A DNA stretch of 64,000 bases. Origin: Aliiruegeria haliotis. Its GTDB lineage: Bacteria; Pseudomonadota; Alphaproteobacteria; Rhodobacterales; Rhodobacteraceae. The stretch is taken from contig NZ_PVTD01000005.1 in the NCBI RefSeq assembly GCF_003003255.1, positions 186,001-250,000 of the forward strand. The letters run 5' to 3'. How positions within the stretch are numbered: position 1 is the stretch's first letter; the number at the start of each line of letters is the position of its first letter. Under the pieces are notes generated by a model. The model did no database searches and was not told the DNA's origin. It saw only the letters and a program-made list of their open reading frames with translations. Both the position numbers and the translations under genes were made by a program. Positions 1-64,000 of this stretch are shown piece after piece.

Positions 1-15
1 TTGCCGATCTGCGGA

Positions 16-393
16 TCACTCGATGGCCTGTTCGGTGACGAGGAACACGGACGGGGCACCAAGGCGGCGGAGGGTTCCAGTCACCTCCACCAGCCTGGAC
101 GCTGGCGCATCGCGATCAGGCACGATCCGTGCCGGTTCATCAGCGCGCGTGTCCAGATACGCCTTCGGGTCACTTGGCTGGCCCCGGTAGCTCAAAGTGC
201 CGTCCTTGTGCAGTACCAGCGCATCTGGTGGCTCCCGCCCGTCGAGGCCGGCGGTGTCCACGAGTTCCAGGTCCGGGTCGAGCGGTGGCGCGACCGTTCC
301 AGCGATCAGAAAGAAGATCAGCATCAGGAAGACCACGTTGATCAGCGCGATGGTCGAGTCGCGTTTTCGACGCGGGATCGTGGAGCGTATCAT
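16..393 (-). CDS. ExbD/TolR-type biopolymer transport protein (second copy)
   Basis: A 125-residue inner-membrane protein of the ExbD/TolR family, which converts proton flow through an ExbB-type motor into work on a TonB-like partner. A short basic N-terminus (MIRSTIPRRKRDST) is followed by one membrane span at about residues 15-35 (ALINVVFLMLIFFLIAG), then a periplasmic domain. The usual membrane aspartate of ExbD (LIDV) is read as ALINVVF here, so the proton-carrying acid is replaced by asparagine; the other ExbD copy keeps it. I start at 393 because the longer frame only adds the upstream gene's antisense tail, and this start lies 4 bp after the preceding stop. The operon continues leftward, probably off the window. 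Confidence 0.85.
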   Translation of the reverse strand: MIRSTIPRRKRDSTIALINVVFLMLIFFLIAGTVAPPLDPDLELVDTAGLDGREPPDALVLHKDGTLSYRGQPSDPKAYLDTRADEPARIVPDRDAPASRLVEVTGTLRRLGAPSVFLVTEQAIE

Positions 394-397
394 TCGT

Positions 398-763
398 TCA
401 CTCCAGCACCAAGACGTTGACACCTTCCACGCCGCGCAGTTGCACGAGAAGGTCAGCCAGCCTCTGTGCAGAGGTGTCGTCGTCAAGGCTCACCAGCAAC
501 TGCCCGGGCTGGACAGTCCTGGCCAATTCGTTCAGCGAAACGTCCGCCCCATTCAACACCAGTCGCGCGCCACCGAGTTGCAGAAATGCGCGCTCGGTCG
601 GTTCTCCTGCGGCCCCGGTCCCGGCTACGGCCGCGCTCAATTCGATCTCGCCGAATTTCGCGAAGGTCGAGGATAGCATAAAGAACAACAGCAGAAGGAA
701 AATGACATCGATGAGCGGCGTCAGCGCCACCCTGCGGCGGGTGAATGGCGCTCTGTTAGCCAT
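398..763 (-). CDS. ExbD/TolR-type biopolymer transport protein (first copy)
   Basis: A 121-residue ExbD/TolR family protein. The sequence shows a basic N-terminus (MANRAPFTRRRVA), the canonical LTPLIDVIFLLLLFFML membrane span with the conserved aspartate needed for proton translocation, and a C-terminal periplasmic domain. The start at 763 overlaps the end of the upstream exbB-like gene by 8 bp, which indicates translational coupling and argues against the longer reading. Two adjacent ExbD paralogues behind one ExbB are common in Tol/Exb-type energy transducers. Substrate or partner cannot be read from this window. Confidence 0.9.
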   Translation of the reverse strand: MANRAPFTRRRVALTPLIDVIFLLLLFFMLSSTFAKFGEIELSAAVAGTGAAGEPTERAFLQLGGARLVLNGADVSLNELARTVQPGQLLVSLDDDTSAQRLADLLVQLRGVEGVNVLVLE

Positions 764-1421
764 GGTTCGAGGCCAAGGGCGCGAAGTCGGGCGCTGCGTC
801 AGCAGGGTCGGTCCGGCTGGGCACCGCGACCGTCCGGAGCGCCTTGTCCGCGAACACACGTTCACCAGCAGTGCGGCTTTCGAGCCAGGCGAGTACCATC
901 GACGTCGGCATCGCCACTGCCAGCCCGACGGCGGTTGTCAGAAGCGCGACCCAGATCCCGCCCGCAAGCAGAGACGGATCCACCGACGAGCCAGCATTCT
1001 GAAGGCTCTGGAACGCTTCGATCATGCCGAGAACCGTGCCGAACAGGCCAAGCAACGGCGCAAGCTGGGCGACAGTGTCGAGAAAACGAAAACCGCGTTC
1101 AAGGCCTGCGAGCGCCAGCCCCGCTTCGGCGTCCAACCGGTCATCCAGTCCGGGCATGTCGCGCTCTTCCATCGCCACCTTCAGAAGTGGAGCCAGGTAG
1201 CTGCGGCTTTCGGCAAGTCGCGTCCGGGCGGTTTGGCGGTCACCTGCATCCCAGGCGGCCAGCGCCTCTGAAAGATGACGGTGGCGACCCACCCCTGAGA
1301 CAGCGAACTGCCAGATCTTGTAGAGAGCGACCCCGAGCGTCAGTACGGAGATCACCAGCAGGATCGCTATGACCGGACCGCCGAGGTTCACAATCTCGCC
1401 GAGCGCGTCGATGGGATTCAT
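756..1421 (-). CDS. MotA/TolQ/ExbB proton channel family protein
   Basis: A 221-residue inner-membrane proton-channel subunit. Membrane segments are visible near residues 13-35 (GGPVIAILLVISVLTLGVAL), about 112-135 (LDTVAQLAPLLGLFGTVLGM) and about 150-178 (LLAGGIWVALLTTAVGLAVA); the last two match the core MotA_ExbB signature, with LGLFGTVLGMIEAF and GIWVALLTTAVGL. Its start (1421) overlaps the stop of the upstream small periplasmic gene as ATGA, and its end overlaps the first exbD-like gene, so the four genes form one tight operon. It likely forms the pentameric motor for the two ExbD proteins. Confidence 0.92.
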   Translation of the reverse strand: MNPIDALGEIVNLGGPVIAILLVISVLTLGVALYKIWQFAVSGVGRHRHLSEALAAWDAGDRQTARTRLAESRSYLAPLLKVAMEERDMPGLDDRLDAEAGLALAGLERGFRFLDTVAQLAPLLGLFGTVLGMIEAFQSLQNAGSSVDPSLLAGGIWVALLTTAVGLAVAMPTSMVLAWLESRTAGERVFADKALRTVAVPSRTDPADAAPDFAPLASNHG

Positions 1422-1852
1422 CCGAGCAACTCCACCGAAAGACGGCTGCCGAGCGAGAGCGACGCATCACAGATGTCGCTTTCGGCGCCGTCGACACGGC
1501 ATGTATTGGCACCATTGATCAGCGCCTGCCCGATGGACTCGCAGGACCTGTCCGGCAGATCGAACTGCCGTACCCGTGGCCGATCGGCTGGCAACTCGCG
1601 GAAATCAAAAAGCGACAGGTTTACCACGCCGCCGGATTGATCGAAGACCACCGCCTCGAATACCACCTTCTCGATGGTCATTCCGGTCCCGTTGCGTGCC
1701 ATGAACGTCAATCGGCACGCGCCGCCCACATCCTGCAATGCGTTCAGTTCCAGATGCAGGGTACGAGGCGTGTCTTCGGCGGACTGAGCCTGTGCCAATG
1801 CCGGCAGCACGCCAGCCAATACAGTTGTCAATGCAAAGAGACGAAACGACAT
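1418..1852 (-). CDS. Small periplasmic protein heading the exbB-exbD operon
   Basis: A 144-residue protein with a clear Sec signal peptide (MSFRLFALTTVLAGVLPALA, cleavage after AQA). The mature part contains four cysteines and no domain I can name. The start at 1852 is preferred over a longer reading because it begins the signal peptide. The stop overlaps the ExbB start (ATGA), so it is the first gene of the operon and presumably works with the ExbB/ExbD complex on the periplasmic side. The role is inferred from context only. Confidence 0.75.
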   Translation of the reverse strand: MSFRLFALTTVLAGVLPALAQAQSAEDTPRTLHLELNALQDVGGACRLTFMARNGTGMTIEKVVFEAVVFDQSGGVVNLSLFDFRELPADRPRVRQFDLPDRSCESIGQALINGANTCRVDGAESDICDASLSLGSRLSVELLG

Positions 1853-2253
1853 GGGCAGGCTCCTGATTGCTGTTGCCGGAACATCGCGGCCTGAGAAATG
1901 TCGCGAGCGGGTGGACCAAACCCCGCTCGGATATCGCAGACCTTGCCAGATCGGAAGGCCTGCCAACGGCAATGTGATATTGCCGAGCAGCAGCGCAGGC
2001 AGGCCAATACGAATGGCCGGGGTGGAGGTGAGGCGTCTACAGCGTGTTATTTGAACCCGGCCCGATCATGCTCTGGATGGATACGTAGAAGGCCGAACTC
2101 AATTGGTATGAGTGGTTGCCGGGGATACTATGATCGCGCGCATTTCTCGGAAACGCGTGGAATGCCCTGCTCTGCAAGATCCATTCGCCAACCGGACGGC
2201 GCTCTAGGCGATCCGTTCTGGCCGAACTCGAAGTCCAAGTCTGTGGTGGAATC
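1853..2253. other. Intergenic stretch between the exb operon and tRNA-Thr
   Basis: About 400 bp without a credible gene: open frames here lack start context or family features and run antisense to the exb leader. It must hold the leftward promoter of the exb operon, but I see no clear -35/-10 pair or terminator. Confidence 0.5.
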
Positions 2254-2328
<75 letters not shown>

Positions 2329-2459
2329 ATTTGAAGTGAGGGCGGGATATACAAGTTGCGGTCGCAAGTGCAAGAGGATTCTGGCAGCATTGCTTCAAAT
2401 TCCGCCACGATCCCGCATGAAGGCTGGACCTGCACCGGCCCCTCGCGTAATTCCGCCTC

Positions 2460-2645
2460 ATGAGCGGGACACGGAAGAGCCGGCCGGCACCGGATTCCCG
2501 GGAGGTCCGGCTGAAACAGGCATTGAAAGCTAATCTCCAGCGGCGAAAGGCCCAGGCGAAGGCGCGTACCGACGCGCTGGAGGACGCGCAGCAGGTCGAC
2601 GGCGCCCATCCCGATACGAGGCAGGAGAACGAGTCGAATGGATAG
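2460..2645 (+). CDS. Small basic conserved protein upstream of murA
   Basis: A 61-residue, highly charged protein ([20 protein letters not shown] and onward) whose middle, [15 protein letters not shown], reads as a basic helix. It overlaps the murA start by 8 bp, so it is probably translationally coupled to murA. Short basic proteins in this position are familiar to me from Rhodobacteraceae genomes, but their function is not known. No signal peptide or membrane segment. Confidence 0.7.
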
Positions 2646-3909
2646 GATTGTTGTACAGGGCGGCGGGCCGCTCAGCGGGAAGATCTCGATCTCGGGTGCG
2701 AAGAATGCGTGTCTGACGCTGATGCCGGCCACGTTGCTGAGTGAAGAGCCGCTGACGCTGACCAATGCGCCGAGGCTGTCGGACATCCGCACCATGACGA
2801 CGTTGCTTCAGTCGCTCGGCGCAGAGGTCTCGTGCATGCAGGACGGCAAGGTGCTCGCCATGTCGAGCCACTGCGCCGACAACCATGTCGCTGACTACGA
2901 TATCGTGCGGAAGATGCGCGCCTCCAACCTGGTTCTGGGGCCGTTGCTGGCGCGCCACGGACATGCCGTGGTGTCTCTCCCGGGCGGATGTGCGATTGGC
3001 GCACGACCTATGGATATCCACATCACGGCACTTGAGGCCATGGGAGCGGAGATCGAGCTGAAGGAAGGCTACCTCCACGCGAAAACCAACGGTGGGCTGA
3101 AAGGGGGCGACATCGCCCTGCGATTCGCTTCGGTCGGGGCCACTGAGAATGTGATGATGGCGGCCACTCTCGCCAAGGGAACCACCGTGCTGCGCAACGC
3201 CGCCCGCGAGCCGGAGATCGTGGATCTCGCGCTTTGCCTGCGTGCAATGGGGGCGCAGATCGAAGGTGAGGGCACCGACACGATCACCATCGAAGGGGTT
3301 ACATCGCTGCACGGGGCCACACACCCCGTGGTCGCCGACCGGATCGAGACCGGCACCTACATGCTGGCGCCGGCGATCGCCGGAGGCACGGTCGAACTGG
3401 AGGGCGGACGGATTGGCCTTTTGGGCGCCTTTTGCGAGAAACTGGACGCCGCGGGCATTTCGGTGGAGGAGACCGCAACCGGCCTTCGCGTCAGCCGCAA
3501 GAATGGCCGGGTGAACGCGGTCGATGTCGTAACGGAGGTCTTTCCAGGCTTCCCGACCGACCTGCAGGCGCAGATGATGGCGCTCATGTGCACGGCCGAA
3601 GGCGTCAGCGTGCTGGAAGAGAAAATCTTCGAGAACCGTTTCATGCATGCGCCGGAACTGATCCGCATGGGGGCGCAGATCGACGTCCAGGGCGGGACCG
3701 CGACGGTGACTGGCGTGGACAGGCTGAAGGGCGCGCCGGTCATGGCAACCGATCTGCGGGCCAGCGTGTCGCTGATCCTCGCCGCCCTTGCGGCCGAAGG
3801 CGAAACGGTGGTGAATCGGGTCTACCACCTCGATCGCGGCTACGAGAGGGTCGAGGACAAGCTAGGTGCCTGCGGCGCACGCATTGAACGGGTGAACGAG
3901 AATGACTGA
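2638..3909 (+). CDS. murA: UDP-N-acetylglucosamine 1-carboxyvinyltransferase
   Basis: A 423-residue cytosolic enzyme that transfers enolpyruvate from PEP to UDP-GlcNAc, the first committed step of peptidoglycan synthesis. The catalytic loop [14 protein letters not shown] carries the nucleophilic cysteine (Cys118) that fosfomycin alkylates, and the N-terminal SGAKNA holds the PEP-binding lysine (Lys22). Length matches the family (about 420). The ATG overlaps the preceding small gene, and the last 8 bp overlap the DUF2948 gene, so expression is likely polycistronic. Nothing unusual in the sequence. Confidence 0.98.
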
Positions 3910-4378
3910 TGCTACCTTCGAGGACGGTGCCGAGCGCCCGATCCTGGTGACCGCCGTCGATGCCGACGATCTCGGGGTGATCTCGGCGATGGTCCAGGAC
4001 GCCGTCCTTCCGATCACGGAAATGCGCTGGGAGGCGAAAAGCCGTCGTTTCGCAATGCTGCTGAACCGGTTCCGCTGGGAGGATCGGGAGGATGCAGAGC
4101 AGCGTGGCCGCCCCTACGAGCGGGTGCAGAGCCTGCTTGTGGTCGAGGACGTCACAAAGGTCGCGTCGCAGGGCATCGATCGGACCGACAGTGACATGGT
4201 CCTGTCGCTGCTCTCTGTCGCCTTCGAACCTGGAGCGGACGGGACGGGTCGTCTGGTGCTGACGCTTGCCGGCGACGGTGCAATCGGCCTCGATGTGGAA
4301 TGCCTGAATGTATCGCTCCGCGATGTCACGCGCCCCTATGTTGCCCCCTCCGGCCAGGTGCCGCAGCACGGCGACTGA
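3902..4378 (+). CDS. DUF2948 family protein
   Basis: A 158-residue cytosolic protein of the DUF2948 family, which is almost restricted to alphaproteobacteria and commonly sits between murA and hisD. The N-terminal part has the family pattern [20 protein letters not shown] followed by [13 protein letters not shown]. There is no signal peptide or catalytic motif. It overlaps murA by 8 bp. Function is not known. Confidence 0.93.
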
Positions 4379-4446
4379 ACATCGCGGGCGGCCTGCTTGA
4401 GGCGGCGGAGAGGGAACGGTATGTGGGGGCCTGACGAGGAGACGCC

Positions 4447-5757
4447 ATGCCCCAGTTCCTGACAACTGACGAATCCGATTTCGAGTCCCGTTTCGCGGCC
4501 TTCCTGACCACGAAACGCGAGGATGCGCCGGACGTGGACGAGGCCGTCGCCGCCATCATTGCCGACGTGCGTGCCCGTGGCGATGCCGCAGTCATCGAGT
4601 TGACCGAAAGGTTCGACCGTTTCTCTCCGGGCGCGGACGGGTTGGCCTTCACGCAAGCAGAGATAGACGCCGAGTGCGCAAAAGTCGCGCAGTCCGAACG
4701 CGCTGCACTGGAACTCGCCGCCGACCGCATACGTGCGTATCATACGCGCCAGATGCCGGAGGACGCCAGTTGGACCGACGCCACGGGCGCGACACTCGGC
4801 TGGCGCTGGACGCCAGTCTCCGCTGCTGGTCTCTATGTACCGGGCGGGCTTGCCTCCTATCCCTCCTCGGTCCTGATGAACGCGATCCCGGCCAAGGTCG
4901 CTGGGGTCGAGCGGCTGGTGGTCACGGTGCCGACACCGGACAATGTCGTGAACCCGCTTGTGTTGCTTGCGGCAAAGATCGCCGGTGTCGATACGGTCTA
5001 CCGAGTAGGCGGGGCGCAAGCTGTCGCTGCCCTTGCTTATGGGACCGAGACAATTGCGCCGGTCGACAAGATCACCGGCCCGGGCAATGCCTTCGTTGCT
5101 GCGGCCAAGCGCCGGGTGTTCGGCAAGGTTGGCATCGACATGATCGCGGGGCCGTCCGAGATCCTCGTGATCGCCGATGCCGAGAATGACCCCGACTGGA
5201 TTGCCGTCGATCTGCTCAGCCAGGCGGAGCACGACGAGAGCGCCCAATCGATCTTGATCACGCCCGACGCTGCCTTTGGCCGCGCCGTGGCGGACGCCGT
5301 TGAAAAGCGTCTTGAAACCCTAGAGCGCCGCGCGATCGCCGGCCCCTCATGGCGGGATTTCGGGGCCGTGATCACGGTCGGCGATCTGGACGAGGCAGCG
5401 GAATTGTCCAACCGCATCGCACCGGAGCACCTGGAGCTTTGCGTGGCGGATCCTGAGGCGCTGGCGGAAAAAACGATTCACGCCGGCGCGATTTTCCTTG
5501 GCGGCTGGACGCCAGAAGCCATCGGCGACTATGTCGGTGGACCCAACCACGTATTGCCAACCGCCCGCTCAGCCCGGTTCTCATCCGGGCTCAGCGTGAT
5601 GGATTTCCTCAAACGCACAACGCTTGCGTCGATGACTCCCGCCGCGCTCAAGGCCATCGGACCTGCAGCCGAAACCCTTGCCATTTCCGAGAGCCTCGAG
5701 GCGCACGGCCTGTCCGTCCGGGCCCGGCTTGACCGACTCAACGAGGAGACGCCATGA
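4447..5757 (+). CDS. hisD: Histidinol dehydrogenase
   Basis: A 436-residue zinc enzyme that performs the last two NAD-dependent oxidations of histidine synthesis (L-histidinol to L-histidine). Recognisable blocks are the N-terminal FDRFSPG region, ITGPGNAFVAAAKRRVFG, the IDMIAGPSEILVIAD stretch, LLSQAEHDESAQS with its metal/catalytic histidine, and NRIAPEHLEL. The start follows a strong ribosome site (GAGGAGACGCC). It is followed by a UPF0262 gene with an ATGA overlap. Histidine genes are not clustered here, as is usual in this group. Confidence 0.98.
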   Translation: MPQFLTTDESDFESRFAAFLTTKREDAPDVDEAVAAIIADVRARGDAAVIELTERFDRFSPGADGLAFTQAEIDAECAKVAQSERAALELAADRIRAYHTRQMPEDASWTDATGATLGWRWTPVSAAGLYVPGGLASYPSSVLMNAIPAKVAGVERLVVTVPTPDNVVNPLVLLAAKIAGVDTVYRVGGAQAVAALAYGTETIAPVDKITGPGNAFVAAAKRRVFGKVGIDMIAGPSEILVIADAENDPDWIAVDLLSQAEHDESAQSILITPDAAFGRAVADAVEKRLETLERRAIAGPSWRDFGAVITVGDLDEAAELSNRIAPEHLELCVADPEALAEKTIHAGAIFLGGWTPEAIGDYVGGPNHVLPTARSARFSSGLSVMDFLKRTTLASMTPAALKAIGPAAETLAISESLEAHGLSVRARLDRLNEETP

Positions 5758-6242
5758 GCACCTCCCGCATCTGCCATGTCGAGATCGACAACACCCACCT
5801 CGCCTCGCCAACGCCCGAGATCGAGCAAGAGCGAAAAGTGGCAATCTTCGATCTGCTGGAAGACAATTCCTTTGCCATGCCGCTCAGGCATGACGACGAA
5901 CCGATCCCGGAGGGCCCATACAAGCTGCTGCTTGCGATTCGTGACCGGCGGTTGGTCTTCGATATCTCCACCGAGGACGACGGGAAAGTTGGAGAGTTCC
6001 ATCTCTCCCTCGGACCCTTCCGGCAGGTGGTGAAGGACTACTTTCAGATCTGCGAGAGCTATTTTTCTGCCGTGAAAACCATGCCGCCAAGCCAGATTGA
6101 GGCGATCGACATGGCACGGCGGGGCATCCACAACGAGGGCGCCAGAGTCTTGCAGGAGCGCCTGGAGGGCAAGGCCGAGGTTGACCTCGATACGGCACGC
6201 CGTCTTTTCACTCTGATCTGCGTCCTGCATTTCGGAGGTTGA
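5754..6242 (+). CDS. UPF0262 family protein
   Basis: A 162-residue protein of the UPF0262 family, seen mainly in alphaproteobacteria next to hisD. The sequence opens with STSRICHVEID and contains the family block LGPFRQVVKDYFQICESYF. It starts within the hisD stop (ATGA), using the same leader sequence (GAGGAGACGCC) found before hisD. No enzymatic motif is visible and the function is unknown. Confidence 0.93.
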   Translation: MSTSRICHVEIDNTHLASPTPEIEQERKVAIFDLLEDNSFAMPLRHDDEPIPEGPYKLLLAIRDRRLVFDISTEDDGKVGEFHLSLGPFRQVVKDYFQICESYFSAVKTMPPSQIEAIDMARRGIHNEGARVLQERLEGKAEVDLDTARRLFTLICVLHFGG

Positions 6243-6243
6243 C

Positions 6244-6711
6244 GTGGCAGCGGACCTTCCCACATCGGTACTGTTCACCTGCGACCACAACGCAGTGCGT
6301 TCCCCGATGGCGGAAGGTCTGGCCAAGCTCTACTACGGACATGCCTTCTATATCCAATCGGCAGGAGTGAAGAACGATCTGGAGATCGACGGCTTTTCGA
6401 TTGCCGTCTGCGACGAGGTCGGCGTCGAGCTTTCGCGACATCGCGCGCGCAGCTTTGACGAGATGCAGGATTGGGGTGATGATCTCGGCGGGTTCGACCT
6501 TATCGTCTCTTTGTCGCCTGCAAGCCAGCGCAAGGCGCTGGAACTGACGCGGTACTACCACCTCGACGTGGAATACTGGCCTATCATGGATCCAACCGGC
6601 CTCGGCGAGACCCGCGAGGAGAAACTCGACCGCTACCGCCAGTCTCGGGACCAGATCATCGGACGGATGATCGAGCGTTTTGGCCCGCCGCTGCGACAGC
6701 AAGCGTCCTGA
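6244..6711 (+). CDS. Low-molecular-weight protein tyrosine phosphatase family protein
   Basis: A 155-residue protein with the CX5R phosphatase signature near its N-terminus (CDHNAVRS, Cys13 and Arg19) and a C-terminal MDPTG that supplies the general-acid aspartate. This family covers both protein-tyrosine phosphatases and thioredoxin-type arsenate reductases; the sequence alone does not decide, and no ars genes are near. The GTG start is 1 nt after the UPF0262 stop, so it belongs to the same operon. Predicted cytosolic. Confidence 0.9.
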   Translation: MAADLPTSVLFTCDHNAVRSPMAEGLAKLYYGHAFYIQSAGVKNDLEIDGFSIAVCDEVGVELSRHRARSFDEMQDWGDDLGGFDLIVSLSPASQRKALELTRYYHLDVEYWPIMDPTGLGETREEKLDRYRQSRDQIIGRMIERFGPPLRQQAS

Positions 6712-7109
6712 CGGCTGTAGTTTGGATGTCGTCTGGCCGTTTGATGGTCCTGCGCAGCGCCACTTCCGCAGCTTGGCGACCTCGAGTGTTGGCAGATGTG
6801 CCTCCGTTCGCCGACATCCGCATCACATGGATGTGGCCCACGCACTCCGTTTCCGCGGCGAACGCATTCGCTGAGTGGTGGAGGAGGTCCCCGGCGCGTG
6901 CCTGCACCAGGCAATCGAAATGCGAATCCTCTTGGCTGGAGTGGTGGCCCGACCACGGCCCTCGCCATCGGAAAGACAGCGAAGCGGCGCGTAAACCCGG
7001 TCACACCGGGGAAAATGAACGCGAATCGGCCTTGATTTGTGGCGCGATCAGGCGCATTTAACGCCCACCTTCCGAGAGGGAGGCTGTTGCAAACACTTTT
7101 GGAGTGAAC
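6712..7109. other. Intergenic stretch upstream of infA
   Basis: Roughly 400 bp with no supportable gene. The open frames here are shadows without start context. The region should carry the infA promoter and leader; no terminator hairpin with a U-tract is evident. Confidence 0.5.
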
Positions 7110-7328
7110 ATGGCCAAGGAAGAACTGCTCGAATTCCCCGGTGTCGTGAAGGAACTCCTGCCGAACGCGACATTCAGGGTCGAACTCGAGAACGGCCATG
7201 AAATCATCGCGCACACGGCGGGCAAGATGCGGAAGAACCGTATCCGAGTTCTGGCCGGCGACCGGGTCCAGGTGGAAATGACCCCGTACGACCTGACGAA
7301 GGGTCGTATCAACTACCGCTTCAAGTAA
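7110..7328 (+). CDS. infA: Translation initiation factor IF-1
   Basis: A 72-residue S1/OB-fold protein ([20 protein letters not shown] to the end) that binds the ribosomal A site during initiation. I choose the ATG at 7110 rather than the GTG at 7104, because it gives the standard 72-residue IF-1 and has a GGAG ribosome site 5 nt upstream. It is followed at 9 bp by maf. Confidence 0.98.
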
Positions 7329-7337
7329 GGCGCAAAA

Positions 7338-7916
7338 ATGCGCCTCGTGCTTGGTTCCGGCAGCCCGCGGCGGCGCGAGCTGCTGGCCCAGATCGGCGTC
7401 GTTGCCGACGATATTCGTGCCCCCGACATCGACGAAACCCCGAATGACGGCGAACTGCCGCGGCCGTATTGTGCGCGCATGGCGCGAGAGAAGGCATTGG
7501 CCGTAAAGGCCGATCGAGAAGAATTGGTGCTCTCGGCGGATACGACCGTTGCCTTGGGGCGGCGTATCTTTGGCAAACCGGCGGATGCAGCGGAAGCTGC
7601 AGACTTCCTGCACCGGCTCTCCGGGCGGAGGCATCGGGTCTATACCGCCGTTGCCCTGCGGCTCGGCGAGCGGGTTTGGGAACGCGACAGCGTGAGCGCG
7701 GTGCGCATGAAGATGCTGAGCGACATTGAGGTCAACGCCTACCTGCGCTCCGGCGACTGGGTGGGCAAGGCGGGCGGCTACTCGATACAGGGGCCTGCCG
7801 GTGCCTTCATCCCTTGGATCAGCGGCTCCTACACAGGTATCGTCGGTCTGCCGCTTGCTGAAACTGCCGGCCTGCTGATGGCGGCCGGATACCCGCTCTA
7901 CAGGGAGGCCCCATGA
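7338..7916 (+). CDS. maf: Maf family nucleotide pyrophosphatase
   Basis: A 192-residue cytosolic house-cleaning enzyme of the Maf/ITPase-like fold, which hydrolyses non-canonical or modified nucleoside triphosphates. The N-terminal phosphate-binding motif [14 protein letters not shown] is intact, as are LSADTTVAL (catalytic aspartate) and KAGGYSIQG. It lies between infA and the RNase E/G gene, overlapping the latter by ATGA. Confidence 0.95.
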
Positions 7917-8956
7917 AGGGCACCAGCGTATTTCTCGATCACGTCCTGGATCGCCGCGTTGCCGTCCGAATGGTGGATGGCCGGGTGGAGGACCTTCTCG
8001 TCGACCCGCCCGAAGGGGGCCCGAATGTGCCTGGCACTGTGTTTCTCGCCAAGGTGGGACGGCAGATGAAAGGCCAGGGCGGCGTCTTCGTACAGCTTCC
8101 GCACGGGCAGGGTTTCCTGCGGCAAGCGAAGGGGCTGGCGCAGGGGCAAAGTGTTCTGGTCCAGGTCACCGGCTACGCTGAGCCGGGCAAGGCGGTCCCC
8201 GTTACGCTGAAGCTGCTCTTCAAGTCTCGGTTTGCCATCGTGACCCCGGATGCACCAGGCCTGAACGTTTCTCGCCGCATCCGCGACGAGGATGCGCGCG
8301 CGGCGCTCAAGTCCCTCGCCGAAGATCTGATGGATGGCAGCGAATTCGGCCTGATCCTGCGGTCTGAAGCCGAGGGCGCGGACGAGGGGGAAATCGCCGA
8401 GGACATCGCGGAGATGCGGAGCCTTGCAGAGGCGATCCTTGGCGAATCCTCCGGCGATCCGCAGCTATTGCTGGAGGGCGCGGATTCCCACGCTCTGGCG
8501 TGGCGCGACTGGGGCACGCCGGACGAGATCGTGACCGATGCCGGATGCCTGGAGACCCGGGGGGTGCTGGACGATCTGTCTCTGGCGCTGTCCGGCGACA
8601 TCCCGTTGACCGGCGGTGGAAGTCTCGTGGTCGAGCCGACGCGTGCGCTGGTTGCCGTAGACGTGAACACGGGCGGCGACCAGTCCCCGGCTGCGGCCCT
8701 GAAGGCGAACATCGAAGCCGCCCGCGAACTCCCGCGCGCATTGCGATTGCGCGGCCTCGGTGGGCAGATCGTGGTTGATTTCGCCCCGCTGGCAAAGAAA
8801 GACCGCAGACAGATCGAGCAGGTGCTGAAATCGACCCTTCGCGCCGACCCGGTCGAAACCGCGATGATCGGCTGGACCCCGCTTGGCCATTTCGAACTGC
8901 AACGAAAACGCGAGCGCCCGCCCCTCGACCCGACTGTCACGGAGGCTCTGCGTTGA
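7913..8956 (+). CDS. Ribonuclease E/G family protein, short form
   Basis: A 347-residue endoribonuclease of the RNase E/G family. The catalytic metal-binding aspartates are present in AVDVNTGGD and IVVDFAPL, each in the expected context. The protein ends soon after the DNase I-like core: the CPxC zinc-link and the scaffold region of RNase E are absent, so it resembles the truncated RNase G-like copies that accompany a full RNase E in Rhodobacterales. The start overlaps maf (ATGA) and the end overlaps yacG. Confidence 0.9.
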
Positions 8957-9135
8957 GTTGCCCGATTTGCAGCAAGGACCCGGAACCGCGCTACCGTCCC
9001 TTCTGCTCGAAGCGCTGTGCGGATGTCGACCTTGGGCGCTGGATGCAGGGGAAATACGCCATAGCGACGGAAGAGCGACCCGTCGTAGATGGGGCGTCGG
9101 ACGAGTTCGACGATGCGGCTCGAAAATTCCACTGA
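8953..9135 (+). CDS. yacG: DNA gyrase inhibitor YacG-type zinc protein
   Basis: A 60-residue zinc-finger protein with the four ligands of the YacG family: CPIC near the N-terminus and CSKRC after it ([20 protein letters not shown]). E. coli YacG binds GyrB and inhibits gyrase. The start codon is TTG, placed inside the stop of the RNase gene (TTGA), which fixes the start. It is the last gene of the block before tRNA-Phe. Confidence 0.92.
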   Translation: MSCPICSKDPEPRYRPFCSKRCADVDLGRWMQGKYAIATEERPVVDGASDEFDDAARKFH

Positions 9136-9211
9136 TTTTTTGCCGGCCCCTATGGACTTGCCCGATCAGCCCGATTAGAACGCCGCAACCCGCGCAGAGA
9201 TGCGCACCCGT

Positions 9212-9286
9212 GCCCGGGTAGCTCAGGGGTAGAGCAGTGGATTGAAAATCCTCGTGTCGGTGGTTCGATTCCGCCCCCGGGCACCA
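9212..9286 (+). tRNA. tRNA-Phe (anticodon GAA), integration target
   Basis: A complete 75-nt cloverleaf: acceptor GCCCGGG/CCCGGGC, D-arm GCTCAGGGGTAGAGC, anticodon loop TTGAAAA (GAA), T-arm GGTTCGATTCC, discriminator A and encoded CCA. Its 3' part (from 9240) is repeated at 14726 and, over a shorter span, at 27741, which identifies this gene as the attachment site of two integrated elements. The tRNA itself remains intact. Confidence 0.97.
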
Positions 9287-9288
9287 CT
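9240..9288 (+). repeat. Attachment site copy 1 (attL, inside tRNA-Phe)
   Basis: A 49-bp segment running from the anticodon stem to 2 bp beyond the CCA end of tRNA-Phe. It is identical base for base to 14726-14774. Integration into tRNA 3' ends by tyrosine integrases normally duplicates such a segment. Confidence 0.92.
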
Positions 9289-9343
9289 TGAAATCAAGAA
9301 CTTAGTGGAATTTCGGCGGCCTTTCGAGAACTACGGCTTTCGG

Positions 9344-9376
9344 CTGGGGGCGCGCTGGGGGCGCTATTTGCGCGCG
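9344..9376 (+). repeat. Sub-terminal direct repeat, left copy (possible integrase arm site)
   Basis: A 33-bp sequence beginning CTGGGGGCGCGCTGGGGGCG, itself built from two CTGGGGGCG units. It matches 14563-14595 at 31 of 33 positions. The copies lie inside the left and right ends of element A in the same orientation, as arm-type binding sites of tyrosine integrases do. Function inferred. Confidence 0.6.
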
Positions 9377-9420
9377 TTTTGCAGAGACTGATCGGGACCG
9401 ATGCAGCCGGAATTCTTCCG

Positions 9421-10050
9421 CTATTTGGACGGCCTTTCTGCCAGGCTTTCAGCCGGGTGCGAATTTGAAAGGGGCATTTTCTGGCCCGCCTGCGCCTGCA
9501 ACGCCGCCGCTTCCAGGGCGGTTGCAAGCTCGGATATCTCGGCAAGGGCCGAAGCCGGATCCAGTGCGGCCAGCCGCTTCCCCAAGCTGGCGCAGAGCGT
9601 GGCAATTGGCAGAGCGGCGACAGTCGGCGGCCGGCGTTTCTTCGGCGGGCCGTTCCGGCGGCGGCGCTGGGTCATGTTCGCCATGTTCCGGGGATCAAGG
9701 CTCGGTCGGGATTTCTTGATTGCCGCGTGCTCTGCCCACATGGCCCGCACTTCGGTCTCATGCTCGCAGCACCACATGAGCGAGCCGCGCCAGTCTGTCG
9801 GCACGTCGACGAAGCCCTGCACCTCGCACCACGCCTGAAATGCCCGGGCATATCCCGCCCCCATGGGCTTGTTCGTCCCGGCCTCAGCCATTGCCAGTCG
9901 GCGCCCTTCCATCAGCGCGCGCCCTACATCAAACAACTGATCCAGCCCCAGCTCCTGCGCCTTGCAGAACCGCCGCCATGCGTCACGGCCGGCGGCCACG
10001 ACAACAGACAGTCCCGAAGCCGGTTCAGTTCTGAGCGCAACCGTTCCCAT
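9421..10050 (-). CDS. Unknown protein, last gene of element A
   Basis: A 209-residue protein, starting at MGTVALRTEP. I reject a longer reading (to 10185) because the extra N-terminus is low-complexity and overlaps the upstream gene. A central part (AGRDAWRRFCKAQELG, later YARAFQAWCEVQGF) is followed by a basic stretch (QRRRRNGPPKKRRPP) and an alanine-rich helical tail. No enzyme motif, signal peptide or membrane span. It is the distal gene of a leftward series and lies about 45 bp inside the left arm repeat. Confidence 0.6.
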   Translation of the reverse strand: MGTVALRTEPASGLSVVVAAGRDAWRRFCKAQELGLDQLFDVGRALMEGRRLAMAEAGTNKPMGAGYARAFQAWCEVQGFVDVPTDWRGSLMWCCEHETEVRAMWAEHAAIKKSRPSLDPRNMANMTQRRRRNGPPKKRRPPTVAALPIATLCASLGKRLAALDPASALAEISELATALEAAALQAQAGQKMPLSNSHPAESLAERPSK

Positions 10051-10091
10051 TGTGTCGGCCCTCCGGTATCCGGCCGCTTGTGCGACCGATG

Positions 10092-10367
10092 TCAATATAC
10101 CCCATCGGATTGCAGCGCTCGCAACCGACGCAGAAGCATCGGCGCTGCACCCGGTCGGCTTCCAGTGGCAACCGCCTCCCCCCAACTCCGCACGGTGTTA
10201 GCCCGCAGGCCGGCCAGCGCTGCGGCAAACGCCAACTCGGCAGATCCTCCGGTGATCCACTTGCGCGCCGCTGTGGCTTGTCTCAAGTCGCCGTTGCGCA
10301 GTTCCGCGAAGGCTCCGGCAATCGCGCGCTCGCCGGCCAGGCGCTCGCGTTCGGTCGGAGCTGTCAT
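10092..10367 (-). CDS. Small helix-rich protein of element A
   Basis: A 91-residue protein of unknown function. The start at 10367 is set by an ATGA overlap with the stop of the preceding gene; longer readings exist but would overlap that gene extensively. The C-terminal half (LAFAAALAGLRANTVRSWGE) reads like a helix-turn-helix, suggesting a small DNA-binding protein, but I cannot assign a family. Confidence 0.55.
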   Translation of the reverse strand: MTAPTERERLAGERAIAGAFAELRNGDLRQATAARKWITGGSAELAFAAALAGLRANTVRSWGEAVATGSRPGAAPMLLRRLRALQSDGVY

Positions 10368-10780
10368 TGCAGGAAGCGGCTCGGAGCGACGGGCACCGCT
10401 GGCCCTTGGTCGTGTCGGTGCCTTGGTTTCAGTGGCATTGGCGGCAGCGGCCATTTCAGGCGGACCACAAGCCGCGCCGGCGGCCCGCCCAGGCTGAAGG
10501 ACACCCACCCGGCAACATGCCACTTGTCCCGCGCCTTGCCGGCTTCGTGTTCCTCACATCCCAGCAACACGGCCACGGGCGCCAGCGCGCCGCAGATTTC
10601 TCCGTCGCCACTCAGGTCCAGCATCATCGCGGCAAGCACTCCGTAGCAGAGCGGATCCCGCAATCCACGGCCAGCGGCGCGTTCTTCGCCCAGGCGTTTG
10701 GCAACAGCGGCTTTCCAGGCGGCCTTGGTTCTCGGTCGTTTTCCGTTTTCGCGAAGCGGTCGTCTCTGAGCTTTTTTCAT
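10364..10780 (-). CDS. Unknown basic protein of element A
   Basis: A 138-residue protein beginning with a strongly basic N-terminus (MKKAQRRPLRENGKRPRTKA) and ending in a proline/arginine-rich tail. The middle (LAPVAVLLGCEEHEAGKARD) shows no domain I can name. It lies about 33 bp downstream of the iteron-containing gene and overlaps the next gene by ATGA. The intervening A+T-rich sequence may belong to a replication origin. Confidence 0.6.
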   Translation of the reverse strand: MKKAQRRPLRENGKRPRTKAAWKAAVAKRLGEERAAGRGLRDPLCYGVLAAMMLDLSGDGEICGALAPVAVLLGCEEHEAGKARDKWHVAGWVSFSLGGPPARLVVRLKWPLPPMPLKPRHRHDQGPAVPVAPSRFLQ

Positions 10781-10813
10781 TGCGTCCGTTCCTTTAGTTC
10801 AATCGTTCTATAG

Positions 10814-11446
10814 TTAGGGGCTCCGTCCGGTTCCCTTGGCCGAACCGTCCGGTTCCTTTGGCCGAACCGTCCGGTTGCCTTGGGTTTTGGTGCCAAGGGA
10901 ACCGGACGGTTGCCTTGGGGCGGGTTGACCGGCGGGGGCAGAGCCAAGGGAACCGTCCGGTTGCTTTGGCGGCAGATCGGGCAGCGGCCAGGAGAACCGA
11001 AGGACACGCGGCCCGTGCGAACCTTTCTTGCCGGCGTTCGGTTCCAGAACGCCGCAAGTCTCGAGTTCGCGAAGCGCGCGCCTCGCTGAGTTGGCAACGC
11101 ATCCGGCCGCGGCGCAAAGGCGTTCTCTGCCCGGCCATGCCTCGCCGTCATCGTTCACCCGGCGGATCACATGCTGCAACACGGCATAGGTGGTCCAGCG
11201 GGCAAAGCCCCGGCCAGCCTCCAGTTGCCTTTCCAGCCATTCGTCCAGGGACGTTTGCCAATCGCGGAACTGCACGGGCCGAAGCTCTGCCAGGGCTGAT
11301 CCGCGCATGATCTTTCCGGCGTCCAGGTCGCGGGCAATCTGATCCAGCGCAGCCTTGGCCTGCGCATCCCTCCACGACACGGCTTCCGGCACTGGAACAC
11401 TGCCGATCTTCTGAAACCCACCCGTGCCCGGCTTCCCATTTGTCAC
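10814..11446 (-). CDS. Winged-helix protein, candidate replication initiator of element A
   Basis: A 210-residue protein. Residues around 95-140 form a helix-turn-helix of the type seen in plasmid and phage replication proteins (AWPGRERLCAAAG then SARRALRELETCGVLEPNAG). The C-terminal 60 residues are low-complexity with repeated PDGSLG and GNRTVRP units, because the DNA there consists of iteron-like repeats. The GTG start at 11446 is chosen because it lies in a GTGA overlap with the preceding stop. A small initiator with iterons in its own 3' end recalls lambda O. Replication function is inferred. Confidence 0.6.
   Translation of the reverse strand: MTNGKPGTGGFQKIGSVPVPEAVSWRDAQAKAALDQIARDLDAGKIMRGSALAELRPVQFRDWQTSLDEWLERQLEAGRGFARWTTYAVLQHVIRRVNDDGEAWPGRERLCAAAGCVANSARRALRELETCGVLEPNAGKKGSHGPRVLRFSWPLPDLPPKQPDGSLGSAPAGQPAPRQPSGSLGTKTQGNRTVRPKEPDGSAKGTGRSP
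10823..10969. repeat. Iteron-like repeats in the 3' end of the winged-helix gene
   Basis: The 17-bp unit CCGTCCGGTTNCCTTGG occurs at 10823, 10845 and 10867 with an exact 22-bp period (two helical turns). A perfect inverted copy lies at 10893-10909, and further copies (one with GGAC in place of GTCC) lie at 10902 and 10953. Some overlap to form palindromes. An A+T-rich stretch borders the array at about 10793-10820. This is the layout of an iteron origin: binding sites next to a melting region. Confidence 0.7.
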
Positions 11447-12231
11447 CACGGCACCAACTCCCCGCGCATCGCGGCGACAGTGCGCCACCAGACCCAAGGT
11501 GCGAACCGGGTCGGCGGGCCAATCTCCAACACCTCCAGATCCAGAAGTGCCAGTACGATTGCATCGGCCACCGCCGCGGAGATCCCAAGGGCGCCGGAAA
11601 GCTCGGAAGCCGACAGGAACGCGCCCGGCCGGATATGCCGGTCGAGGTCGGCGGCCTCGATGTCGGCACGTCGCGCGCCCAGCGCCTCCAGAATGGCCAA
11701 CTTGACCAACTCGCGGGCAGAACCCCGGAAATGCCGGTCATTCGCTCCAGCGGCCTCAAGCGTAGCGGCCATGATCCATCCGGCACGCTCGCAGAGATCC
11801 CAAAAATCGGCGGTCAGGACCCAGCCTTGCCAGGCGCGCGTATCCCGGCCGTCGTCGGCCGCGGTGGTTTCATCGCGCGGCATGATCTGCCCCCGGTTCA
11901 GTGGCAGCAACAACTGCCCAAGCAGAGCTACCGGCTTGCGGTGCCGTGCCATGTGGCAGGCACGGCAGAGCCAAACCACCGACAGCGGGCGCGCATAGTC
12001 GGCGTGGTGCCCTTCGGTTCGGCAGCTCGAGCCGCAATCGCTGCACCGCTCCGCGCGCTCGAGCTCGCCGCGCTGCACCGCCCGGGCAACCTGCAACCGA
12101 GCCGCAATCTTTGCCGCGTTGCCCGGATTGCCCCGATAGGTCTGTTGCGCCTGGGCGTTGCGGAGCCGGTCCAGCTCGGCAGGATCCGGCGCCGGCAGGT
12201 CGGGAAAAAGGCTCGGTTGCAGATCGGACAT
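11443..12231 (-). CDS. HNH-like zinc-motif protein of element A
   Basis: A 262-residue protein. Around residues 63-100 it has a CxxC, then a GHH, then a CxxCH (CSDCGSSCRTEGHHADYA, later LCRACHMARH), the ligand spacing of small phage HNH-type zinc proteins. The C-terminal half is alpha-helical without a clear catalytic residue set. The ATG at 12231 has no competitor. It is followed by the winged-helix gene with a GTGA overlap, so the two are likely co-translated. It may be a nuclease or a DNA-binding cofactor for replication; both remain open. Confidence 0.6.
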   Translation of the reverse strand: MSDLQPSLFPDLPAPDPAELDRLRNAQAQQTYRGNPGNAAKIAARLQVARAVQRGELERAERCSDCGSSCRTEGHHADYARPLSVVWLCRACHMARHRKPVALLGQLLLPLNRGQIMPRDETTAADDGRDTRAWQGWVLTADFWDLCERAGWIMAATLEAAGANDRHFRGSARELVKLAILEALGARRADIEAADLDRHIRPGAFLSASELSGALGISAAVADAIVLALLDLEVLEIGPPTRFAPWVWWRTVAAMRGELVPW

Positions 12232-12373
12232 GGCAAATTGCCCCCGACTGCGAAAGCAGATAGCTTCGCATTGATGGTTCCATCGGTTTTCGGTGGATGG
12301 CAGCGCCGTGCGTATCCTGTCCCGGGTCCGCGCGGCGTTTCCCTTTCAGGCGGTCAGTTGCCGTACCTGGGGA

Positions 12374-12592
12374 TCACTCTGCTGGTGCGCGGGCGACGTC
12401 GCGCGCCGCCTTCAACTGGCCGATGTAGGCCACAAGCTCGGACAGAAGCCAGCGGCTCGAGCCGCCGGATTTCACCGGCGCCGGGAAGCGGCCCAGCGCT
12501 ATGTCGCGGTAGATGGTCGGGCGTTTCTTGCCGGTCATCGTTTCGACTTCGGAAATCGGCAACAGCCGTTCGGGATAGCTTTCCAGGTCCAT
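12374..12592 (-). CDS. AlpA-family DNA-binding regulator (excisionase-like)
   Basis: A 72-residue protein of the AlpA/MerR-like winged-helix family. The pattern LLPISEVETMTGKKRPTIYR, then GRFPAPVKSGGSSRWL, is the family's DNA-binding helix and wing. In P4-like elements AlpA acts as excisionase or activates the integrase. Here it lies downstream of the integrase and the 199-residue gene, separated by a 127-bp gap that could hold its own promoter. Confidence 0.85.
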   Translation of the reverse strand: MDLESYPERLLPISEVETMTGKKRPTIYRDIALGRFPAPVKSGGSSRWLLSELVAYIGQLKAARDVARAPAE

Positions 12593-12719
12593 TCCTGCCC
12601 CCGTTTCTGATCTCGGTTCGGTTTCGATACCAATTTAGATTTCACGGGATGGATTTCCGTTCAATGCCAGCGCCGGCGGACCGGTCTAGTCTGGCCGCCG
12701 GATCGGTCCGGTCAGTTCG

Positions 12720-13319
12720 TCAGTCGGGGTAGTCCTTGAGGCGAAAGCCGGAGCGCTTGCGCAATGTCGTCTCGCTGGGAGCGCGTCGGTTCTTTGGATC
12801 CATGGCCGCCCAAGTCTGGAGATCATCGACAACGAAGCTCAGCATTCCATGCCAGTCGCGCCCCGTGGCTATGGCTTCGTCCCTTTTGTCAGCGGCCCGG
12901 GTTTCCCAATCACGGGTCTTTGCGCTTCGCATTTCCCCGCCAAGCTCGAGATTGGACTTGGAGCGACGCGCACCCTCCAAAACCGGGAGAGCGCCTTTCA
13001 GCGCGGCGGATTGGTCTTCTGCGAAGTCGAGCAACTCAACGTGCTTGTCCAATAGACGCGAAAGGCGTTCCTGCGTCGCGCCCAAGCTTTTCAGGGCTCC
13101 CCATGCTATCGGCCCCACCTCGTCTCGCAGGACTTGCAGTGCCGCGCATTCCTTAAGCGCCCGCAAAAGGCGTTCGGCCAACTCTGCATCCACCAAAATG
13201 CAGTGGCCCGTCCCGGTGGCCTCACGGTCTTTCAGCAACTCTCGCAGTTCGCTGTGAACATTCAAAATCTCTGCGACGGGCAGCGAGCCCAGCTTGTGCC
13301 CTTTCCCCGTTTCCGTCAT
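12720..13319 (-). CDS. Unknown protein downstream of the element A integrase
   Basis: A 199-residue, charged, largely helical protein. Its start (13319) overlaps the integrase stop as ATGA. The C-terminus has TLRKRSGFRLKDYPD, and a basic segment lies near residues 130-165. No known domain. Element B has a gene of similar length (25754-26413) in the identical position, also overlapping its integrase by ATGA and followed by an alpA gene, so the position may be a conserved module even though I see no sequence similarity. Confidence 0.65.
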   Translation of the reverse strand: MTETGKGHKLGSLPVAEILNVHSELRELLKDREATGTGHCILVDAELAERLLRALKECAALQVLRDEVGPIAWGALKSLGATQERLSRLLDKHVELLDFAEDQSAALKGALPVLEGARRSKSNLELGGEMRSAKTRDWETRAADKRDEAIATGRDWHGMLSFVVDDLQTWAAMDPKNRRAPSETTLRKRSGFRLKDYPD

Positions 13320-14524
13320 GCCCCCAACCTCACAACCTGTCCGGCCAGCGGCTCGCCGGCCGCCCGCAACAGGATCCCGGCCCAGCGCTCCAGAGCCTGG
13401 GCGCGCTGCGGCAACAGCTCAGAGCGTTGATAGACGCGGGCCACGGCCGACACTCTCGAGCCGGTGGCGACATGGTTCAGCACGCGGTCCACGACGCTTT
13501 CCGAAACCCCGGCCTCTGCACAATGCGAGGCAAAGGCGGTGCGCAGATCGTGAAGCGTCCAGCCGGTCACGCCGGACAGTTCGTCCAGTCGTTCCTTGAA
13601 GCGCCCGAAACCGGAGATCGGCGTCTTGCCGGTGGTTGTAAATATCAGCCCCTTGGCCCGCTCGGCATCTTCGCGGATCCCCTCGAGCTCCGCGACGGCC
13701 GGTGCGGACAGGTGGACGATATGCGGCTTGCCGTTTTTCGTCCGGCTACCCGGGATCACCCAGCGGTCGCCCTCGAGTTCTTCCCAACGCATCCCGGCCA
13801 CGTCACCGCGGCGCTGGGCCGTCAGCATCAGAAGCCGGATGTATCCGCCCCAGAGCGGCCCCAGCTTTTCCGACGCATCCCAGATGGCGGCCAGTTCCTC
13901 GAGCGTCAGCACCCGGTCGCGGCCGGTTTCGCGGTGCGGTTTCTCCAGCCGCTCGCCGATGTTCACCTCAAGGTAGCCGCGCCGGTGCGCCCAGCCCGCA
14001 AAATGCGACAACCCGGCCAGCAGCCGGTTGGCAGCAACCGGCGTCTTGCGCGCCTTGTCGTCTACCATGGCTTGCAGATCCGTTTTGGTCAGCTCTGCCA
14101 TGGGGCGCGCCATGTGGATCTTGAGCGCCCGCTTCAGCGCGTTGTGGCGTCGGCTTTCATCCTTGAGCTTTGCAAGGTGAAGATCGGCGTAGCGGTGCAG
14201 CACTTCGGAAACCGAAGTCGCCTGATCCACAAGTGCCGCCTGTCGGGCTTCGCGGCGTTCGGCAACGGGATCCCGGCCGGCCGTCACTTCGGCACGCAAT
14301 CGGCCGGCAGTGTCCCGGGCATCGCTGAGCGACATGGCTGGATAGTGGCCCAGGACAAACCGCCGATCCCGGCCGTGCACTTTGAGCCGTATCGACCAGG
14401 TGCGCTCGCCCTTGGCGGTGTATCGGAAATTGAGCCCCCGGCACTTTGTGTCGGTCAGCTCGAGCCGCCCGCTTTCGGGGCGTGGCAGCTTGCGCAAGGC
14501 AACTGCGGTCAGTTCGGTCTTCAT
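13316..14524 (-). CDS. int: Tyrosine recombinase/integrase of element A
   Basis: A 402-residue P4-type integrase. The N-terminal arm-binding domain (LELTDTKCRGLNFRY, then RRFVLGHYPAMSLSDAR) is followed by a core-binding domain at about 100-190 and the catalytic domain. The catalytic set is visible: arginine in TAQRRGDVAGMRW, HDLR (WTLHDLRTAFASH) and the nucleophile tyrosine in VARVYQRSE. I start at MKTELTAVAL; an earlier ATG at 14557 adds 11 residues without family features. It lies 200 bp from the second attachment copy, as expected for the enzyme that inserted this element in tRNA-Phe. Confidence 0.95.
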   Translation of the reverse strand: MKTELTAVALRKLPRPESGRLELTDTKCRGLNFRYTAKGERTWSIRLKVHGRDRRFVLGHYPAMSLSDARDTAGRLRAEVTAGRDPVAERREARQAALVDQATSVSEVLHRYADLHLAKLKDESRRHNALKRALKIHMARPMAELTKTDLQAMVDDKARKTPVAANRLLAGLSHFAGWAHRRGYLEVNIGERLEKPHRETGRDRVLTLEELAAIWDASEKLGPLWGGYIRLLMLTAQRRGDVAGMRWEELEGDRWVIPGSRTKNGKPHIVHLSAPAVAELEGIREDAERAKGLIFTTTGKTPISGFGRFKERLDELSGVTGWTLHDLRTAFASHCAEAGVSESVVDRVLNHVATGSRVSAVARVYQRSELLPQRAQALERWAGILLRAAGEPLAGQVVRLGA

Positions 14525-14562
14525 GGTCTCTTGTCCCGGGTCGAAAAGCGCCCCCACTCATT

Positions 14563-14595
14563 CTGGGGGCGCGCTGGGGGCGCTTTTTGCACGCG
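14563..14595 (+). repeat. Sub-terminal direct repeat, right copy (possible integrase arm site)
   Basis: The right-hand partner of 9344-9376, differing at 2 of 33 positions and in the same orientation. It lies between the integrase start and the second attachment copy, so it could also overlap the integrase promoter and allow autoregulation. Function inferred. Confidence 0.6.
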
Positions 14596-14725
14596 CTTGG
14601 ATGGTTCTGGCAGGGACGATGATAGACGTTCAGAGACGAAATATCCACCACAATACACTGAAATCAATAGATGTTTTTAGACGCCCTCAGACGGGGCGAG
14701 ATTGGCTGGGAAACTCGTGATCGGA

Positions 14726-14774
14726 GATTGAAAATCCTCGTGTCGGTGGTTCGATTCCGCCCCCGGGCACCACT
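14726..14774 (+). repeat. Attachment site copy 2 (junction of elements A and B)
   Basis: An exact 49-bp copy of the tRNA-Phe 3' part (9240-9288). To its left the sequence no longer matches the tRNA, so this is not a second tRNA gene. It is the right end of element A and the left end of element B. Confidence 0.92.
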
Positions 14775-15122
14775 ATTTCAAATATTTAAATTTAAAAACA
14801 ATATGTTGAAACAATAAGGCCCTCGTCAATCCACCTTCTAGTCCCCTCCATCGGCTGCAAAGGATGGACATTGGAGTCAACTGCGGTGTCTTCGAACTGC
14901 ATGCAGCCACAAAGACGGACAAAAAAACGACGCCCAGCCGGAGAACTGGTCCAAATCCAAGCACGCCTTCGGGTGCCGACCAAGGTTTCAACATGATGTT
15001 GCTCAGCCGCAGTTGAGTGGAAACATATGCTCTTGACTAACGGAACTACTCCTTTGGGGTTGCTAGAGATCTCAGGTTGTTGGTTATCTGCTCGTGAGTG
15101 AACGGGCTTCTTCGGGAAGAAA
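14775..15122. other. Left end of element B, non-coding
   Basis: About 350 bp between attachment copy 2 and the methyltransferase gene. The first 50 bp are very A+T-rich (ATTTCAAATATTTAAATTTA). It should hold the promoter of the methyltransferase and possibly integrase binding sites. No credible gene. Confidence 0.5.
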
Positions 15123-16430
15123 ATGACGGCCAACTGTATTGATCTTTTCTCAGGATGTGGCGGTCTCTCGCTAGGCCTAGGAAGTGCTGGGTTCAAAACA
15201 CGATTCGCCGTTGAAGCGCATGATGACGCCTTCGCAACCTATGAGAAAAACCTACTTCACAGGCATCCTGAAAGGCACGATTGGCCGAGTTGGCTAGAAC
15301 GCAGAGCCTGGCGCGCTGAAGAACTGTTTTCAGAGCACAAAACCGAGCTGAAGGCATTGCGCGGTTCGGTTGATCTGATCGCTGGCGGCCCTCCATGTCA
15401 GGGATTTACGACCAACGGCCTCAGACGACCTGATGATCCGCGCAGCCGAATGGTGGATGTTTATCTGAACTTCGTTCGGGAGGTCCGGCCTTGTCTAGTC
15501 TTGCTAGAAAACGTTCAGGGGTTCCGCTCAATGCCACACGGCACTGGAGGCACCTACGAGGACTATGTCCGTGGTCAACTCGTGGAAGCTGGGTACGACG
15601 TCTGGAGTGATGTTCTCAGGGCAATGGACTGGGGAGTTCCCCAACGTCGACCAAGGTTCGTATTGATCGCGGCCAAAGCAGGAGCATTGACAGGAATTGA
15701 CCCATTCCTAAGGCTCCGTGTCGCACGCCAGAAATTCCTTCAGGTCAGGAACCTTGGGCCAGGTCCGACGTCTGCACAGGACGCGATCTCCGACCTTGAG
15801 ACCAACGGAGACGAAATGCCTTTGGATGAAGAGTGGGGGCACCTCGGCTTCAAGAGGCTCCAACGCAAAGCTTCGAGTAGCTCAAGCTTTCAGAAACTGA
15901 TGAGAGTTGAAAGCCATGACCAGCCGACGGACCTACGGCTTCCGAGGCACAGACAACCTGCTATTCAAAGGATGAAGGATATTTTGTCCACATGCGAGCG
16001 GGGTGTTTGTCTGCGACGTGATGACAGAGAACGACTAGGTATCGGCAAACGTTCGACCACCCCTTTAGACCCCAACGCACCAGCGCCCACGATATCCACG
16101 CTACCAGATGACTTCGTGCACTACGGTGCGCCTCGTTCGATGACCGTTCGAGAACATGCCCGGCTCCAGTCCTTTCCGGACTGGTTCTCGTTTCAAGGTC
16201 CGTATACTTCTGGCGGGAAGCAAAGGCGAAACGCATCTCCAAGGTTTACTCAGGTTGGAAACGCAGTCCCGCCGCTTCTCGCGGAAGCTATTGGTGAAGT
16301 AATGCTAGGATTGCTGCCCATTATCCGCGACAATGATGTCTCTCATTTCTCGGAAGGCGTCAATATGCTCTGCAAAGGTCTGCCGCAAAATGGGGAAATC
16401 CATGACGGAGATATCGTCGCTACCCTGTAA
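15123..16430 (+). CDS. Cytosine-5 DNA methyltransferase
   Basis: A 435-residue C5-methyltransferase that transfers a methyl group from SAM to cytosine in DNA. Ordered motifs: I (CIDLFSGCGGLSLG), IV with the catalytic cysteine (GGPPCQGFT, Cys92), VI (LLENVQG), VIII (VPQRRPRF), a target-recognition region at about 210-340, IX (REHARLQSFPDWF) and X (QVGNAVPPLLAEAI). The conserved fold ends near 16320; the last 40 residues run over the 3' end of the convergent receiver gene. No cognate restriction enzyme or Vsr nuclease is visible nearby. The target sequence cannot be predicted from sequence alone. Confidence 0.96.
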   Translation: MTANCIDLFSGCGGLSLGLGSAGFKTRFAVEAHDDAFATYEKNLLHRHPERHDWPSWLERRAWRAEELFSEHKTELKALRGSVDLIAGGPPCQGFTTNGLRRPDDPRSRMVDVYLNFVREVRPCLVLLENVQGFRSMPHGTGGTYEDYVRGQLVEAGYDVWSDVLRAMDWGVPQRRPRFVLIAAKAGALTGIDPFLRLRVARQKFLQVRNLGPGPTSAQDAISDLETNGDEMPLDEEWGHLGFKRLQRKASSSSSFQKLMRVESHDQPTDLRLPRHRQPAIQRMKDILSTCERGVCLRRDDRERLGIGKRSTTPLDPNAPAPTISTLPDDFVHYGAPRSMTVREHARLQSFPDWFSFQGPYTSGGKQRRNASPRFTQVGNAVPPLLAEAIGEVMLGLLPIIRDNDVSHFSEGVNMLCKGLPQNGEIHDGDIVATL

Positions 16431-17255
16431 CGCCCACCCCTCTGGACCTTCGATTTCAATGACATGCCCGAGTGTATTTCTTTTTGCCAATATCTTTTCA
16501 TTGTAACCCTTACTTTCATTTCGAAGCTCTCTTAGACGCTCCACCCTTTCCGCATCAATTCCAAATGCCTCAGGTCGGGCAGTTACGGCTCTTGAGAGCA
16601 GTCGGAAAAATTTGAAGAGCTTTAAGCTATCGACCGCTCTGGTATTCAACCGATCTTCCAGCGATCCTTCTGAGGCCGTTTTGTACTTCTCCAACAGTTT
16701 CTCGGCTGATTTGAAAACTTCATCGTCCAATTTCTTGACTTTGTCTGCACACTCCCGGTCTTGCTTCGTTATAAACAACACTGAAGTCTTCATTATGTCG
16801 TCGCATTCCGCCACAACCTTAATCGCAAGGCCTCTCATCCCAGACAACCTATCGAGTGACCGAGCCGTTTGTTCAATTAACGCGCCCGTTCGCGAAATGA
16901 ACCTGTCGCGATGACTGCAATAGACGCCCTCTACCTCATTGGCCGCAATTTTCGAACGAAGCGACGATTCGCCAATTGTCCCGGAATAGAAGAGGATAGT
17001 TGTCGACGGAAACAGATTGCGCACTACCGGTGCAAGGTCATCTCCTCTCACGTCCTTCAGTTTGTAGTCCAGTAGTATTATGTCAAAGCGATGGTACAGA
17101 CTGTGTTGCCGAGCAAGTTCTTCTATTCCGTCATCGTTCTCAATATTTACGATTCTCGGCAGAAACCCAGCCTCGCGTATCCGTCGTTCTAAAGCGATTC
17201 GTTCTTCCGTACTAAACGAGTCTTCAATCCAAAGAATGCCTATATCGAGATTCAC
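16305..17255 (-). CDS. Response-regulator receiver protein with unknown C-terminal domain
   Basis: A 316-residue protein. Residues 1-110 form a receiver domain: acidic pair Glu11/Asp12 (ILWIEDSF), phospho-acceptor Asp63 (IILLDYKLKD) and a switch Ser/Thr (ILFYSGT). The conserved lysine that normally follows is not evident (VYCSHRDRF). The remaining 200 residues are helical, charged, and contain no DNA-binding domain, unlike a transcription factor. The start overlaps the GHKL kinase stop by ATGA, so the two are a co-translated pair. Its 3' end overlaps the convergent methyltransferase gene by 126 bp. Confidence 0.88.
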   Translation of the reverse strand: MNLDIGILWIEDSFSTEERIALERRIREAGFLPRIVNIENDDGIEELARQHSLYHRFDIILLDYKLKDVRGDDLAPVVRNLFPSTTILFYSGTIGESSLRSKIAANEVEGVYCSHRDRFISRTGALIEQTARSLDRLSGMRGLAIKVVAECDDIMKTSVLFITKQDRECADKVKKLDDEVFKSAEKLLEKYKTASEGSLEDRLNTRAVDSLKLFKFFRLLSRAVTARPEAFGIDAERVERLRELRNESKGYNEKILAKRNTLGHVIEIEGPEGWALQGSDDISVMDFPILRQTFAEHIDAFREMRDIIVADNGQQS

Positions 17256-19579
17256 GCAACATCTCCTGGTATTGAGATTTCAAAAATTGCTCGGCTTCCA
17301 TCACCGACCAACACCATTGTCCCCCCCATCGTCTCGATGATCTGCCTTGCGCTGTACAGCCCTAGCCCTGTTCCTTTCGTTGATCCTGTGTATCCGCGCT
17401 CAAAGATCTTCGCCGGATCCACTCGTCGTGTGTCGATGCCAAGTCCGTCGTCGGAAACAAGAATAGCGATGGACTTTGCCGACTTCTTCGACACTTTGAA
17501 CTCAATCTGGCTCGCCTTGGCCTTGCGAGCATTGTCTAGAAGGTTGTCGATCAGAACAGCGACATCGACGGGCGAAAACTCTCTGTGCAAAGAGACGTTT
17601 CCAGCTTCCAACTTCACGTTGGGTAGATCGGGAACGCCTGCAACGCGAACCTCAAAATACTCCCCGATAAACTGAACAATGTCGCCGTCAACTCGGTCCG
17701 TTTCAAGATCGACACGGATGTTGGGTGCAAAGGATAGCACGCTTCGTAACCTGTCACCTGATAGGTGCGCACCGGCGAGTGAAACCGAAACTCTTCTGGC
17801 TGCTTGCCGAATCGTGGCGAAAAGGTCCTCAGCCTCTTCCAAATCTTCAAGTTCATCCGCCTCTTGGGCCGAAGAAAGCAGCGAGTTCACTTCATGAACC
17901 GCATTTGATACTGCTGACGACAGATGACCAAGGTGAATCGTTGCTTGATGCATCAGTAGTTGAACCCTTTCAATATCAATGTCCTTGCTACTTCCTAGGA
18001 AAGCCGCCTGCTGTTCTAAGAGCGCAATCCTCGCATCGGCTCTTTGTCGTTCTTCCAGAGCTCTACGCGCTTGCTCGCGAGCTTCTTCGCGTGACTGTTT
18101 GAGTTGTTCGATTCGCCTACGCGCGCTTTCGACTTGATCAAGAAGCGCTGGGTCTCCTCGACGCTCAGCCAAGTCGGACATGGCACGAAGGGCCTTATCC
18201 GTAATGTGATCTGGGTCCTCAGATACTTTGACAATGTCTTTGTCAAAATAGTCGATCACAACATCTGTGGATCGCGCTAGATTTCCTACAACGGTTAGAA
18301 CTCTGGAGCGAGCACTGTCGGTTTCAAGTCCGTCTGCTGTGTCCCGGTCCTGATCCTGCTTGTCTTGCCAGTTTACGCCAACAACATATCTTTCAAGGCG
18401 GAACACCATATTTGTGCGTATTGCCTCGTAAAGTGCTCGGCTTCTTGCATCTTCGACAAGACCGGCGTCACGACTTGAAACCTCGCGAAACAATTTCGGA
18501 CGTGCGAGAACATCCACTCGCCCCAATACGTCTCGGGTTCCAAAGTATCGAGATTGGCCCTGCTGCTTTCTTCGATTTAGACCGAAAGTATCGTCCGTTT
18601 CATCTCCGATTGGAGATATCCGAAATCCATTCAAAAACAGAAAGATGCTTCCAAACTCTACAGGTCGAACACCCATACGCCTAGTAAAAGTGGATTTTGC
18701 CGACCGGTTGAGAAAGTATATTTGACCAGTAACTTCGCAATCAATCAACTCTTCGTAGGGAGAGGGTTCGCGAATGGCATAGATCTTCCTCCCCCGGTCA
18801 TATAGGGTGCTGGAAATCTCTCCATGTTCAATCTTTACTTCGATCCGGCTGGTTTTTTGTTCAAGGAGGTCCGAGATCTCATTTCCAACAGGGCCATCAA
18901 CACCATCTATCCATTTATCTGATCCATCATAAAGCCACGTTGAAACTTCGACAGTATCAGTTGTGCCGAATGGATCAATTAGTTTAGCTAGATCTCGGCG
19001 GAGACGTCGAACACGCTCCTCATTCCATCTATGTCGGGTTCCCTTAATCACCAATACCGTACCACTACCCTCCGGGAGTGTAGCGTTGCTTGTTTCAGGG
19101 AAGCTATTTGCTTGTGACACCAAAACGTCAATTTCTTGAAACTCTTCCGAACTGCTTTCTTCGAACAAAGTCCAGTCTATAGAGAGCTTTGCTATTTCAT
19201 CCGAGCTCTCACTCCTGCTGAAGAGTTCAAGACCTACTCCAAGTGTATCGCAAGCGAACCTTCCGATTCCTTTGCTACCTGCAAACTGCCCTCCAGGTCG
19301 GATTTTGTCTCGATAGTTATCAGCTTGAGCCAGAGCTTTTTCAGAATAAGCGACAAAAAGCCATTTCTCTCTAATATCAGATTGAGACATGCCGTGGCCA
19401 TCATCTACAATTGTAATGGTTTCGGCCTCTGTATCAAACTCAATGCCGACTGATGTGGCTCCAGCGTCGAACGAGTTTTTGACAAGCTCAAAGATGGCGA
19501 CAAACTCGTTGGTCACCAAATCTCGACCGATGATGTCCTTTAGGTGCGAGCTGATTCTGAACTTGTCGTGTCCTTGCAT
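17252..19579 (-). CDS. Double-GHKL ATPase: MORC/MutL-like N-terminus plus histidine-kinase C-terminus
   Basis: A 775-residue protein with two ATP-binding GHKL domains. The first (about 15-200) has ELVKNSFDAGAT, DDGHGM and GSKGIGRF, as in Hsp90/MutL/MORC, followed by an S5-like region to about 400. A coiled coil (about 480-525) and a possible dimerisation helix with His552 or His562 (IHLGHLSSAV, AVHEVNSLL) precede a second GHKL domain with NLLDNARKA, SDDGLGID and TKGTGLGLYSARQI, as in sensor kinases. No membrane span. It is paired with the receiver gene and lies beside a C5-methyltransferase. MORC-type ATPases have been described in restriction-modification loci (Iyer, Abhiman and Aravind). 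Confidence 0.9.
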   Translation of the reverse strand: MQGHDKFRISSHLKDIIGRDLVTNEFVAIFELVKNSFDAGATSVGIEFDTEAETITIVDDGHGMSQSDIREKWLFVAYSEKALAQADNYRDKIRPGGQFAGSKGIGRFACDTLGVGLELFSRSESSDEIAKLSIDWTLFEESSSEEFQEIDVLVSQANSFPETSNATLPEGSGTVLVIKGTRHRWNEERVRRLRRDLAKLIDPFGTTDTVEVSTWLYDGSDKWIDGVDGPVGNEISDLLEQKTSRIEVKIEHGEISSTLYDRGRKIYAIREPSPYEELIDCEVTGQIYFLNRSAKSTFTRRMGVRPVEFGSIFLFLNGFRISPIGDETDDTFGLNRRKQQGQSRYFGTRDVLGRVDVLARPKLFREVSSRDAGLVEDARSRALYEAIRTNMVFRLERYVVGVNWQDKQDQDRDTADGLETDSARSRVLTVVGNLARSTDVVIDYFDKDIVKVSEDPDHITDKALRAMSDLAERRGDPALLDQVESARRRIEQLKQSREEAREQARRALEERQRADARIALLEQQAAFLGSSKDIDIERVQLLMHQATIHLGHLSSAVSNAVHEVNSLLSSAQEADELEDLEEAEDLFATIRQAARRVSVSLAGAHLSGDRLRSVLSFAPNIRVDLETDRVDGDIVQFIGEYFEVRVAGVPDLPNVKLEAGNVSLHREFSPVDVAVLIDNLLDNARKAKASQIEFKVSKKSAKSIAILVSDDGLGIDTRRVDPAKIFERGYTGSTKGTGLGLYSARQIIETMGGTMVLVGDGSRAIFEISIPGDVA

Positions 19580-19729
19580 GAAGACTTGCTACTCCAGTTG
19601 CCTCACAGAGCGAAGCCTGAACACTACATCACTGAACATGGGGCATCGACAGTTGCTGAATACGCTCAATGGCATCGTCAGTGAGCCAAGCTCGACTTGC
19701 ATGCGTTCTTGAAGGAAGCCACAGCCAGA

Positions 19730-21286
19730 TCAATGCCTAGGCGTTGGCAAGGACACAGTGTTTGAGTCGAAATCGACGAAACGAGCGAACTGCTTTCGAA
19801 GAATACGGCTAAGCTTTGCGAGTAAGTTCGGATCTCGAATATCGGGGCTAGGCTCAACATCAGCAGGCCCGCACATGTCGGCACAGCCGCCATTGAAGCC
19901 AGCGATTTCGTCGGCCAGCTCGTCGGCGGCTTCGGCCAGCTCGTCGGCCTGCCGGATTACTGACCCGCTGCTTTGTAGATCGCTAGAACTGCGTTCATGC
20001 GTTTCACTAGCTCGTTGTTCGTTTTCTGTAGCTGTGTTTGCTGCTCGATGATCGTTTTCAATAGTTCTCTGATTGTCTCGTCTTTGCTCATGTCGCTCTG
20101 CCTCTCTGCGTTTGCTGTGGTTGTGTTGTTTGAGTGCCGCCAGCTCGTCGGTCAGCTCGTCGCTGGCCACGACTCTACGGGCCTTGTCGAGCTGAGATGC
20201 ACCCCGACGGGGCCGGTTGTGCTCTCGCAACTCTGCGGTGATTGCGTCGTATCGCTCGGCGCTGTTGATGCGTTGCAGCTCGGTTGGCTCATTGAGCAAT
20301 TCGATTGCTGCGTCTCCGAAGTCGGCTTCGGATCGGGCGTCGATCAGCTCGGCGGGTTCATGAGCTGGTCTAGTTTCGATTCCGTCCGCATCGTGATTTC
20401 GATCAGCTCCCGCAACAGGGGTAGGAGCGGATCGGCCCCGGCCTCGGTCGGCCTGACGTAAGCTAGAATCTCCGTCGTGTCTCGCTTCGTCGCTTCGATC
20501 TTGATCGCGATCTCGTTGCCGCTCGGCTTCCCGGTATTCGTTGATTGCCGCGACGGCTTCGGCTCGCCGCTCAAGGAATTCTGCGACGTGCTTCGGGGCG
20601 GCTGGTGCTGGTCTGTCATGTTGTAGTGCCTCCTGTTGGCGTTTTCTCCATCGCTTTAGTGCGTGGATTGTGGATTTCGGGGCGGTGGGAATTCTCAGTT
20701 CCTCGGGGATCGGCTTTGCCGACACCTCGGCGTTGATGCCGTGCCGGTCGAAAAACTGGTTCATGCGGTCGGCAAACTGGTCTCGCATTTCGCGACCTTT
20801 GCCCTCCGTCATGATCGAGTTGAATTCGCGATCTTTCTTCTTGTCGAAGCCAGCAGCTCCGACATGACGAAGCGAGATCAGCGCCGAAACGTGGTCATTT
20901 TCGCCGTTGCCAAAAATGCCGCCGTCCTCGTGCCTCGCGAACTCGACGCCAAAGCCGCGATCAACGAGGGGTTGCAGCATTTCGCGAGCAAACTCGTTGC
21001 GAAGTTCGCCGGGAACTTCGTGCGGAATCGAAAAGTCGAACGTGCGAGCTGTCTGCGCATCTTTGCGACGCTCGACGCCTTCGGCTTCGGTCCACATGGC
21101 CACCGGATCGTGCATCCGCTCGGGCGCATCGGCGGGCAACATGACTTCAGAATGTTGCAGCTCGTCGGCCTTGTGCGAGAAGTCAAATTCGGGGTCCTTA
21201 GAGCATCGCTGATAGGCTGAGCGGCGCAGAGCGCTGCCGCCCTGCGATCTCTGAACCACTCCGAAGCTGACCCGAAAATAAGCCAT
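19730..21286 (-). CDS. MobA/MobL-type (MOBQ) relaxase
   Basis: A 518-residue protein whose first 210 residues match the MobA/MobL relaxases that nick oriT and pilot DNA in conjugative mobilization. The nicking tyrosine (ALRRSAYQRC, about Tyr25) and the block VERRKDAQTARTFDF are present. The metal-binding motif, normally NPHAHxxxxxR, reads NDHVSALISLR, so the second histidine is missing. From about residue 235 on the protein is a long, low-complexity, charged region rich in AELADE-type repeats. The oriT candidate lies 33 bp upstream. No partner T4SS is present. Confidence 0.85.
   Translation of the reverse strand: MAYFRVSFGVVQRSQGGSALRRSAYQRCSKDPEFDFSHKADELQHSEVMLPADAPERMHDPVAMWTEAEGVERRKDAQTARTFDFSIPHEVPGELRNEFAREMLQPLVDRGFGVEFARHEDGGIFGNGENDHVSALISLRHVGAAGFDKKKDREFNSIMTEGKGREMRDQFADRMNQFFDRHGINAEVSAKPIPEELRIPTAPKSTIHALKRWRKRQQEALQHDRPAPAAPKHVAEFLERRAEAVAAINEYREAERQRDRDQDRSDEARHDGDSSLRQADRGRGRSAPTPVAGADRNHDADGIETRPAHEPAELIDARSEADFGDAAIELLNEPTELQRINSAERYDAITAELREHNRPRRGASQLDKARRVVASDELTDELAALKQHNHSKRREAERHEQRRDNQRTIENDHRAANTATENEQRASETHERSSSDLQSSGSVIRQADELAEAADELADEIAGFNGGCADMCGPADVEPSPDIRDPNLLAKLSRILRKQFARFVDFDSNTVSLPTPRH
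20344..20619 (-). CDS. Possible gene embedded in the relaxase gene in another frame
   Basis: A 91-residue open frame on the same strand as the relaxase but in a different frame, under the relaxase's low-complexity linker. It begins MTDQHQPPRSTSQNS and its C-terminal half (LLPLLRELIEITMRTESKLD) has the hydrophobic pattern of an amphipathic helix. In RSF1010-type mobilization regions mobB is embedded in mobA in just this way. I see no strong ribosome site, so this is a possibility only. Confidence 0.3.
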   Translation of the reverse strand: MTDQHQPPRSTSQNSLSGEPKPSRQSTNTGKPSGNEIAIKIEATKRDTTEILAYVRPTEAGADPLLPLLRELIEITMRTESKLDQLMNPPS

Positions 21287-21318
21287 GTGTTTTCGCTCTT
21301 AGCTCCGCAAGACGAAGC

Positions 21319-21354
21319 ACGTTGGCCTTGGCCAACGTATAAGCGAGCATCCCC
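21319..21354 (+). other. Candidate origin of transfer (oriT)
   Basis: An 8-bp perfect inverted repeat ACGTTGGC/GCCAACGT with a 4-nt loop (21319-21338) is followed by ATAAGCGAGCATCCCC. MOBQ oriTs consist of an inverted repeat followed by a nick core of the TAA-x-x-GCGC-CC kind, and this site lies just upstream of the MOBQ-like relaxase gene. Assigned by resemblance and position. Confidence 0.6.
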
Positions 21355-21460
21355 TTTCTTTTGAACTTCCCTTGCAATTTTAAATTGTGTGCGCATTTGA
21401 GAAATCAAGACTTTCAATTTCGGTTTATGTTTTTGAAGTCAGTTGGGGAGATTTTCATAC

Positions 21461-21751
21461 GTGCAAAATAGAAAGACGGAGTTAGAAAAGGCAGAGGAAC
21501 GGTTTCTGAAGGCAAAACTGAAGCTCGCGGAAGTGAAAAGGCGTGCTGGAGACGCCGAAAGAAAGAGGCGTGACACTGCACTGTTCACAATCGGAGCTTG
21601 TTTCGCTGCCTTACTGCGTGATCGACCAGATTTTGCCCGAAAATTTTGGAGCGAATATCTGTGTCACCTCGCGCCAGAGCTGATGAACGACACACGACGC
21701 AGGGCGTTGCGCGAAGTCTTTGATCTGGAGTCCAAGCATGACGAAACCTGA
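21461..21751 (+). CDS. MobC-like accessory mobilization protein (tentative)
   Basis: A 96-residue protein transcribed away from the relaxase. The N-terminal 40 residues form a charged coiled coil (LEKAEERFLKAKLKLAEVKR), followed by ERKRRDTALFTIGACFAALL. A basic RKxRDxxxxxxG pattern after a coiled coil is typical of small accessory proteins beside MOBQ relaxases. I start at GTG 21461, which has GGGGAG 10 nt upstream, instead of an upstream TTG. Family assignment is an inference from shape and position. Confidence 0.6.
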   Translation: MQNRKTELEKAEERFLKAKLKLAEVKRRAGDAERKRRDTALFTIGACFAALLRDRPDFARKFWSEYLCHLAPELMNDTRRRALREVFDLESKHDET

Positions 21752-21767
21752 GTGATTTCGGTAGCTT

Positions 21768-22004
21768 ATGTCGCGCCTCTTGTTCGCGGAGTCGGGGCTG
21801 CAACAGCTCGAAGATGGGGCGGCGCTGGCGCGCATGACTGATGTGCATCGCTCATACAGAGCGTTCAAGGATGCGGAGCTGGAAAAGGAAGAAGCGGAAG
21901 AAAAAATGAAGGCCGCAGGCGACGAGCTGGTGAAAGCGATTGACGGATATGGCGAGCTGAAAGATTTGCCGCATCCTATGAAAGATTATCGAGCGGGACT
22001 TTAA
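21768..22004 (+). CDS. Small unknown protein, coiled-coil
   Basis: A 78-residue charged protein (starting MSRLLFAESGLQQLEDGAAL), with a glutamate/lysine-rich helix (DAELEKEEAEEKMKAAGDEL). It lies 16 bp after the MobC-like gene on the same strand. No recognisable domain. Confidence 0.6.
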   Translation: MSRLLFAESGLQQLEDGAALARMTDVHRSYRAFKDAELEKEEAEEKMKAAGDELVKAIDGYGELKDLPHPMKDYRAGL

Positions 22005-22032
22005 AATAGGGCGGAATTTACCGAGGACAGAA

Positions 22033-22197
22033 ATGGATAACACTCTAGAAATAAAGAGGGCCATGGAGACATATTTTCGCGAGCAATATGAACTTCAAGA
22101 GCGAACTATTCGGCACTTGGAAAGCATCGAAAAGCAAAACAAGGTTTTGATTTCAATTTTCGGTGCTGCCGCGAAACATTTGGATTCCGAGCAATGA
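22033..22197 (+). CDS. Small unknown protein (54 residues)
   Basis: A 54-residue open frame: MDNTLEIKRAMETYFREQYE, then a helical segment ending in AAAKHLDSEQ. It has an AGGAC element 6 nt before the ATG, and its stop overlaps the next start (ATGA). That overlap and its place in a same-strand series make it credible despite its size. Function unknown. Confidence 0.6.
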   Translation: MDNTLEIKRAMETYFREQYELQERTIRHLESIEKQNKVLISIFGAAAKHLDSEQ

Positions 22198-22391
22198 TCC
22201 GGGGTCTATTCATCTTGGGGTCAATGTTGACACAAATGCACCTGCTGCGAGCGAAGAAGCTCAAACGCCGCCGCCGCTTGAGAGCGAATAGGCGGACAGC
22301 CCGCGCGGCTGCTGGTTTGCTCGCGGCACATCGAGCGATGCACATCGCGAAGAAGCAAGCTGCTCGCTACGCCGCTGAACTGGGGATGTGA
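22194..22391 (+). CDS. Small basic unknown protein
   Basis: A 65-residue strongly basic protein (LLRAKKLKRRRRLRANRRTA) with a hydrophobic N-terminal segment (MIRGLFILGSMLTQMHLL), consistent with a short membrane-associated or nucleic-acid-binding peptide. It overlaps the previous gene by ATGA. No family recognised. Confidence 0.5.
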   Translation: MIRGLFILGSMLTQMHLLRAKKLKRRRRLRANRRTARAAAGLLAAHRAMHIAKKQAARYAAELGM

Positions 22392-22392
22392 G

Positions 22393-22734
22393 ATGCTGAC
22401 AGATGGACAGCGATACACGATGAAAATGACGATGTTGCTCCACGAAGATTCAGAGCGATTGCGAAAGGTTTGGGCGATCAGGAATGAACGTCTGCGGGCT
22501 GGATCGTTTCCGCTTTCTGTCGAAGAAGCTGCTGAGATCGTCACTGGCCTCGGTTACAAAGAAGAGTCTTCGCGCTGGTATCAAATGGTCTGGAAGCTAT
22601 CGCGGGTGCCTGTCGGCGAGCTACGTCGTTCTCGCAGCCAGTTCCAGCACGACGAAGGCGGAGATCCCGGCGACGATGGTGCGCCGGGGTTGTCGATGGA
22701 TATCGACTCGATCCTGAAAGACGCAGGTTTGTAG
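22393..22734 (+). CDS. Unknown protein closing the rightward small-gene operon
   Basis: A 113-residue protein starting MLTDGQRYTMKMTMLLHEDS, with a central segment (SVEEAAEIVTGLGYKEESSR) that could be a helix-turn-helix, and an acidic C-terminus. It starts 1 nt after the preceding stop. The segment NERLRAGSFPLSVEEAAEIV hints at a DNA-binding role, not demonstrated. Confidence 0.6.
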   Translation: MLTDGQRYTMKMTMLLHEDSERLRKVWAIRNERLRAGSFPLSVEEAAEIVTGLGYKEESSRWYQMVWKLSRVPVGELRRSRSQFQHDEGGDPGDDGAPGLSMDIDSILKDAGL

Positions 22735-22921
22735 GGGCTGTCTGCCCCAGGCCCTGTGGGCCTCCCCCGAAGGTTTTTTCGCTCGGAAATGAGGCGATAA
22801 GGCTTCTCCTGGCCGAAGCTTGCGGAGACCAAGAGAACGACGGGGTTGCTATTTGCGAGCTGCCGCACACTTACAACATGTCCGCGTGAGCTGGGGAGCA
22901 AATCGCGGAACTCGGAAATGC

Positions 22922-22963
22922 CCCTCGGTCTGTTCACCTCAATGTCAGCCGAGGGTTTTTTTT
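22922..22963 (+). terminator. Rho-independent terminator
   Basis: CCCTCGG (22922-22928) pairs with CCGAGGG (22949-22955), followed directly by eight T residues. It would end rightward transcripts from the mobC-like operon and lies at the 3' end of the convergent leftward gene at 22962. Confidence 0.75.
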
Positions 22964-23165
22964 ATAGGAAATCGTTAAACGCGCCGCAGCTCTCGCAGGT
23001 CTTCCAGGGGATCCGCTCGCCGTTTATGAAGTCGAGCACTTCTGATCGCGGCGCGGTTTCCTCGTTCCAGCCTGGTTGTGTCCACGCTGGAATTTCACGC
23101 TCGATACTCCAACGTGTCTCGCGTTCGCAGCGGTCGTTTTCTGTGTCTACAGATTCTCTGTCCAT
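22962..23165 (-). CDS. Small unknown protein with a CxxC motif
   Basis: A 67-residue protein (MDRESVDTENDRCERETRWS and on) ending with WKTCESCGAFNDFL, so it has one CxxC near the C-terminus and could bind zinc as a dimer. Its leader has an AAACAAGGAAA ribosome site. It is the last gene of the leftward parA operon. Function unknown. Confidence 0.6.
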   Translation of the reverse strand: MDRESVDTENDRCERETRWSIEREIPAWTQPGWNEETAPRSEVLDFINGERIPWKTCESCGAFNDFL

Positions 23166-23179
23166 AACGATTTCCTTGT

Positions 23180-23811
23180 TTAATTGTTTATTTGTTGAGT
23201 GATGTGATCGAATAGGGGGCGGGCACTGTCGTTCACTGACTGAAAGCGGGTTTCGGTCAATGCGGTGCCTTCTTCGCCACAGCGCCGCCAGCTGGGGCGG
23301 TAGAGTAGATGGCTGGGCAAGGTCGCATAGTCCGTTGTCTCAAGCCATTCTCTCGCGTTCTTAGCTTCGGCTTCGGTGGATACCTGGCTAAGTGCAAATG
23401 CGATGCGAGCGAGCGGGATTCGGGCGTCCACGAGCGCATGAGCGAGGTTTACGGAAGGCTTGAGATCGTCAAACGAATTGCTCGTTGGGATGATCGCTAG
23501 ATTAGACCGCTCGGCGGCTTCGATGCTCTCGCTGTTAGCGTGGGGGCGTCCGTCGATGATTAACACGTCATAACCACGACCGAGGTTTAGCGCCTCTTTG
23601 ACTGACTTAGCTTCCACGGCCTCTACAGCCTGGACCAGCTCTGCCGCTGCCCGAAGCTCGGCCCATTCGGCGCTTGTGGCTTGCTGTGTGTCCAGATCGG
23701 CCAACCGTGGGCGCTAGCCGATCTTCGACAGCTCCACGGCTAGGGTGCGAGCGAGTGAGCTTTTGCCGACTCCGCCTTTTTTTGAGACAGGAAGCTGACA
23801 ACGTAGGTCAT
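23180..23811 (-). pseudogene. ParA-family partition ATPase, broken by frameshift and stop
   Basis: Reading from the ATG at 23811 (overlapping the upstream stop as ATGA) gives MTYVVSFLSQK, then the frame fails at a run of seven A. Shifting by one restores the deviant Walker A, KGGVGKSSLARTLAVELSKI, which runs into a TAG before the frame continues as RLADLDTQQA. The intact rest (from 23704) has the Walker B-like VLIIDGRPHANSES and the usual ParA C-terminus. So the ATP-binding loop is separated from the body by one frameshift and one nonsense codon. As written the gene cannot make a full ParA. Confidence 0.8.
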
Positions 23812-24008
23812 ATACCCCAGCCTCGTTTTGTGTCTGCGATGAGTCCCGCCACGCGGTCTAGTTCGTCTCGAATGAGCCCGAGCAGCTTTGAATCAGTTGT
23901 GCGACTGCGCAGAGCGCGCAGGCTTCCAGCGCATTCTTCTAAGGCTGTCGCATCGCCGGTCGCATCGTCGATCTGATTAATGATCTGATTTAGCTTACTC
24001 TCGCTCAT
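23808..24008 (-). CDS. Small unknown protein of the parA operon
   Basis: A 66-residue helical protein (MSESKLNQIINQIDDATGDA and on). Its start overlaps the upstream gene and its stop overlaps the parA start, both as ATGA, so it is embedded in a translationally coupled operon. Unknown function; a partner of ParA is possible. Confidence 0.65.
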   Translation of the reverse strand: MSESKLNQIINQIDDATGDATALEECAGSLRALRSRTTDSKLLGLIRDELDRVAGLIADTKRGWGI

Positions 24009-24343
24009 GCTGTGGATTCCTTGTTTATTTGCTTAAGTGTTGACGCTGCGAGTTTAGCGGTCGCAAGACCGAAAGCTTTTTGCGTGATCTGTTCGATAGC
24101 GTGGCGCAAGTCTTCAACCAGATCGTCGATTTCGAGCCTGTCGGCCTCGGCTTCGACGTAGTGACGCGCGGATTCCAGCAGTCCGATATGGCGGACAAGC
24201 GTGCTCTGGTTCCGCATCGTTAAGCTAACCTTAAAAATGCGGTCTGCTGGCTCGGTCGATATTGTGACGGCATCGAGCAGCATGGTGGTGTTGTTCATAT
24301 CAGTGCGGATTGCTTCCATGAGTTCGGGGGCCAAGTGCGGCAT
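24005..24343 (-). CDS. Unknown protein heading the parA operon
   Basis: A 112-residue acidic helical protein (MPHLAPELMEAIRTDMNNTT and on), with no DNA-binding motif that I can see. It is the first gene of a leftward operon (24343 to 22962) that contains the broken parA. The leader contains TAAACAAG and AGGAAA upstream of the start. Function unknown. Confidence 0.65.
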   Translation of the reverse strand: MPHLAPELMEAIRTDMNNTTMLLDAVTISTEPADRIFKVSLTMRNQSTLVRHIGLLESARHYVEAEADRLEIDDLVEDLRHAIEQITQKAFGLATAKLAASTLKQINKESTA

Positions 24344-24503
24344 AGCTTGTTTCCTGTTAACTTGTTTAGGTGTTACCGAAAGCGGTGAGGGTGGCAGCCC
24401 AGGTCACAGGGAACCGGAGACCTAGACTATGTACGGTTGTGACGAGGCTGCCTAGGATACCCACAGGAGCATCCCAAGCTGCAATAAACCAAAGGTGTTT
24501 GCC

Positions 24504-25466
24504 CTAGCGAAGGCCGGTCTGCGCGTCATTGCGAGATGCGATGAGGGCCCTAGAGATTAGGTATCGTCCTCGTCTAGCAGCACTTCCAATGATGTAACCT
24601 TGAGTCTGATCGTAGCGGGAGTTCTTAATTCGACCACCGAACTCGATGCCCCTCTCAAGCTTGGAACTATTCGGGACAAGACGACCACGGAATAGTCTCT
24701 CAGAAGCTTCAGCTTTTCCGATGTAAGCGGCGGCCCAATAACCCTGAAACTCAGGCTTACCATCTGGAAACTCTGTTGCGAAGTGCCACGAATTCTTTTC
24801 GCCACAAGCAACTTCGCCGCGTGTTCTCACGTCCGGAGTTCGCTTTCTTGACAACCTCCTCTCACCAGTAAACCTTTCAATATAGTCGATTGCCGCCGGG
24901 ATATGATCCGCTGGCACATGCGTCAGGTGATGAATGTGCTCACCCTCTTTCGGAGACATTTCCCTGACAATGATTGACTTCGCCTTGAACCTTCTCTTGG
25001 GCCTCCAGCACCATCGCCGCCAGCCATCATTGTAAATCTTCATGAGGTCATATCCATTGGAAGAAAACAGCCGATGGTCGGGATTTCTAAGAATTGTGGA
25101 GAGCCTCGCCGTTATCAACACATTCAAAGGAGTTCCCTGCTGATAAGCTACATGGGCATACGAAACAAACTCTGACATCTCACCAATCTTTAGGCTGTTT
25201 GTAACCCTCTTAGGTCTCTTTCTGACTCCTTTAGTCATTATTGAAATATCATCTGGACCATCATGGGGGCGATACGGAAATAGATCCGCGCGTACCTTAT
25301 AATAGGGGGGTGTCCGTAGAAGGCCGGTTTCGCCCTTCGGCGCAACACCTGATGATGCGACTTCGGGCATCTTTTGCTCTGAACTTTGCGCGTCTGCGTC
25401 AGCGGTTATACAGATAGTCTTTTTCATTTGGATGATACCGTTTTTTGGGCATGGGTCGTCCGTCAC
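24504..25466 (-). CDS. Putative HUH-type replication protein
   Basis: A 320-residue protein. A GEHIHHLTHVP segment gives the HUH metal-binding motif of rolling-circle Rep and related nickases; about 80 residues later, YWAAAYIGKAEASERL has a tyrosine in helical context as in Rep nicking sites. The N-terminal 60 residues are not conserved-looking, and the start is uncertain: GTG 25466 or ATG 25427 (MKKTICITADADAQ). Combined with the nearby parA remnant it suggests the element could replicate once excised. Family is an inference from motifs. Confidence 0.55.
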   Translation of the reverse strand: MTDDPCPKNGIIQMKKTICITADADAQSSEQKMPEVASSGVAPKGETGLLRTPPYYKVRADLFPYRPHDGPDDISIMTKGVRKRPKRVTNSLKIGEMSEFVSYAHVAYQQGTPLNVLITARLSTILRNPDHRLFSSNGYDLMKIYNDGWRRWCWRPKRRFKAKSIIVREMSPKEGEHIHHLTHVPADHIPAAIDYIERFTGERRLSRKRTPDVRTRGEVACGEKNSWHFATEFPDGKPEFQGYWAAAYIGKAEASERLFRGRLVPNSSKLERGIEFGGRIKNSRYDQTQGYIIGSAARRGRYLISRALIASRNDAQTGLR

Positions 25467-25517
25467 CTGCCGTAAGCAGGCAAGGCGTCGAGCACCGAAC
25501 TCAATTGAAGGATAGAT

Positions 25518-25688
25518 TTAGGTGAAGATGTCAGTCATGGCTGAATCAATGTCACTTTCGCGCCAGTATAGCCTGCCGCCTAGCTTCAGTGGCTTTGGAA
25601 GGCGACCGAACTCCACATCGGTGTAGATTGCGGAGCGGGATCGGCCTCCGAGTTTTTTACGAAGGTCAGAAAAATTTAGGTACTTCAT
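25518..25688 (-). CDS. AlpA-like DNA-binding protein (excisionase-like) of element B
   Basis: A 56-residue protein: it starts MKYLNFSDLRKKLGGRSRSA, continues IYTDVEFGRLPKPLKLGGRL and ends YWRESDIDSAMTDIFT. The helix-turn-helix and the GRLPKPxKLGGRxYWRESDI wing are diagnostic of AlpA-type regulators. It stands between the integrase-linked gene and the Rep-like gene, the same relative place as alpA in element A. Confidence 0.85.
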   Translation of the reverse strand: MKYLNFSDLRKKLGGRSRSAIYTDVEFGRLPKPLKLGGRLYWRESDIDSAMTDIFT

Positions 25689-25753
25689 GGGGCTACCATT
25701 GTTTGCTGTAGGTTGCCCAACATTGTCTGAAGTTGTCTACGTCGTCGTTAGAT

Positions 25754-26413
25754 TTAAATTCGCCAAATAGCTTCGCATGTACTTGATCGCCACAAGTGAT
25801 CGATGCCCAAGGCGGTCTTGCCCCGTGAAACACTGGTCTCGAGGTTTGGTTGATGGGGCTTGTCTTTGAAGGGGTTTTCCCCAAGCACTCCGAAGTCAAA
25901 ACCATCTACCTCCGCAAGAATATCTCGATTGGAAACGTTAACCCCAACGCTGGGGGAATAGCCATCCCCTCGGAGAAGCTTCTCTTTCTCGTGAATGTAG
26001 ACCCACAACGCGAATGCTCTGTGGCTATCAATTCCAGACGTTGCGTCAACACGTCGTGGACGCCCACGAACAGTAGGAAAATTATACGGTGCTCTTTGGT
26101 AGGCTTCCAAAGTTTGATACAGCAATCCGTAGAACAGTATTTTGAGAGCTCCATTGGACATGCCGTGACCCACACCGAGGATTTTTCGATAATTGACATC
26201 GTCGTCGAACAATCGACCAAAGAGATCCAAGTCTATATTTGCGTGCTCTAGAAAACCGTCAGCCTCTAATTCCAGTAGCAACAACCCGCGAATTGCGATG
26301 TCGATCACGTGGGGTTCAGCACCAATGCCAAAGCTTACATCTTCAAGCTTTTTTTGTAGTCTAAGCCTTTGGTCTTCTGCAATTGGCTCCATCAGCGTTT
26401 CAATGTCACTCAA
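25754..26413 (-). CDS. Unknown protein downstream of the element B integrase, possibly frameshifted at its end
   Basis: A 219-residue protein starting in an ATGA overlap with the integrase stop. The first 190 residues look like a normal folded protein (LLLLELEADGFLEHANIDLD and so on). The tail after about residue 195 (SRGKTALGIDHLWRSS) looks unnatural, while another frame (stop at 25693) reads RPVFHGARPPWASI then VHAKLFGEFKS, more protein-like. A single-base shift near 25830 would join them. No known domain; RGRPRRVDATSGID could be a DNA contact. Confidence 0.6.
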   Translation of the reverse strand: MSDIETLMEPIAEDQRLRLQKKLEDVSFGIGAEPHVIDIAIRGLLLLELEADGFLEHANIDLDLFGRLFDDDVNYRKILGVGHGMSNGALKILFYGLLYQTLEAYQRAPYNFPTVRGRPRRVDATSGIDSHRAFALWVYIHEKEKLLRGDGYSPSVGVNVSNRDILAEVDGFDFGVLGENPFKDKPHQPNLETSVSRGKTALGIDHLWRSSTCEAIWRI

Positions 26414-27603
26414 TTCGCCTCTAGCAAGCGAACTACTTGGCCACTTTTTCCGAGCAGGTGCTCTGACCAGCGTTCCATAAGCTGTCGGCGCTGTTCCAGG
26501 AAGTCGGTCCTACGATATGCGCGCTCGACGGACGATCCCGAAACATGTTGTAAGATCGTCTCACATACTTCGTTCGGCGCATCGGTAGCCTCCGCTAACC
26601 ACGTTCTTAGGCTGGATCTGAATCCGTGTGGCCGCTCGTCATGGCCTTGTCTTTTCATCAACCCAGCAAGCGTGCCGTCACTAATGACGCCCTTTCTTGT
26701 CGATGGGAACAAGAACCCCTTCTTTTGAAACGGCTTTGAAAGGTCGATGACTTTTAAAGCCTCCAGCGACAGAGGAACCCGGAACTCACTTGTCTTACCT
26801 TTCAGGCCCTTCATGGAGTCACTGGGGATTGTCCAGACGTCACCATCAATTTGGTCCAGGTTAATAAACCTAAGCGGATGCGAGCGAACACCAGTCAGGA
26901 TAAGTAGGCGCATCGCCAAGTTCGTAACCGACGGTTCGGTCAAGCTCTGATAGAATGACGGAACCTTGGTCCAGTGCAGAGCCGGAATGTTCTTCGGGGT
27001 ATGACGTGTCTTTCCTAGGAGCAACTTAGCCTTTTCCGTGACCTGCAAGTCGACATCGAGGTCATGTGCAGCGGCGTGTCGCAGAACGATTGATATCCTG
27101 TTAAGCGCTTTTCGAGCGGTATCTGCTTTGCTGTGCCAGATTGGCGCGAGGGCATCTTTCACGTCGCGTTGATCCAGTTGTGCGACCGGAATTTTTCCCA
27201 ACTTGGGAAAAACGTGGTTCTCCAAAGGGCTTAGCCATCGTCCGGCCTTACCGTCGCCCTTTAGTTCGGGCTTCTTTGCTTCAAATGCCTCAAGCGCGAT
27301 TGCCTCAAAGGTGTTGTCGGCCCTTTTGGCTTCCCGTGCCTCCCTTTCGCGTTGCTTTATTGGGTCTATTCCCCTTTTTGCTATCGATCTCCAGTGATCG
27401 GCGAGGCCGCGTGCATTCTTCAGGGACACGTCGTTGAAGCTGCCGAGGCCCATCTCTCTACGCTTGCCGTGAATCGTAACTCGCAGCACCCATTGAGCCC
27501 CACCATCCTTGCGCTTATGCAGCCACAGCCCAGCGCCATCACAGTGCTTCCCTACTGGTGCGCTTCGAACAAATGACGCGGAAAGAAGTTCTTTGCCAGC
27601 CAT
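26410..27603 (-). CDS. int: Tyrosine recombinase/integrase of element B
   Basis: A 397-residue P4-type integrase. It has an N-terminal arm domain (GLWLHKRKDGGAQWVLR, REMGLGSFNDVSLKNAR), a core-binding domain and a catalytic domain with ILTGVRSHPLRFINL (arginine), RPHGFRSSLRTWL (HxxR region) and the tyrosine in SSVERAYRRTDF. I start at ATG 27603, 6 nt after AAAGGGGG; the ATG at 27609 is too close to that site. It is only distantly similar to the element A integrase, but uses the same tRNA site, and lies 140 bp from attachment copy 3. Confidence 0.94.
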   Translation of the reverse strand: MAGKELLSASFVRSAPVGKHCDGAGLWLHKRKDGGAQWVLRVTIHGKRREMGLGSFNDVSLKNARGLADHWRSIAKRGIDPIKQREREAREAKRADNTFEAIALEAFEAKKPELKGDGKAGRWLSPLENHVFPKLGKIPVAQLDQRDVKDALAPIWHSKADTARKALNRISIVLRHAAAHDLDVDLQVTEKAKLLLGKTRHTPKNIPALHWTKVPSFYQSLTEPSVTNLAMRLLILTGVRSHPLRFINLDQIDGDVWTIPSDSMKGLKGKTSEFRVPLSLEALKVIDLSKPFQKKGFLFPSTRKGVISDGTLAGLMKRQGHDERPHGFRSSLRTWLAEATDAPNEVCETILQHVSGSSVERAYRRTDFLEQRRQLMERWSEHLLGKSGQVVRLLEAN

Positions 27604-27740
27604 GTCCATCCCCCTTTCTATCCACCGCAATATGTAGGATACGACCGGACAGTTCAATACAGTTTAAGACAATTAAGGCACGGAAATATTTCGAATCTAG
27701 GTTTCTCCACGACACCGAAGAACACCTAAATATAGGAATG

Positions 27741-27764
27741 CGATTCCGCCCCCGGGCACCACTT
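27741..27764 (+). repeat. Attachment site copy 3 (attR, displaced tRNA-Phe end)
   Basis: A 24-bp match to the T-arm and acceptor end of tRNA-Phe (9266-9289), ending in the CCA and three bases. It shares 23 bp with copy 2. It marks the right boundary of element B and of the whole insertion. Confidence 0.9.
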
Positions 27765-28127
27765 CACCCTGATACCATACGAGAAATCCTGGCATATCAA
27801 TGGCCTGCCGTGGGGTTCGCGGAATAAGCCTCTGATATCGGTATCGACGCGGTCAACTGATCCGCATGTCGCCTGTTCCGTTGGAGGTGTCCGACTGTCG
27901 GGCCTGCTCCACTTGATGTGATTGGTCTCGTAGCTGGGGCTATCGTACCCTGCTTTCAGCACTCGGATGAAACCGTTTGAGAAAAGCGACTGTGTGGACG
28001 GGAGCCGATGCGAGGCTGAAGTGTCATGTGTCGTCGTTTGGCAGGTGGGAGACTGGATGCAGAAACGGCATTCGTGCCGACAGGCCTGTTTCGGGGCCGG
28101 TCAGGCGCCTTGCGGGTAGGAGACGCC
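27765..28127. other. Intergenic flank right of element B
   Basis: About 360 bp between the attachment site and the next credible start. No gene, repeat or terminator that I can support; the base composition is back to that of the chromosome. Confidence 0.45.
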
Positions 28128-28643
28128 ATGACAGGTCGCAGCAATGCCTTGGATCTTTTGCTTGGCGCGGTACTCCTGTTTCCTTTGCCGGCGGCGGCCT
28201 CGGACAGGGAGCCTTGGGGAGAGGCCGGGCCGTGGAAACTCTATGTCGACAGGGCTGCCGGCAATGGGTGTGTCATGGAGCGGGACCTTGAGAACGGGCT
28301 TCGTGTCAGGATCGGGAACCTGCCCCGGAAGGGGGGCCAGTTTCTCGACATCCTAAGCCGCGAATGGACGGATGTCGTCGACGGTGAATCCGGCGAAGTC
28401 GACATCGATTTCTCGGACGATCTGTTCAGCGGTGACGCCACCGGGATCGTGGAGGGCGCGTGGTACGGTGGTCATATCTTCACGAACAATCCGGAGTTCC
28501 TTGACCTCTTTGCGCGAAAGCGCTCGCTGTCGGTGGGCGAAACGGGCATGGAAATGTACGAAATCTCGCTGGACGGGACGACCAAGGGGCTTCAAGCTTT
28601 GAGCAAGTGCCAGGAAAGCCAACCCACTCCGGTGACAGAGTAG
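28128..28643 (+). CDS. Unknown secreted protein
   Basis: A 171-residue protein with a probable signal peptide (ALDLLLGAVLLFPLPAAAS). The start at 28128 has an AGGAGA ribosome site 4-5 nt upstream; the longer reading lacks this. The mature domain has two cysteines (GNGCVMERD and SKCQES) that might pair. It ends 12 bp before the AsmA-like gene and is probably co-transcribed with it. Function unknown. Confidence 0.7.
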   Translation: MTGRSNALDLLLGAVLLFPLPAAASDREPWGEAGPWKLYVDRAAGNGCVMERDLENGLRVRIGNLPRKGGQFLDILSREWTDVVDGESGEVDIDFSDDLFSGDATGIVEGAWYGGHIFTNNPEFLDLFARKRSLSVGETGMEMYEISLDGTTKGLQALSKCQESQPTPVTE

Positions 28644-28655
28644 CAGGTATCGCAG

Positions 28656-31346
28656 GTGTCGAGATGGGCCCGGAGAAGCGTATTGACCGGAATCGTTCTG
28701 GTCATTCTGGCCGGATCATTCCTGACACTTCTGCTATCGGCCTCGCTGTTTCAGGAAGCCCGGCGTGAGATTGCCTCCAGGGTTTTGTCCAGCGAACTGT
28801 CGGCAGAGGTTCAGGTGGGGGGCGATGTCCGCTTGCTGCCGGGGCGCAGGATCCGGGTTGAGCTGACCGACATCCGGTTGATCGATTTAGTCCCGTCCTT
28901 GCAGCGACGGATGCATCTGGATCAGGCGTCTTTCGATTTCAAGGCGGAAAGGCTGCTCGATACCGGATTCGAGATCGAGAACCTGCGGGTTTCAGGGTTT
29001 CGGGCCGATTTCGATCGTAACACCGTAGAGGAGGAGTCCGAGCCGTCGGACGTGGTGGCATTGATCCTTGGAACAGAGGACGATCCCGGAGCCGGTTTGC
29101 TCGCCTATTTCCGGCATCGCGAGGTTGTTCTGGAGCGATTGGCCGTGCGCTACGTCGACAACGTGACCGGCTTTCGCTTCGATCACAACCTGGACAGCTT
29201 CATCCTTGCGCAACCTTCCGCGGATGCACCCGGTCGGCTCTTGTCCGAGGGCAGCGTCAACGGCAAACCGTTCCGGCTGGAAGGATCGTTCTCCCCCGAC
29301 CACCCGTTTCGAAGCGACATGCGGTTGGGCAAGGCCGATATTGCACTGGAAGGGCTCACCACGTCTTCGGGCGAAGAATACGATGGCACGCTGACCCTGC
29401 GCACGGCATCGCTTGGCGATACCCTCGATGCAACCTTGCTGGACGGCGAATTCGATGGCACGGCGCAATTGTCCGCATCGCTCTTTCTGGCGCCCGGGTC
29501 GTTGAGGTTGCAGGACATCGATCTGGCGGTGCAACTGGATACGGGCACCAACGTGACTGCCAGTGGCGAAGTTGGCGACCTGCTCTCACTAGATGCCGTG
29601 GACATTCTTGCCGACATTTCGTTGCCTGCCACGCGCGGCGTGACCGAAAGGGTTCGCTACATTGACGACCTCCGGTTCCTCGGCGCATCAGCGCTAATCC
29701 TCGGCACGGACGGAGATTTGCGGCTGGACGAGGTGAACCTTCACACCAACGCCATGGACGCCAACTTCGAGAGGATCGGCCCGATATCCGTCGGTTCACT
29801 GCATCGGCAGGAGGACGGCGCACTTGCCGTGAGCGAGGTCGATGTGAAGGTGGGGCCGCCGGAGTCGCCCGTGGCGTCGGCGACCGGCACCATCGGGAAC
29901 GTGTTGACGGCGTCCGGCATCGCGTTCGATGGCCAGATCCACATTCCAGGTGGGTATCTGGTGTCGTTCAAGCCACTGGACGAACTGGGCATTTTCCGTG
30001 GTCAGTTCAGCGCTAGCGACGCTGGTGGCGGGTTCGGCATTGATACGCTGTCAGGAGAGATCGCAGGCAATCCGATCTGGTCGCTGTCTGCCTCGCTTCA
30101 GGCGCCGGATCTCAAAGACCTCGCCTCTCTGAGTGCGGACCTGTCTGTAGACTGGAAGGATCTGCGCGCGTTCCAGTCAAAGGTCGGGACGGCCGTCATC
30201 GGAGTGAGGGACTTGCAGGCGGATTTGGCCATCCAGGGCGGGGAAAGAGCGCTTTCGGTGGAGTCGTCCTTCGGAGTTGACGGACGGTCGGTGGATCTGT
30301 CGGTTGAGTTTGGGCTCGACATGGAGGCGCCATCGCTTCGCGGCCGCCTTGCAAGTCCCGAGGTGTCGCTGGAAGACCTGAACCGGGTCGCGGAAGCCAT
30401 TCTTGCAATCGTCGATCCCAAGACCGCAATCGTCAAAGAATCCCGATCCGGACGCAGCCCCAAGCCGCTCGTTCTCGAGGAGCCGAGAAGGATCGTCAAG
30501 CCACTTGTCATCGACCCGGATGCACCGGTTGAAAGCGTTTTCGATTGGGAAGACATCCTCCGCAATGCGGATGTTGATCTAGGCATCAGGATAGGCCGGC
30601 TAGTCGGGCAACAGTCGGTCGCAGCACTCGACAGTGCGCTGTCCCTTCAAGGAGGTGTGCTGAGACTATTCCCGGTGCGTGCGGATTTCGGACCCGTTGC
30701 AGTCGATCTATCCGCCTGGATGGATGTCGTGTCTGCACCTGACCGGTTGCGCCTGCAAGGCAATATGCGCGGTGTCGACATCGGGCGCCTGATGCGGGCC
30801 TCCGGCGTTGATTTCCCGGCCTCGGGAACGGTCAGCGGGGCGTTCGACCTGACGACGGACCTTGAAGAACCATCCGATTTGCTCCTCACGGCTCGGGGGG
30901 CTGCCCGCCTGAAGCTCGATACCGGGCAACTCGGGACCAGCCTGCTCGAACTTGCGGGGCGTGGCGTGTTGCCCTGGCTGTTTTCGAGAGACCTTGCCCG
31001 AGGCGGCAGCCGCATCACCTGTGCAGTGGCTCCGCTGGGGCTGGAACGCGGGATCCTGTCGATCCGCGATGGCGTGCTGGAGACCCCGACGGTGCAACTG
31101 GTTGTCACAGGCGCGGTCGATCTGCGACGGGAGAGCCTGGAGCTTCGCGGTGAGCCACGTTCCGTGGGACAGCCATTCGAGCGCAGCCCCTATCCGTTTG
31201 CGGTCACAGGGCCGTTCGCCGCGCCAGATGTCGCCCTGCAGAACGCCCTGGCGCCCCGCGGTGGACCAATCCGTGTCAAGCCTCACCCAAACCGCAAGCC
31301 ATGTGTCCCGGATCGACGGCAGTTCCGCCTTGCGCGACCGCGATGA
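28656..31346 (+). CDS. AsmA family protein
   Basis: An 896-residue inner-membrane-anchored periplasmic protein. The single span near residues 10-30 (TGIVLVILAGSFLTLLLSAS) is followed by the AsmA N-terminal pattern (ELSAEVQVGGDVRLLPGRRI), and the C-terminal repeat-like domain ends with LDTGQLGTSLLELAGRGVLP. AsmA-like proteins of the VPS13/bridge type are thought to carry phospholipid between membranes; that role is family knowledge. Starts with GTG. Confidence 0.88.
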   Translation: MSRWARRSVLTGIVLVILAGSFLTLLLSASLFQEARREIASRVLSSELSAEVQVGGDVRLLPGRRIRVELTDIRLIDLVPSLQRRMHLDQASFDFKAERLLDTGFEIENLRVSGFRADFDRNTVEEESEPSDVVALILGTEDDPGAGLLAYFRHREVVLERLAVRYVDNVTGFRFDHNLDSFILAQPSADAPGRLLSEGSVNGKPFRLEGSFSPDHPFRSDMRLGKADIALEGLTTSSGEEYDGTLTLRTASLGDTLDATLLDGEFDGTAQLSASLFLAPGSLRLQDIDLAVQLDTGTNVTASGEVGDLLSLDAVDILADISLPATRGVTERVRYIDDLRFLGASALILGTDGDLRLDEVNLHTNAMDANFERIGPISVGSLHRQEDGALAVSEVDVKVGPPESPVASATGTIGNVLTASGIAFDGQIHIPGGYLVSFKPLDELGIFRGQFSASDAGGGFGIDTLSGEIAGNPIWSLSASLQAPDLKDLASLSADLSVDWKDLRAFQSKVGTAVIGVRDLQADLAIQGGERALSVESSFGVDGRSVDLSVEFGLDMEAPSLRGRLASPEVSLEDLNRVAEAILAIVDPKTAIVKESRSGRSPKPLVLEEPRRIVKPLVIDPDAPVESVFDWEDILRNADVDLGIRIGRLVGQQSVAALDSALSLQGGVLRLFPVRADFGPVAVDLSAWMDVVSAPDRLRLQGNMRGVDIGRLMRASGVDFPASGTVSGAFDLTTDLEEPSDLLLTARGAARLKLDTGQLGTSLLELAGRGVLPWLFSRDLARGGSRITCAVAPLGLERGILSIRDGVLETPTVQLVVTGAVDLRRESLELRGEPRSVGQPFERSPYPFAVTGPFAAPDVALQNALAPRGGPIRVKPHPNRKPCVPDRRQFRLARPR

Positions 31347-31420
31347 GGGTTCCCGCCTTGGATGCGACGCATCGCATCAGGAGCCTGTCGAAACGGCCCT
31401 GCGGCGCTGGGAATCGTTGC

Positions 31421-31573
31421 TCAAGCCATTGCGAACAGCGAAATGACGAGGAACGTGGCTGAGACGCCGACCACCCATTTCGCAAATATCTCCCCGCGCT
31501 CGGCGCGCTTGATGAAGGTACGGTAGTCGGCAAGGTCGCTTTGCCCGTCAACTTTCGTGGGAATACGTTTCAT
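31421..31573 (-). CDS. Small single-span membrane protein (50 residues)
   Basis: A 50-residue protein opening MKRIPTKVDGQSDLADYRTF, with a charged middle and a C-terminal membrane helix (KWVVGVSATFLVISLFAM). Length and shape match small regulatory membrane peptides. The site GTAGGCTACGGTTTCCTAC lies 72 bp upstream (31645-31663), so it may belong to the local regulon described below. Confidence 0.65.
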   Translation of the reverse strand: MKRIPTKVDGQSDLADYRTFIKRAERGEIFAKWVVGVSATFLVISLFAMA

Positions 31574-31644
31574 CGGCTATCTCCGTGCGGTAGAAATCTT
31601 TGAAGGTCACGGAGGAAATGGCAGTTCAGGCTGCACGGCGGGAT

Positions 31645-31663
31645 GTAGGCTACGGTTTCCTAC
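31645..31663. promoter_or_regulatory. Regulon motif, site 1
   Basis: GTAGGCTACGGTTTCCTAC, with perfect GTAGG...CCTAC dyad symmetry, 72 bp upstream of the 50-residue membrane protein. One of five related 19-bp sites. A GGTTCCC/GGGAACC hairpin follows immediately (31664-31683). Confidence 0.5.
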
Positions 31664-31863
31664 GGTTCCCGCCGGGGGGAACCGGAGTAGCCCAATCCAA
31701 CACTCGTGCCGAAAGACGAGGCCGGCGAATGGCATTGATCCCCGGCGTTCATTGACTTCCACGGGTGCTGCGGCCCGGGCCGTATCTGACGCAGACGCGG
31801 TCAATGGTACGCCGGCTATGGGGGCGATTGCCTCGGTGGCAGGGTCCGTCCTGGCAGCTTCGT

Positions 31864-34188
31864 TCAGGCTTCAGGATCGCGAAGCAGTGCTTCCGGGTTC
31901 TTGAGCGTGACGTCGCGTTGCGGGAATGGCACCTCGATTCCTTCCTCACGCAGGCGGGACAGGATCCGGTGGTTCAGTTCTGTTCGTGCGCTCAGTCCGA
32001 AATTGATGTCCCGCAGGATCACCCGCACTTCGAACTCAAGCGCGTTGTCACCAAGGCCCTGGAACACGATGAGCGGGGGCGGGTTTCCAAGCACCATCGG
32101 GTGTGATTCCGCGGCTTCCCGTAGGATCCCTTCAACCTGCCGGGAATCACTGTCGTAGGAAACACCCACTGGAATGATGAGCCGCCCGGCGGTGTTGCCC
32201 AAAGTCCAGTTTACGACCTTGTTGGTCACAAGGTCCGAGTTCGGAACGATCACCCGCTGCCTGTCGAAGGTCTCGATCGTGGAGGCACGGACAGAGATCT
32301 TCCGGACCGTCCCCATCATGTCGTCAATCTCGATCCAGTCGCCTTCGGAAAACGGACGCTCCACCAGCAGGATGATGCCGGACACGAAGTTGGAGACGAC
32401 GTTCTGCAAGCCAAAACCGATGCCAACGGAAAGCGCGCCGGCAATCACTGCGAGATTCCGGAAATCCAGCCCGGCGGTTGCGATGGCCAGCAAAACCGCG
32501 AGCAGGACGCCGAGATAGCCCATCCCAGCGACCATGGCTGCTTGCGCCCCTTTGTCGATCCGGGTGCGGGGCAGGATCGAACTGCGCGCGATACCTTGCA
32601 GGAACCGCGTGACTAGGATCCCGAAAACAAGTGTGATCAGTAATACGGTGACTTTGCCCGGCGACACCTGAAGGTCACCGACGGAGAAGCCACGGCTGAC
32701 GATATAGGTCGCCTCCTTCCAGTCCAGCGCCCGGACCCCCCAGACTGACGCGAGGGCCGGCAGCGACAGCAGGAACACCGTGAAGCGCGCGATCGCCGCG
32801 CCGACCGTGTCGGCGCCGTCCGCGCCTTGACCACTGACGGCGCGGAACACGTTGTCGGACATTTGCTGCATCCAGAACACCCCGGCCAGCAGCCAGATTG
32901 TCAGCGTCGGTTCCCAGACAAAATACAATCCCAGGTCCAGATAGCCCGCGAGTGCCAGGATCGGGCCGACAAGGGCGCCGAGCAGGATGACATAGCCGAG
33001 GCCCCTGGCCACCTTGCTCACAAAGGCAACCTCTCCGACCGGGTCGGCATCCACGTCATCGACTTGGCCCTGCTCGTCCGCGTCGTCCGCGCTTATCGTC
33101 GTCAGCGCCCGCCCGATTCCGGCAAGGTGAATGGCCAGCAGCAGCACGACCGGAAACGCAAGCACGACCAGTGTTTCCGCTGGCGGCTCCAACACGTTGG
33201 CCACTCTCCGCAGGAGCAATCCGACGGCAACGGGAATACCGAGAGCCGCAAGATGACGTCGGGCTTTTCGCCGGGCATCGAAGGAAATGTTCAGGGGGAT
33301 CTCGACGGACTGGTCGAGCGGCAGGATCTCGGCCCCCAGCCAGCGCGGGAACAGGGCTGCCAGCGCCATAAGGGGCAATGCGCCCAGTACCGCACTGCCA
33401 TCCGGGCCCGGGGCAAGCAACAGATCCAGGCCCTGCTGAAGGAACAGGCAGGCCACGATGGGCGACGCGTAGGCAATCAGGTCGTCCAGCGGGCCGCTCT
33501 CCGCCTCCGCGTCGTCCGGGGTTTCCCGGATCATGCGCCGGTAGATGACCCCGCCAAACAGAAGCGGAATGGCGACGAAGATCAGCAGCAGACCGGCGAC
33601 TGCATTGCCCGCGGCCCGGCGACTCTGTGTCCTCGCATCGTCCCAGATGTCCCGCAGCCCGTCGAGACCGGCCCGGATCGTGTTGCGCTCAACGAGAACC
33701 GGACCGGGCGACAGCAATGTCTCGCGGGTGGTCTGGCGGGAAAGCTGCTCGATCCGGGATATCAGGCCGGAGGCATGGGTCGACGCCTCCTCGGACCGTC
33801 GGAGGAAGGCAACCGCGTCCAGAAGGTCCTGCTCGATCTCGTCCCGCCGTGCAGCGATGTCTTCCGGCTCGCCCCCCTCCGGGGCGTCTCCCAGAGCGGC
33901 GATCTGCGCGAGAAAGGCATCGACCGGTATGTTCGCTTGCGCCGCAATCGAGTCGAACCGACCGCGCCAGTCCCTGAGATCCGGGATATACCGGTTCAAC
34001 TGCTCGATATCTGGTGGGCTGGCCGCAAGCTGTTCCTCGATTGATGTCGCCAGCCTCGTCCAGGCCCTGAAATCATCCTGAAAGGTCTGCCGCGGACCAT
34101 CCTGCGCGAGGAGCATTGGACCAAGCAGGACCATCGAAGCGACCAGTGCAATCACCAGGAGCAATGGTCTCGGCACGGTCATTCTCAT
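31864..34188 (-). CDS. MscS-family mechanosensitive channel with long N-terminal domain
   Basis: A 774-residue protein: signal peptide (PRPLLLVIALVASMVLLGPM), a periplasmic helical domain to about 215, several membrane helices, and a C-terminal MscS pore and beta domain (ARSSILPRTRID..., GIGFGLQNVVSNFVSGIILL, RPFSEGDWIEIDDMMGTV). The layout matches the DUF3772/MscK-like large channels that release osmolytes under hypo-osmotic shock. The start at 34188 has GGAG 9 nt upstream; ATG 34182 is an alternative. Confidence 0.93.
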   Translation of the reverse strand: MRMTVPRPLLLVIALVASMVLLGPMLLAQDGPRQTFQDDFRAWTRLATSIEEQLAASPPDIEQLNRYIPDLRDWRGRFDSIAAQANIPVDAFLAQIAALGDAPEGGEPEDIAARRDEIEQDLLDAVAFLRRSEEASTHASGLISRIEQLSRQTTRETLLSPGPVLVERNTIRAGLDGLRDIWDDARTQSRRAAGNAVAGLLLIFVAIPLLFGGVIYRRMIRETPDDAEAESGPLDDLIAYASPIVACLFLQQGLDLLLAPGPDGSAVLGALPLMALAALFPRWLGAEILPLDQSVEIPLNISFDARRKARRHLAALGIPVAVGLLLRRVANVLEPPAETLVVLAFPVVLLLAIHLAGIGRALTTISADDADEQGQVDDVDADPVGEVAFVSKVARGLGYVILLGALVGPILALAGYLDLGLYFVWEPTLTIWLLAGVFWMQQMSDNVFRAVSGQGADGADTVGAAIARFTVFLLSLPALASVWGVRALDWKEATYIVSRGFSVGDLQVSPGKVTVLLITLVFGILVTRFLQGIARSSILPRTRIDKGAQAAMVAGMGYLGVLLAVLLAIATAGLDFRNLAVIAGALSVGIGFGLQNVVSNFVSGIILLVERPFSEGDWIEIDDMMGTVRKISVRASTIETFDRQRVIVPNSDLVTNKVVNWTLGNTAGRLIIPVGVSYDSDSRQVEGILREAAESHPMVLGNPPPLIVFQGLGDNALEFEVRVILRDINFGLSARTELNHRILSRLREEGIEVPFPQRDVTLKNPEALLRDPEA

Positions 34189-35295
34189 CAGAGGCATCTC
34201 CAACCGTCGATCAACCCGGTGGTTCTTCCGGGCCGAACTCGGCAATGCGAAACAATCTGCCCGGTCCATGGCTGGCAATCAATCCTCACAAGACTTCTCA
34301 TGGTTCGTGCGAATTTGCCAATGACTTTGAGCATCTTGCCGGGAGAGTGCCCGCACGGCCCACGGTGCCATGCGGCCCCGGATCCGCCGTCACGGCGTCG
34401 GGGCGCGCCCGGTGACAGGAAACGCTTGCTCGGGCGTCTCGCAGGTGCCGGCAGTGGTGTAGGGTGGCTTCAGCCGCCTTGGCGATCGAAAGGAACGGGC
34501 ACTCCTGCCCAATCTGATGGCATGCAACTGCCGCGACCCGGAAGGGAACGGGATGTGGGACGTGTTCCGCCCCCGATGAAGCAAGCTACTGTTTGGCAAC
34601 GGTTGTCTACAGTCCGGTCGGCCTGCGTGGTCGGTATGTCTCGCCCAACAAATCAACGGAGGCTCAAGCGAGGCAGAGACCCATCAGACAAACGCAGAAC
34701 GTCCCGCCGCAACTGTATCAAACCCGCCCCAATGGCTGTCACGGCCACTCCAGTACTTTCCGCGAAGCCTTCCTTGGGAGGCGCGCGCGGATCGACATGC
34801 TGCGTGAAGCAGAAAAGGAAGGTATCTAGGCCCCAGTCAAGGCCACTCCCCAATCCGCAGGCGCTGTCCACGGCAAGCACCACTCCCTACGACACATCGT
34901 TCCCTCGAATTGAAACCACGCCTGTCCCGACGCGATCACTCGCCGCCACGGCCCTGACCGCTCACGGTTTCAATGTCCTCCTGGGCCTGTCCTCCCCGGC
35001 AGGCCCACATTTTTTGGCTACAGGCCTGTCGACCGGGCACCGGCGGGGTCCTGCCACATTGAACCGTTGCCGCCTGCTGCCGGCGCCAGATTGCCGAGTG
35101 GATCCGAACATCGATGCGTGGACCGGCCCGTTTGCAACCGGACACACATGCACAACACTGGCAAACTCATCCGGCCATATCGAACGCGGGATATGGCGTT
35201 CCCTTTGCGCATTGACCAGGGCCTGGCGGACCCGAAGACTGAGACCGAATGCAGGTTCAGGCATTGCGGCATTTGAACGAACCGGGGCGACGAAG
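34189..35295. other. Long gene-poor stretch between the MscS-like gene and the barrel pseudogene
   Basis: About 1.1 kb with no convincing gene. Long open frames exist but have no ribosome site or coherent protein features, and they overlap one another. A regulon-type motif (34592-34610) lies inside. The content may be decayed genes. Confidence 0.45.
34592..34610 (-). promoter_or_regulatory. Regulon motif, site 2
   Basis: On the minus strand GTAGACAACCGTTGCCAAA, 18/19 identical to site 4. It lies 404 bp upstream of the MscS-like start and 686 bp upstream of the barrel pseudogene, farther than the other sites, so its present target is unclear. Confidence 0.5.
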
Positions 35296-36417
35296 ATGAA
35301 TGTAAGGTCATTGGTGGCGATGGCGGCACTGGCGTCGTTCTGGTTCATTCCCGCAGAGGCTCAACAGCAGGAGGGCGGCTTCTTCAGCCAGTTCGTCGAC
35401 GAGCAGGACGGGTACCTCGATGCGTCGGATTTTCTGGACTGAGGCGGGTTCATTCCGTTGCCGATCCTGCTGACGGAGCCGGCATTGCAGGGCGGTCTGG
35501 GGCTGGTTGCGGCCTTCATCGACATTCCGGAGGACGACAGCCTGGCCGATCCGACTGTCACGGCACTCGGCTATATTCGAACCGGCAATGAATCTGAAAT
35601 CGGGTTTGGCGCCCATTCCGGCAACGCCATGGACGGCGCCTTGCGGTACATGGCGGCGCTCGGGGGCGGCTCGATCAACCTCGACTTCTACCTGGGCGAC
35701 GAAGAGAAGCCCGTGTCACTCAACAACGAAGCTCTCTTTGCCCATGTCGAGGCGCAATACCAGTTGGGTGACAGCCGCTTCTTCTTCGGTCCTTCCGCCA
35801 CATGGATCAACACGACCATCTCGCCCAATGAGTCCGGGGCGCCCGGCTATGTCTCCCAGGAGGTCACGCTCGCCGCACTCGGGCTGTCACTGCACTACGA
35901 TACCCGCGACAACCGGTTCACGCCACGCGACGGGATCAATGCGCGGGTGTCCTATGAACGTTTCGACGAGTCCTGGGGCAGCGACGCGGAATACAATACC
36001 TACGGGGCGTTCGGGGCCTGGTTCCACTCTCCGAACGACGCATGGACCCTGTCGGCGATGGCCGACCACAGGGCGGTGGACGGCGGGGCGCCCTTCTTTG
36101 TCGAACCTTCGATCAACCTGCGTGGCGTGCCACTCAACCGCTACCAGGGCCAGGACGTCGTCTCGGCCGAAATCGAGGTTCGACGGTAGCTCTCTCCGCG
36201 ATGGGGCATTGTCGGATTCGGGGGCTATGGCGCCGCCTATTCCGGCGACAGCCAGATCCTGCCCAACGACAGCACGGCCACAACCTTTGGCGGCGGCATC
36301 CGGTATCGTATCGCCCGAAAGCTCGGTCTGGATATGGGGGTCGATGTCGCGCGCGGGCCGGAAGACACAACGTTCCATATCCAGTTCGGACATGCCTGGT
36401 CGCCGCGCATGGACTAG
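35296..36417 (+). pseudogene. BamA/TamA-like outer-membrane protein with two in-frame stops
   Basis: One frame runs 374 codons from ATG 35296 to TAG 36415, broken only by TGA at 35440 and TAG at 36187. The pieces read as one protein: signal peptide (MAALASFWFIPAEA), ...FLDx-GGFIPLPILLTEPALQG, then beta-barrel segments such as LGLSLHYDTRDNRFTPRDG (a signature of surface-antigen D15/Omp85 barrels) and, after the second stop, LSPRWGIVGFGGYG to the C-terminal barrel strand (FHIQFGHAWSPRMD). No frameshift is needed. The simplest reading is a recent pseudogene. Confidence 0.8.
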
Positions 36418-36450
36418 GCCCGTCGAGGTCGTAGGATGTCGTCTGGGAGC

Positions 36451-36786
36451 TCAGATATCCTCGCCGCAGATGCTCCTGTCGATCTCCATCAACTCCACCG
36501 GTGCGCCGCGCACTTCGATGAAGGCAACGACAAGACCCGGGGTTGGCGAGTTGGGTTCGATGATGACCTTCTGCCCTTCGAGTGCCGCTGCGAGGTTCTC
36601 CACCTCGAAGGCAACATGCGGGACCGTTTTGACCAACTCGGGATAGGGCGCGCCGGGATCATAGCGTTGCCACTGGATTCCGAATGGATTGTCCTTGTGA
36701 TCGCTGACCGTCATCGACAACTCGGGGAGCGGGATCTCGCCGTCGAATTGCGATGTCGTGGGAATGCCGATGTGGTTGAACTTCAC
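36451..36786 (-). CDS. VOC family (glyoxalase/dioxygenase superfamily) protein
   Basis: A 111-residue protein of the vicinal-oxygen-chelate fold: FNHIGIPTT at the start supplies the first metal histidine, HVAFEVENL the second region, and EVRGAPVELMEI the C-terminal glutamate. This is one domain, so the enzyme is likely a dimer; the substrate cannot be assigned. I start at GTG 36786 because GGAGGA lies 5-6 nt upstream; a GTG at 36798 is weaker. Confidence 0.82.
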   Translation of the reverse strand: MKFNHIGIPTTSQFDGEIPLPELSMTVSDHKDNPFGIQWQRYDPGAPYPELVKTVPHVAFEVENLAAALEGQKVIIEPNSPTPGLVVAFIEVRGAPVELMEIDRSICGEDI

Positions 36787-36922
36787 TTTTTCCTCCACCG
36801 TCGTGAGTGACCCGCAGGCACCAGTTTATTGCCCACAGGTGCCGGTCTATCCGGGCCTGCCGGAAAGGAAGGGGCCTTCGGAGACAGGCGAGCCCTGCCC
36901 GAACCGCTCCCGGATACCGGGA

Positions 36923-38485
36923 TCAGTCGGTGTTGCCTGAGCTCGCTTTTTCCTGCGCTGCGGTCAGGCCCACCTGCAGGCGTTGGGCGAGCTCGGGACT
37001 CATCGGGATCGTACTCGCGTATTCGACCGGGTCGAGTTGTGCACGGTCGAACACGGACAACGCCTCTCTTGCCAGGTCATGCTGCCCGGCCAGCTCATGC
37101 GCTGCGGCGATCAGCATCCAGTCATAAAGGCTGTCGCGCGCATCGACATGCCTGACCATCGCGGACGCGGTCTGGAAGTCACCTTCGACCAGGGGCCGAA
37201 TAGCAAGTGCAATCGTCGTCCAGATCGGCAACAGCGGGTTTCGGGCGCGGGCGTCATCGACCAGCGCGAGGCCCTTCTCGAAATCGCCTGCCTTCGCGAA
37301 CCAGCCGCCCGCAAGCGCGGTCAGCAAGGTGCCATTCTGGTTGGCCTCCACCGCGCGGTCGATCAGGTTCCGGTACCGCGCATCATCGCCGCGAGCCTGC
37401 GCGAAGGCGGCGGCGGCAAAAAGGGCTTCCTGGCAATTGGGAGCGAGGGCAATCGCCTTCTCGGCATGTCCGCGTCCGGGGTCGATGATATCGGACACGG
37501 GCATCACACCGAGCGACGCGGCCTCGATCAGGCCGATCGCAACGAGCGCATGCGCCAGGCCGCTGCTCGGGTTGTCCCGCACGGCGGCTTCGGACAGATC
37601 CCGGAACTCCTGAAGGCTCGCAAGCCGAGAGGTCCGCATATGCGCGTGGAAGGCCAGCAGCGCCTCGAACACGCTGGCATCGGCCGCCGCTCGCCCCGAA
37701 AACTGCGCACTCAGATCCTCCGCTACGGCGCCGTAGGCGTCCGCCATCCGGGTTGCGCATTGCCGGGCGATCCTTTCCTGAACCTCGAATGGATCGGCCT
37801 CGTCCGCGCCAACACGGAAACGATCCGACCACACGAGCGTTTCACCCGGAACCCGGCTCAATTGCACCGAAACCCGCAGGCTTCCGGCCGCTTCCCGGAC
37901 GTTGCCACGCAGAATGTAGTTGGTGCGCCCTTCGAGTTCGGCGGGCACCGACTCGTCGTCTTCCGGGGTGTTCAACCATCCGGAGATGACCCGGATCTGA
38001 CCGAAACGGGCAAGCTCCAGCGCGATTTCCTCGGGCAGGCCGTCGCGATATAGCTGCGCCTTTTCGCTGTCTCCCCCTTCGAAACGCAATATGGCCAGCG
38101 TCGGAAGGCCGTGCATCGACGGGGCGGCCCTCTGCGCGGGAGCGACCTTTCGGCGTTCGAACTCCGGGCGATACCGCCCTTTCGGCACCGAGATCACGAT
38201 GTCGTCCTCGGTGCCGGAGGTGAGGTAGTAGTGTTCGATCGCCTTGCGGAGCTTGACCGCCTCGATCCTGACGATCGGGTCGTTGTTGGAATCGAAGTCA
38301 GCTCCGCGTCCGAAGACGTCCATGGCCAGCGCCGTGCCCCTGAGCAGTTCGCCGCGCCCGTCCAACTCCTCGTTCACGAGATGCGTCAGGAATTTCTGCA
38401 CCCGTGGACCTGCGGTGAAATCGGGCGACGACAGCATGCGGGCGAGTTGTTCCAGAACCGCTTCGCGGGTCAGGTCTTCTTTCAC
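36923..38485 (-). CDS. TolB-like/TPR protein with regulator-type N-terminal domain
   Basis: A 520-residue cytosolic protein. Residues 1-100 (LARMLSSPDFTAGPRVQKFL, NNDPIVRIEAVKLRKAIEHY, VPKGRYRPEF) match the N-terminal domain common to alphaproteobacterial proteins that precede a TolB-like/FlgO-type segment (about 125-250) and C-terminal TPR repeats (about 300-500). Relatives are often annotated as adenylate-cyclase-like or regulator proteins. I start at GTG 38485 with AAGGAA upstream; the frame is open farther but that part is antisense to other genes. It faces a divergent secreted-protein gene across a region containing motif site 3, so it may control the regulon, itself included. Confidence 0.8.
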   Translation of the reverse strand: MKEDLTREAVLEQLARMLSSPDFTAGPRVQKFLTHLVNEELDGRGELLRGTALAMDVFGRGADFDSNNDPIVRIEAVKLRKAIEHYYLTSGTEDDIVISVPKGRYRPEFERRKVAPAQRAAPSMHGLPTLAILRFEGGDSEKAQLYRDGLPEEIALELARFGQIRVISGWLNTPEDDESVPAELEGRTNYILRGNVREAAGSLRVSVQLSRVPGETLVWSDRFRVGADEADPFEVQERIARQCATRMADAYGAVAEDLSAQFSGRAAADASVFEALLAFHAHMRTSRLASLQEFRDLSEAAVRDNPSSGLAHALVAIGLIEAASLGVMPVSDIIDPGRGHAEKAIALAPNCQEALFAAAAFAQARGDDARYRNLIDRAVEANQNGTLLTALAGGWFAKAGDFEKGLALVDDARARNPLLPIWTTIALAIRPLVEGDFQTASAMVRHVDARDSLYDWMLIAAAHELAGQHDLAREALSVFDRAQLDPVEYASTIPMSPELAQRLQVGLTAAQEKASSGNTD

Positions 38486-38561
38486 GGAAATGTTCCTTCG
38501 GCAGTTCAACCGGCAGCGATCGACCGCCAGCCCGGTCAAGTATCGTAGTGTCTTCCAACCG

Positions 38562-38580
38562 TTGCGCAACCGTTGTCGAC
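38562..38580 (-). promoter_or_regulatory. Regulon motif, site 3
   Basis: On the minus strand GTCGACAACGGTTGCGCAA, with a second half-site CCAACCGTTGCG directly beside it. It lies in the divergent promoter region, 77 bp upstream of the TPR gene and 65 bp upstream of the secreted-protein gene. Confidence 0.5.
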
Positions 38581-38644
38581 ATCCCGTGCCCCGGCGGCGC
38601 GGTCTATCTGCCGTGCACCACCACCTGTGTCCCGGAGACCTATC

Positions 38645-38923
38645 ATGAAGACCAAGACCTCCCTGCCTGGCCTGTTCGGGCTTGCGATAATAGCAACCCT
38701 CGCTGTGGGCTCCCCTATGGTAGCATCCGCCGGCGCGTCCAACCTGTCCCAGGCGACGGTCGGCCAGGCTCGCAAGGCCGGTGTTCCGGAGTCCTGCATT
38801 GCGAAGATGACACATGCGGATATTGCCGTGATCAAGTCGATCTCGGGCAAGCGCCGTCTCAGTGTTCCCACCCGTCAAAGGCGGACCCGGGAATACGTGA
38901 AGAAGATCTGCCGCAGACCTTGA
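38645..38923 (+). CDS. Small secreted protein
   Basis: A 92-residue protein with a signal peptide (LPGLFGLAIIATLAVGSPMV, cleaved after ASA) and a basic C-terminus with TRQRRTREYVKKICRR and two cysteines in the mature form. The start at 38645 follows GGAGACC. Motif site 3 lies 65 bp upstream. Function unknown. Confidence 0.7.
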   Translation: MKTKTSLPGLFGLAIIATLAVGSPMVASAGASNLSQATVGQARKAGVPESCIAKMTHADIAVIKSISGKRRLSVPTRQRRTREYVKKICRRP

Positions 38924-39018
38924 GCCCTGCAGCCTGCAACTTGCCTGCCCCTCGCCCGACGCGGTCATCCCAAGGATGGCCGCGTTTTCGTTCGGGGGGC
39001 ATGGGCGCCGGGGAAACC

Positions 39019-39037
39019 GTAGACAACCGTTGCCAAC
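39019..39037 (+). promoter_or_regulatory. Regulon motif, site 4
   Basis: GTAGACAACCGTTGCCAAC, 84 bp upstream of the choloylglycine-hydrolase-like gene. Matches site 2 at 18 of 19 positions. Confidence 0.55.
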
Positions 39038-39120
39038 CTGCAATTCGCCGCTGCGGAGCCGCACATTCAGATCATCAAGAAGCGAGGACGACACAGTCCC
39101 CAAACGCAAGGAAGATGAAG

Positions 39121-40215
39121 ATGAAATCCCTCAACCAGAAAGCCCGCTCCTGGAAATCCCTGGTCGTGACCGGTGTTTTGGCCGCAGCCATGACCTCCAG
39201 CGCGCTCACCGCCAATGCCTGTTCCCGCTGGGTCGCCGACACCGACCATGGCATCGCCGTCATCCGCACCTACGACTGGGCTGACCAGCTTGGCGCCGTC
39301 GCCCGTGTCCATCCTGTCGGCGAAGTGCGCGTTTCCAGCCCGACGCCCGGCTACGAAAACACCGCCACCTGGACCGTCAAGCACCACGCCGTCTCCTTCG
39401 AGGAGCATGACGTGTTCCACGGCACCGCGGGCGAAGTTGTCAACGACAAGGGTATGTCCGTCCACATGCTGTACCTAGACGACAGCAAGCACTTTGTTGC
39501 CGACCACGAAGATACAGGTGCCCCGGCGCTGAGCCTCAAGGATGTCTCCGCCTTCATCGCCGAAACCTACGCCAGCGTTGACGAAGCGGTTGCAGGCTTC
39601 GAGGCCGGAGAGTTTCAGTTCGCATGGCGCTCGGGCATCGACGGTGCGGTTCACGGGCTGCATGTCTCGGTTGTCGACACGTTCGGCGACATCGCGCTGT
39701 TCCAGCTGAACGAGGGCGGCGAGATGGTCGTCCACCGCGGCGATCAGGCCAGCGACCTCCGCATCCAGGCAAACGCTCCGCTTCAGCAGGACCACCGTGC
39801 CTATGTCCGTGGCTTCGCGCTGGACAAGAACCCGATGGGCCAGAACCTGCCGTCCTCGATCTCCTCGCCGGATCGCAACCTGCGCCTGCTCTGGGTCTCT
39901 GACCGGCAGAACTTCGAAGGCCTGAGCAAGCAGCAGACCATGGCCGTGATGCAGCAGAGCTTCGACAATGCTGCCGGTGTGCCCGCCGATCTGGTGGACC
40001 CGATGAATGGCGAGACCTACCGCACCTGGGTCGGCTTCAAGCACTTCCTCCAGGATGGAACGGTCACCGTGCGCGGCTACGATACCGCCACCGAGATCAC
40101 CTTCAATATCGAGGACACCAAAGGTTTCAACGGCCCGGTCTGTGCCGATCTGATCCAGCAGGCCAGCGAGGGCAACACCGAAGTCACCTGGAGGGTCTGC
40201 GAAGCGAACTCCTGA
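39121..40215 (+). CDS. Linear amide C-N hydrolase (choloylglycine hydrolase family)
   Basis: A 364-residue exported Ntn-type hydrolase. After the signal peptide (VVTGVLAAAMTSSALTANA) the mature protein begins with the catalytic cysteine (CSRWVADT), as in bile-salt hydrolase and penicillin V acylase. Further Ntn features are the arginine in IRTYDWAD and the VNDKGMSVHMLYL region. Substrates of the family include bile salts, N-acyl homoserine lactones and penicillin V; none can be chosen here. The start at 39121 is 6 nt after GGAAG; ATG 39115 is too close. A terminator follows, and motif site 4 is upstream. Confidence 0.9.
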   Translation: MKSLNQKARSWKSLVVTGVLAAAMTSSALTANACSRWVADTDHGIAVIRTYDWADQLGAVARVHPVGEVRVSSPTPGYENTATWTVKHHAVSFEEHDVFHGTAGEVVNDKGMSVHMLYLDDSKHFVADHEDTGAPALSLKDVSAFIAETYASVDEAVAGFEAGEFQFAWRSGIDGAVHGLHVSVVDTFGDIALFQLNEGGEMVVHRGDQASDLRIQANAPLQQDHRAYVRGFALDKNPMGQNLPSSISSPDRNLRLLWVSDRQNFEGLSKQQTMAVMQQSFDNAAGVPADLVDPMNGETYRTWVGFKHFLQDGTVTVRGYDTATEITFNIEDTKGFNGPVCADLIQQASEGNTEVTWRVCEANS

Positions 40216-40246
40216 TCCACTCCAATCCCTTGTATCTCATGACATC

Positions 40247-40277
40247 GGCCGTTCCGGGAAACCGGGGCGGCCTTTTT
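40247..40277 (+). terminator. Rho-independent terminator of the amidohydrolase gene
   Basis: GGCCGTTCCGG, loop GAAA, CCGGGGCGGCC, then TTTTT. The stem has two G-T pairs and is 32 bp after the stop codon at 40215. Confidence 0.85.
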
Positions 40278-40326
40278 CGTGCCGGGCGTCCCGATCCGTG
40301 ATGTCCTACGCCGTGCCGGACATACC

Positions 40327-40345
40327 GTAGCCTACTGTTGCCTAC
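40327..40345 (+). promoter_or_regulatory. Regulon motif, site 5
   Basis: GTAGCCTACTGTTGCCTAC, 89 bp upstream of the small barrel gene, at nearly the same distance as site 4 from its gene. Confidence 0.55.
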
Positions 40346-40433
40346 ATACCGGACGGTTCGTGTCAGGCGTATCTCAGTGTCATCGAAAGGGCCAAAGCCC
40401 AACACGCAGAAACGCTCCTCAAGGACAGAATCA

Positions 40434-40952
40434 ATGACCAAATCGAAACTCATCGCTGCAATCGCCACCGCCGCGGCCCTGGTGGCCAGCGTACCGGCCT
40501 ATGCTGCCGACGACTGGGGCGGCTCCTATGTCGGTGTCCAGCTCGGCTTCGGCGACACCGGAGAAGGCAGCAAGAAACGCTACCCCACGTTCGGGGTGCA
40601 GGCCGGACATGACTGGCAGATCGACAACTGGGTCGTGGGCCTGGGGGTCGACTCCTACCACGGCGAAATCGGCACCGGCTTCGGCAACCTGGACTCCCTG
40701 AGCCGCGTCAAGGTCCGTGGCGGCTATGCCTTCGGCGATACGCTGGCCTATGTTTCCGCCGGTGCCAGCTATGGCATGAGCCGGGACTTCGGAAACGACT
40801 GGGGCTACTCGGCCGGTATCGGTGTCGAGCATCGCATCTCCGAGCGGGTCAGCCTGACCGGTGAGATCAGCCAACACCGCTTCGACGATTTCAACAAGCT
40901 CGGCAGCCTCGATGCGACGACCGTGAGTGTCGGAGTGAATTACCGGTTTTGA
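40434..40952 (+). CDS. Outer-membrane beta-barrel protein (OmpA/porin-like)
   Basis: A 172-residue protein: signal peptide (LIAAIATAAALVASVPAYA) and an eight-stranded type barrel with alternating hydrophobic strands (WGGSYVGVQLGFG, VSVGVNYRF at the end). The C-terminal phenylalanine is the standard assembly signal for the Bam complex. No ATG competitor within the reading. Motif site 5 is upstream. Confidence 0.85.
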   Translation: MTKSKLIAAIATAAALVASVPAYAADDWGGSYVGVQLGFGDTGEGSKKRYPTFGVQAGHDWQIDNWVVGLGVDSYHGEIGTGFGNLDSLSRVKVRGGYAFGDTLAYVSAGASYGMSRDFGNDWGYSAGIGVEHRISERVSLTGEISQHRFDDFNKLGSLDATTVSVGVNYRF

Positions 40953-41035
40953 TATGTCCGGTGATTGGATACATCGAGATCGAACCGCGCCTGCTGCTCT
41001 CCTGCGGCAGGCGCCCGCATGATGGGGTTGCAACA

Positions 41036-41725
41036 ATGAACAGCCTTTGGTCAATCGGACTGCCGATACTGGTTGTCGACGTCGCCAACCCAGTGCTTCT
41101 GGCCGCCGTTATCCTGGCGCTCACGACCCCACGGCCACTGGCGTTGAGCATTTCTGTCATCGCCGGGCACACGCTTGCGTATTTCGGTGCAGGTGTGCTG
41201 ATCGCTTTTGGTCTAGCAGACCTGATTGGCCAGATGCTCTCCCCACTGCTGGATCGGTTCAGCAATCCCATTCCGGTCGATTTCGTGATCGGACTGGCAA
41301 TCGGCATCTTGCTGCTCGTGGTTGCCTGGCGGTGGAAGGTGGCGCCGCCGGACCCTGCAAAAAAGGGGGCGGACGAGCCGAAGCAAAGTATCGGCATGGC
41401 GCTGGCGTTTGGCGGCATCATAAACTTCGCGGGCATCCCCTTTGCCCTGCCGTATTTCGCTTTCATCAACGAGCTCTACCAGCTTGATGGGGAAAGCAAG
41501 CTCAGCGCGCTGGTGGTATACAACCTCCTCTACGCCGTGCCGTTCCTGTTGCTGCCACTGGCATTTGCCATCATGGGCAAATCGGTCATGTCGGTCTTTG
41601 AGCGTATCAACGAGATCGTGGCAAAGTACTCCGCCTATATCATCCCGGCGATCATCGGTCTGCTCGGAGCTGCGCTTGTGCTGGATGCATTGCTCTATTT
41701 CTGGTCTGGCACGGGCCTCTACTGA
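41036..41725 (+). CDS. GAP/LysE-like multi-span membrane protein
   Basis: A 229-residue inner-membrane protein with six likely spans. The pattern (VDVANPVLLAAVILALTTPR at the start, WRWKVAPPDPAKK loop in the middle) matches the GAP (SfLAP-related) family, possibly exporters; the transported compound is unknown. ATG 41036 chosen because it begins the first hydrophobic stretch; the frame is open upstream but without features. Confidence 0.75.
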   Translation: MNSLWSIGLPILVVDVANPVLLAAVILALTTPRPLALSISVIAGHTLAYFGAGVLIAFGLADLIGQMLSPLLDRFSNPIPVDFVIGLAIGILLLVVAWRWKVAPPDPAKKGADEPKQSIGMALAFGGIINFAGIPFALPYFAFINELYQLDGESKLSALVVYNLLYAVPFLLLPLAFAIMGKSVMSVFERINEIVAKYSAYIIPAIIGLLGAALVLDALLYFWSGTGLY

Positions 41726-41775
41726 AGGTCGAGCGCAGAAATCCAACGATCAGCCAGCGGTGCAATGCGCCTGCA

Positions 41776-42399
41776 CTACGGTCGCCCGGTGCTGAAGGAT
41801 ACCGGCTTCGGAGTTTTGAGTGGTTTCCCTGCTTCCATTCGTGCCGTCTCGACCGAAACGCCAAGAGCGGGAACGTAGGACAGAACAGAGGTCAGTTGCT
41901 TCTCGCCCCGAGAGACACGCACCCGCACATCGAACCCCTCGTAGTCACACCCGGCAATGGTCAGGGGGCCGGGGTCGCCCGCAAGCACAGATATCGATGT
42001 CATCTCTACCCGCGAGCCGTCGGCAAAGATGGCCTCGCCCTCGAAATCCAGGGACACACCTGGTTCGGGTTCGTAGGATTTCGGATCCACATCCGAATGC
42101 CGGGTCATCACGCGCGTCCGGCGCAGGTTCAGTGGGCCCAGCGTCTCGATCTCATCTACGACAAGGATGCCGCCGCGTGACACCACGCGATAGCCGGCGT
42201 CGTCAATGTCATTGCGGATCCATTCGTACAGGAGGCCGTCCGAGTTCATCCGAAGCTCCACGATCCAGCCGTCGTCATAGACCAGATACGCCGGGTCGCC
42301 CGCTTGCATCGAGTCCGGCGTCGGGCATTCGGCAAAGGCCGCCGTGGCGGCGAAACCAATTGCACAGGCGGCACAGTACGAACGTATGGTGTTTCTCAT
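41776..42399 (-). CDS. Unknown periplasmic protein
   Basis: A 207-residue protein with a signal peptide (SYCAACAIGFAATAAFA, then ECPTPDS). The mature part has two cysteines and beta-rich segments with no domain I can name. ATG 42399 chosen for the signal peptide. It faces away from its rightward neighbour. Confidence 0.65.
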   Translation of the reverse strand: MRNTIRSYCAACAIGFAATAAFAECPTPDSMQAGDPAYLVYDDGWIVELRMNSDGLLYEWIRNDIDDAGYRVVSRGGILVVDEIETLGPLNLRRTRVMTRHSDVDPKSYEPEPGVSLDFEGEAIFADGSRVEMTSISVLAGDPGPLTIAGCDYEGFDVRVRVSRGEKQLTSVLSYVPALGVSVETARMEAGKPLKTPKPVSFSTGRP

Positions 42400-42708
42400 T
42401 CCTGACGACCTTCTCGCGACGGGCTTGGGCCTAACCTTCGTCAGGGTTCCATGTCTGTCAATGGGATAGGTATGTGTCACGGTTCGATACGCACGCCCTT
42501 GGAGCCTTTCGGCCATGGTGACGTAGAATTGCCCCAACAGCCCGAGTGGTTCCTGCCGACTGTTGAGGCATGTCTGCCCGGGTCGTCCAATAAGTTGCCT
42601 CGGAGGCACGTCAGTGCAGCCCTCATACAGGCGACGCCGGGGCATTGCCGATGTCGCGTGCGTCAGGTCAGAGGATGACGGACCACCAAAGAGGCGGGTG
42701 AGACGGGA

Positions 42709-43512
42709 TCAGGGGAAGAAGTAGTTGAACGAAAACTTGAACTGGCTTTCGTTTGCACCGTCCGGCTTCGCAGCCATCGCATAGGCGCCAAGGCTGGCAT
42801 CGAAGGCGCCGCCATTGGCGAGCGGCCAGGTCTTGCCAAGCGTCAGCCCGACAGGAACGGTCCAGCCATCACGATCCCGCTCGGTGTTCCAGTTGTAGGT
42901 GAGCGAGTTGTTATAGCCGACGTAGGAGCCGCCGAGGAAGTTCGCCAAGTTGTAGAACACGATGGGCTGGACAGTGGTGACCGAAAAGTCGTCTTCGCCC
43001 CACAGATGCCCGAGGATACCGCCGTAGGACAGATCGCCGGCAAAGCCGAAACCGACCACGGCAAACCCGAGCCCGTTGCCCGGGCCGCCCAGCTTCGTGT
43101 CACGGGTCTTGATCGAGAATTGCGGGCCGTAGCCGAGTTTGAAACCGCCCGACGCTGCCGTCGGCACCCAGAAGACCTGCCCGACAGTATCTCCGACACC
43201 GATATCCTTGGCGAGCGGGTCGTCGGGACGCCCGAGGAACGGCAGGATGCCGCGAAAGATCAGGTTTCCGGCGTCGGTCTCGATTGTCGTGGCACCCTGA
43301 AGCTGGAAATTGTAGGTCTTGTCCTCGTCCTCCGGACCGTAGCCGATGGTGTTGTCGGTGAAGAGTGCCGTCACCGGTGCCAGCGGGTCCTGCGCATTCC
43401 GCGCTGCCTGGCAGGCCGCATCGCAATCATCCTGCGCGAGGGCCGAGGTGCCGAACAAAACGGCCAACGCCGCCGTGGCAGCAAGGATCTTTTCTTGGTG
43501 GTTCGCCATCAC
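42709..43512 (-). CDS. Outer-membrane beta-barrel protein, unknown function
   Basis: A 267-residue protein: signal peptide (KILAATAALAVLFGTSALAQ), an N-terminal segment with DDCDAACQAARN, then a barrel rich in glycine and aromatic residues ending FKFSFNYFFP, whose aromatic end suggests Bam-dependent assembly. It resembles OMPs annotated as uncharacterised neuromedin U-like or phenol-degradation-associated proteins; I do not assign a role. Confidence 0.7.
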   Translation of the reverse strand: MMANHQEKILAATAALAVLFGTSALAQDDCDAACQAARNAQDPLAPVTALFTDNTIGYGPEDEDKTYNFQLQGATTIETDAGNLIFRGILPFLGRPDDPLAKDIGVGDTVGQVFWVPTAASGGFKLGYGPQFSIKTRDTKLGGPGNGLGFAVVGFGFAGDLSYGGILGHLWGEDDFSVTTVQPIVFYNLANFLGGSYVGYNNSLTYNWNTERDRDGWTVPVGLTLGKTWPLANGGAFDASLGAYAMAAKPDGANESQFKFSFNYFFP

Positions 43513-43982
43513 ATGCCTCTTGCCAGAGTGTTCCCGGGGACGTCCGGGATATAGTGGGAACGGCTGGCCGGTCTATCCATTTTGTGCCAAGCCAGCCGCG
43601 GTGCCGGTGTTGTGATGTGCTTGCAATAGCGACCACCGGGAGATGAGTACGGATATTCTGGCCGCACACTTTTTCGGGGGCAGGCGGTTTTTGCGGGCGC
43701 CTTGGTTTCGTGAACCGCGCGGCGACTGCGGACGATATGCCGGACCGCCACCATCGCGTCCAATACCAAGGACGGCCGACGCAGACGGCTTCGCTCTGCC
43801 GCATTCCCGGCCATCGCAACCGATCTGGCAGTGTTTCCTGGTGGCGATGGCCGCGACCGCACAAAAACCCTTCAAATCCAACGCCAACCGTTTCGTCCGG
43901 AATGCCGACGATCTTGTGTTTCAGGTGGAAACGGCGTTCGTCTTGGCTTTCCCGTCGGAAACCCGGCCTGCATCACCCAATT
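43513..43982. other. Intergenic stretch between the barrel gene and the broken hydrolase
   Basis: About 470 bp without a supportable gene. Several overlapping short frames exist on both strands with no start context. It must hold the leftward promoter of the barrel gene. Confidence 0.4.
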
Positions 43983-44879
43983 CTACACCGTATTGGGACG
44001 ATCTATGCCCGACTGCTGTTCGAGGAATGCGGCGACCGCCGCGTTGAACTCCTCGGGCCGCTCCCGCATCGGCCAATGACCGGCCTCCATCAAGTTCAGG
44101 GTGGCATCAGGCATCCGGTCTGCTGCCGCTTCGATACCGGATTGCGGAACAAGCCGATCGCCACGGCCATGCAGAAACAGAGTCCTGTGGGAAATCCGAT
44201 GCACGTCGGGAAGGAAATTGCTGACGAGGCAGGCAGGGCCGATCTCACCGCGCTGAAAATCGGCGAATGCCCGGCCCGCCTCCCGGAGCGCGAGTTTCTC
44301 CATGACGTCTGTCACGATCGCCTCGCTCACCCGGATTGGATCGGCAGAGTGCGCTTCGACGCCACGCCGGGTCACGCCCCGGCTGCGACGCATCAGGCGG
44401 AAACTTGCGACGGTCATCGGAAGGCGTGTGAACAGATAGGACAGCAGATGCGCGGGCGCCTTGCTTTGCAATCCATAGGGGCCAGCTGCAAACATCCAGT
44501 TAAGACGAGATTGATGGTGCAGCGCAAGCCAGAGTTCAACCCCAGAACCCATTGAAATTCAGGGCACATTCGCGCAACAAATGTGCAACGCGTCGAGCAG
44601 ATCCAGCAACCAGTTCCCGAGGTCGGCGATGCGAAAGGGACCGCCCAACAGGTCGCTTCCGGCATGCCCCGGCCAATCGGGCGCGATGACGTGGTGGTGC
44701 TTGGCAAGGTGCGGAAACAGCAAGCGCAATGACAAGGTTACCCGATCCAGCCCGCCACCATGAAGAAGCAGCACCGGAGCGGCAGCATCGATCCCGCCCC
44801 GGACAAAGCTGACCTGTCGCCCCCCGAGGATCAATTGCTCGGAGGGCGGGATTTCAGCGGGGGACGAACTGAGTGTCAT
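43983..44879 (-). pseudogene. Alpha/beta-hydrolase broken by an in-frame stop beside the nucleophile
   Basis: One frame from ATG 44879 to 43983 (about 298 codons) is interrupted only by TGA at 44559-44561. Upstream: LLLHGGGLDRVTLS (oxyanion-hole region) and VIAPDWPGHAGSD. Downstream, ISMGSGVELWLAL is the nucleophile elbow. The stop replaces a residue (probably the Gly) two positions before the nucleophile Ser of the normal GxSxG. The C-terminal histidine (AGHWPMRERPEEFN) is intact. A single base change (TGA from GGA) would repair it, so this is a young pseudogene or a reading error. Confidence 0.8.
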
Positions 44880-45032
44880 GCAGGCTCCAGCCTGTGGGGC
44901 TGATCAAGCCGACGATCGCGAACGTCAATCGAACAAACCACTGCGTTGCCTGAGTTCTGTGCGAGCAAGATCTCGTTCTGATCCCGTACTCTTGGTGGAG
45001 TTCTTTAAGCCAGCCAGAGTGCAGTGGGGTCG

Positions 45033-46061
45033 TCAATTGGATTTGGCCTTGCCGGCGAGTGGCACGGTAGATCGCGATTCCGCCGTCACGGTCGATCCAC
45101 GAACAATCAGACTGCCGCGAATTTTGACATCATGCGAGGCGATTGAAGTATCAATGATCGGGGCGATCACCGCCCTTGCGAGCGCCTGAATCGGCTGCCG
45201 GATCGTGGTCAGTCGCGGATACGCAAGCGCGGACATGTCGATGTCATCAAATCCGGTCAGAGCGATATCCGCCGGTACCTTCAGTCCCCGGTCCCGAGCG
45301 GCCCGCATTACGCCGATCGCAATCTGGTCGCTTGCTGCGGCCACGGCACTTGGCATGTTCGCCCGCTTTCCGGACATGATGTCGTGCCCGATTGTCTCGC
45401 CCGACTCGAAGGAGAACTGCCCCTCCCGAACCTCCAGATCGATTGGATCGTCGTGCGTGGAAAGAGCTCGTATCCGTTGGACGAAACCGTTTTGTCGCAC
45501 TCTGCCGACCTCGGTATTCGGGGGGCCGGAAATGTAGCAAATGCTCCGATGCCCAAGGGCATGAAGATGCTCTGCGATCTGGATCGACCCATGTTCATTG
45601 TCGATACAGGCGAGCGGCCGGTTGCGAAAACGTCTGTCGATCGAGAGAATCGGCACGTCGCTGTCGATACTCGCTTCGGGTGAATCGGAAGAAGCGACGA
45701 CGATCAACCCTCGTGGCGAACGATCCAGAAGAGCCATGATTTGCCGGCTTTCCGTCTCCAGATCGTCATGCGTGTTCGCAAGCATAACGAACTGGCCATG
45801 GGAAGCCGCCTCTGTTTCGATGGCTTTGGCAAGTTGTGCGAAGAACGGATTGGTAATGTCGGGAACGACGAGGCCGATGACATCGACGCGATTGGTCCTG
45901 AGGGCCCGGGCGGCCTGGTTGGGTTTGTAGTCGAGTTCCTCGATCACCGCTTGCACACGTTCTCTCAGGCGCTGCTTGACGGTTGCATTGCCTGACAGAA
46001 CCCGGGAGACCGTCCCGACAGAAACCCCGGCACGTTCTGCCACGTCGCGAATGGTCGCCAT
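45033..46061 (-). CDS. rbsR: LacI-family transcriptional regulator (ribose operon)
   Basis: A 342-residue repressor: N-terminal helix-turn-helix (TIRDVAERAGVSVGTVSRVL) and hinge (LDYKPNQAARALRTN), then a periplasmic-binding-protein-like sensor domain (IGLVVPDITNPFFA). ATG 46061 is chosen as the standard LacI start. It is the last gene of the rbs operon, so it is the likely regulator, with ribose or a related sugar as inducer; the name is by context. A 16-bp palindrome typical of LacI operators lies in the rbsB promoter region. Confidence 0.88.
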   Translation of the reverse strand: MATIRDVAERAGVSVGTVSRVLSGNATVKQRLRERVQAVIEELDYKPNQAARALRTNRVDVIGLVVPDITNPFFAQLAKAIETEAASHGQFVMLANTHDDLETESRQIMALLDRSPRGLIVVASSDSPEASIDSDVPILSIDRRFRNRPLACIDNEHGSIQIAEHLHALGHRSICYISGPPNTEVGRVRQNGFVQRIRALSTHDDPIDLEVREGQFSFESGETIGHDIMSGKRANMPSAVAAASDQIAIGVMRAARDRGLKVPADIALTGFDDIDMSALAYPRLTTIRQPIQALARAVIAPIIDTSIASHDVKIRGSLIVRGSTVTAESRSTVPLAGKAKSN

Positions 46062-46160
46062 CTCGGTTCCTCCGGCTTTGCTCTCGCCCGGTAATCGCGA
46101 ACACGCCCGGGCGGTGTCGCGTATCACAGCTCATTTGACAGCGCACGTCCGGACCTCCTT

Positions 46161-46551
46161 TCACGTCGGCAAGGACGCAACTGCACCGGGCCGCGTCGCT
46201 GATAGTGCAGCCGCCCTCGGGGCGAACTCAACCGCGTGTTCAAGGCTGGCGCGTCGCGAAAGCTCCGCTGCAATCCCGCCGTTGAGGCAATTGGGTCCCG
46301 CGACCGTATCGACAGCCGTCACGACAGGCGCTGCGCACGATCCGCTGGACTCGCCGGTTGCCCATGCCAAACCAGTTACTCCAAGCGTAACGATAGCGCC
46401 GACACCGTGCCGCAGCGGTGCACTGGTTGGCTCCTTCGCCACCAAGCGCGTGAGCGAATCCACGCGCCTCTATCGTCTCACCAACCCGCAGCCAGCGTTC
46501 GAGTTGGATAGAAAGATCCACGTTGATGCTGCCAACCACGACCTCGGTCAA
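46161..46551 (-). pseudogene. Ribokinase remnant with internal deletion
   Basis: From ATG 46551 (ATGA overlap with the rbsD stop) the sequence reads as a ribokinase N-terminus, MTEVVVGSINVDLSIQLERW and GGEGANQ, for about 47 residues, then the frame changes. Another frame continues VTLGVTGLAWATGE, ending in the ribokinase C-terminus, but its active-site motif reads DTVAGPNCLNGG where the family has DTxGAGDxFNG. Ribokinases are about 300 residues; about 130 are left, so most of the middle is missing. Non-functional. Confidence 0.85.
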
Positions 46552-46958
46552 AACGCCACTCCGCTTATGAGGATAACGTTGGCGTAAGGCGTGACTTCGC
46601 CAGTGCGAATGACGGCCTTCGACCGAGACGTGCGCGCTTTGAATGCGTCGTGCGACATCTGCTCAGTGACGATCGGCTTGCCGGTTTGCTCACGCCAGAC
46701 CGCCATTTCGGCGTCGAGCAGTTCGACCAGTTCTGCGCTTGCCTCTTCTGCCCAAATGGCCCGCTCGACGACGAGTTCGAGCCGCAGCGCCGCCAGCACT
46801 TCCATGAATCGCGGCAATCCCGGCACGATGGCAAGGTCGATGACCGCTACCCCCTCGGGCACCGGCAACCCGGCATCGGCTACAACGACCTCGTCCATAT
46901 GCCCAAGGGTGGAGACGAGGGTGCTGAGATGGCGGTTGAGAAGTCCGGTGCGTTTCAT
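46548..46958 (-). CDS. rbsD: D-ribose pyranase
   Basis: A 136-residue RbsD/FucU-family mutarotase that interconverts pyranose and furanose forms of ribose before phosphorylation. The catalytic histidine region GHMDEVVVADAGLPVP is complete and the C-terminus has the TGEVTPYANVILISG block. It overlaps the permease gene by ATGA and is followed by the broken ribokinase. Confidence 0.93.
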   Translation of the reverse strand: MKRTGLLNRHLSTLVSTLGHMDEVVVADAGLPVPEGVAVIDLAIVPGLPRFMEVLAALRLELVVERAIWAEEASAELVELLDAEMAVWREQTGKPIVTEQMSHDAFKARTSRSKAVIRTGEVTPYANVILISGVAF

Positions 46959-47953
46959 TTCGAGGCATACTTTGCGCGATAGTAGTCAAGGATAACGGCG
47001 ATGATGATGACGACGCCGGTGATCATCTGCCGCATGAAGTCGTTCAGCCCGATCAGGATCAGCCCGTTGGCCAGAACGCCGATGATGAAGGCCCCCAGCA
47101 AGGTACCAATCACCGAACCCCGGCCGCCGCTGAGGCTGGTTCCACCAATGATGACGGCAGCGATGGCATTGAGTTCGAATGCAATCCCGGCAATCGGGCT
47201 GGCGATGTTCAGTCGCGCCATGTAGACGATCGCCGCAATTCCCGCGCAGAGCCCGCAGATGGTGAAGGCCCCGACCTTGTACCAGAACACCGGATGCCCG
47301 GCGAGGCGGACGGCCTCCTCGTTGTTGCCGATGCCATAGATCAGCCGACCGAACACGGTGAAGTTCAGGATGAACCAGGCCACCACGACCAGCGCCAGCG
47401 CCACAAGGAACACGATCGGAATGCCATAGACCATGGCAGAGCCAAATTCCTCGAAGGCGAAGGGGAACGAGTATATGGTTTGTGCGTCGGAAATGTGCAG
47501 CGCCGCGCCGCGCGCGATGTTCAGCATCCCCAGCGTGATGATGAAAGACGGCAGCGCCCAGTAGGCGCTGACCACGCCATTGAAGAGGCCGCAGACCACG
47601 CCTGCCAACATCCCCGCGACAATCGCCAGGATGATCAGCTCGGCATCGCCCATCCCCGGCATAGTGATCGCCTTGCCGGCGACCACCGCCGCAAAGGCCA
47701 TCACCGAGCCAACGGACAGGTCAATTCCTCCGATGAGGATCACGAAGGTCATCCCGACGGCTAGGATCAGGTTGATGGTGATCTGGGTCAGGATGTTGGT
47801 GATGTTGTTGGCTGTCAGGAAATGCTCGGTGAAGATCGAGAAAAACAGGATGATCGCCAGCAACGCCAGCCCGATCCCGGCATTGTTCAGGATTGATCGT
47901 AGCGAAAACCTGTTCGGTCGCGTGGCCTCGGCCGTCTGTGTCGTCTCGGTCAT
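46955..47953 (-). CDS. rbsC: Ribose ABC transporter permease
   Basis: A 332-residue inner-membrane permease of the sugar ABC class with 8-10 spans. The family pattern appears in LTQITINLILAVGMTFVILI and GGIDLSVGSVMAFAAVVAGK, and the C-terminal half has IGGTSLSGGRGSVIGTLLGA. The start at 47953 is fixed by an ATGA overlap with rbsA; the longer open frame is not used. Confidence 0.93.
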   Translation of the reverse strand: MTETTQTAEATRPNRFSLRSILNNAGIGLALLAIILFFSIFTEHFLTANNITNILTQITINLILAVGMTFVILIGGIDLSVGSVMAFAAVVAGKAITMPGMGDAELIILAIVAGMLAGVVCGLFNGVVSAYWALPSFIITLGMLNIARGAALHISDAQTIYSFPFAFEEFGSAMVYGIPIVFLVALALVVVAWFILNFTVFGRLIYGIGNNEEAVRLAGHPVFWYKVGAFTICGLCAGIAAIVYMARLNIASPIAGIAFELNAIAAVIIGGTSLSGGRGSVIGTLLGAFIIGVLANGLILIGLNDFMRQMITGVVIIIAVILDYYRAKYASK

Positions 47954-49512
47954 TGCCCTGCCTCTTGTGCGCGCGCTTCCTGCCCGTAGGCCATGCGCAG
48001 AATGGTTTCTTCCGAAAACGCGTCGCGATCGAGCGTTCCCTGCACTTCGTTCTTTGATAGAACCATGATCCTGTCGCACAGCGTCATCAGTTCCGGCATT
48101 TCCGACGAAACGATCAGCATCGCCACGCCTTCCGAAACGAGCCGCTTCAGGATTGCATAGATCTCGAATTTTGCGCCGACATCGACACCCCGGGTCGGTT
48201 CGTCGAGCATCAACACCCGCGGATTGCGTGCCAGCCACTTGGCGAGCACGACCTTCTGCTGGTTGCCCCCTGACAGACTAGCCGCCGGGTCCGAGGTCGC
48301 GCCGTACTTCAGGGCCAATCGTTTGCCGCCGTCTCGGGCCTGCTGCCGTTCCTGACGGAAGTTGATCAGACCACGCCGGGCGACATCTCGTAGGTTGACG
48401 AGGCTGATATTGGCGGCAATCGGCATTTCAAGGATCAGCCCCTCGTCCTTGCGATCTTCGGTGACAAAGCCGATCCCGTTGTGAATGGCGTCCTTGGGAC
48501 CCTTGAAACGAACCTCGCGCCCGTCGCGGGCGATCCGCCCTTCCACGACCGGGTCCACACCGAACAGGCTGCGCAGGATCTCCGTGCGGCCGGACCCTAC
48601 AAGCCCGGCAATCCCGAGGATCTCGCCATAGCGCAGCTCGAAGGAGATCGGCGCGGTGTCCGGGCTGGCCTGCACACGCAGCCCGTCCGCCCGAAGGGCG
48701 ACCTCACCAATCTTGCTCTTGGGCAGGGACGCGGCCGCGCCGGACTCCACCGCGCGACCAACCATGTGCCGGACGACGCCCTCCGGCGTGGTGTCCGGAA
48801 TGTTCTCCGTGGTGATCGTGATCCCGTTGCGAAAAACCGTAACGCGATCCGATATTTCGAACACCTCTTCGAGGTGATGCGAGACGAAAACAACGGTCAC
48901 GCCATCGGCCTTGATCCTGCGCACGATCTCGAAAAGGCGCCGGGTCTCGCGTTCCGTGAGTGTGGCGGTCGGCTCGTCGAGAATCAGCAATCGGCTCTTC
49001 GACTGCAACGCCCGGGCGATCTCGATCAGTTGCCGGTGGGCAATGCCCAGCGAGGAGACCGGCGCCCGTACATCCAGATCGGTCAATCCGATCGATTCCA
49101 CCGCCGAGCGGGCGCGTCGGTTCATCTCGGCTCGGTCCAGAAGGCCGAGCCGGCTGCGCGGCATCGCTTCGATGGAGATATTTTCAGCCACGCTAAGGTG
49201 ATCGAGCAGATTGAACTCCTGGTGGACGACCTGAACGCCGGCCTGCTTGGCATCGTTCGGCGTGGCGGGCGAGAATGGCGCGCCATCGAACTCGATCATG
49301 CCGGAATCGTAACCGTAGACCCCCGTGAGAACCTTGATCAGGGTCGATTTCCCCGCACCGTTTTCCCCGACCAGCGCGTGGACCTCGCCTTGCGACAAAG
49401 TGAAATCCACACCGTCCAGCGCCTTGACGCCGCCGAAGTGCTTTTTCAAGCCCCGCACGAGGAGGAACGGCTGCTCCGGTTCGTGCGCGGGGATCGATAC
49501 CGCTGGTGTCAT
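47950..49512 (-). CDS. rbsA: Ribose ABC transporter ATPase, double nucleotide-binding protein
   Basis: A 520-residue cytosolic protein with two ABC domains, as in RbsA/MglA. Domain 1 has GENGAGKSTLIKVLTG and LLILDEPTATLT; domain 2 has GLVGSGRTEILRSL, the signature LSGGNQQKVVLAKWL and VLMLDEPTRGVDVG. ATG 49512 chosen; the frame extends to a TTG 9 bp earlier. It is translationally coupled to rbsC. Confidence 0.95.
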   Translation of the reverse strand: MTPAVSIPAHEPEQPFLLVRGLKKHFGGVKALDGVDFTLSQGEVHALVGENGAGKSTLIKVLTGVYGYDSGMIEFDGAPFSPATPNDAKQAGVQVVHQEFNLLDHLSVAENISIEAMPRSRLGLLDRAEMNRRARSAVESIGLTDLDVRAPVSSLGIAHRQLIEIARALQSKSRLLILDEPTATLTERETRRLFEIVRRIKADGVTVVFVSHHLEEVFEISDRVTVFRNGITITTENIPDTTPEGVVRHMVGRAVESGAAASLPKSKIGEVALRADGLRVQASPDTAPISFELRYGEILGIAGLVGSGRTEILRSLFGVDPVVEGRIARDGREVRFKGPKDAIHNGIGFVTEDRKDEGLILEMPIAANISLVNLRDVARRGLINFRQERQQARDGGKRLALKYGATSDPAASLSGGNQQKVVLAKWLARNPRVLMLDEPTRGVDVGAKFEIYAILKRLVSEGVAMLIVSSEMPELMTLCDRIMVLSKNEVQGTLDRDAFSEETILRMAYGQEARAQEAGQ

Positions 49513-49590
49513 GAGTGTCAAACCTGTCTGGAGTTCAGCCGCAATGAACCCCCGCCCGCCGCATTCGCGGGCAGGGGATGAGGCGTATGC

Positions 49591-50511
49591 CTATTCGCCG
49601 GTCACCAGCTCGATCGGGGTCTTCACCCAACCTTCGAGCGCCGGTCCCCCGGCAACGACTTCCAGCGCCAGGTCGATGGCGTTGGCGGCCATGTCTGTAC
49701 CGAACTGATCAACAGTCGCCAGCATCCGGCCATCTTCGATCATCGGACCGACGGCCGGGATGTTGTCGAAGCCGACGACAAGGATGTCGTCCCGACCAGC
49801 AGATTCCAGCGCCTTCACGACACCGATCGCCATTGAGTCGTTGGCCGCCATGACACCTTGCACGTCCGGATTGGCGGTCAGCATGTTCGAGAAGACCGTG
49901 TTGGCTTCCTCGGTTTCCCAATGAGCCGTGCGGCTGTCGAGCAGGTCAAGCTTGTACTCGGCCACCGAGTCCTCGAAGCCAAGGCGCCGCTGGGTCGCGT
50001 TGTCGGCACCCGGGTTGCCTTCGATAATGACGACCTTGCCGCCTTCGCCGAGCTTCATGCCGAGCGCATCGCCGGCCAACTTGGCGCCGCCGCGGTTGTC
50101 AGGGCCGACGAAAGCGAGCTCCACGCCCTGCTGCTTCTTGGCTTCCTCGTCCAGGGAAACATCGAAGTTCACGACAACGATGCCGGCTTCCATCGCTTTC
50201 TTCAGGGGCCGCACCATGGCGCGGGAATCCGCCGGCGCGATGACGATGGCATCGACGCCCTGCGTGATGAAAGTGTCGACCGCGTTGATCTGGGATTCGA
50301 AGTCGGTCTCGTTCTGCATACCGACCGCCTTGAGCACATAGTCCCCGCGGGACTTTTCATGCTCCTTCGCACCTTCCATCATGTTCTGGAAAAACTCGTT
50401 GGCGAGCGATTTCATCACCAATCCGACGACAGGCTTGTCATCGGCCAAAGCGGTGCTTGAAAGCAAAGCGATACCGGTCGCTGCCGCAGCAGCGAGTTTC
50501 AGGAATTTCAT
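49591..50511 (-). CDS. rbsB: Ribose-type periplasmic binding protein
   Basis: A 306-residue substrate-binding protein: signal peptide (LAAAAATGIALLSSTALA), then VVGLVMKSLANEFFQNMM and VIIEGNPGADNATQRRLGFE, typical of RbsB-like sugar receptors. GGAGG lies 6 nt before the ATG. It is the first gene of the operon. Ribose is inferred from rbsD and the ribokinase remnant, not from the binding pocket. Confidence 0.92.
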   Translation of the reverse strand: MKFLKLAAAAATGIALLSSTALADDKPVVGLVMKSLANEFFQNMMEGAKEHEKSRGDYVLKAVGMQNETDFESQINAVDTFITQGVDAIVIAPADSRAMVRPLKKAMEAGIVVVNFDVSLDEEAKKQQGVELAFVGPDNRGGAKLAGDALGMKLGEGGKVVIIEGNPGADNATQRRLGFEDSVAEYKLDLLDSRTAHWETEEANTVFSNMLTANPDVQGVMAANDSMAIGVVKALESAGRDDILVVGFDNIPAVGPMIEDGRMLATVDQFGTDMAANAIDLALEVVAGGPALEGWVKTPIELVTGE

Positions 50512-50602
50512 GTGGACCTCCCAATTTCAAAAACACCGGACCGGGGGGAATCCACCTGTCCGATGTTCCTCAAACTGGAACACGACATCGTGATTCGGTC
50601 AA

Positions 50603-50618
50603 TATGAAACGTTTCATA
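50603..50618. promoter_or_regulatory. LacI-type operator upstream of rbsB
   Basis: A perfect 16-bp palindrome, TATGAAACGTTTCATA, 91 bp upstream of the rbsB start. The central TGAAACGTTTCA with a CG at the centre is the classic half-site pattern recognised by LacI-family repressors of the RbsR/PurR type, matching the repressor encoded at the far end of the operon. Confidence 0.8.
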
Positions 50619-50779
50619 ATGGAATGGTCCACGTGCGGCCTTCTGCTTCCAAGCGAGATCGGTAGCAGTCTTGCTCCTCCTGTTCGTCAGCATCGGCATG
50701 GCAGTACAAGGCTGTCCGGAAAGTGCAGTGTCTGCCCGCGTTGGCGACCCGCAAAGGCCCTTGGTCCGTTCGAAGAAGG

Positions 50780-51625
50780 AGATGGTCTTGCTGTCGCCGC
50801 ATGACGGCAGCCCCGATCGTCCTGCTGTTTTCTCTGATGCGCTGATCCAGTTCTGTTTGTCGATCAAGGTGCTGTTCAAGCTGTCACTCAGGCAGACTGC
50901 CGGAATGTCGCCAGCCTGTTGCGCCTGGCCGGATCGGACTGACCCGTCCCAGACGATACCACCCTATGCAACTGTCGGAAGAACCCAACTGCCCTGATTC
51001 TGGAGCGTCGCGCCGACGGGCCGCAGAACCTGCTTGTCCCCTCTCGGGCAACGGATATCACCGGGATCCAGTTCCTCGGCGAAGGTGAATGACAGGCCCG
51101 TATGCACGGTGCTCCGGGACGACGCCAATGGCGCAAGGTCCACCTGACATTGGACAACGCCGCCTCCGACTTTCGAGCGGTGCAGTTCAGGCCCAGCCGA
51201 GTTGGCGACAGCCCGGTCTTGCCGAACCTACTGGCGCAGACCCCCAAAGACGAAGACACCGGTACCGTGAACGCACATAGTGCCTAAGCTACGCGACGTT
51301 GTCATACCACCATCCTTGAGCGCGACGCGGTCCCGATTATCCCGATCCGCATGAATGGCCGGTCGCGGAAAGAAGGTTGCCTGCCGCGATCCCGAGAACT
51401 GAAACCCTCAGGGCCATCCGGTACTTCGGCACGGCCTTCTGGAAGCGCCGGACAGGACTTCTCAACCGTAGCCGAATCGAGCCTAAAATGCGCAGCCTGA
51501 AATCCTTCGAGGATCACATCGCCGCCAAGGACCTCGACCGACCAACCGCCGAAATACACGTTCGCACCGCACTGATGAACCGCTTCTCACCTCTCGGCAC
51601 TGCCGAGGTCGTCTGCGTCGCCTGA
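50780..51625 (+). pseudogene. IS5-type transposase remnant 1
   Basis: The plus strand carries scattered but ordered blocks of an IS5-family transposase: PHDGSPDRPAVFSDALIQFC, VLFKLSLRQTAGM, then GEGE-stop-QARMHGAPGRRQWRK, SDFRAVQFRPSRVGDSPVLP, ILERDAVPIIPIRMNGRS and KDLDRPTAEIHVRTALMNRF. They lie in different frames with several stops, so it is long inactive. Blocks are recognised from family memory. Confidence 0.75.
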
Positions 51626-51788
51626 GACAATCGGGGCAAGGGACCGCTACACCTCAAGCCGCAGTTCTGCAACAATGCCGAGCCAAGGTCTCACGTTTCA
51701 ACGACGGAGCGTCTAGGCTGTGAATCCATTGATTTGGTTGCGGTTGACGTTCCGGACTCATTCAAGCTCCTGAACTTCGGGAGACGTT

Positions 51789-52533
51789 ATGAGCAACTTG
51801 TTCTGGATAGCCGACGAGCAGATGGCCCGGTTGAGACCGTTCTTTCCCAAGAGCCATGGCAAGCTACGTGTCGATGATCAGCGTGTGTTGAGCGGGACTA
51901 TCTTCATAAATTGCAACATCTTGAGATGTTCGGATGCTCCAGGGGAATACTGTCCGTCCGAAAACCTCCAAAATCGCTGGAAACGATGGAGCGACCAGGG
52001 CGTGTTTGCCCGGATCATGGAAGGGTTGGCCGCCGGGCATTCCGATCACAATGCGATCATGATCGACGCAAACTATCTGAAGGCACATCGCACGGCCTCA
52101 AGTCTGCGACTGAAAAGGGGGCGTGAGCGCCTGATCGGGCGCACCAAGGGCGCGATGAACACTAGGTTGCACGCTATGGCGGACGCCTCTGGTCGTCCCA
52201 TACGGTTCTTCATGATCGCCGGACAGGTCAGTGATTGCACGGGCGCCAGGACGCTCATGAGCAGCTTGCCCGCGGCTGATTGGATGATCGCGGCTACGAT
52301 GTAAACTGGTTCCGGGTTGCCTTAACTGACAGGGGATACGGCCCTGCATCGAAGGGAGAGAATCTTGCGACACGCCAGTGCGATACGACAAGCGCAGATA
52401 CAAGCGTCGCAACCGTATCGAGATCATGTTCGGTCGGTAGAAGGATTGGCGTCAAGTGGCGACACAATACGCAAAATGTCCGAAGGTATTAATGTCAACC
52501 GTCGCGCTCGCGACTGCGGAGCCATCTGGTTAA
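51789..52533 (+). pseudogene. IS5-type transposase remnant 2 (IS427/IS6501-like group)
   Basis: A second, different IS5-type transposase. It opens MSNLFWIADEQMARLRPFFP, continues FPKSHGKLRVDDQRVLSGTI and IDANYLKAHRTASSLRLKRG, then shifts frame into GYDVNWFRVALTDRGYG and again into VRYDKRRYKRRNRIEIMFGR, stops (TAG at 52438) and resumes KDWRQVATQYAKCPKV to TAA 52531. Two frameshifts and one stop. Terminal inverted repeats were not found. Confidence 0.8.
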
Positions 52534-52865
52534 GATATTGAATGTGTCCCAATCCCAACCAGCGATCTAGACCAGTTCTTTGGGAAGCCGAAGCAATCTT
52601 TCTACGATGCGACCGAGAAGCGGTCGTCGGCCATTTCACGTCCTTCGGCGGCAACGCGCGGTGATCTGATACTTCGATGCGGCGCTGTCTAACTATCTCG
52701 AATCAAGGTCACTTCAGCCATCGACACAAGGTCAGAAGATTCCCACATTAGAAGGAGTTTTAGAATTTCTCTGTGAAGCTCAGTGAAATCACTCCCCATA
52801 TGTCCCCCATTGGGGTTCGGGAAAGACGTCAACGAGAGAGGATGGCTGATGTTTCTTTGGATTGT
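52534..52865. other. Gap between transposase remnant 2 and tRNA-Met
   Basis: About 330 bp, with no supportable gene. A leftward frame overlaps the tRNA and is rejected. Confidence 0.4.
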
Positions 52866-52942
52866 TGGTAGCGGAGGAGGGACTTGAACCCCCGACACGC
52901 GGATTATGATTCCGCTGCTCTAACCAGCTGAGCTACTCCGCC
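52866..52942 (-). tRNA. Elongator tRNA-Met (anticodon CAT)
   Basis: On the minus strand the 77-nt cloverleaf starts GGCGGAGTAGCTCAGCTGG, has anticodon stem GCGGA/TCCGC around ATCATAA (anticodon CAT), T-arm GGGGGTTCAAGTCCCTC and an encoded CCA. The acceptor opens with a G-U pair and the sequence differs from initiator tRNA, which supports elongator Met; a lysidine-modified Ile tRNA is less likely from the sequence. Confidence 0.93.
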
Positions 52943-53113
52943 CCAATGCGTGGGCGGGAACTAATCGAGCCTGCGAGACGCGTCAAGCGGATTCTGACCC
53001 GATATCAGGACGAATCCCTACGGCCAGATCGGCAAGGGTTCGCAGAGGATCTTATGGGCTTTACCTTCAGCGCCGCGGTTGCTTCTGTTGGGACAGGGAA
53101 CCGGAGCGACAAC

Positions 53114-55288
53114 ATGCAATCACAACTGCCCCTGACGCGGGACCTCGTTCTGATCGGGGGGGGGCATACCCATGCGTTGGCGCTCCGGATGTGGGGGATG
53201 AACCGGCTTGCCGGATGCCGTGTCACCTTGGTCAACCCTGATCCGGTGTCGCTGTATTCCGGTATGGTGCCCGGCGTTGTCGCAGGGACGTATGCGCGGG
53301 AGGCCTGCGAGATCGATCTCGTTCGGCTCAGCCGTTTTGCCGGGGCGCGGTTCCTTCCGGTCCGTGCCACCGGGCTCGACACCCGAGAGAAGTTGGTGCA
53401 CCTCGAAGGGAGAGCGTCGATCCGATACGACGTTGCCTCGCTCGACCTTGGAATCCACACGGCAATGTCCGAGATCGCGGGATTCGCCAGCGACGCGGAG
53501 CCTGTGAAGCCGCTCGATCGGTTTCTCGACAGATGGGAAAGTTGGTGTCGGGCGCGGACCGGGATTGCCACTGCGGATGTCTGTGTGATCGGTGCGGGCC
53601 TTGCCGGTGTGGAGCTTGCCCTCGCCGCCGGCAACCGGCTTCGCGGACTTGGCGTTTTAGCGAGGGTTCGGGTGCTGGATGCCGGTGCCGCCCTTTCGGG
53701 TGTCGCGGGCAACACGCGCAGCCTGTTGTTCGAGGCACTTCGAAAGGCGGACATCACCCTGCACGAGCATACCGGTGTGGAGGAAGTCCTCTCTGATGGC
53801 GTCCGGACGACCGATGGGCGAACCTATCCGTCCGATTTCACGATCGGCGCGGCGGGGGCACGTCCACATGCCTGGGTGGGGCAAACGGGCATGGAGACCT
53901 TTGACGGGCACATCGTTGTGGACCGTTTCCTGCGAAGTGTCAGCAGCCCGGATGTCTTCGCCAGTGGAGACTGCGCGCATTTCGGGTTCAACCCGCGGCC
54001 CAAGGCGGGCGTTTATGCCGTTAGGGCAGCACCTGTCCTCTATCGCAACCTGCGAGGTGCCCTGTCCGGTCGGCAGATGCGGAAGTTTCGACCACAAGGC
54101 GAGTACCTCAAGCTGGTCTCGCTGGGAGACGGACAGGCTGTCGCGGACCGGTCCGGCCTGTCGTTCAAAGGCGAGTGGGTCTGGCACTGGAAGGACCATA
54201 TCGATCGCAAGTTCATGCGTCGGTTCCAGGAGCTGCCGCCGATGCCGCAGACCAAACTCCCCCGCGAGGTGGCCCAGGGCGTTGGTGATGTCCTGGGGGA
54301 TGCACCCCTGTGTGGCGGTTGTGGCGCCAAGGTTGCGGGAGCAGAGCTGAAGGCCGGCCTGGATCGTATACCGCCACCTCAACGCAAGGACGTCCTGACC
54401 TTGCCCGGGGATGATGCGGCGATCCTGGCGATGGGTGGCGACTGGCAGGTAATCACAACGGATCACTTGCGGGCGTTCTCCAATGATACGGCACAGTTCG
54501 CGCGGATCGCGATCGTGCATGCGCTTGGCGATATCTGGGCGATGGGTGCCCGCCCGCAGGTTGCTCTTGCCAGCGTGACGCTTCCCCGGATGCGTGGCGC
54601 GATGCAATCGGAGGTTCTTGGTGAGATCCTCGATGCCGCCACGAAGGTGCTCCGTGCCGAGGGGGCTGACCTCGTCGGTGGGCATACCAGCGTCGGCGCG
54701 GAAATGACGCTCGGTTTCACACTGACGGGGCTCTCCGGCCCCTATCCCATCACCCTTGAGGGCGCGAAGCCCGACGATGTGCTCCTGCTGACGAAACCGA
54801 TCGGGTCCGGAACGGTTCTGGCGGCGGAGATGCAGGGTTTGGCCCGTGGTGCCGATGTGATTGCGACGCTCGACGAGATGGCCCGGCCGCAGGGGCGCGC
54901 GGCCCAGCGTCTCCGGACCGCACATGCCATGACCGATGTGACCGGGTTCGGGCTTGCCGGACACCTGATGGAGATGTGTCTGGCCTCGGGATGCGCGGCG
55001 ACGCTGAGGCCGGAGGACATTCCGCTCTACCCGGGTGCCGAAGCGCTGGCCTCCCGGGGGATTCGCTCGACCCTCTACCCCGGAAACCGGGCGACGGCCG
55101 CAGCCATGACACTTGCCAGTGGTCCGCGCACGGATTTGCTGTTCGATCCTCAGACTGCGGGTGGCCTGCTCGCGGCTGTGGATCCGAAGGAGGTTGACGC
55201 CATGCTCGATGGGCTCCGGTCCGATGGCTTCAGGGCGGCAAGGATCGGGACGATTGAGGCCGGCGCGCCGCACATCTCTGTTCTGTGA
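53114..55288 (+). CDS. selD: Bifunctional FAD-dependent oxidoreductase / selenide, water dikinase (SelD fusion)
   Basis: A 724-residue fusion. Residues 1-390 are an NDH-2-like FAD/NAD oxidoreductase: LVLIGGGHTHALAL (FAD-binding), CVIGAGLAGVELALAAGN (NAD fold) and FASGDCAHFG. The rest is selenophosphate synthetase: CGGCGAKVAG (catalytic cysteine/lysine), LPGDDAAIL, IVHALGDIWAMGARPQ and the C-terminal FDPQTAGGLLA. Such fusions occur in many bacteria and may reduce the selenium substrate for SelD. ATG 53114 has GGAG 8 nt upstream; a longer frame adds 56 residues without features. Convergent with selU. Confidence 0.94.
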   Translation: MQSQLPLTRDLVLIGGGHTHALALRMWGMNRLAGCRVTLVNPDPVSLYSGMVPGVVAGTYAREACEIDLVRLSRFAGARFLPVRATGLDTREKLVHLEGRASIRYDVASLDLGIHTAMSEIAGFASDAEPVKPLDRFLDRWESWCRARTGIATADVCVIGAGLAGVELALAAGNRLRGLGVLARVRVLDAGAALSGVAGNTRSLLFEALRKADITLHEHTGVEEVLSDGVRTTDGRTYPSDFTIGAAGARPHAWVGQTGMETFDGHIVVDRFLRSVSSPDVFASGDCAHFGFNPRPKAGVYAVRAAPVLYRNLRGALSGRQMRKFRPQGEYLKLVSLGDGQAVADRSGLSFKGEWVWHWKDHIDRKFMRRFQELPPMPQTKLPREVAQGVGDVLGDAPLCGGCGAKVAGAELKAGLDRIPPPQRKDVLTLPGDDAAILAMGGDWQVITTDHLRAFSNDTAQFARIAIVHALGDIWAMGARPQVALASVTLPRMRGAMQSEVLGEILDAATKVLRAEGADLVGGHTSVGAEMTLGFTLTGLSGPYPITLEGAKPDDVLLLTKPIGSGTVLAAEMQGLARGADVIATLDEMARPQGRAAQRLRTAHAMTDVTGFGLAGHLMEMCLASGCAATLRPEDIPLYPGAEALASRGIRSTLYPGNRATAAAMTLASGPRTDLLFDPQTAGGLLAAVDPKEVDAMLDGLRSDGFRAARIGTIEAGAPHISVL

Positions 55289-55303
55289 TCCTCAGGCGTC
55301 CGG

Positions 55304-56344
55304 TCAGGACAACCTTGCCACCAGAGTGTCGGCGGCGCGGTCAAGTCCGTCGGCCTCCAGCCGGATCGGGAACCGTTCGGCGGGTTCACCCGAAGCGCTC
55401 CGCGCCTTGGCGTAGCGGCTGTCATAGTGGCGGGTGATGAGGTCGAGCGCGAGCGCTTCGAACTCCCCACGATCCACCATAGCATGCCACTCCGCCACGC
55501 GCTCCCTTCCCTGCAACCTTATCAGCAGAGACAGGATGTCCTTGAGCCCTTGCCGATCCTCCGAGATGTCGGAATAGGCCCGCGCAAGGTACTTCGCACG
55601 ATCCGCAGGCGAGGCTTCCAGCCGCCAACGTGGCGCGGCGCGCATCACGCTCCAGACAGAAGGAGGGATCAGCAGGTTCCCGACCTTGCTGCTTTCAGCT
55701 TCGACCAGAACCGGCCGATTCGGATCGAGGGCCGCAAGCGCTTCGACCAACCGGCTCTCCAGCATCTTCTGGCTGGGCTGCCCGCCCGGTCGTGGACCGA
55801 GAACCGACCCCCGATGGTTGGCCAGACCCTCCAGGTCAAGTACCTGTCCCCCACGCTCCGAAACCCTGTGTAGCACCTCGGTCTTTGCAGTGCCGGTATC
55901 TCCGTCCAGAAGGACGAACCGGAAGGGAAGGGGGGCGTCATAAAGGCGTGCCACGACCGCACGGCGATAGGATTGGTAGCCGCCCTTCAGAACGTCCGCC
56001 CGCCAGCCAATCTGTTGCAGGATGGAGGCGAAGGAGTTCGAGCGTTGCCCGCCCCGCCAGCAATAGACCAACGGCTTCCAGCCGCCGTCCTTGTCGGCCA
56101 AGGGACCCTCGATATGGCGGGCGGCGTTTCTCGACACCATTGCGGCGCCGATCTTGCGGGCCTTGAACGGGCTGTCCTGCTTGTAGATCGTGCCGACGAT
56201 GGCGCGTTCCTCGTTGTCGAGGACCGGCAGGCTGATGGCGCCCGGGACGTGGTCCTCCGCGAATTCGTCTGGTGAGCGGACGTCGATCACCGTATCGAAA
56301 GGGAGAGTCAGCGGGCGTGACAGGTCGGGCAGTTCCTGGGGCAT
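55304..56344 (-). CDS. selU: tRNA 2-selenouridine synthase
   Basis: A 346-residue enzyme that replaces sulfur in the wobble 2-thiouridine of tRNA with selenium, using selenophosphate from SelD. A rhodanese domain (VIDVRSPDEFAEDHVPGA, catalytic cysteine in LVYCWRGGQRS) is followed by a P-loop domain (LLDGDTGTAKTEVL). ATG 56344 is preferred over an in-frame GTG 18 bp earlier. With selD convergently placed and no selA/selB in the window, selenouridine may be the main use of selenium here. Confidence 0.93.
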   Translation of the reverse strand: MPQELPDLSRPLTLPFDTVIDVRSPDEFAEDHVPGAISLPVLDNEERAIVGTIYKQDSPFKARKIGAAMVSRNAARHIEGPLADKDGGWKPLVYCWRGGQRSNSFASILQQIGWRADVLKGGYQSYRRAVVARLYDAPLPFRFVLLDGDTGTAKTEVLHRVSERGGQVLDLEGLANHRGSVLGPRPGGQPSQKMLESRLVEALAALDPNRPVLVEAESSKVGNLLIPPSVWSVMRAAPRWRLEASPADRAKYLARAYSDISEDRQGLKDILSLLIRLQGRERVAEWHAMVDRGEFEALALDLITRHYDSRYAKARSASGEPAERFPIRLEADGLDRAADTLVARLS

Positions 56345-56424
56345 GGCCAGCCCATAACGCACCTTGCTGAGAAGCTGAACCCCAAGGTCAGATGGTTGTT
56401 GAGTCCACGGACGCGCAGTCTGAG

Positions 56425-58959
56425 CTACTCCCGTCCGCGCAGCACATGCGCCGGGCGCGCGGACAGGGGGCGCCAGGCAAATCCCAGCCCTGCAAGGAGG
56501 TTTGCCAACACACCTCCGGTCACGATGAGCAATGCCGAGATCGGCTCGAACGTATAGTCCGTCTCCATGACGAAGGTCGTGACCGCCCAGCCGGAAATTG
56601 CGCCACAGAGGATCGCGACCAGCCCCGCAGCCCCGCCAAGCAGGGCCGACCGGATGGCAAAATACCCCAGAACCTGACCGCGCACGGCTCCGACGGTCTT
56701 CAACACGGCTGCCTCGAACACGCGCATCCGCTCTCCGGCAGCGGCGGCGCCGATCAGGACCACGACGCCCGTGAGCAGCGTCGCCATGGCCCCATAGGTG
56801 ATCGCGGCTGCGATCCCGGCCAGAACCTCGCTCACACGGTCGATCGCATCGCGGACACGAATGGCGGTGATGTTCGGATAGGACCTGGCGAGGTCGCGCA
56901 GGATCGCGGCCTCGGATGCGGGGTCGGCATAGATTGTCGCGATGTGACTGTGCGGAGCGCCGGCAAGCGCTGCAGGGTTCATCGACATGATGAACCCGAT
57001 CCCCGCCGTGGAGAAGTCGACCTCCCGGAAGGACGTGACCCGGGCCGTGATGTCCCGCCCGAGGATGTTTACGGTGATCCTGTCGCCGAGCGCCAGGCCC
57101 ATCTCCTCCGCCTCTTCGGCAGCGAAACTGACCTGCGGGTCACCGGAGTACCCCGCAGGCCACCACTCGCCATCGAGGATACGGGTCTGCGGGGCGGGTT
57201 CGGCACTATAGGTGACCCCCCGGTCACCGTTTATGACCCAGTGGTCACCTACCACGTCCCGCGCGGGCAAGTCGTTGATGCGTGTAATTATTCCGCGCAG
57301 CATTGGCGCGGTTTCGACGCGACTGACTCCCGGGTCATTTTCCACTCGTTCCAGGAATCCTTCAAGCTGGCCCGGCTGGATATCCACGACGAAGTAGGAC
57401 GGCGCGACCGTCGGCAGGTCCCGTGCAATCGCCGAACGCAGGTTTGCATCGATCTGCCCGACCGCTGCCAGCACGGTCAGTCCGAGGCCGAGGGAAAGAA
57501 CGACGGATGTTGTTTCTCCCCCGGGGCCGCCGACTGCGCCGAAGGCAAGGCGCAAAGAAGGTCGCCCGCGCAGCGCACGAGATCGGCCAAGCTTGCGGGA
57601 GAGGGCGCGAATGGCGAAGGCCGCCAGTGCCAGAAGGCCAAGCGACGCGATGATCCCGGCGGCTGCGTAGAGGGCCAGACGAGGCACGCCTGAGAAGCTG
57701 GCCGCTGCCCCTACCAGCGTAGTGGCCACGAGGATCGTTAGTACGAGGTGAACCAGCCGCGGCATGCGCCAACGACCGGAAACGGCATCTCGAAACAGCG
57801 CGGCGGCGCGGATGTCCTCGGTACGGGCGAGGGGCCACAGGGTGAAAAGAAGCGCAGTCAGGAAACCATAAAGGGCAGCTTCGGCCAGGGGGGCCGGATA
57901 GATACCGAACTCCGCCGGCACCGGCAGTCGGGCTTCGATGACGGGCGCCAAGGCCAGCGGCGCAACCGCTCCGAGGACGAGTCCGATACAGACACCCAGC
58001 ACCGCCAGGGCGGCAATCTGGAGCAAATACGCGGCAAAGATCGTGCCCGAGTCCGCCCCGAGGGTTTTCAGTACGGCGATCACCTCGCGCTTGCCTTCCA
58101 GATACGCGCGCACCGCAGCGGACACACCGATGCCGCCCACCGCAAGTCCGGCGAGACCGACAAGTACAAGAAAGGCCCCCAACCGATCCACGAAGGCAGC
58201 CACGCCAGGGGCACCATTGCGGCTGTCACGCCAACGCAGGCCGGTATCCCGGAACAGGTCAAGCGCCTCTCCCTTCCTCGCGTTCACGTCAGTGCCATCA
58301 GCGAACGCCAATCTGTAGCGGGTCTCGAACAACGTCCCGGCAGCGAGGAGCGATGACTCTGCAAGCGCCTCGGTGCGCACCAACGTGCGTGGTCCCAATC
58401 CGAACCCGTCACCGGCGTTGTCAGGTTCGCGCTCGATCAGGGCGGAGAGCCGGAACTCCTGTGTCCCCATGCGAAACGGATCGCCAATGGAGAGTCCCAA
58501 CCGGTCCGCGAGGACACGTTCCATGACCGCTCCCGGCACGCCATCCCGGACCTCAAGGGCGGTATCGAGCCCCATGCTCGGCGAGAGCACCATCTCGCCA
58601 TAGATAGGGTAGGCTGCATCGACGCCCTTGACCTGGGTCAGCCCGCGTTCCTCTGCGTCCCCTTCACCAACTACGGCCATGGACCGGAAGTCGACCACTT
58701 CGGATACGATCCGAGCGGTGTCCGTCATCCAGGCGCGCTCTGCCTCATTGGCGTAGCGGTAGGTGAACGACATCTCGGCGTCGCCGCCGAGAAGCACCGC
58801 GCCTTCGCTCGCAAGCCCGGCTTCGATCGCGGTGCGCACCGAGCCCACCGCGGCTATCGCTGCAACTCCGAGCGCAAGGCACAAGAGAAAGACCCGAAAG
58901 CCCTGCAGGCCACCTCGCAGCTCCCGGCGCGCAATCCTGGCGGCGTTGCGCAGGTTCAC
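56425..58959 (-). CDS. ABC transporter permease, FtsX-like, long form (YbbP-type)
   Basis: An 844-residue inner-membrane protein with two FtsX-like blocks and about 10 spans (first near residues 20-40, FRVFLLCLALGVAAIAAVGS; later blocks near 250-430 and 700-840). It is the permease partner of the preceding ATPase gene (ATGA overlap). YbbA/YbbP pairs, often beside tesA, are thought to handle lipids or lipoproteins; exact cargo unknown. Confidence 0.9.
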   Translation of the reverse strand: MNLRNAARIARRELRGGLQGFRVFLLCLALGVAAIAAVGSVRTAIEAGLASEGAVLLGGDAEMSFTYRYANEAERAWMTDTARIVSEVVDFRSMAVVGEGDAEERGLTQVKGVDAAYPIYGEMVLSPSMGLDTALEVRDGVPGAVMERVLADRLGLSIGDPFRMGTQEFRLSALIEREPDNAGDGFGLGPRTLVRTEALAESSLLAAGTLFETRYRLAFADGTDVNARKGEALDLFRDTGLRWRDSRNGAPGVAAFVDRLGAFLVLVGLAGLAVGGIGVSAAVRAYLEGKREVIAVLKTLGADSGTIFAAYLLQIAALAVLGVCIGLVLGAVAPLALAPVIEARLPVPAEFGIYPAPLAEAALYGFLTALLFTLWPLARTEDIRAAALFRDAVSGRWRMPRLVHLVLTILVATTLVGAAASFSGVPRLALYAAAGIIASLGLLALAAFAIRALSRKLGRSRALRGRPSLRLAFGAVGGPGGETTSVVLSLGLGLTVLAAVGQIDANLRSAIARDLPTVAPSYFVVDIQPGQLEGFLERVENDPGVSRVETAPMLRGIITRINDLPARDVVGDHWVINGDRGVTYSAEPAPQTRILDGEWWPAGYSGDPQVSFAAEEAEEMGLALGDRITVNILGRDITARVTSFREVDFSTAGIGFIMSMNPAALAGAPHSHIATIYADPASEAAILRDLARSYPNITAIRVRDAIDRVSEVLAGIAAAITYGAMATLLTGVVVLIGAAAAGERMRVFEAAVLKTVGAVRGQVLGYFAIRSALLGGAAGLVAILCGAISGWAVTTFVMETDYTFEPISALLIVTGGVLANLLAGLGFAWRPLSARPAHVLRGRE

Positions 58960-59642
58960 GCTGCGGCCTCCGCGGTGTCGACCCGACCGTCTTCCAGGCG
59001 GACCACGCGATCGCAGCGCCGGGCCAGTTCGGGTGCATGGGTCACAAGGACAAGGGTCGCGCCGTGCCGATCCCGCAGGCCAAAGAGCAATTCCATGATC
59101 GCTTCGCCCGTGGAGCCGTCGAGATTCCCGGTGGGTTCGTCCGCGAGCAGCAGTCGCGGTCGAGGTGCCGCGGCCCGCGCCAGAGCGACCCTTTGCTGTT
59201 CACCGCCGGACAATTGTGCGGGGTAGTGGTCGATCCGATCCCCGAGCCCGACGGCCTGAAGCTCCAGCGCGGCACGGTCGAATGCATCGTCAACGCCGGC
59301 GAGTTCCAATGGGGTTGCGACGTTTTCAAGCGCCGTCATTGTCGGAATCAGGTGGAAGCTCTGGAAGACCACACCCATATGATGGCGACGGAAGCGGGCC
59401 AACGCGTCTTCGCCCATCGCTGACAGATCGTGGCCTGCCGCCATGATGCTGCCGGAGGTGGCGCGTTCCAGCCCGCCCATGAGCATGAGGAGAGACGACT
59501 TGCCTGAGCCGCTCGGCCCGACCAGCCCAAGGGTTTCACCCACTGCCACGTCCAGCGTGATCCCGTGCAGGATGTCCACCCGACCGGCGTTGCCGTCCAG
59601 CGAGAGCGTCACGTCGCGAAGTGACAGGATGGGCTCGGGCAT
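58956..59642 (-). CDS. ABC transporter ATP-binding protein (YbbA-type)
   Basis: A 228-residue cytosolic ATPase of the LolD/MacB-like class: Walker A GLVGPSGSGKSSLLML, signature QLSGGEQQRVALARA, Walker B LLLADEPTGNLD. ATG 59642 is chosen; the frame is open upstream but there it covers the divergent esterase. Its start codon overlaps that of the divergent esterase gene by 2 bp. Coupled to the FtsX-type permease. Confidence 0.94.
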   Translation of the reverse strand: MPEPILSLRDVTLSLDGNAGRVDILHGITLDVAVGETLGLVGPSGSGKSSLLMLMGGLERATSGSIMAAGHDLSAMGEDALARFRRHHMGVVFQSFHLIPTMTALENVATPLELAGVDDAFDRAALELQAVGLGDRIDHYPAQLSGGEQQRVALARAAAPRPRLLLADEPTGNLDGSTGEAIMELLFGLRDRHGATLVLVTHAPELARRCDRVVRLEDGRVDTAEAAA

Positions 59643-60336
59643 GCGCAGGATCTCCGGTCTGTTCCATCGTTTTGGATATGGCGCGGTGCAGCGGTTTCGC
59701 AAGGCAGTTTTGACAGTCCTGGTCGCGCTGTCACTTCCTGCGATGGCAGGTGCCGAAACCGTGACTATCGCAGCCCTCGGCGATAGTATCACGCAAGGCT
59801 ATGGCTTGCCGGCTGAGGATGGCCTGGTGCCCCAGCTGGAATCCTGGCTGCGCGAGCGGGGCCATGATGTGACATTGATCAACGCTGGCGTATCCGGCGA
59901 CACCACTGCAGGTGGGCTGTCCCGCGTTGGCTGGACACTGACGCCAGAGGTCGACGCGATGATTGTCGCGCTGGGCGGCAACGACATGTTGCGCGGGATC
60001 GACCCGGCCAATGTCCGCTTCAATCTTGACGGAATTCTCAAAGCGGCGCGGGACGCCGGGGTGGAGGTTCTTCTGGTCGGATACCAGTCTCCGGGAAACT
60101 ATGGACCTGCCTACAAGAAGGCGTTCGACAATGCCTACCCCGAGCTGGCAGGTAAGTACCGGACGCTCTACCTGAGCAGCTTTCTCGCCGGTATTGCCAA
60201 CCCGCCGGATGTACGCACTCTGATGCGGAAATACATGCAGCAGGATGGGTTGCATCCCAACGCCCGGGGCGTCGGGCTGATGGTCCAGTCGCTCGGACCC
60301 TCTGTCGAGGCCCTCATGGCACGCGCCGCGGAATAA
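59641..60336 (+). CDS. GDSL-type arylesterase / lysophospholipase (TesA-like)
   Basis: A 231-residue exported esterase of the SGNH fold. The signal peptide (LTVLVALSLPAMAGA) precedes ALGDSITQGYGL (nucleophile Ser), the AGVSGDTTAGG and GGNDMLRGI blocks, and DGLHPN, with the catalytic Asp and His. The ATG at 59641 gives a signal sequence with a long n-region; GTG 59686 (MQRFRKAVLT) would be more compact. Divergent from the ABC transporter genes, a pairing known from E. coli tesA/ybbAP. Confidence 0.9.
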   Translation: MRRISGLFHRFGYGAVQRFRKAVLTVLVALSLPAMAGAETVTIAALGDSITQGYGLPAEDGLVPQLESWLRERGHDVTLINAGVSGDTTAGGLSRVGWTLTPEVDAMIVALGGNDMLRGIDPANVRFNLDGILKAARDAGVEVLLVGYQSPGNYGPAYKKAFDNAYPELAGKYRTLYLSSFLAGIANPPDVRTLMRKYMQQDGLHPNARGVGLMVQSLGPSVEALMARAAE

Positions 60337-60350
60337 ACGAAGGATTTCCG

Positions 60351-61763
60351 ATGTCCCTGATCGACCAGCTAGTTGAAATCCTTGACCCATCACAGGTTCT
60401 GACGGGCGCGGACTGCAGTCGTTTCGCCTCCGATTGGACGGGGGTCTACAGGGGAGCGCCGCTGGCAGTCGTACGTCCATCCAGTACCGAAGAGGTCAGC
60501 GCCACAGTCAAACTGGCCGTGGCCGCAGGTGTGCCCATCGTGCCGGTTTCGGGAAACACGGGCCTTGCGGGTGGGACGAAGGCCGATGGTGCGCTGGTCG
60601 TCTCGCTGGAACGCATGAATGCCATCCGGGAGATCCGGCCCGACGCCCGCGTGGCGATCGTGGAGGCGGGGGTCGTGCTCGACACGCTTCATGCCGCGAC
60701 GGCGGACCACGGGCTGACGTTTCCCTTGGCCTTCGGCGCACGCGGTTCCTGCATGATCGGCGGCAACCTCGCCACCAATGCCGGTGGCTCGAACGTGCTG
60801 CGCTATGGCTCCACCCGAAGCCTGTGCCTCGGGCTGGAGGTCGTGCTGCCGACCGGCGAGGTGCTGGATCTGATGTCAGCGTTGCATAAGGACAACACGG
60901 GCTACGATCTGAAGGACCTCTTCGTCGGGGCCGAGGGCACGCTGGGAATTATCACGGCGGCCACGCTGAAACTCGTTCCCCGGCCAAGGGCCTACGCTAC
61001 CGCCATGGTTGCCACCAACACCCTGGGGGAGGCACTGTCACTGTTGAACCGGTTGCAGGAGACGACTGGCGGCGCCGTGGAGGCCTACGAATACATGCCG
61101 GGGAATACCGTGGCACGAATGCTTGCCGCGCTTCCGCATCTGCGCGCACCTTTCGACGCACCCCGGGCGATCAACATCCTCCTCGAAGTCGGCGCGAGCG
61201 CTCCCCGTGACGTCACGCCGGAGGCGGATGGAAGCCTGCCCATCGTCAACATTCTGCAGGAGTGCCTCGTGGAGGGGATGGAAGCAGGGGAAGTCCTCGA
61301 TGCAGTTGTTGCCCGAAGCGAGTCGCACCGCGCGGCCATGTGGGCCCTTCGGGAAGCCAATGCTGAGGTCGCACTCGCCCGAAAGCCTGCAATCAACGCC
61401 GATGTTTCCGTCCCGTTGGACCTTGTGGAGGGGTTCATTGACCAGATCGGCCCACGCCTTCAGCGAATTGATGAAGCCGTCGAGGCCCATGTCGTCTGTC
61501 ACCTCGGCGACGGCAATGTCCACTATACGGCCTATCCCGGGAGCGACGATCCGAGCCTGGTGGACAGGTTGACGGAAGAGATCGAGGCCTTCGTCGAGGA
61601 GCTTGGCGGCTCCTTCTCGGCAGAACACGGCATCGGCATAGCGAAACTGCCGTCCATGCGACGGCGAAAGGACCCGGTGGCGTTGCAGGTCATGCGCCAG
61701 GTAAAGGCTGCGCTCGATCCAAAGGGATTGATGAACCCGGGGAAGGTCCTCCCCAACGCATAG
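60351..61763 (+). CDS. FAD-linked oxidase (GlcD/D-lactate dehydrogenase type)
   Basis: A 470-residue flavoenzyme of the PCMH/FAD_binding_4 class, oxidising D-2-hydroxy acids. FAD-binding blocks: VPVSGNTGLAGGTKADGALV, GGNLATNAGGSNVLRYG, VGAEGTLGIITAATLKL; the C-terminal catalytic part has HLGDGNVHYTAYPG and FSAEHGIGIAK. It follows the esterase by 14 bp, possibly in one transcript. Substrate not assignable (glycolate, D-lactate and 2-hydroxyglutarate are possibilities). Confidence 0.93.
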   Translation: MSLIDQLVEILDPSQVLTGADCSRFASDWTGVYRGAPLAVVRPSSTEEVSATVKLAVAAGVPIVPVSGNTGLAGGTKADGALVVSLERMNAIREIRPDARVAIVEAGVVLDTLHAATADHGLTFPLAFGARGSCMIGGNLATNAGGSNVLRYGSTRSLCLGLEVVLPTGEVLDLMSALHKDNTGYDLKDLFVGAEGTLGIITAATLKLVPRPRAYATAMVATNTLGEALSLLNRLQETTGGAVEAYEYMPGNTVARMLAALPHLRAPFDAPRAINILLEVGASAPRDVTPEADGSLPIVNILQECLVEGMEAGEVLDAVVARSESHRAAMWALREANAEVALARKPAINADVSVPLDLVEGFIDQIGPRLQRIDEAVEAHVVCHLGDGNVHYTAYPGSDDPSLVDRLTEEIEAFVEELGGSFSAEHGIGIAKLPSMRRRKDPVALQVMRQVKAALDPKGLMNPGKVLPNA

Positions 61764-61899
61764 TCGGCTCGGCCTTCATTGATCTGCACGGGGGCTGCGA
61801 TATCCGCACAAGTTGATCTTTTGCACCGGCGAACGTTTTAAGATTGTTAGTGTTTCTGTGGGCAATTGACGGCCGAGTTCCCCCAAGGAGGCACGCGGC

Positions 61900-64000
61900 A
61901 TGACGCCCCTGAAACACCGCATCGACTGGAGTCGGTGGACCATTCGCTCGCAGATTAACATGGCCATGGGCAGCGTCGGCGTGTTGCTGTGCCTGATCGC
62001 CGTCGTTTCCGTTGTTTTGACCAAGCAAGTCGGGAGTATTTTCACGGAGTACCGGGAGGCAGCGGGCCTGAGTGTTCTTTCGTCCGACCTTAGGAAGGAC
62101 CTGACAACGGTCCGCCTCGACGCGTTGGAGTTCCGCTCCACGGCGTCCGAGGAGAGTCGCACCGAAATGTTCGCGAAGCTCGAAGAACTGCAATTCCACC
62201 TCAGCGAGAGCCAGGAGCAGTATGCTGACAACTCGGAGTTGACGGAGTTCTTCAAAACCATCGCCTCGGATCTTGACGACTACCGGAGCCATTTCGAGGG
62301 CGCCACTGTCCTGCAGGACATGAGAAACGAGTTGGTTGTCGAGATCTCAGATCTTGGGCCGAGTGCGCGGGAAAAACTGTCCGAACTGATGGACGTTGCG
62401 CAAAGACGGGGCGATATCGAGATCGGGTTCGCGGCCGGTGTCGTGCAGCAATATCTCCTGCAAGGGCGGCTTCACCTGGAACGATTTCTGCTGCAAAATC
62501 TGGAAGAAGCCTTCACCGAATCAATCGGCCAGCTCGACAAGGCGCTCAATGGGAGCACTGAGCTGGCGGACGAGTTGACAATCCCTGCACATGCGAAACT
62601 CATTCAGGGCGCTTTGTCGGATATCATCAAGTACCGTTCCCGCGCGGACCGGATCTATCATACAATCGAGCAGCGCAACGGCTTCTACCAAGCCATGGAT
62701 GAGATGGGCCTCAAGGTCGAAGACGCGCTGAAGTCATTCGAAGGGGAGACCGTGGATCGTCAGAACACTCTCGGACCTGCTGGTAGTTCCGGCGTGAAGA
62801 GAGCGGCGGATGCCGTCGAAATCATGAGTCTCCTTTCGATCCTGGTTGCCTTGGTACTGGCGTGGCGCATTGGCCGGACCCTTTCCCGGAACGTCAGGCA
62901 GTCCGTCGCCACGATGAGCGAGTTGGCCGCCGGCAACCTGGAGGTCGAGGTCGTCGGGGAGGGCAAGGCGAACGAGCTTGGTGATATGGCACGGGCGTTG
63001 GTGGTCTTCAGGGACAACGCCAAGGAGGCGAGGCGTCTGGAAGCCGAGACCGAGGCCGCGAACACCCGGGAGCAGGAGCGCCAGAAAGAGCAGGCCGAAG
63101 CGGAAAGGCGCGCTGCGGAGCAAGATCGGCAACGGGCCGAAGAGGAGCGGCGGCGCCTCGAAGAACTGGAGAACTTCCGACAAGCTGTGAACCGGGTGAT
63201 TGTCAAAGCCGCCGAGGGAGATTTCTCGCCTCGCGTCCAGGCGGAGACTGGCAACGAAGGCCTCGCGCAAATGGCGCAATCGATCAACGAGATGCTTTCG
63301 AACGTTGATGCAGGCCTCACAGAAACGGGCCGGGTCATTCGGGAAATGGCGGACGGAAACCTCACCAGCCGGGTGACCGGCAGTTTCCATGGCGCGTTTG
63401 CGCATCTTCAGGCCGATGTGAACCAGACGCTTGAGACAATGAACGCCTTGATTGGACAGCTCTCAGAAAGAGGATCGAGTGTTGACGGCAAGTCGAGTGA
63501 GTTGCAGGCGGCTGCAGTGGAGATGTCGCGCCGATCTGAGCGCAACGCGGCATCGCTTGAAGAAACGTCAGCGGCGCTTGAGGAAATGTCAGCAAGCGTC
63601 CGTCAGGTTGCCGCGAACGTTTCCCAGGCCAACACGGACGCGATGACCGCCACTCAGGCTGCGGAAGCCGGCGCGTCGATCAGCCGAGACGCCGTCACGG
63701 CATTGTCCGAGATCAACAACGCCTCACGAAAGATGGAATCGATTGCGGGAATAATTGAGGATATTGCTTTCCAAATCAACTTGTTGGCCCTCAACGCAGG
63801 GGTCGAATCCGCCCGAGCAGGAGATGCCGGAAAGGGGTTCGCAGTTGTCGCATCGGAGGTCCGTTCGCTCGCTCAAAGATCGACTGAATCGGTTGCCGAG
63901 ATTTCTAAGGTGATCTCCTCCGCTAGGGAAAAGATCGAGACCGGAGTCGCGAGCGTTGGCAGAACACAAGAAACTTTGGACGACATCGTGGAGGCGGTGA
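61900..64000 (+). CDS. Methyl-accepting chemotaxis protein, cut by the window end
   Basis: The 700 residues visible form a transmembrane receptor: TM1 near residues 20-42 (LLCLIAVVSVVLTKQVG follows the start), a helical sensor domain, TM2 at about 308-327 (IMSLLSILVALVLAWRIGRT), a HAMP domain, a glutamate/arginine-rich linker (about 380-430), a second HAMP-like segment and the signalling domain whose tip reads ALNAGVESARAGDAGKGFAV. ATG 61900 has AAGGAGG 8 nt upstream. The window ends in the cytoplasmic domain. Ligand unknown. Confidence 0.95.
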   Translation, partial: MTPLKHRIDWSRWTIRSQINMAMGSVGVLLCLIAVVSVVLTKQVGSIFTEYREAAGLSVLSSDLRKDLTTVRLDALEFRSTASEESRTEMFAKLEELQFHLSESQEQYADNSELTEFFKTIASDLDDYRSHFEGATVLQDMRNELVVEISDLGPSAREKLSELMDVAQRRGDIEIGFAAGVVQQYLLQGRLHLERFLLQNLEEAFTESIGQLDKALNGSTELADELTIPAHAKLIQGALSDIIKYRSRADRIYHTIEQRNGFYQAMDEMGLKVEDALKSFEGETVDRQNTLGPAGSSGVKRAADAVEIMSLLSILVALVLAWRIGRTLSRNVRQSVATMSELAAGNLEVEVVGEGKANELGDMARALVVFRDNAKEARRLEAETEAANTREQERQKEQAEAERRAAEQDRQRAEEERRRLEELENFRQAVNRVIVKAAEGDFSPRVQAETGNEGLAQMAQSINEMLSNVDAGLTETGRVIREMADGNLTSRVTGSFHGAFAHLQADVNQTLETMNALIGQLSERGSSVDGKSSELQAAAVEMSRRSERNAASLEETSAALEEMSASVRQVAANVSQANTDAMTATQAAEAGASISRDAVTALSEINNASRKMESIAGIIEDIAFQINLLALNAGVESARAGDAGKGFAVVASEVRSLAQRSTESVAEISKVISSAREKIETGVASVGRTQETLDDIVEAV

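Follow-up and report, generated by a model that had tools for sequence, protein, structure and literature searches.

The window analysed in this study is a 64,000-nucleotide stretch of DNA from Aliiruegeria haliotis. It contains three adjacent genes, which we refer to as the trio:

15123..16430, plus strand: C5-cytosine DNA methyltransferase, 435 aa (PF00145, 2.1e-48; TIGR00675 dcm, 3.2e-37)
16305..17255, minus strand: response regulator with a receiver and a HEPN-like output domain, 316 aa, GTG start
17252..19579, minus strand: soluble sensor kinase with two GHKL ATPase domains, 775 aa
16305..16430: tail-to-tail overlap of the methylase and receiver genes, 126 bp, which recurs in relatives

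All three ORFs are intact and complete at these positions, with a 4-bp overlap between the kinase gene and the receiver gene. Together with the DNA_methylase match (2.1e-48), this bears out the original prediction of a C5-methyltransferase beside a two-gene kinase/receiver unit. Promoter and terminator scans gave results near shuffle level. A comparison with PADLOC models, which had been proposed as a check, was performed with PADLOC-DB 2.0.0. The methylase was matched by the MTase_II and DruM models and the kinase by REase_II (2.1e-12 over residues 14-143); the receiver protein had no match in the trio search, and no single system was found that covers all three genes.

The kinase carries two GHKL ATPase domains

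The following features were located in the kinase gene:

19127..19504, minus strand: N-terminal HATPase_c_3 domain (paraMORC / BbrUII-like), residues 26-151 (PF13589, 2.3e-25)
17276..17563, minus strand: C-terminal histidine-kinase HATPase_c domain, residues 673-768 (PF02518, 5.5e-22)
17948..17950, minus strand: candidate phosphoacceptor H544, invariant in 17/17 aligned kinases

Both ATPase domains were found in one protein, as had been predicted, and the GHKL motif residues that were checked were invariant in 9 of 9 kinases. The absence of a membrane span was likewise upheld, since no 19-residue segment of the kinase, or of the receiver protein, exceeded a Kyte-Doolittle mean of 1.1. No DHp family was matched in the kinase by Pfam at E 1. 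His552 and His562 had been put forward as the phosphodonors. However, these residues, like H549, were not conserved among the 17 aligned kinases (an alignment that omits the interrupted kinase of locus L141), and it was H544 that was invariant instead.

The receiver protein ends in a HEPN-like domain

The receiver gene was divided into two parts, the second of which holds a conserved motif:

16911..17255, minus strand: receiver domain, residues 1-115 (predicted model and Foldseek)
16329..16847, minus strand: HEPN-like helical domain, residues 137-309 (AlphaFold; Pfam HEPN matches of relatives; profile-profile comparison)
16464..16481, minus strand: predicted RNase motif R259-N-T-L-G-H264 (Rx4H), with RNxLxH invariant in 19/19

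Pfam Response_reg matched the receiver protein at 4.4e-4, under the family cut-off, and the receiver fold was borne out by the predicted model and Foldseek. D12 and D63 were invariant in 19/19 receivers, and residue 11 was acidic (E or D) in all 19. D63 is likely the phosphoacceptor, as originally proposed. The 19-row alignment omits L122 (a near-copy of L123), L127 (whose protein is contained in that of L051) and L138; L122 and L127 both carry the RNxLxH motif, and the L138 receiver, of 229 aa, is without it.

The original prediction had described the receiver protein as lacking a DNA-binding domain. This part stood: the protein was considered as a DNA-binding regulator and rejected as such, with a DNA-binding domain absent from both the Pfam results and the model. 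An output domain had been missed, however, as the C-terminal half of the protein looks like a HEPN RNase. The RNxLxH motif was kept in all aligned receivers at identities as low as 17%. Across the C-terminal domain, 141 alignment columns are ungapped and eight of these are invariant; the motif supplies four of the eight. In the account of HEPN domains drawn on here (PMC3710099), the motif is Rx4-6H with N, D or H after the R, it lies at the end of helix 3 or the start of the loop to helix 4, and helices 2 and 3 are separated by an insert that varies. The window motif fits this rule. In the AlphaFold model of the receiver protein (pLDDT 89.9, pTM 0.84), the penultimate helix (251-264) ends at H264 and is followed by a loop with a beta hairpin and a long last helix (284-309); an insert of lower confidence lies at about 180-210. 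The sites of the motif and the insert in this predicted model suggest that they are placed as described for HEPN domains in that account.

When the C-terminal domains were compared with 24,736 models, the two top Pfam families were both HEPN, with all matches below cut-off: HEPN_RiboL-PSP in 2/19 members (E 2.6e-4 and 2.9e-4) and HEPN_Apea in 1/19 (E 0.0063). The window receiver protein itself matched no HEPN model, and none of its relatives reached a HEPN family cut-off. The best PADLOC match of these domains was Cas13-ApeA (1/19, 0.00099), and models of the unnamed candidates PDC-M01B and PDC-S26 scored close to it. A profile-profile comparison with HEPN_RiboL-PSP/Apea scored 27.5, compared with at most 13.8 for 100 column shuffles and at most 15.2 for six unrelated profiles; its hhalign probability was only 20%, though the score beat the controls. 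This comparison covered 21 of 34 loci, with L189, L192, L208 and 10 weaker or broken loci absent and Apea L207 included. In an earlier HEPN_RiboL-PSP comparison with 12 members (12/24 loci, minus-strand loci left out), it was the RN.LaH motif itself that aligned with confidence. A comparison with PF05168 HEPN gave no match (21/25 loci gave sequence), and that with Ymh (PF09509) rested on one sequence, from 1/4 loci. The 50 Foldseek matches listed for the full receiver protein were all receiver-containing or kinase structures. The HEPN profile was not found in 18 more distant receiver-side proteins, including two downstream neighbours. Four of the 18 (L063, G338, G278 and G111) contain a loose R[NDH]..H pattern, which was not counted as evidence. 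The profile missed the partner receivers of L138, a clear trio relative, and of the more distant paraMORC kinases. The main new result of this study is this HEPN-like output domain of the receiver.

The methylase recurs beside the kinase and receiver

Co-occurrence of the three genes had been suggested as a check on the prediction. The methylase adjoined the kinase/receiver pair in 19/20 distinct loci, and in the twentieth, L142, the contig stops at the receiver gene; the relatives behind this count were collected via the kinase or the receiver, never via the methylase. Within 1.5-kb flanks, a C5-methylase was present in 4/5 distinct trio loci (in G010 it sits past the kinase), compared with 0/40 other receiver loci and 0/15 other kinase loci used as controls. 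The trio was kept in relatives from prophages and genomes. Since the methylase recurs next to the pair in this way, the trio is more than a chance arrangement.

Gene orientation was convergent in 8, divergent in 2 and co-directional in 5 of the 15 loci ordered. In L124 and L126, the kinase and receiver grouped with those of the window (clade support 1.000 and 0.968), but their methylase was separated from the window-clade methylases (support 1.000) and so was replaced by another C5-methylase. The methylase has also moved in these two loci, yet a C5-methylase is still there. A HAD_PNKP phosphatase gene lies downstream of the receiver in L053 and L137. The caspase-like proteins following the short receivers of L138 and L060 had no supporting match in the searches made and share no significant similarity with each other, and they are recorded here as a side observation only.

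A Vsr gene adjoins the methylase in L126. This gene, and the comparison of MORC relatives with MutL in the part of PMC2292703 drawn on here, would fit a DNA repair or mismatch-type function tied to C5 methylation, with a MutL-like ATPase and Vsr nearby. However, Vsr was present in that trio locus only when it was looked for, and the partner that is conserved is a receiver protein with a HEPN-like end. The distribution is also sparse: 4/292 genomes of the order, the window's genome counted, have a match to the receiver (E <= 1.1e-10). We regard a repair function as highly improbable. No relatives were found for the window and L142 receivers among plasmids, for the L137 receiver among phages, for the G338 receiver among plasmids or viral contigs, or for the L124 receiver gene DNA in E. 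coli. A scan of genome contigs gave one weak locus, which matched the kinase C-terminal domain only.

The trio lies on a mobile island

The trio shares an island with the following features:

14726..14774, plus strand: left island boundary, a 49-bp exact copy of the 3' part of tRNA-Phe
27737..27763, plus strand: short copy of the 3' end of tRNA-Phe, resembling a right boundary
26410..27657, minus strand: tyrosine integrase of the island
19730..21286, minus strand: MobA/MobL relaxase (PF03389, 1.2e-22)

In 5/6 relatives tested, the locus had phage genes for tail, packaging or lysis functions next to it. A mobile cassette is the supported reading of the trio. As the original prediction had noted, no restriction enzyme was seen in the ORFs scanned: there was none in the trio and none in further island ORFs (Pfam on 8, PADLOC on 6), a scan in which small ORFs were covered in part.

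The kinase and receiver could also form a regulatory two-component system controlling expression of the neighbouring methylase or of a restriction-modification (R-M) gene. Such a role was speculated for HEF_HK/Response_reg_2 pairs, whose general architecture and C5-methylase context, as given in the part of PMC8011034 drawn on here, equal those of the window. However, the window receiver ends in a HEPN-like domain in place of a DNA-binding one, no restriction enzyme was found in the ORFs scanned, and methylase orientation and position vary between loci. Control of expression is, in our view, distinctly improbable.

Island carriage with a relaxase and an integrase, the phage genes beside relatives, and the tail-to-tail overlap between the methylase gene and that of the effector would each suit a selfish addiction module. 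The methylase would be the antidote. In cells that lose the element, undermethylated DNA would activate the kinase and the HEPN RNase would kill; any phage defence would arise as a side effect. The kinase step brings no clear gain over a plain toxin-antitoxin pair, and the present evidence does not separate addiction from defence. We consider addiction rather unlikely.

A proposed phosphorelay-switched RNase system

The presence of a methylase, a two-headed soluble kinase and an RNase-like regulator on one island suggests a defence that acts via phosphate transfer to an RNA-cutting protein rather than by DNA cleavage. We propose a methylation-linked, phosphorelay-switched RNase system on a mobile island, a reading that we judge slightly likelier to be right than wrong. 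The C5-methyltransferase, an intact family member with predicted activity, would mark resident DNA. The N-terminal paraMORC-type GHKL ATPase would probe DNA or a DNA-protein complex, and the cue may be a missing methyl mark or another infection-linked change. The histidine-kinase half would autophosphorylate, probably at H544, and the receiver would accept the phosphate at D63, as residue conservation suggests. The phosphorylation state of the receiver would switch the attached HEPN domain, which is predicted to cut RNA through R259/N260/H264. Growth arrest or death may follow, either as an abortive defence that halts an invading phage or as a penalty for losing the element. In some relatives, the product of the downstream PNKP-type 3'-phosphatase gene may heal or process RNA ends.

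In a broader form, which seems to us possible rather than probable, this would be restriction by signalling. A MORC-like ATPase would read loss of the mark and act through a His-Asp phosphorelay on an RNase-toxin regulator, so that foreign DNA is answered by RNA cutting, with methylases exchangeable and RNA-end healing enzymes addable. Should the receiver prove to be a HEPN RNase, it would give the system an effector open to testing and three defined residues for mutation. If the proposal is true, two-component signalling is joined to R-M-type self recognition, which bears on what bacterial MORC-like ATPases sense.

Comparison with known systems

PrrC and RloC use a HEPN-type RNase that guards or backs up a modification system and is controlled by a P-loop ATPase; the window system uses a GHKL kinase and a receiver instead. 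Detocs is a defensive two-component system in which two-component signalling fires an effector. To our knowledge, it has no methylase and no paraMORC domain, and its effector is different; it is this description, rather than sequence, that sets it apart here. The N-terminal GHKL ATPase of the window kinase is like that of the BbrUII/HgiDII restriction enzymes (NF050001 restrict_BbrUII, kinase residues 15-205, 1e-24), with a score of 87 bits against a cut-off of 550 and only the first ~190 of 659 profile positions matched. Unlike in these enzymes, the remainder of the window kinase is a histidine-kinase core.

Fusions of Ymh-type HEPN domains to paraMORC ATPases, found in an R-M context, were proposed to be analogous to the anticodon nucleases PrrC and RloC in the part of PMC3710099 drawn on here. 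They share a paraMORC ATPase and R-M context with the window system, and their HEPN domain has a predicted counterpart in it. In contrast to these fusions, the predicted HEPN domain of the window system is on a separate receiver. The window kinase also carries a histidine-kinase ATPase besides the paraMORC one, so that a phosphorelay would connect the two proteins. VcSduA (Shedu) combines a paraMORC3-type GHKL ATPase with a nuclease, and phage defence requires both parts (PMC12137116). It resembles the window kinase in its N-terminal GHKL ATPase, which in VcSduA is needed for effector-based phage defence. However, it is a single protein whose nuclease is of the PD-(D/E)xK type; it has neither a receiver nor a HEPN domain, and a methylase is not mentioned in the part of that source drawn on here.

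The original prediction had not known the combination as an established system. However, its general architecture and R-M association are described by Bellieny-Rabelo et al. 2021 (PMC8011034), in which HATPase_c_3 + HEF_HK + HATPase_c kinases are paired with Response_reg_2, often near C5-methylases, though the window proteins are outside its two Pfam families (PF19191, PF19192). Both systems have a soluble HATPase_c_3 + DHp-like + HATPase_c kinase, an adjacent receiver and a C5-methylase neighbour, and the layout of HEF_HK kinases, HATPase_c_3 N-terminal and HATPase_c C-terminal, is present in the window kinase. The part of that paper drawn on here reports no other known domains in Response_reg_2 proteins and leaves open the role of the receiver and the involvement of the methylase. 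G338, an example of HEF_HK/Response_reg_2, has a gene trio equal to that of the window and a PF19191 score of 97.9 bits, but its receiver, unlike the window's, has 551 aa and was missed by the HEPN profile. In the window's genome, PF19191 (cut-off 24.1 bits) matched nothing at E 10 among 12 scored candidates, and it was absent from the Pfam scan of the window kinase at E 1. PF19192 scored 13.6 bits against the window receiver (E 0.154; cut-off 27 bits) and matched 5/13 relatives at E <= 10, with a best value of 1.4e-4. The matches in relatives make a distant kinship likely, and the window proteins, being under both cut-offs, form a separate lineage.

The three genes and the kinase

The cassette consists of three open reading frames, which the original prediction had placed and assigned correctly:

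15123-16430, + strand, C5-methyltransferase (Pfam DNA_methylase, 2.1e-48)
16305-17255, - strand, receiver protein of 316 aa (Pfam Response_reg, 4.4e-4, under that family's cut-off)
17252-19579, - strand, kinase of 775 aa (Pfam HATPase_c_3 at residues 26-151 and HATPase_c at residues 673-768)

The kinase and receiver genes share 4 bp. Receiver and methylase genes meet tail to tail, with 126 bp in common (16305-16430). The kinase had been described as soluble, and a hydrophobic span was indeed absent from both kinase and receiver (top 19-residue mean, 1.1). The GHKL motif residues checked were invariant in both ATPase domains in 9/9 kinases. The N-terminal domain (residues 15-205) resembled BbrUII/HgiDII restriction enzymes (1e-24, far under the family cut-off). 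His552 and His562 had been proposed as phosphoacceptors, and neither was conserved. Among H544, H549, H552 and H562, only H544 was conserved (17/17 kinases).

Co-occurrence of the three genes

Within the genus (9 genomes), a full-length receiver relative was found only in the window's own genome, with weak partial matches in three others. In the order, 4/292 genomes (the window's, G101, G032 and G010) gave a receiver match at E <=1.1e-10, the next-best match being 2.3e-6, and in all four the kinase and a C5-methylase lay adjacent. When 398 genomes of the phylum were searched with a profile, one further clear full-length relative emerged (G577), on a contig that carries the methylase, the receiver and a kinase fragment. 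Viral contigs yielded 8 loci with the receiver query and 18 with the kinase query, some contigs being common to both.

We counted 20 distinct loci, namely the 19 rows of the receiver alignment and locus L138. The methylase adjoined in 19/20; the remaining contig (L142) stops at the receiver. A kinase gene lay beside the receiver in 18/20, in addition to the G577 fragment, and the L121 contig begins at the receiver. The L141 kinase is broken by an insertion; the ORF within it (L141:7099-8583) is probably a mobile element. With 1.5-kb flanks, a C5-methylase was found in 4/5 distinct trio loci, 0/40 other receiver loci and 0/15 other kinase loci. Conserved co-occurrence of the three genes is supported. 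Four weaker kinase matches (L144-L147) were set apart from these loci: a methylase lies near the kinase of L146, and the profile found none in the stretches fetched for L144, L145 and L147. Among six distant kinases of the order with wide flanks (L054-L059), a C5-methylase was nearby in three and absent in three.

Gene order and methylase exchange

The convergent arrangement of methylase and receiver, with 14-126 bp of overlap, occurred in 8/15 loci examined (window, L051, L052, L123, L125, L134, L136, L143). The methylase was co-directional in 5/15 and on the far side, facing away, in 2/15. Antisense coupling of the methylase and receiver transcripts is possible at the tail-to-tail overlap.

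The window, L123, L124, L125 and L126 formed one clade in both trees, with FastTree support of 1.000 for the kinase and 0.968 for the receiver. However, the L124 and L126 methylases split from the rest of that clade's (1.000) and were nearest to that of L135 (0.914), indicating that the C5-methylase was swapped for another and moved. By tree comparison, this exchange and move argue that the kinase-receiver pair needs a C5-methylase. A Vsr endonuclease gene (L126:793-1203) adjoins the replaced methylase.

Setting of the cassette

The cassette region contains the following features:

9212-9286/9288, tRNA-Phe gene
about 9289-14725, first tandem island, with its own integrase at 13316-14557
14726-14774, exact 49-bp copy of the tRNA-Phe 3' part
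roughly 14775-27736, second tandem island, holding the cassette
19730-21286, MobA/MobL relaxase of the second island
26410-27657, tyrosine integrase of the second island
27737-27763, shorter tRNA-Phe 3' copy

By the two tRNA-Phe 3' copies, two islands lie in tandem, and the cassette belongs to the second. G+C was 52% in this island, 50% in the trio and 62% in the rest of the window. As predicted, no restriction enzyme was found among the further island ORFs scanned (Pfam, 8; PADLOC, 6; some small ORFs lay outside the scan). A PHROGs search of ten neighbour ORFs in six relatives placed phage structural, packaging or lysis genes beside the trio in L124, L126, L051, L128 and L138; the single ORF scanned in L143 was an integrase. 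Several relatives therefore carry the module as prophage cargo, and in the window it is the cargo of an island.

The receiver output domain

The receiver had been predicted to lack a DNA-binding domain, and this held, but a C-terminal domain with an invariant HEPN-like motif had been missed. R259, N260, L262 and H264 were invariant in 19/19 receivers, at identities to the window protein down to 17%. Only 8/141 ungapped columns of the domain were invariant (R141, G142, D152, R259, N260, L262, H264, G278). According to the parts of PMC3710099 available, the HEPN hallmark is Rx4-6H in which N, D or H follows R; it lies where helix 3 ends, often with an insert between helices 2 and 3. An AlphaFold model built on 19 sequences (pLDDT 89.9, pTM 0.84) has helices at 137-165 and 167-187, an insert of lower confidence, and helices at 210-226, 235-247 and 251-264, H264 being the last residue of the third; next come a beta hairpin and the final helix (284-309).

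Among the best 25 of 34 Pfam families matched at E <=10 by the 19 domains, none at its own cut-off, HEPN_RiboL-PSP came top, matched by 2 domains at 2.6e-4 and 2.9e-4, followed by HEPN_Apea at 0.0063. The window's own domain matched neither. PADLOC gave Cas13-ApeA as its best match (0.00099), then the unnamed candidates PDC-M01B (0.0038) and PDC-S26 (0.0045). Profile-profile comparison with 21 HEPN family members scored 27.5, against at most 13.8 for 100 column shuffles and 15.2 for six unrelated profiles, at an HH-suite probability of only 20%. Its confident block was MRG...D152, a loose alignment setting RN.LaH on RN.iaH; in a first, 12-member run the RN.LaH motif was the confident block. 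Also against a HEPN identity, the PF05168 set gave no match in profile comparison, and the Foldseek matches listed were receiver or kinase structures. We consider it highly probable that this domain is a HEPN domain.

A HAD_PNKP 3'-phosphatase gene directly follows the receiver-HEPN gene in two relatives (L053:11338-11778 in G010, 2.2e-33; L137:9368-9820, 1.3e-36). Such an end-healing partner fits, since HEPN enzymes leave 2',3'-cyclic phosphate ends (PMC3710099, in part). Similar-looking short ORFs, judged by eye, follow the receiver in L128, L135 and L139.

At L060:9120-10450 and L138:8556-9894, a short receiver precedes a protein of ~220 aa with H-G and A/S-C motifs, which we take to recall caspase-like proteases; no database match backed this identity. 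Among paraMORC kinases at a greater distance, some are paired with short receivers (L061:5535-10502, L065:6986-12088, L062:5607-10776) and have methylases of the adenine type or type I as neighbours, along with genes for HNH or metallo-beta-lactamase proteins. A modular effector is possible.

Proposed mechanism

Sequence comparison established which domains and conserved residues are present, that the genes are linked and mobile, and that the methylase was exchanged. As the best reading, we propose that the methylase would mark self DNA and the paraMORC ATPase would sense a missing mark or another DNA-borne alarm. Phosphotransfer from H544 to D63 would then switch a HEPN RNase that presumably cleaves RNA, and the cell would stop growing. 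Element addiction would use all the same parts as this defence reading, and sequence does not tell the two apart.

Comparison with known systems

The combination had not been recognised as an established system. However, the available parts of PMC8011034 already describe its general architecture, which is thus not new: HATPase_c_3 + HEF_HK + HATPase_c kinases beside Response_reg_2 proteins (PF19191/PF19192; linkage 91.6% in 644 regions). C5-methylases are frequent neighbours there, and the paper suggests kinship with paraMORCs. Genome G338 carries a genuine HEF_HK system (L090:6369-12004) made up of a methylase, a 987-aa kinase and a 551-aa Response_reg_2 protein, the last without a HEPN profile match.

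From the accessible portions of other papers, fusions of HEPN (Ymh) domains to paraMORC ATPases occur near R-M genes (PMC3710099), and a Shedu nuclease that carries a fused paraMORC3-type GHKL ATPase provides phage defence, both parts being needed (PMC12137116). In PMC13092281, the legend to a figure of predicted, experimentally unproven systems has the abbreviations HATPase and REC. The receiver-HEPN and paraMORC kinase pair was undescribed in the portions available of PMC3710099, PMC7159879, PMC8195603, PMC13092281 and PMC12839542, mainly open-access literature. The window pair falls outside both the HEF_HK and Response_reg_2 families by their own cut-offs, with distant similarity to Response_reg_2 in 5/13 relatives. 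The trio is a new lineage of the published architecture, and its newly recognised candidate RNase output makes it testable.
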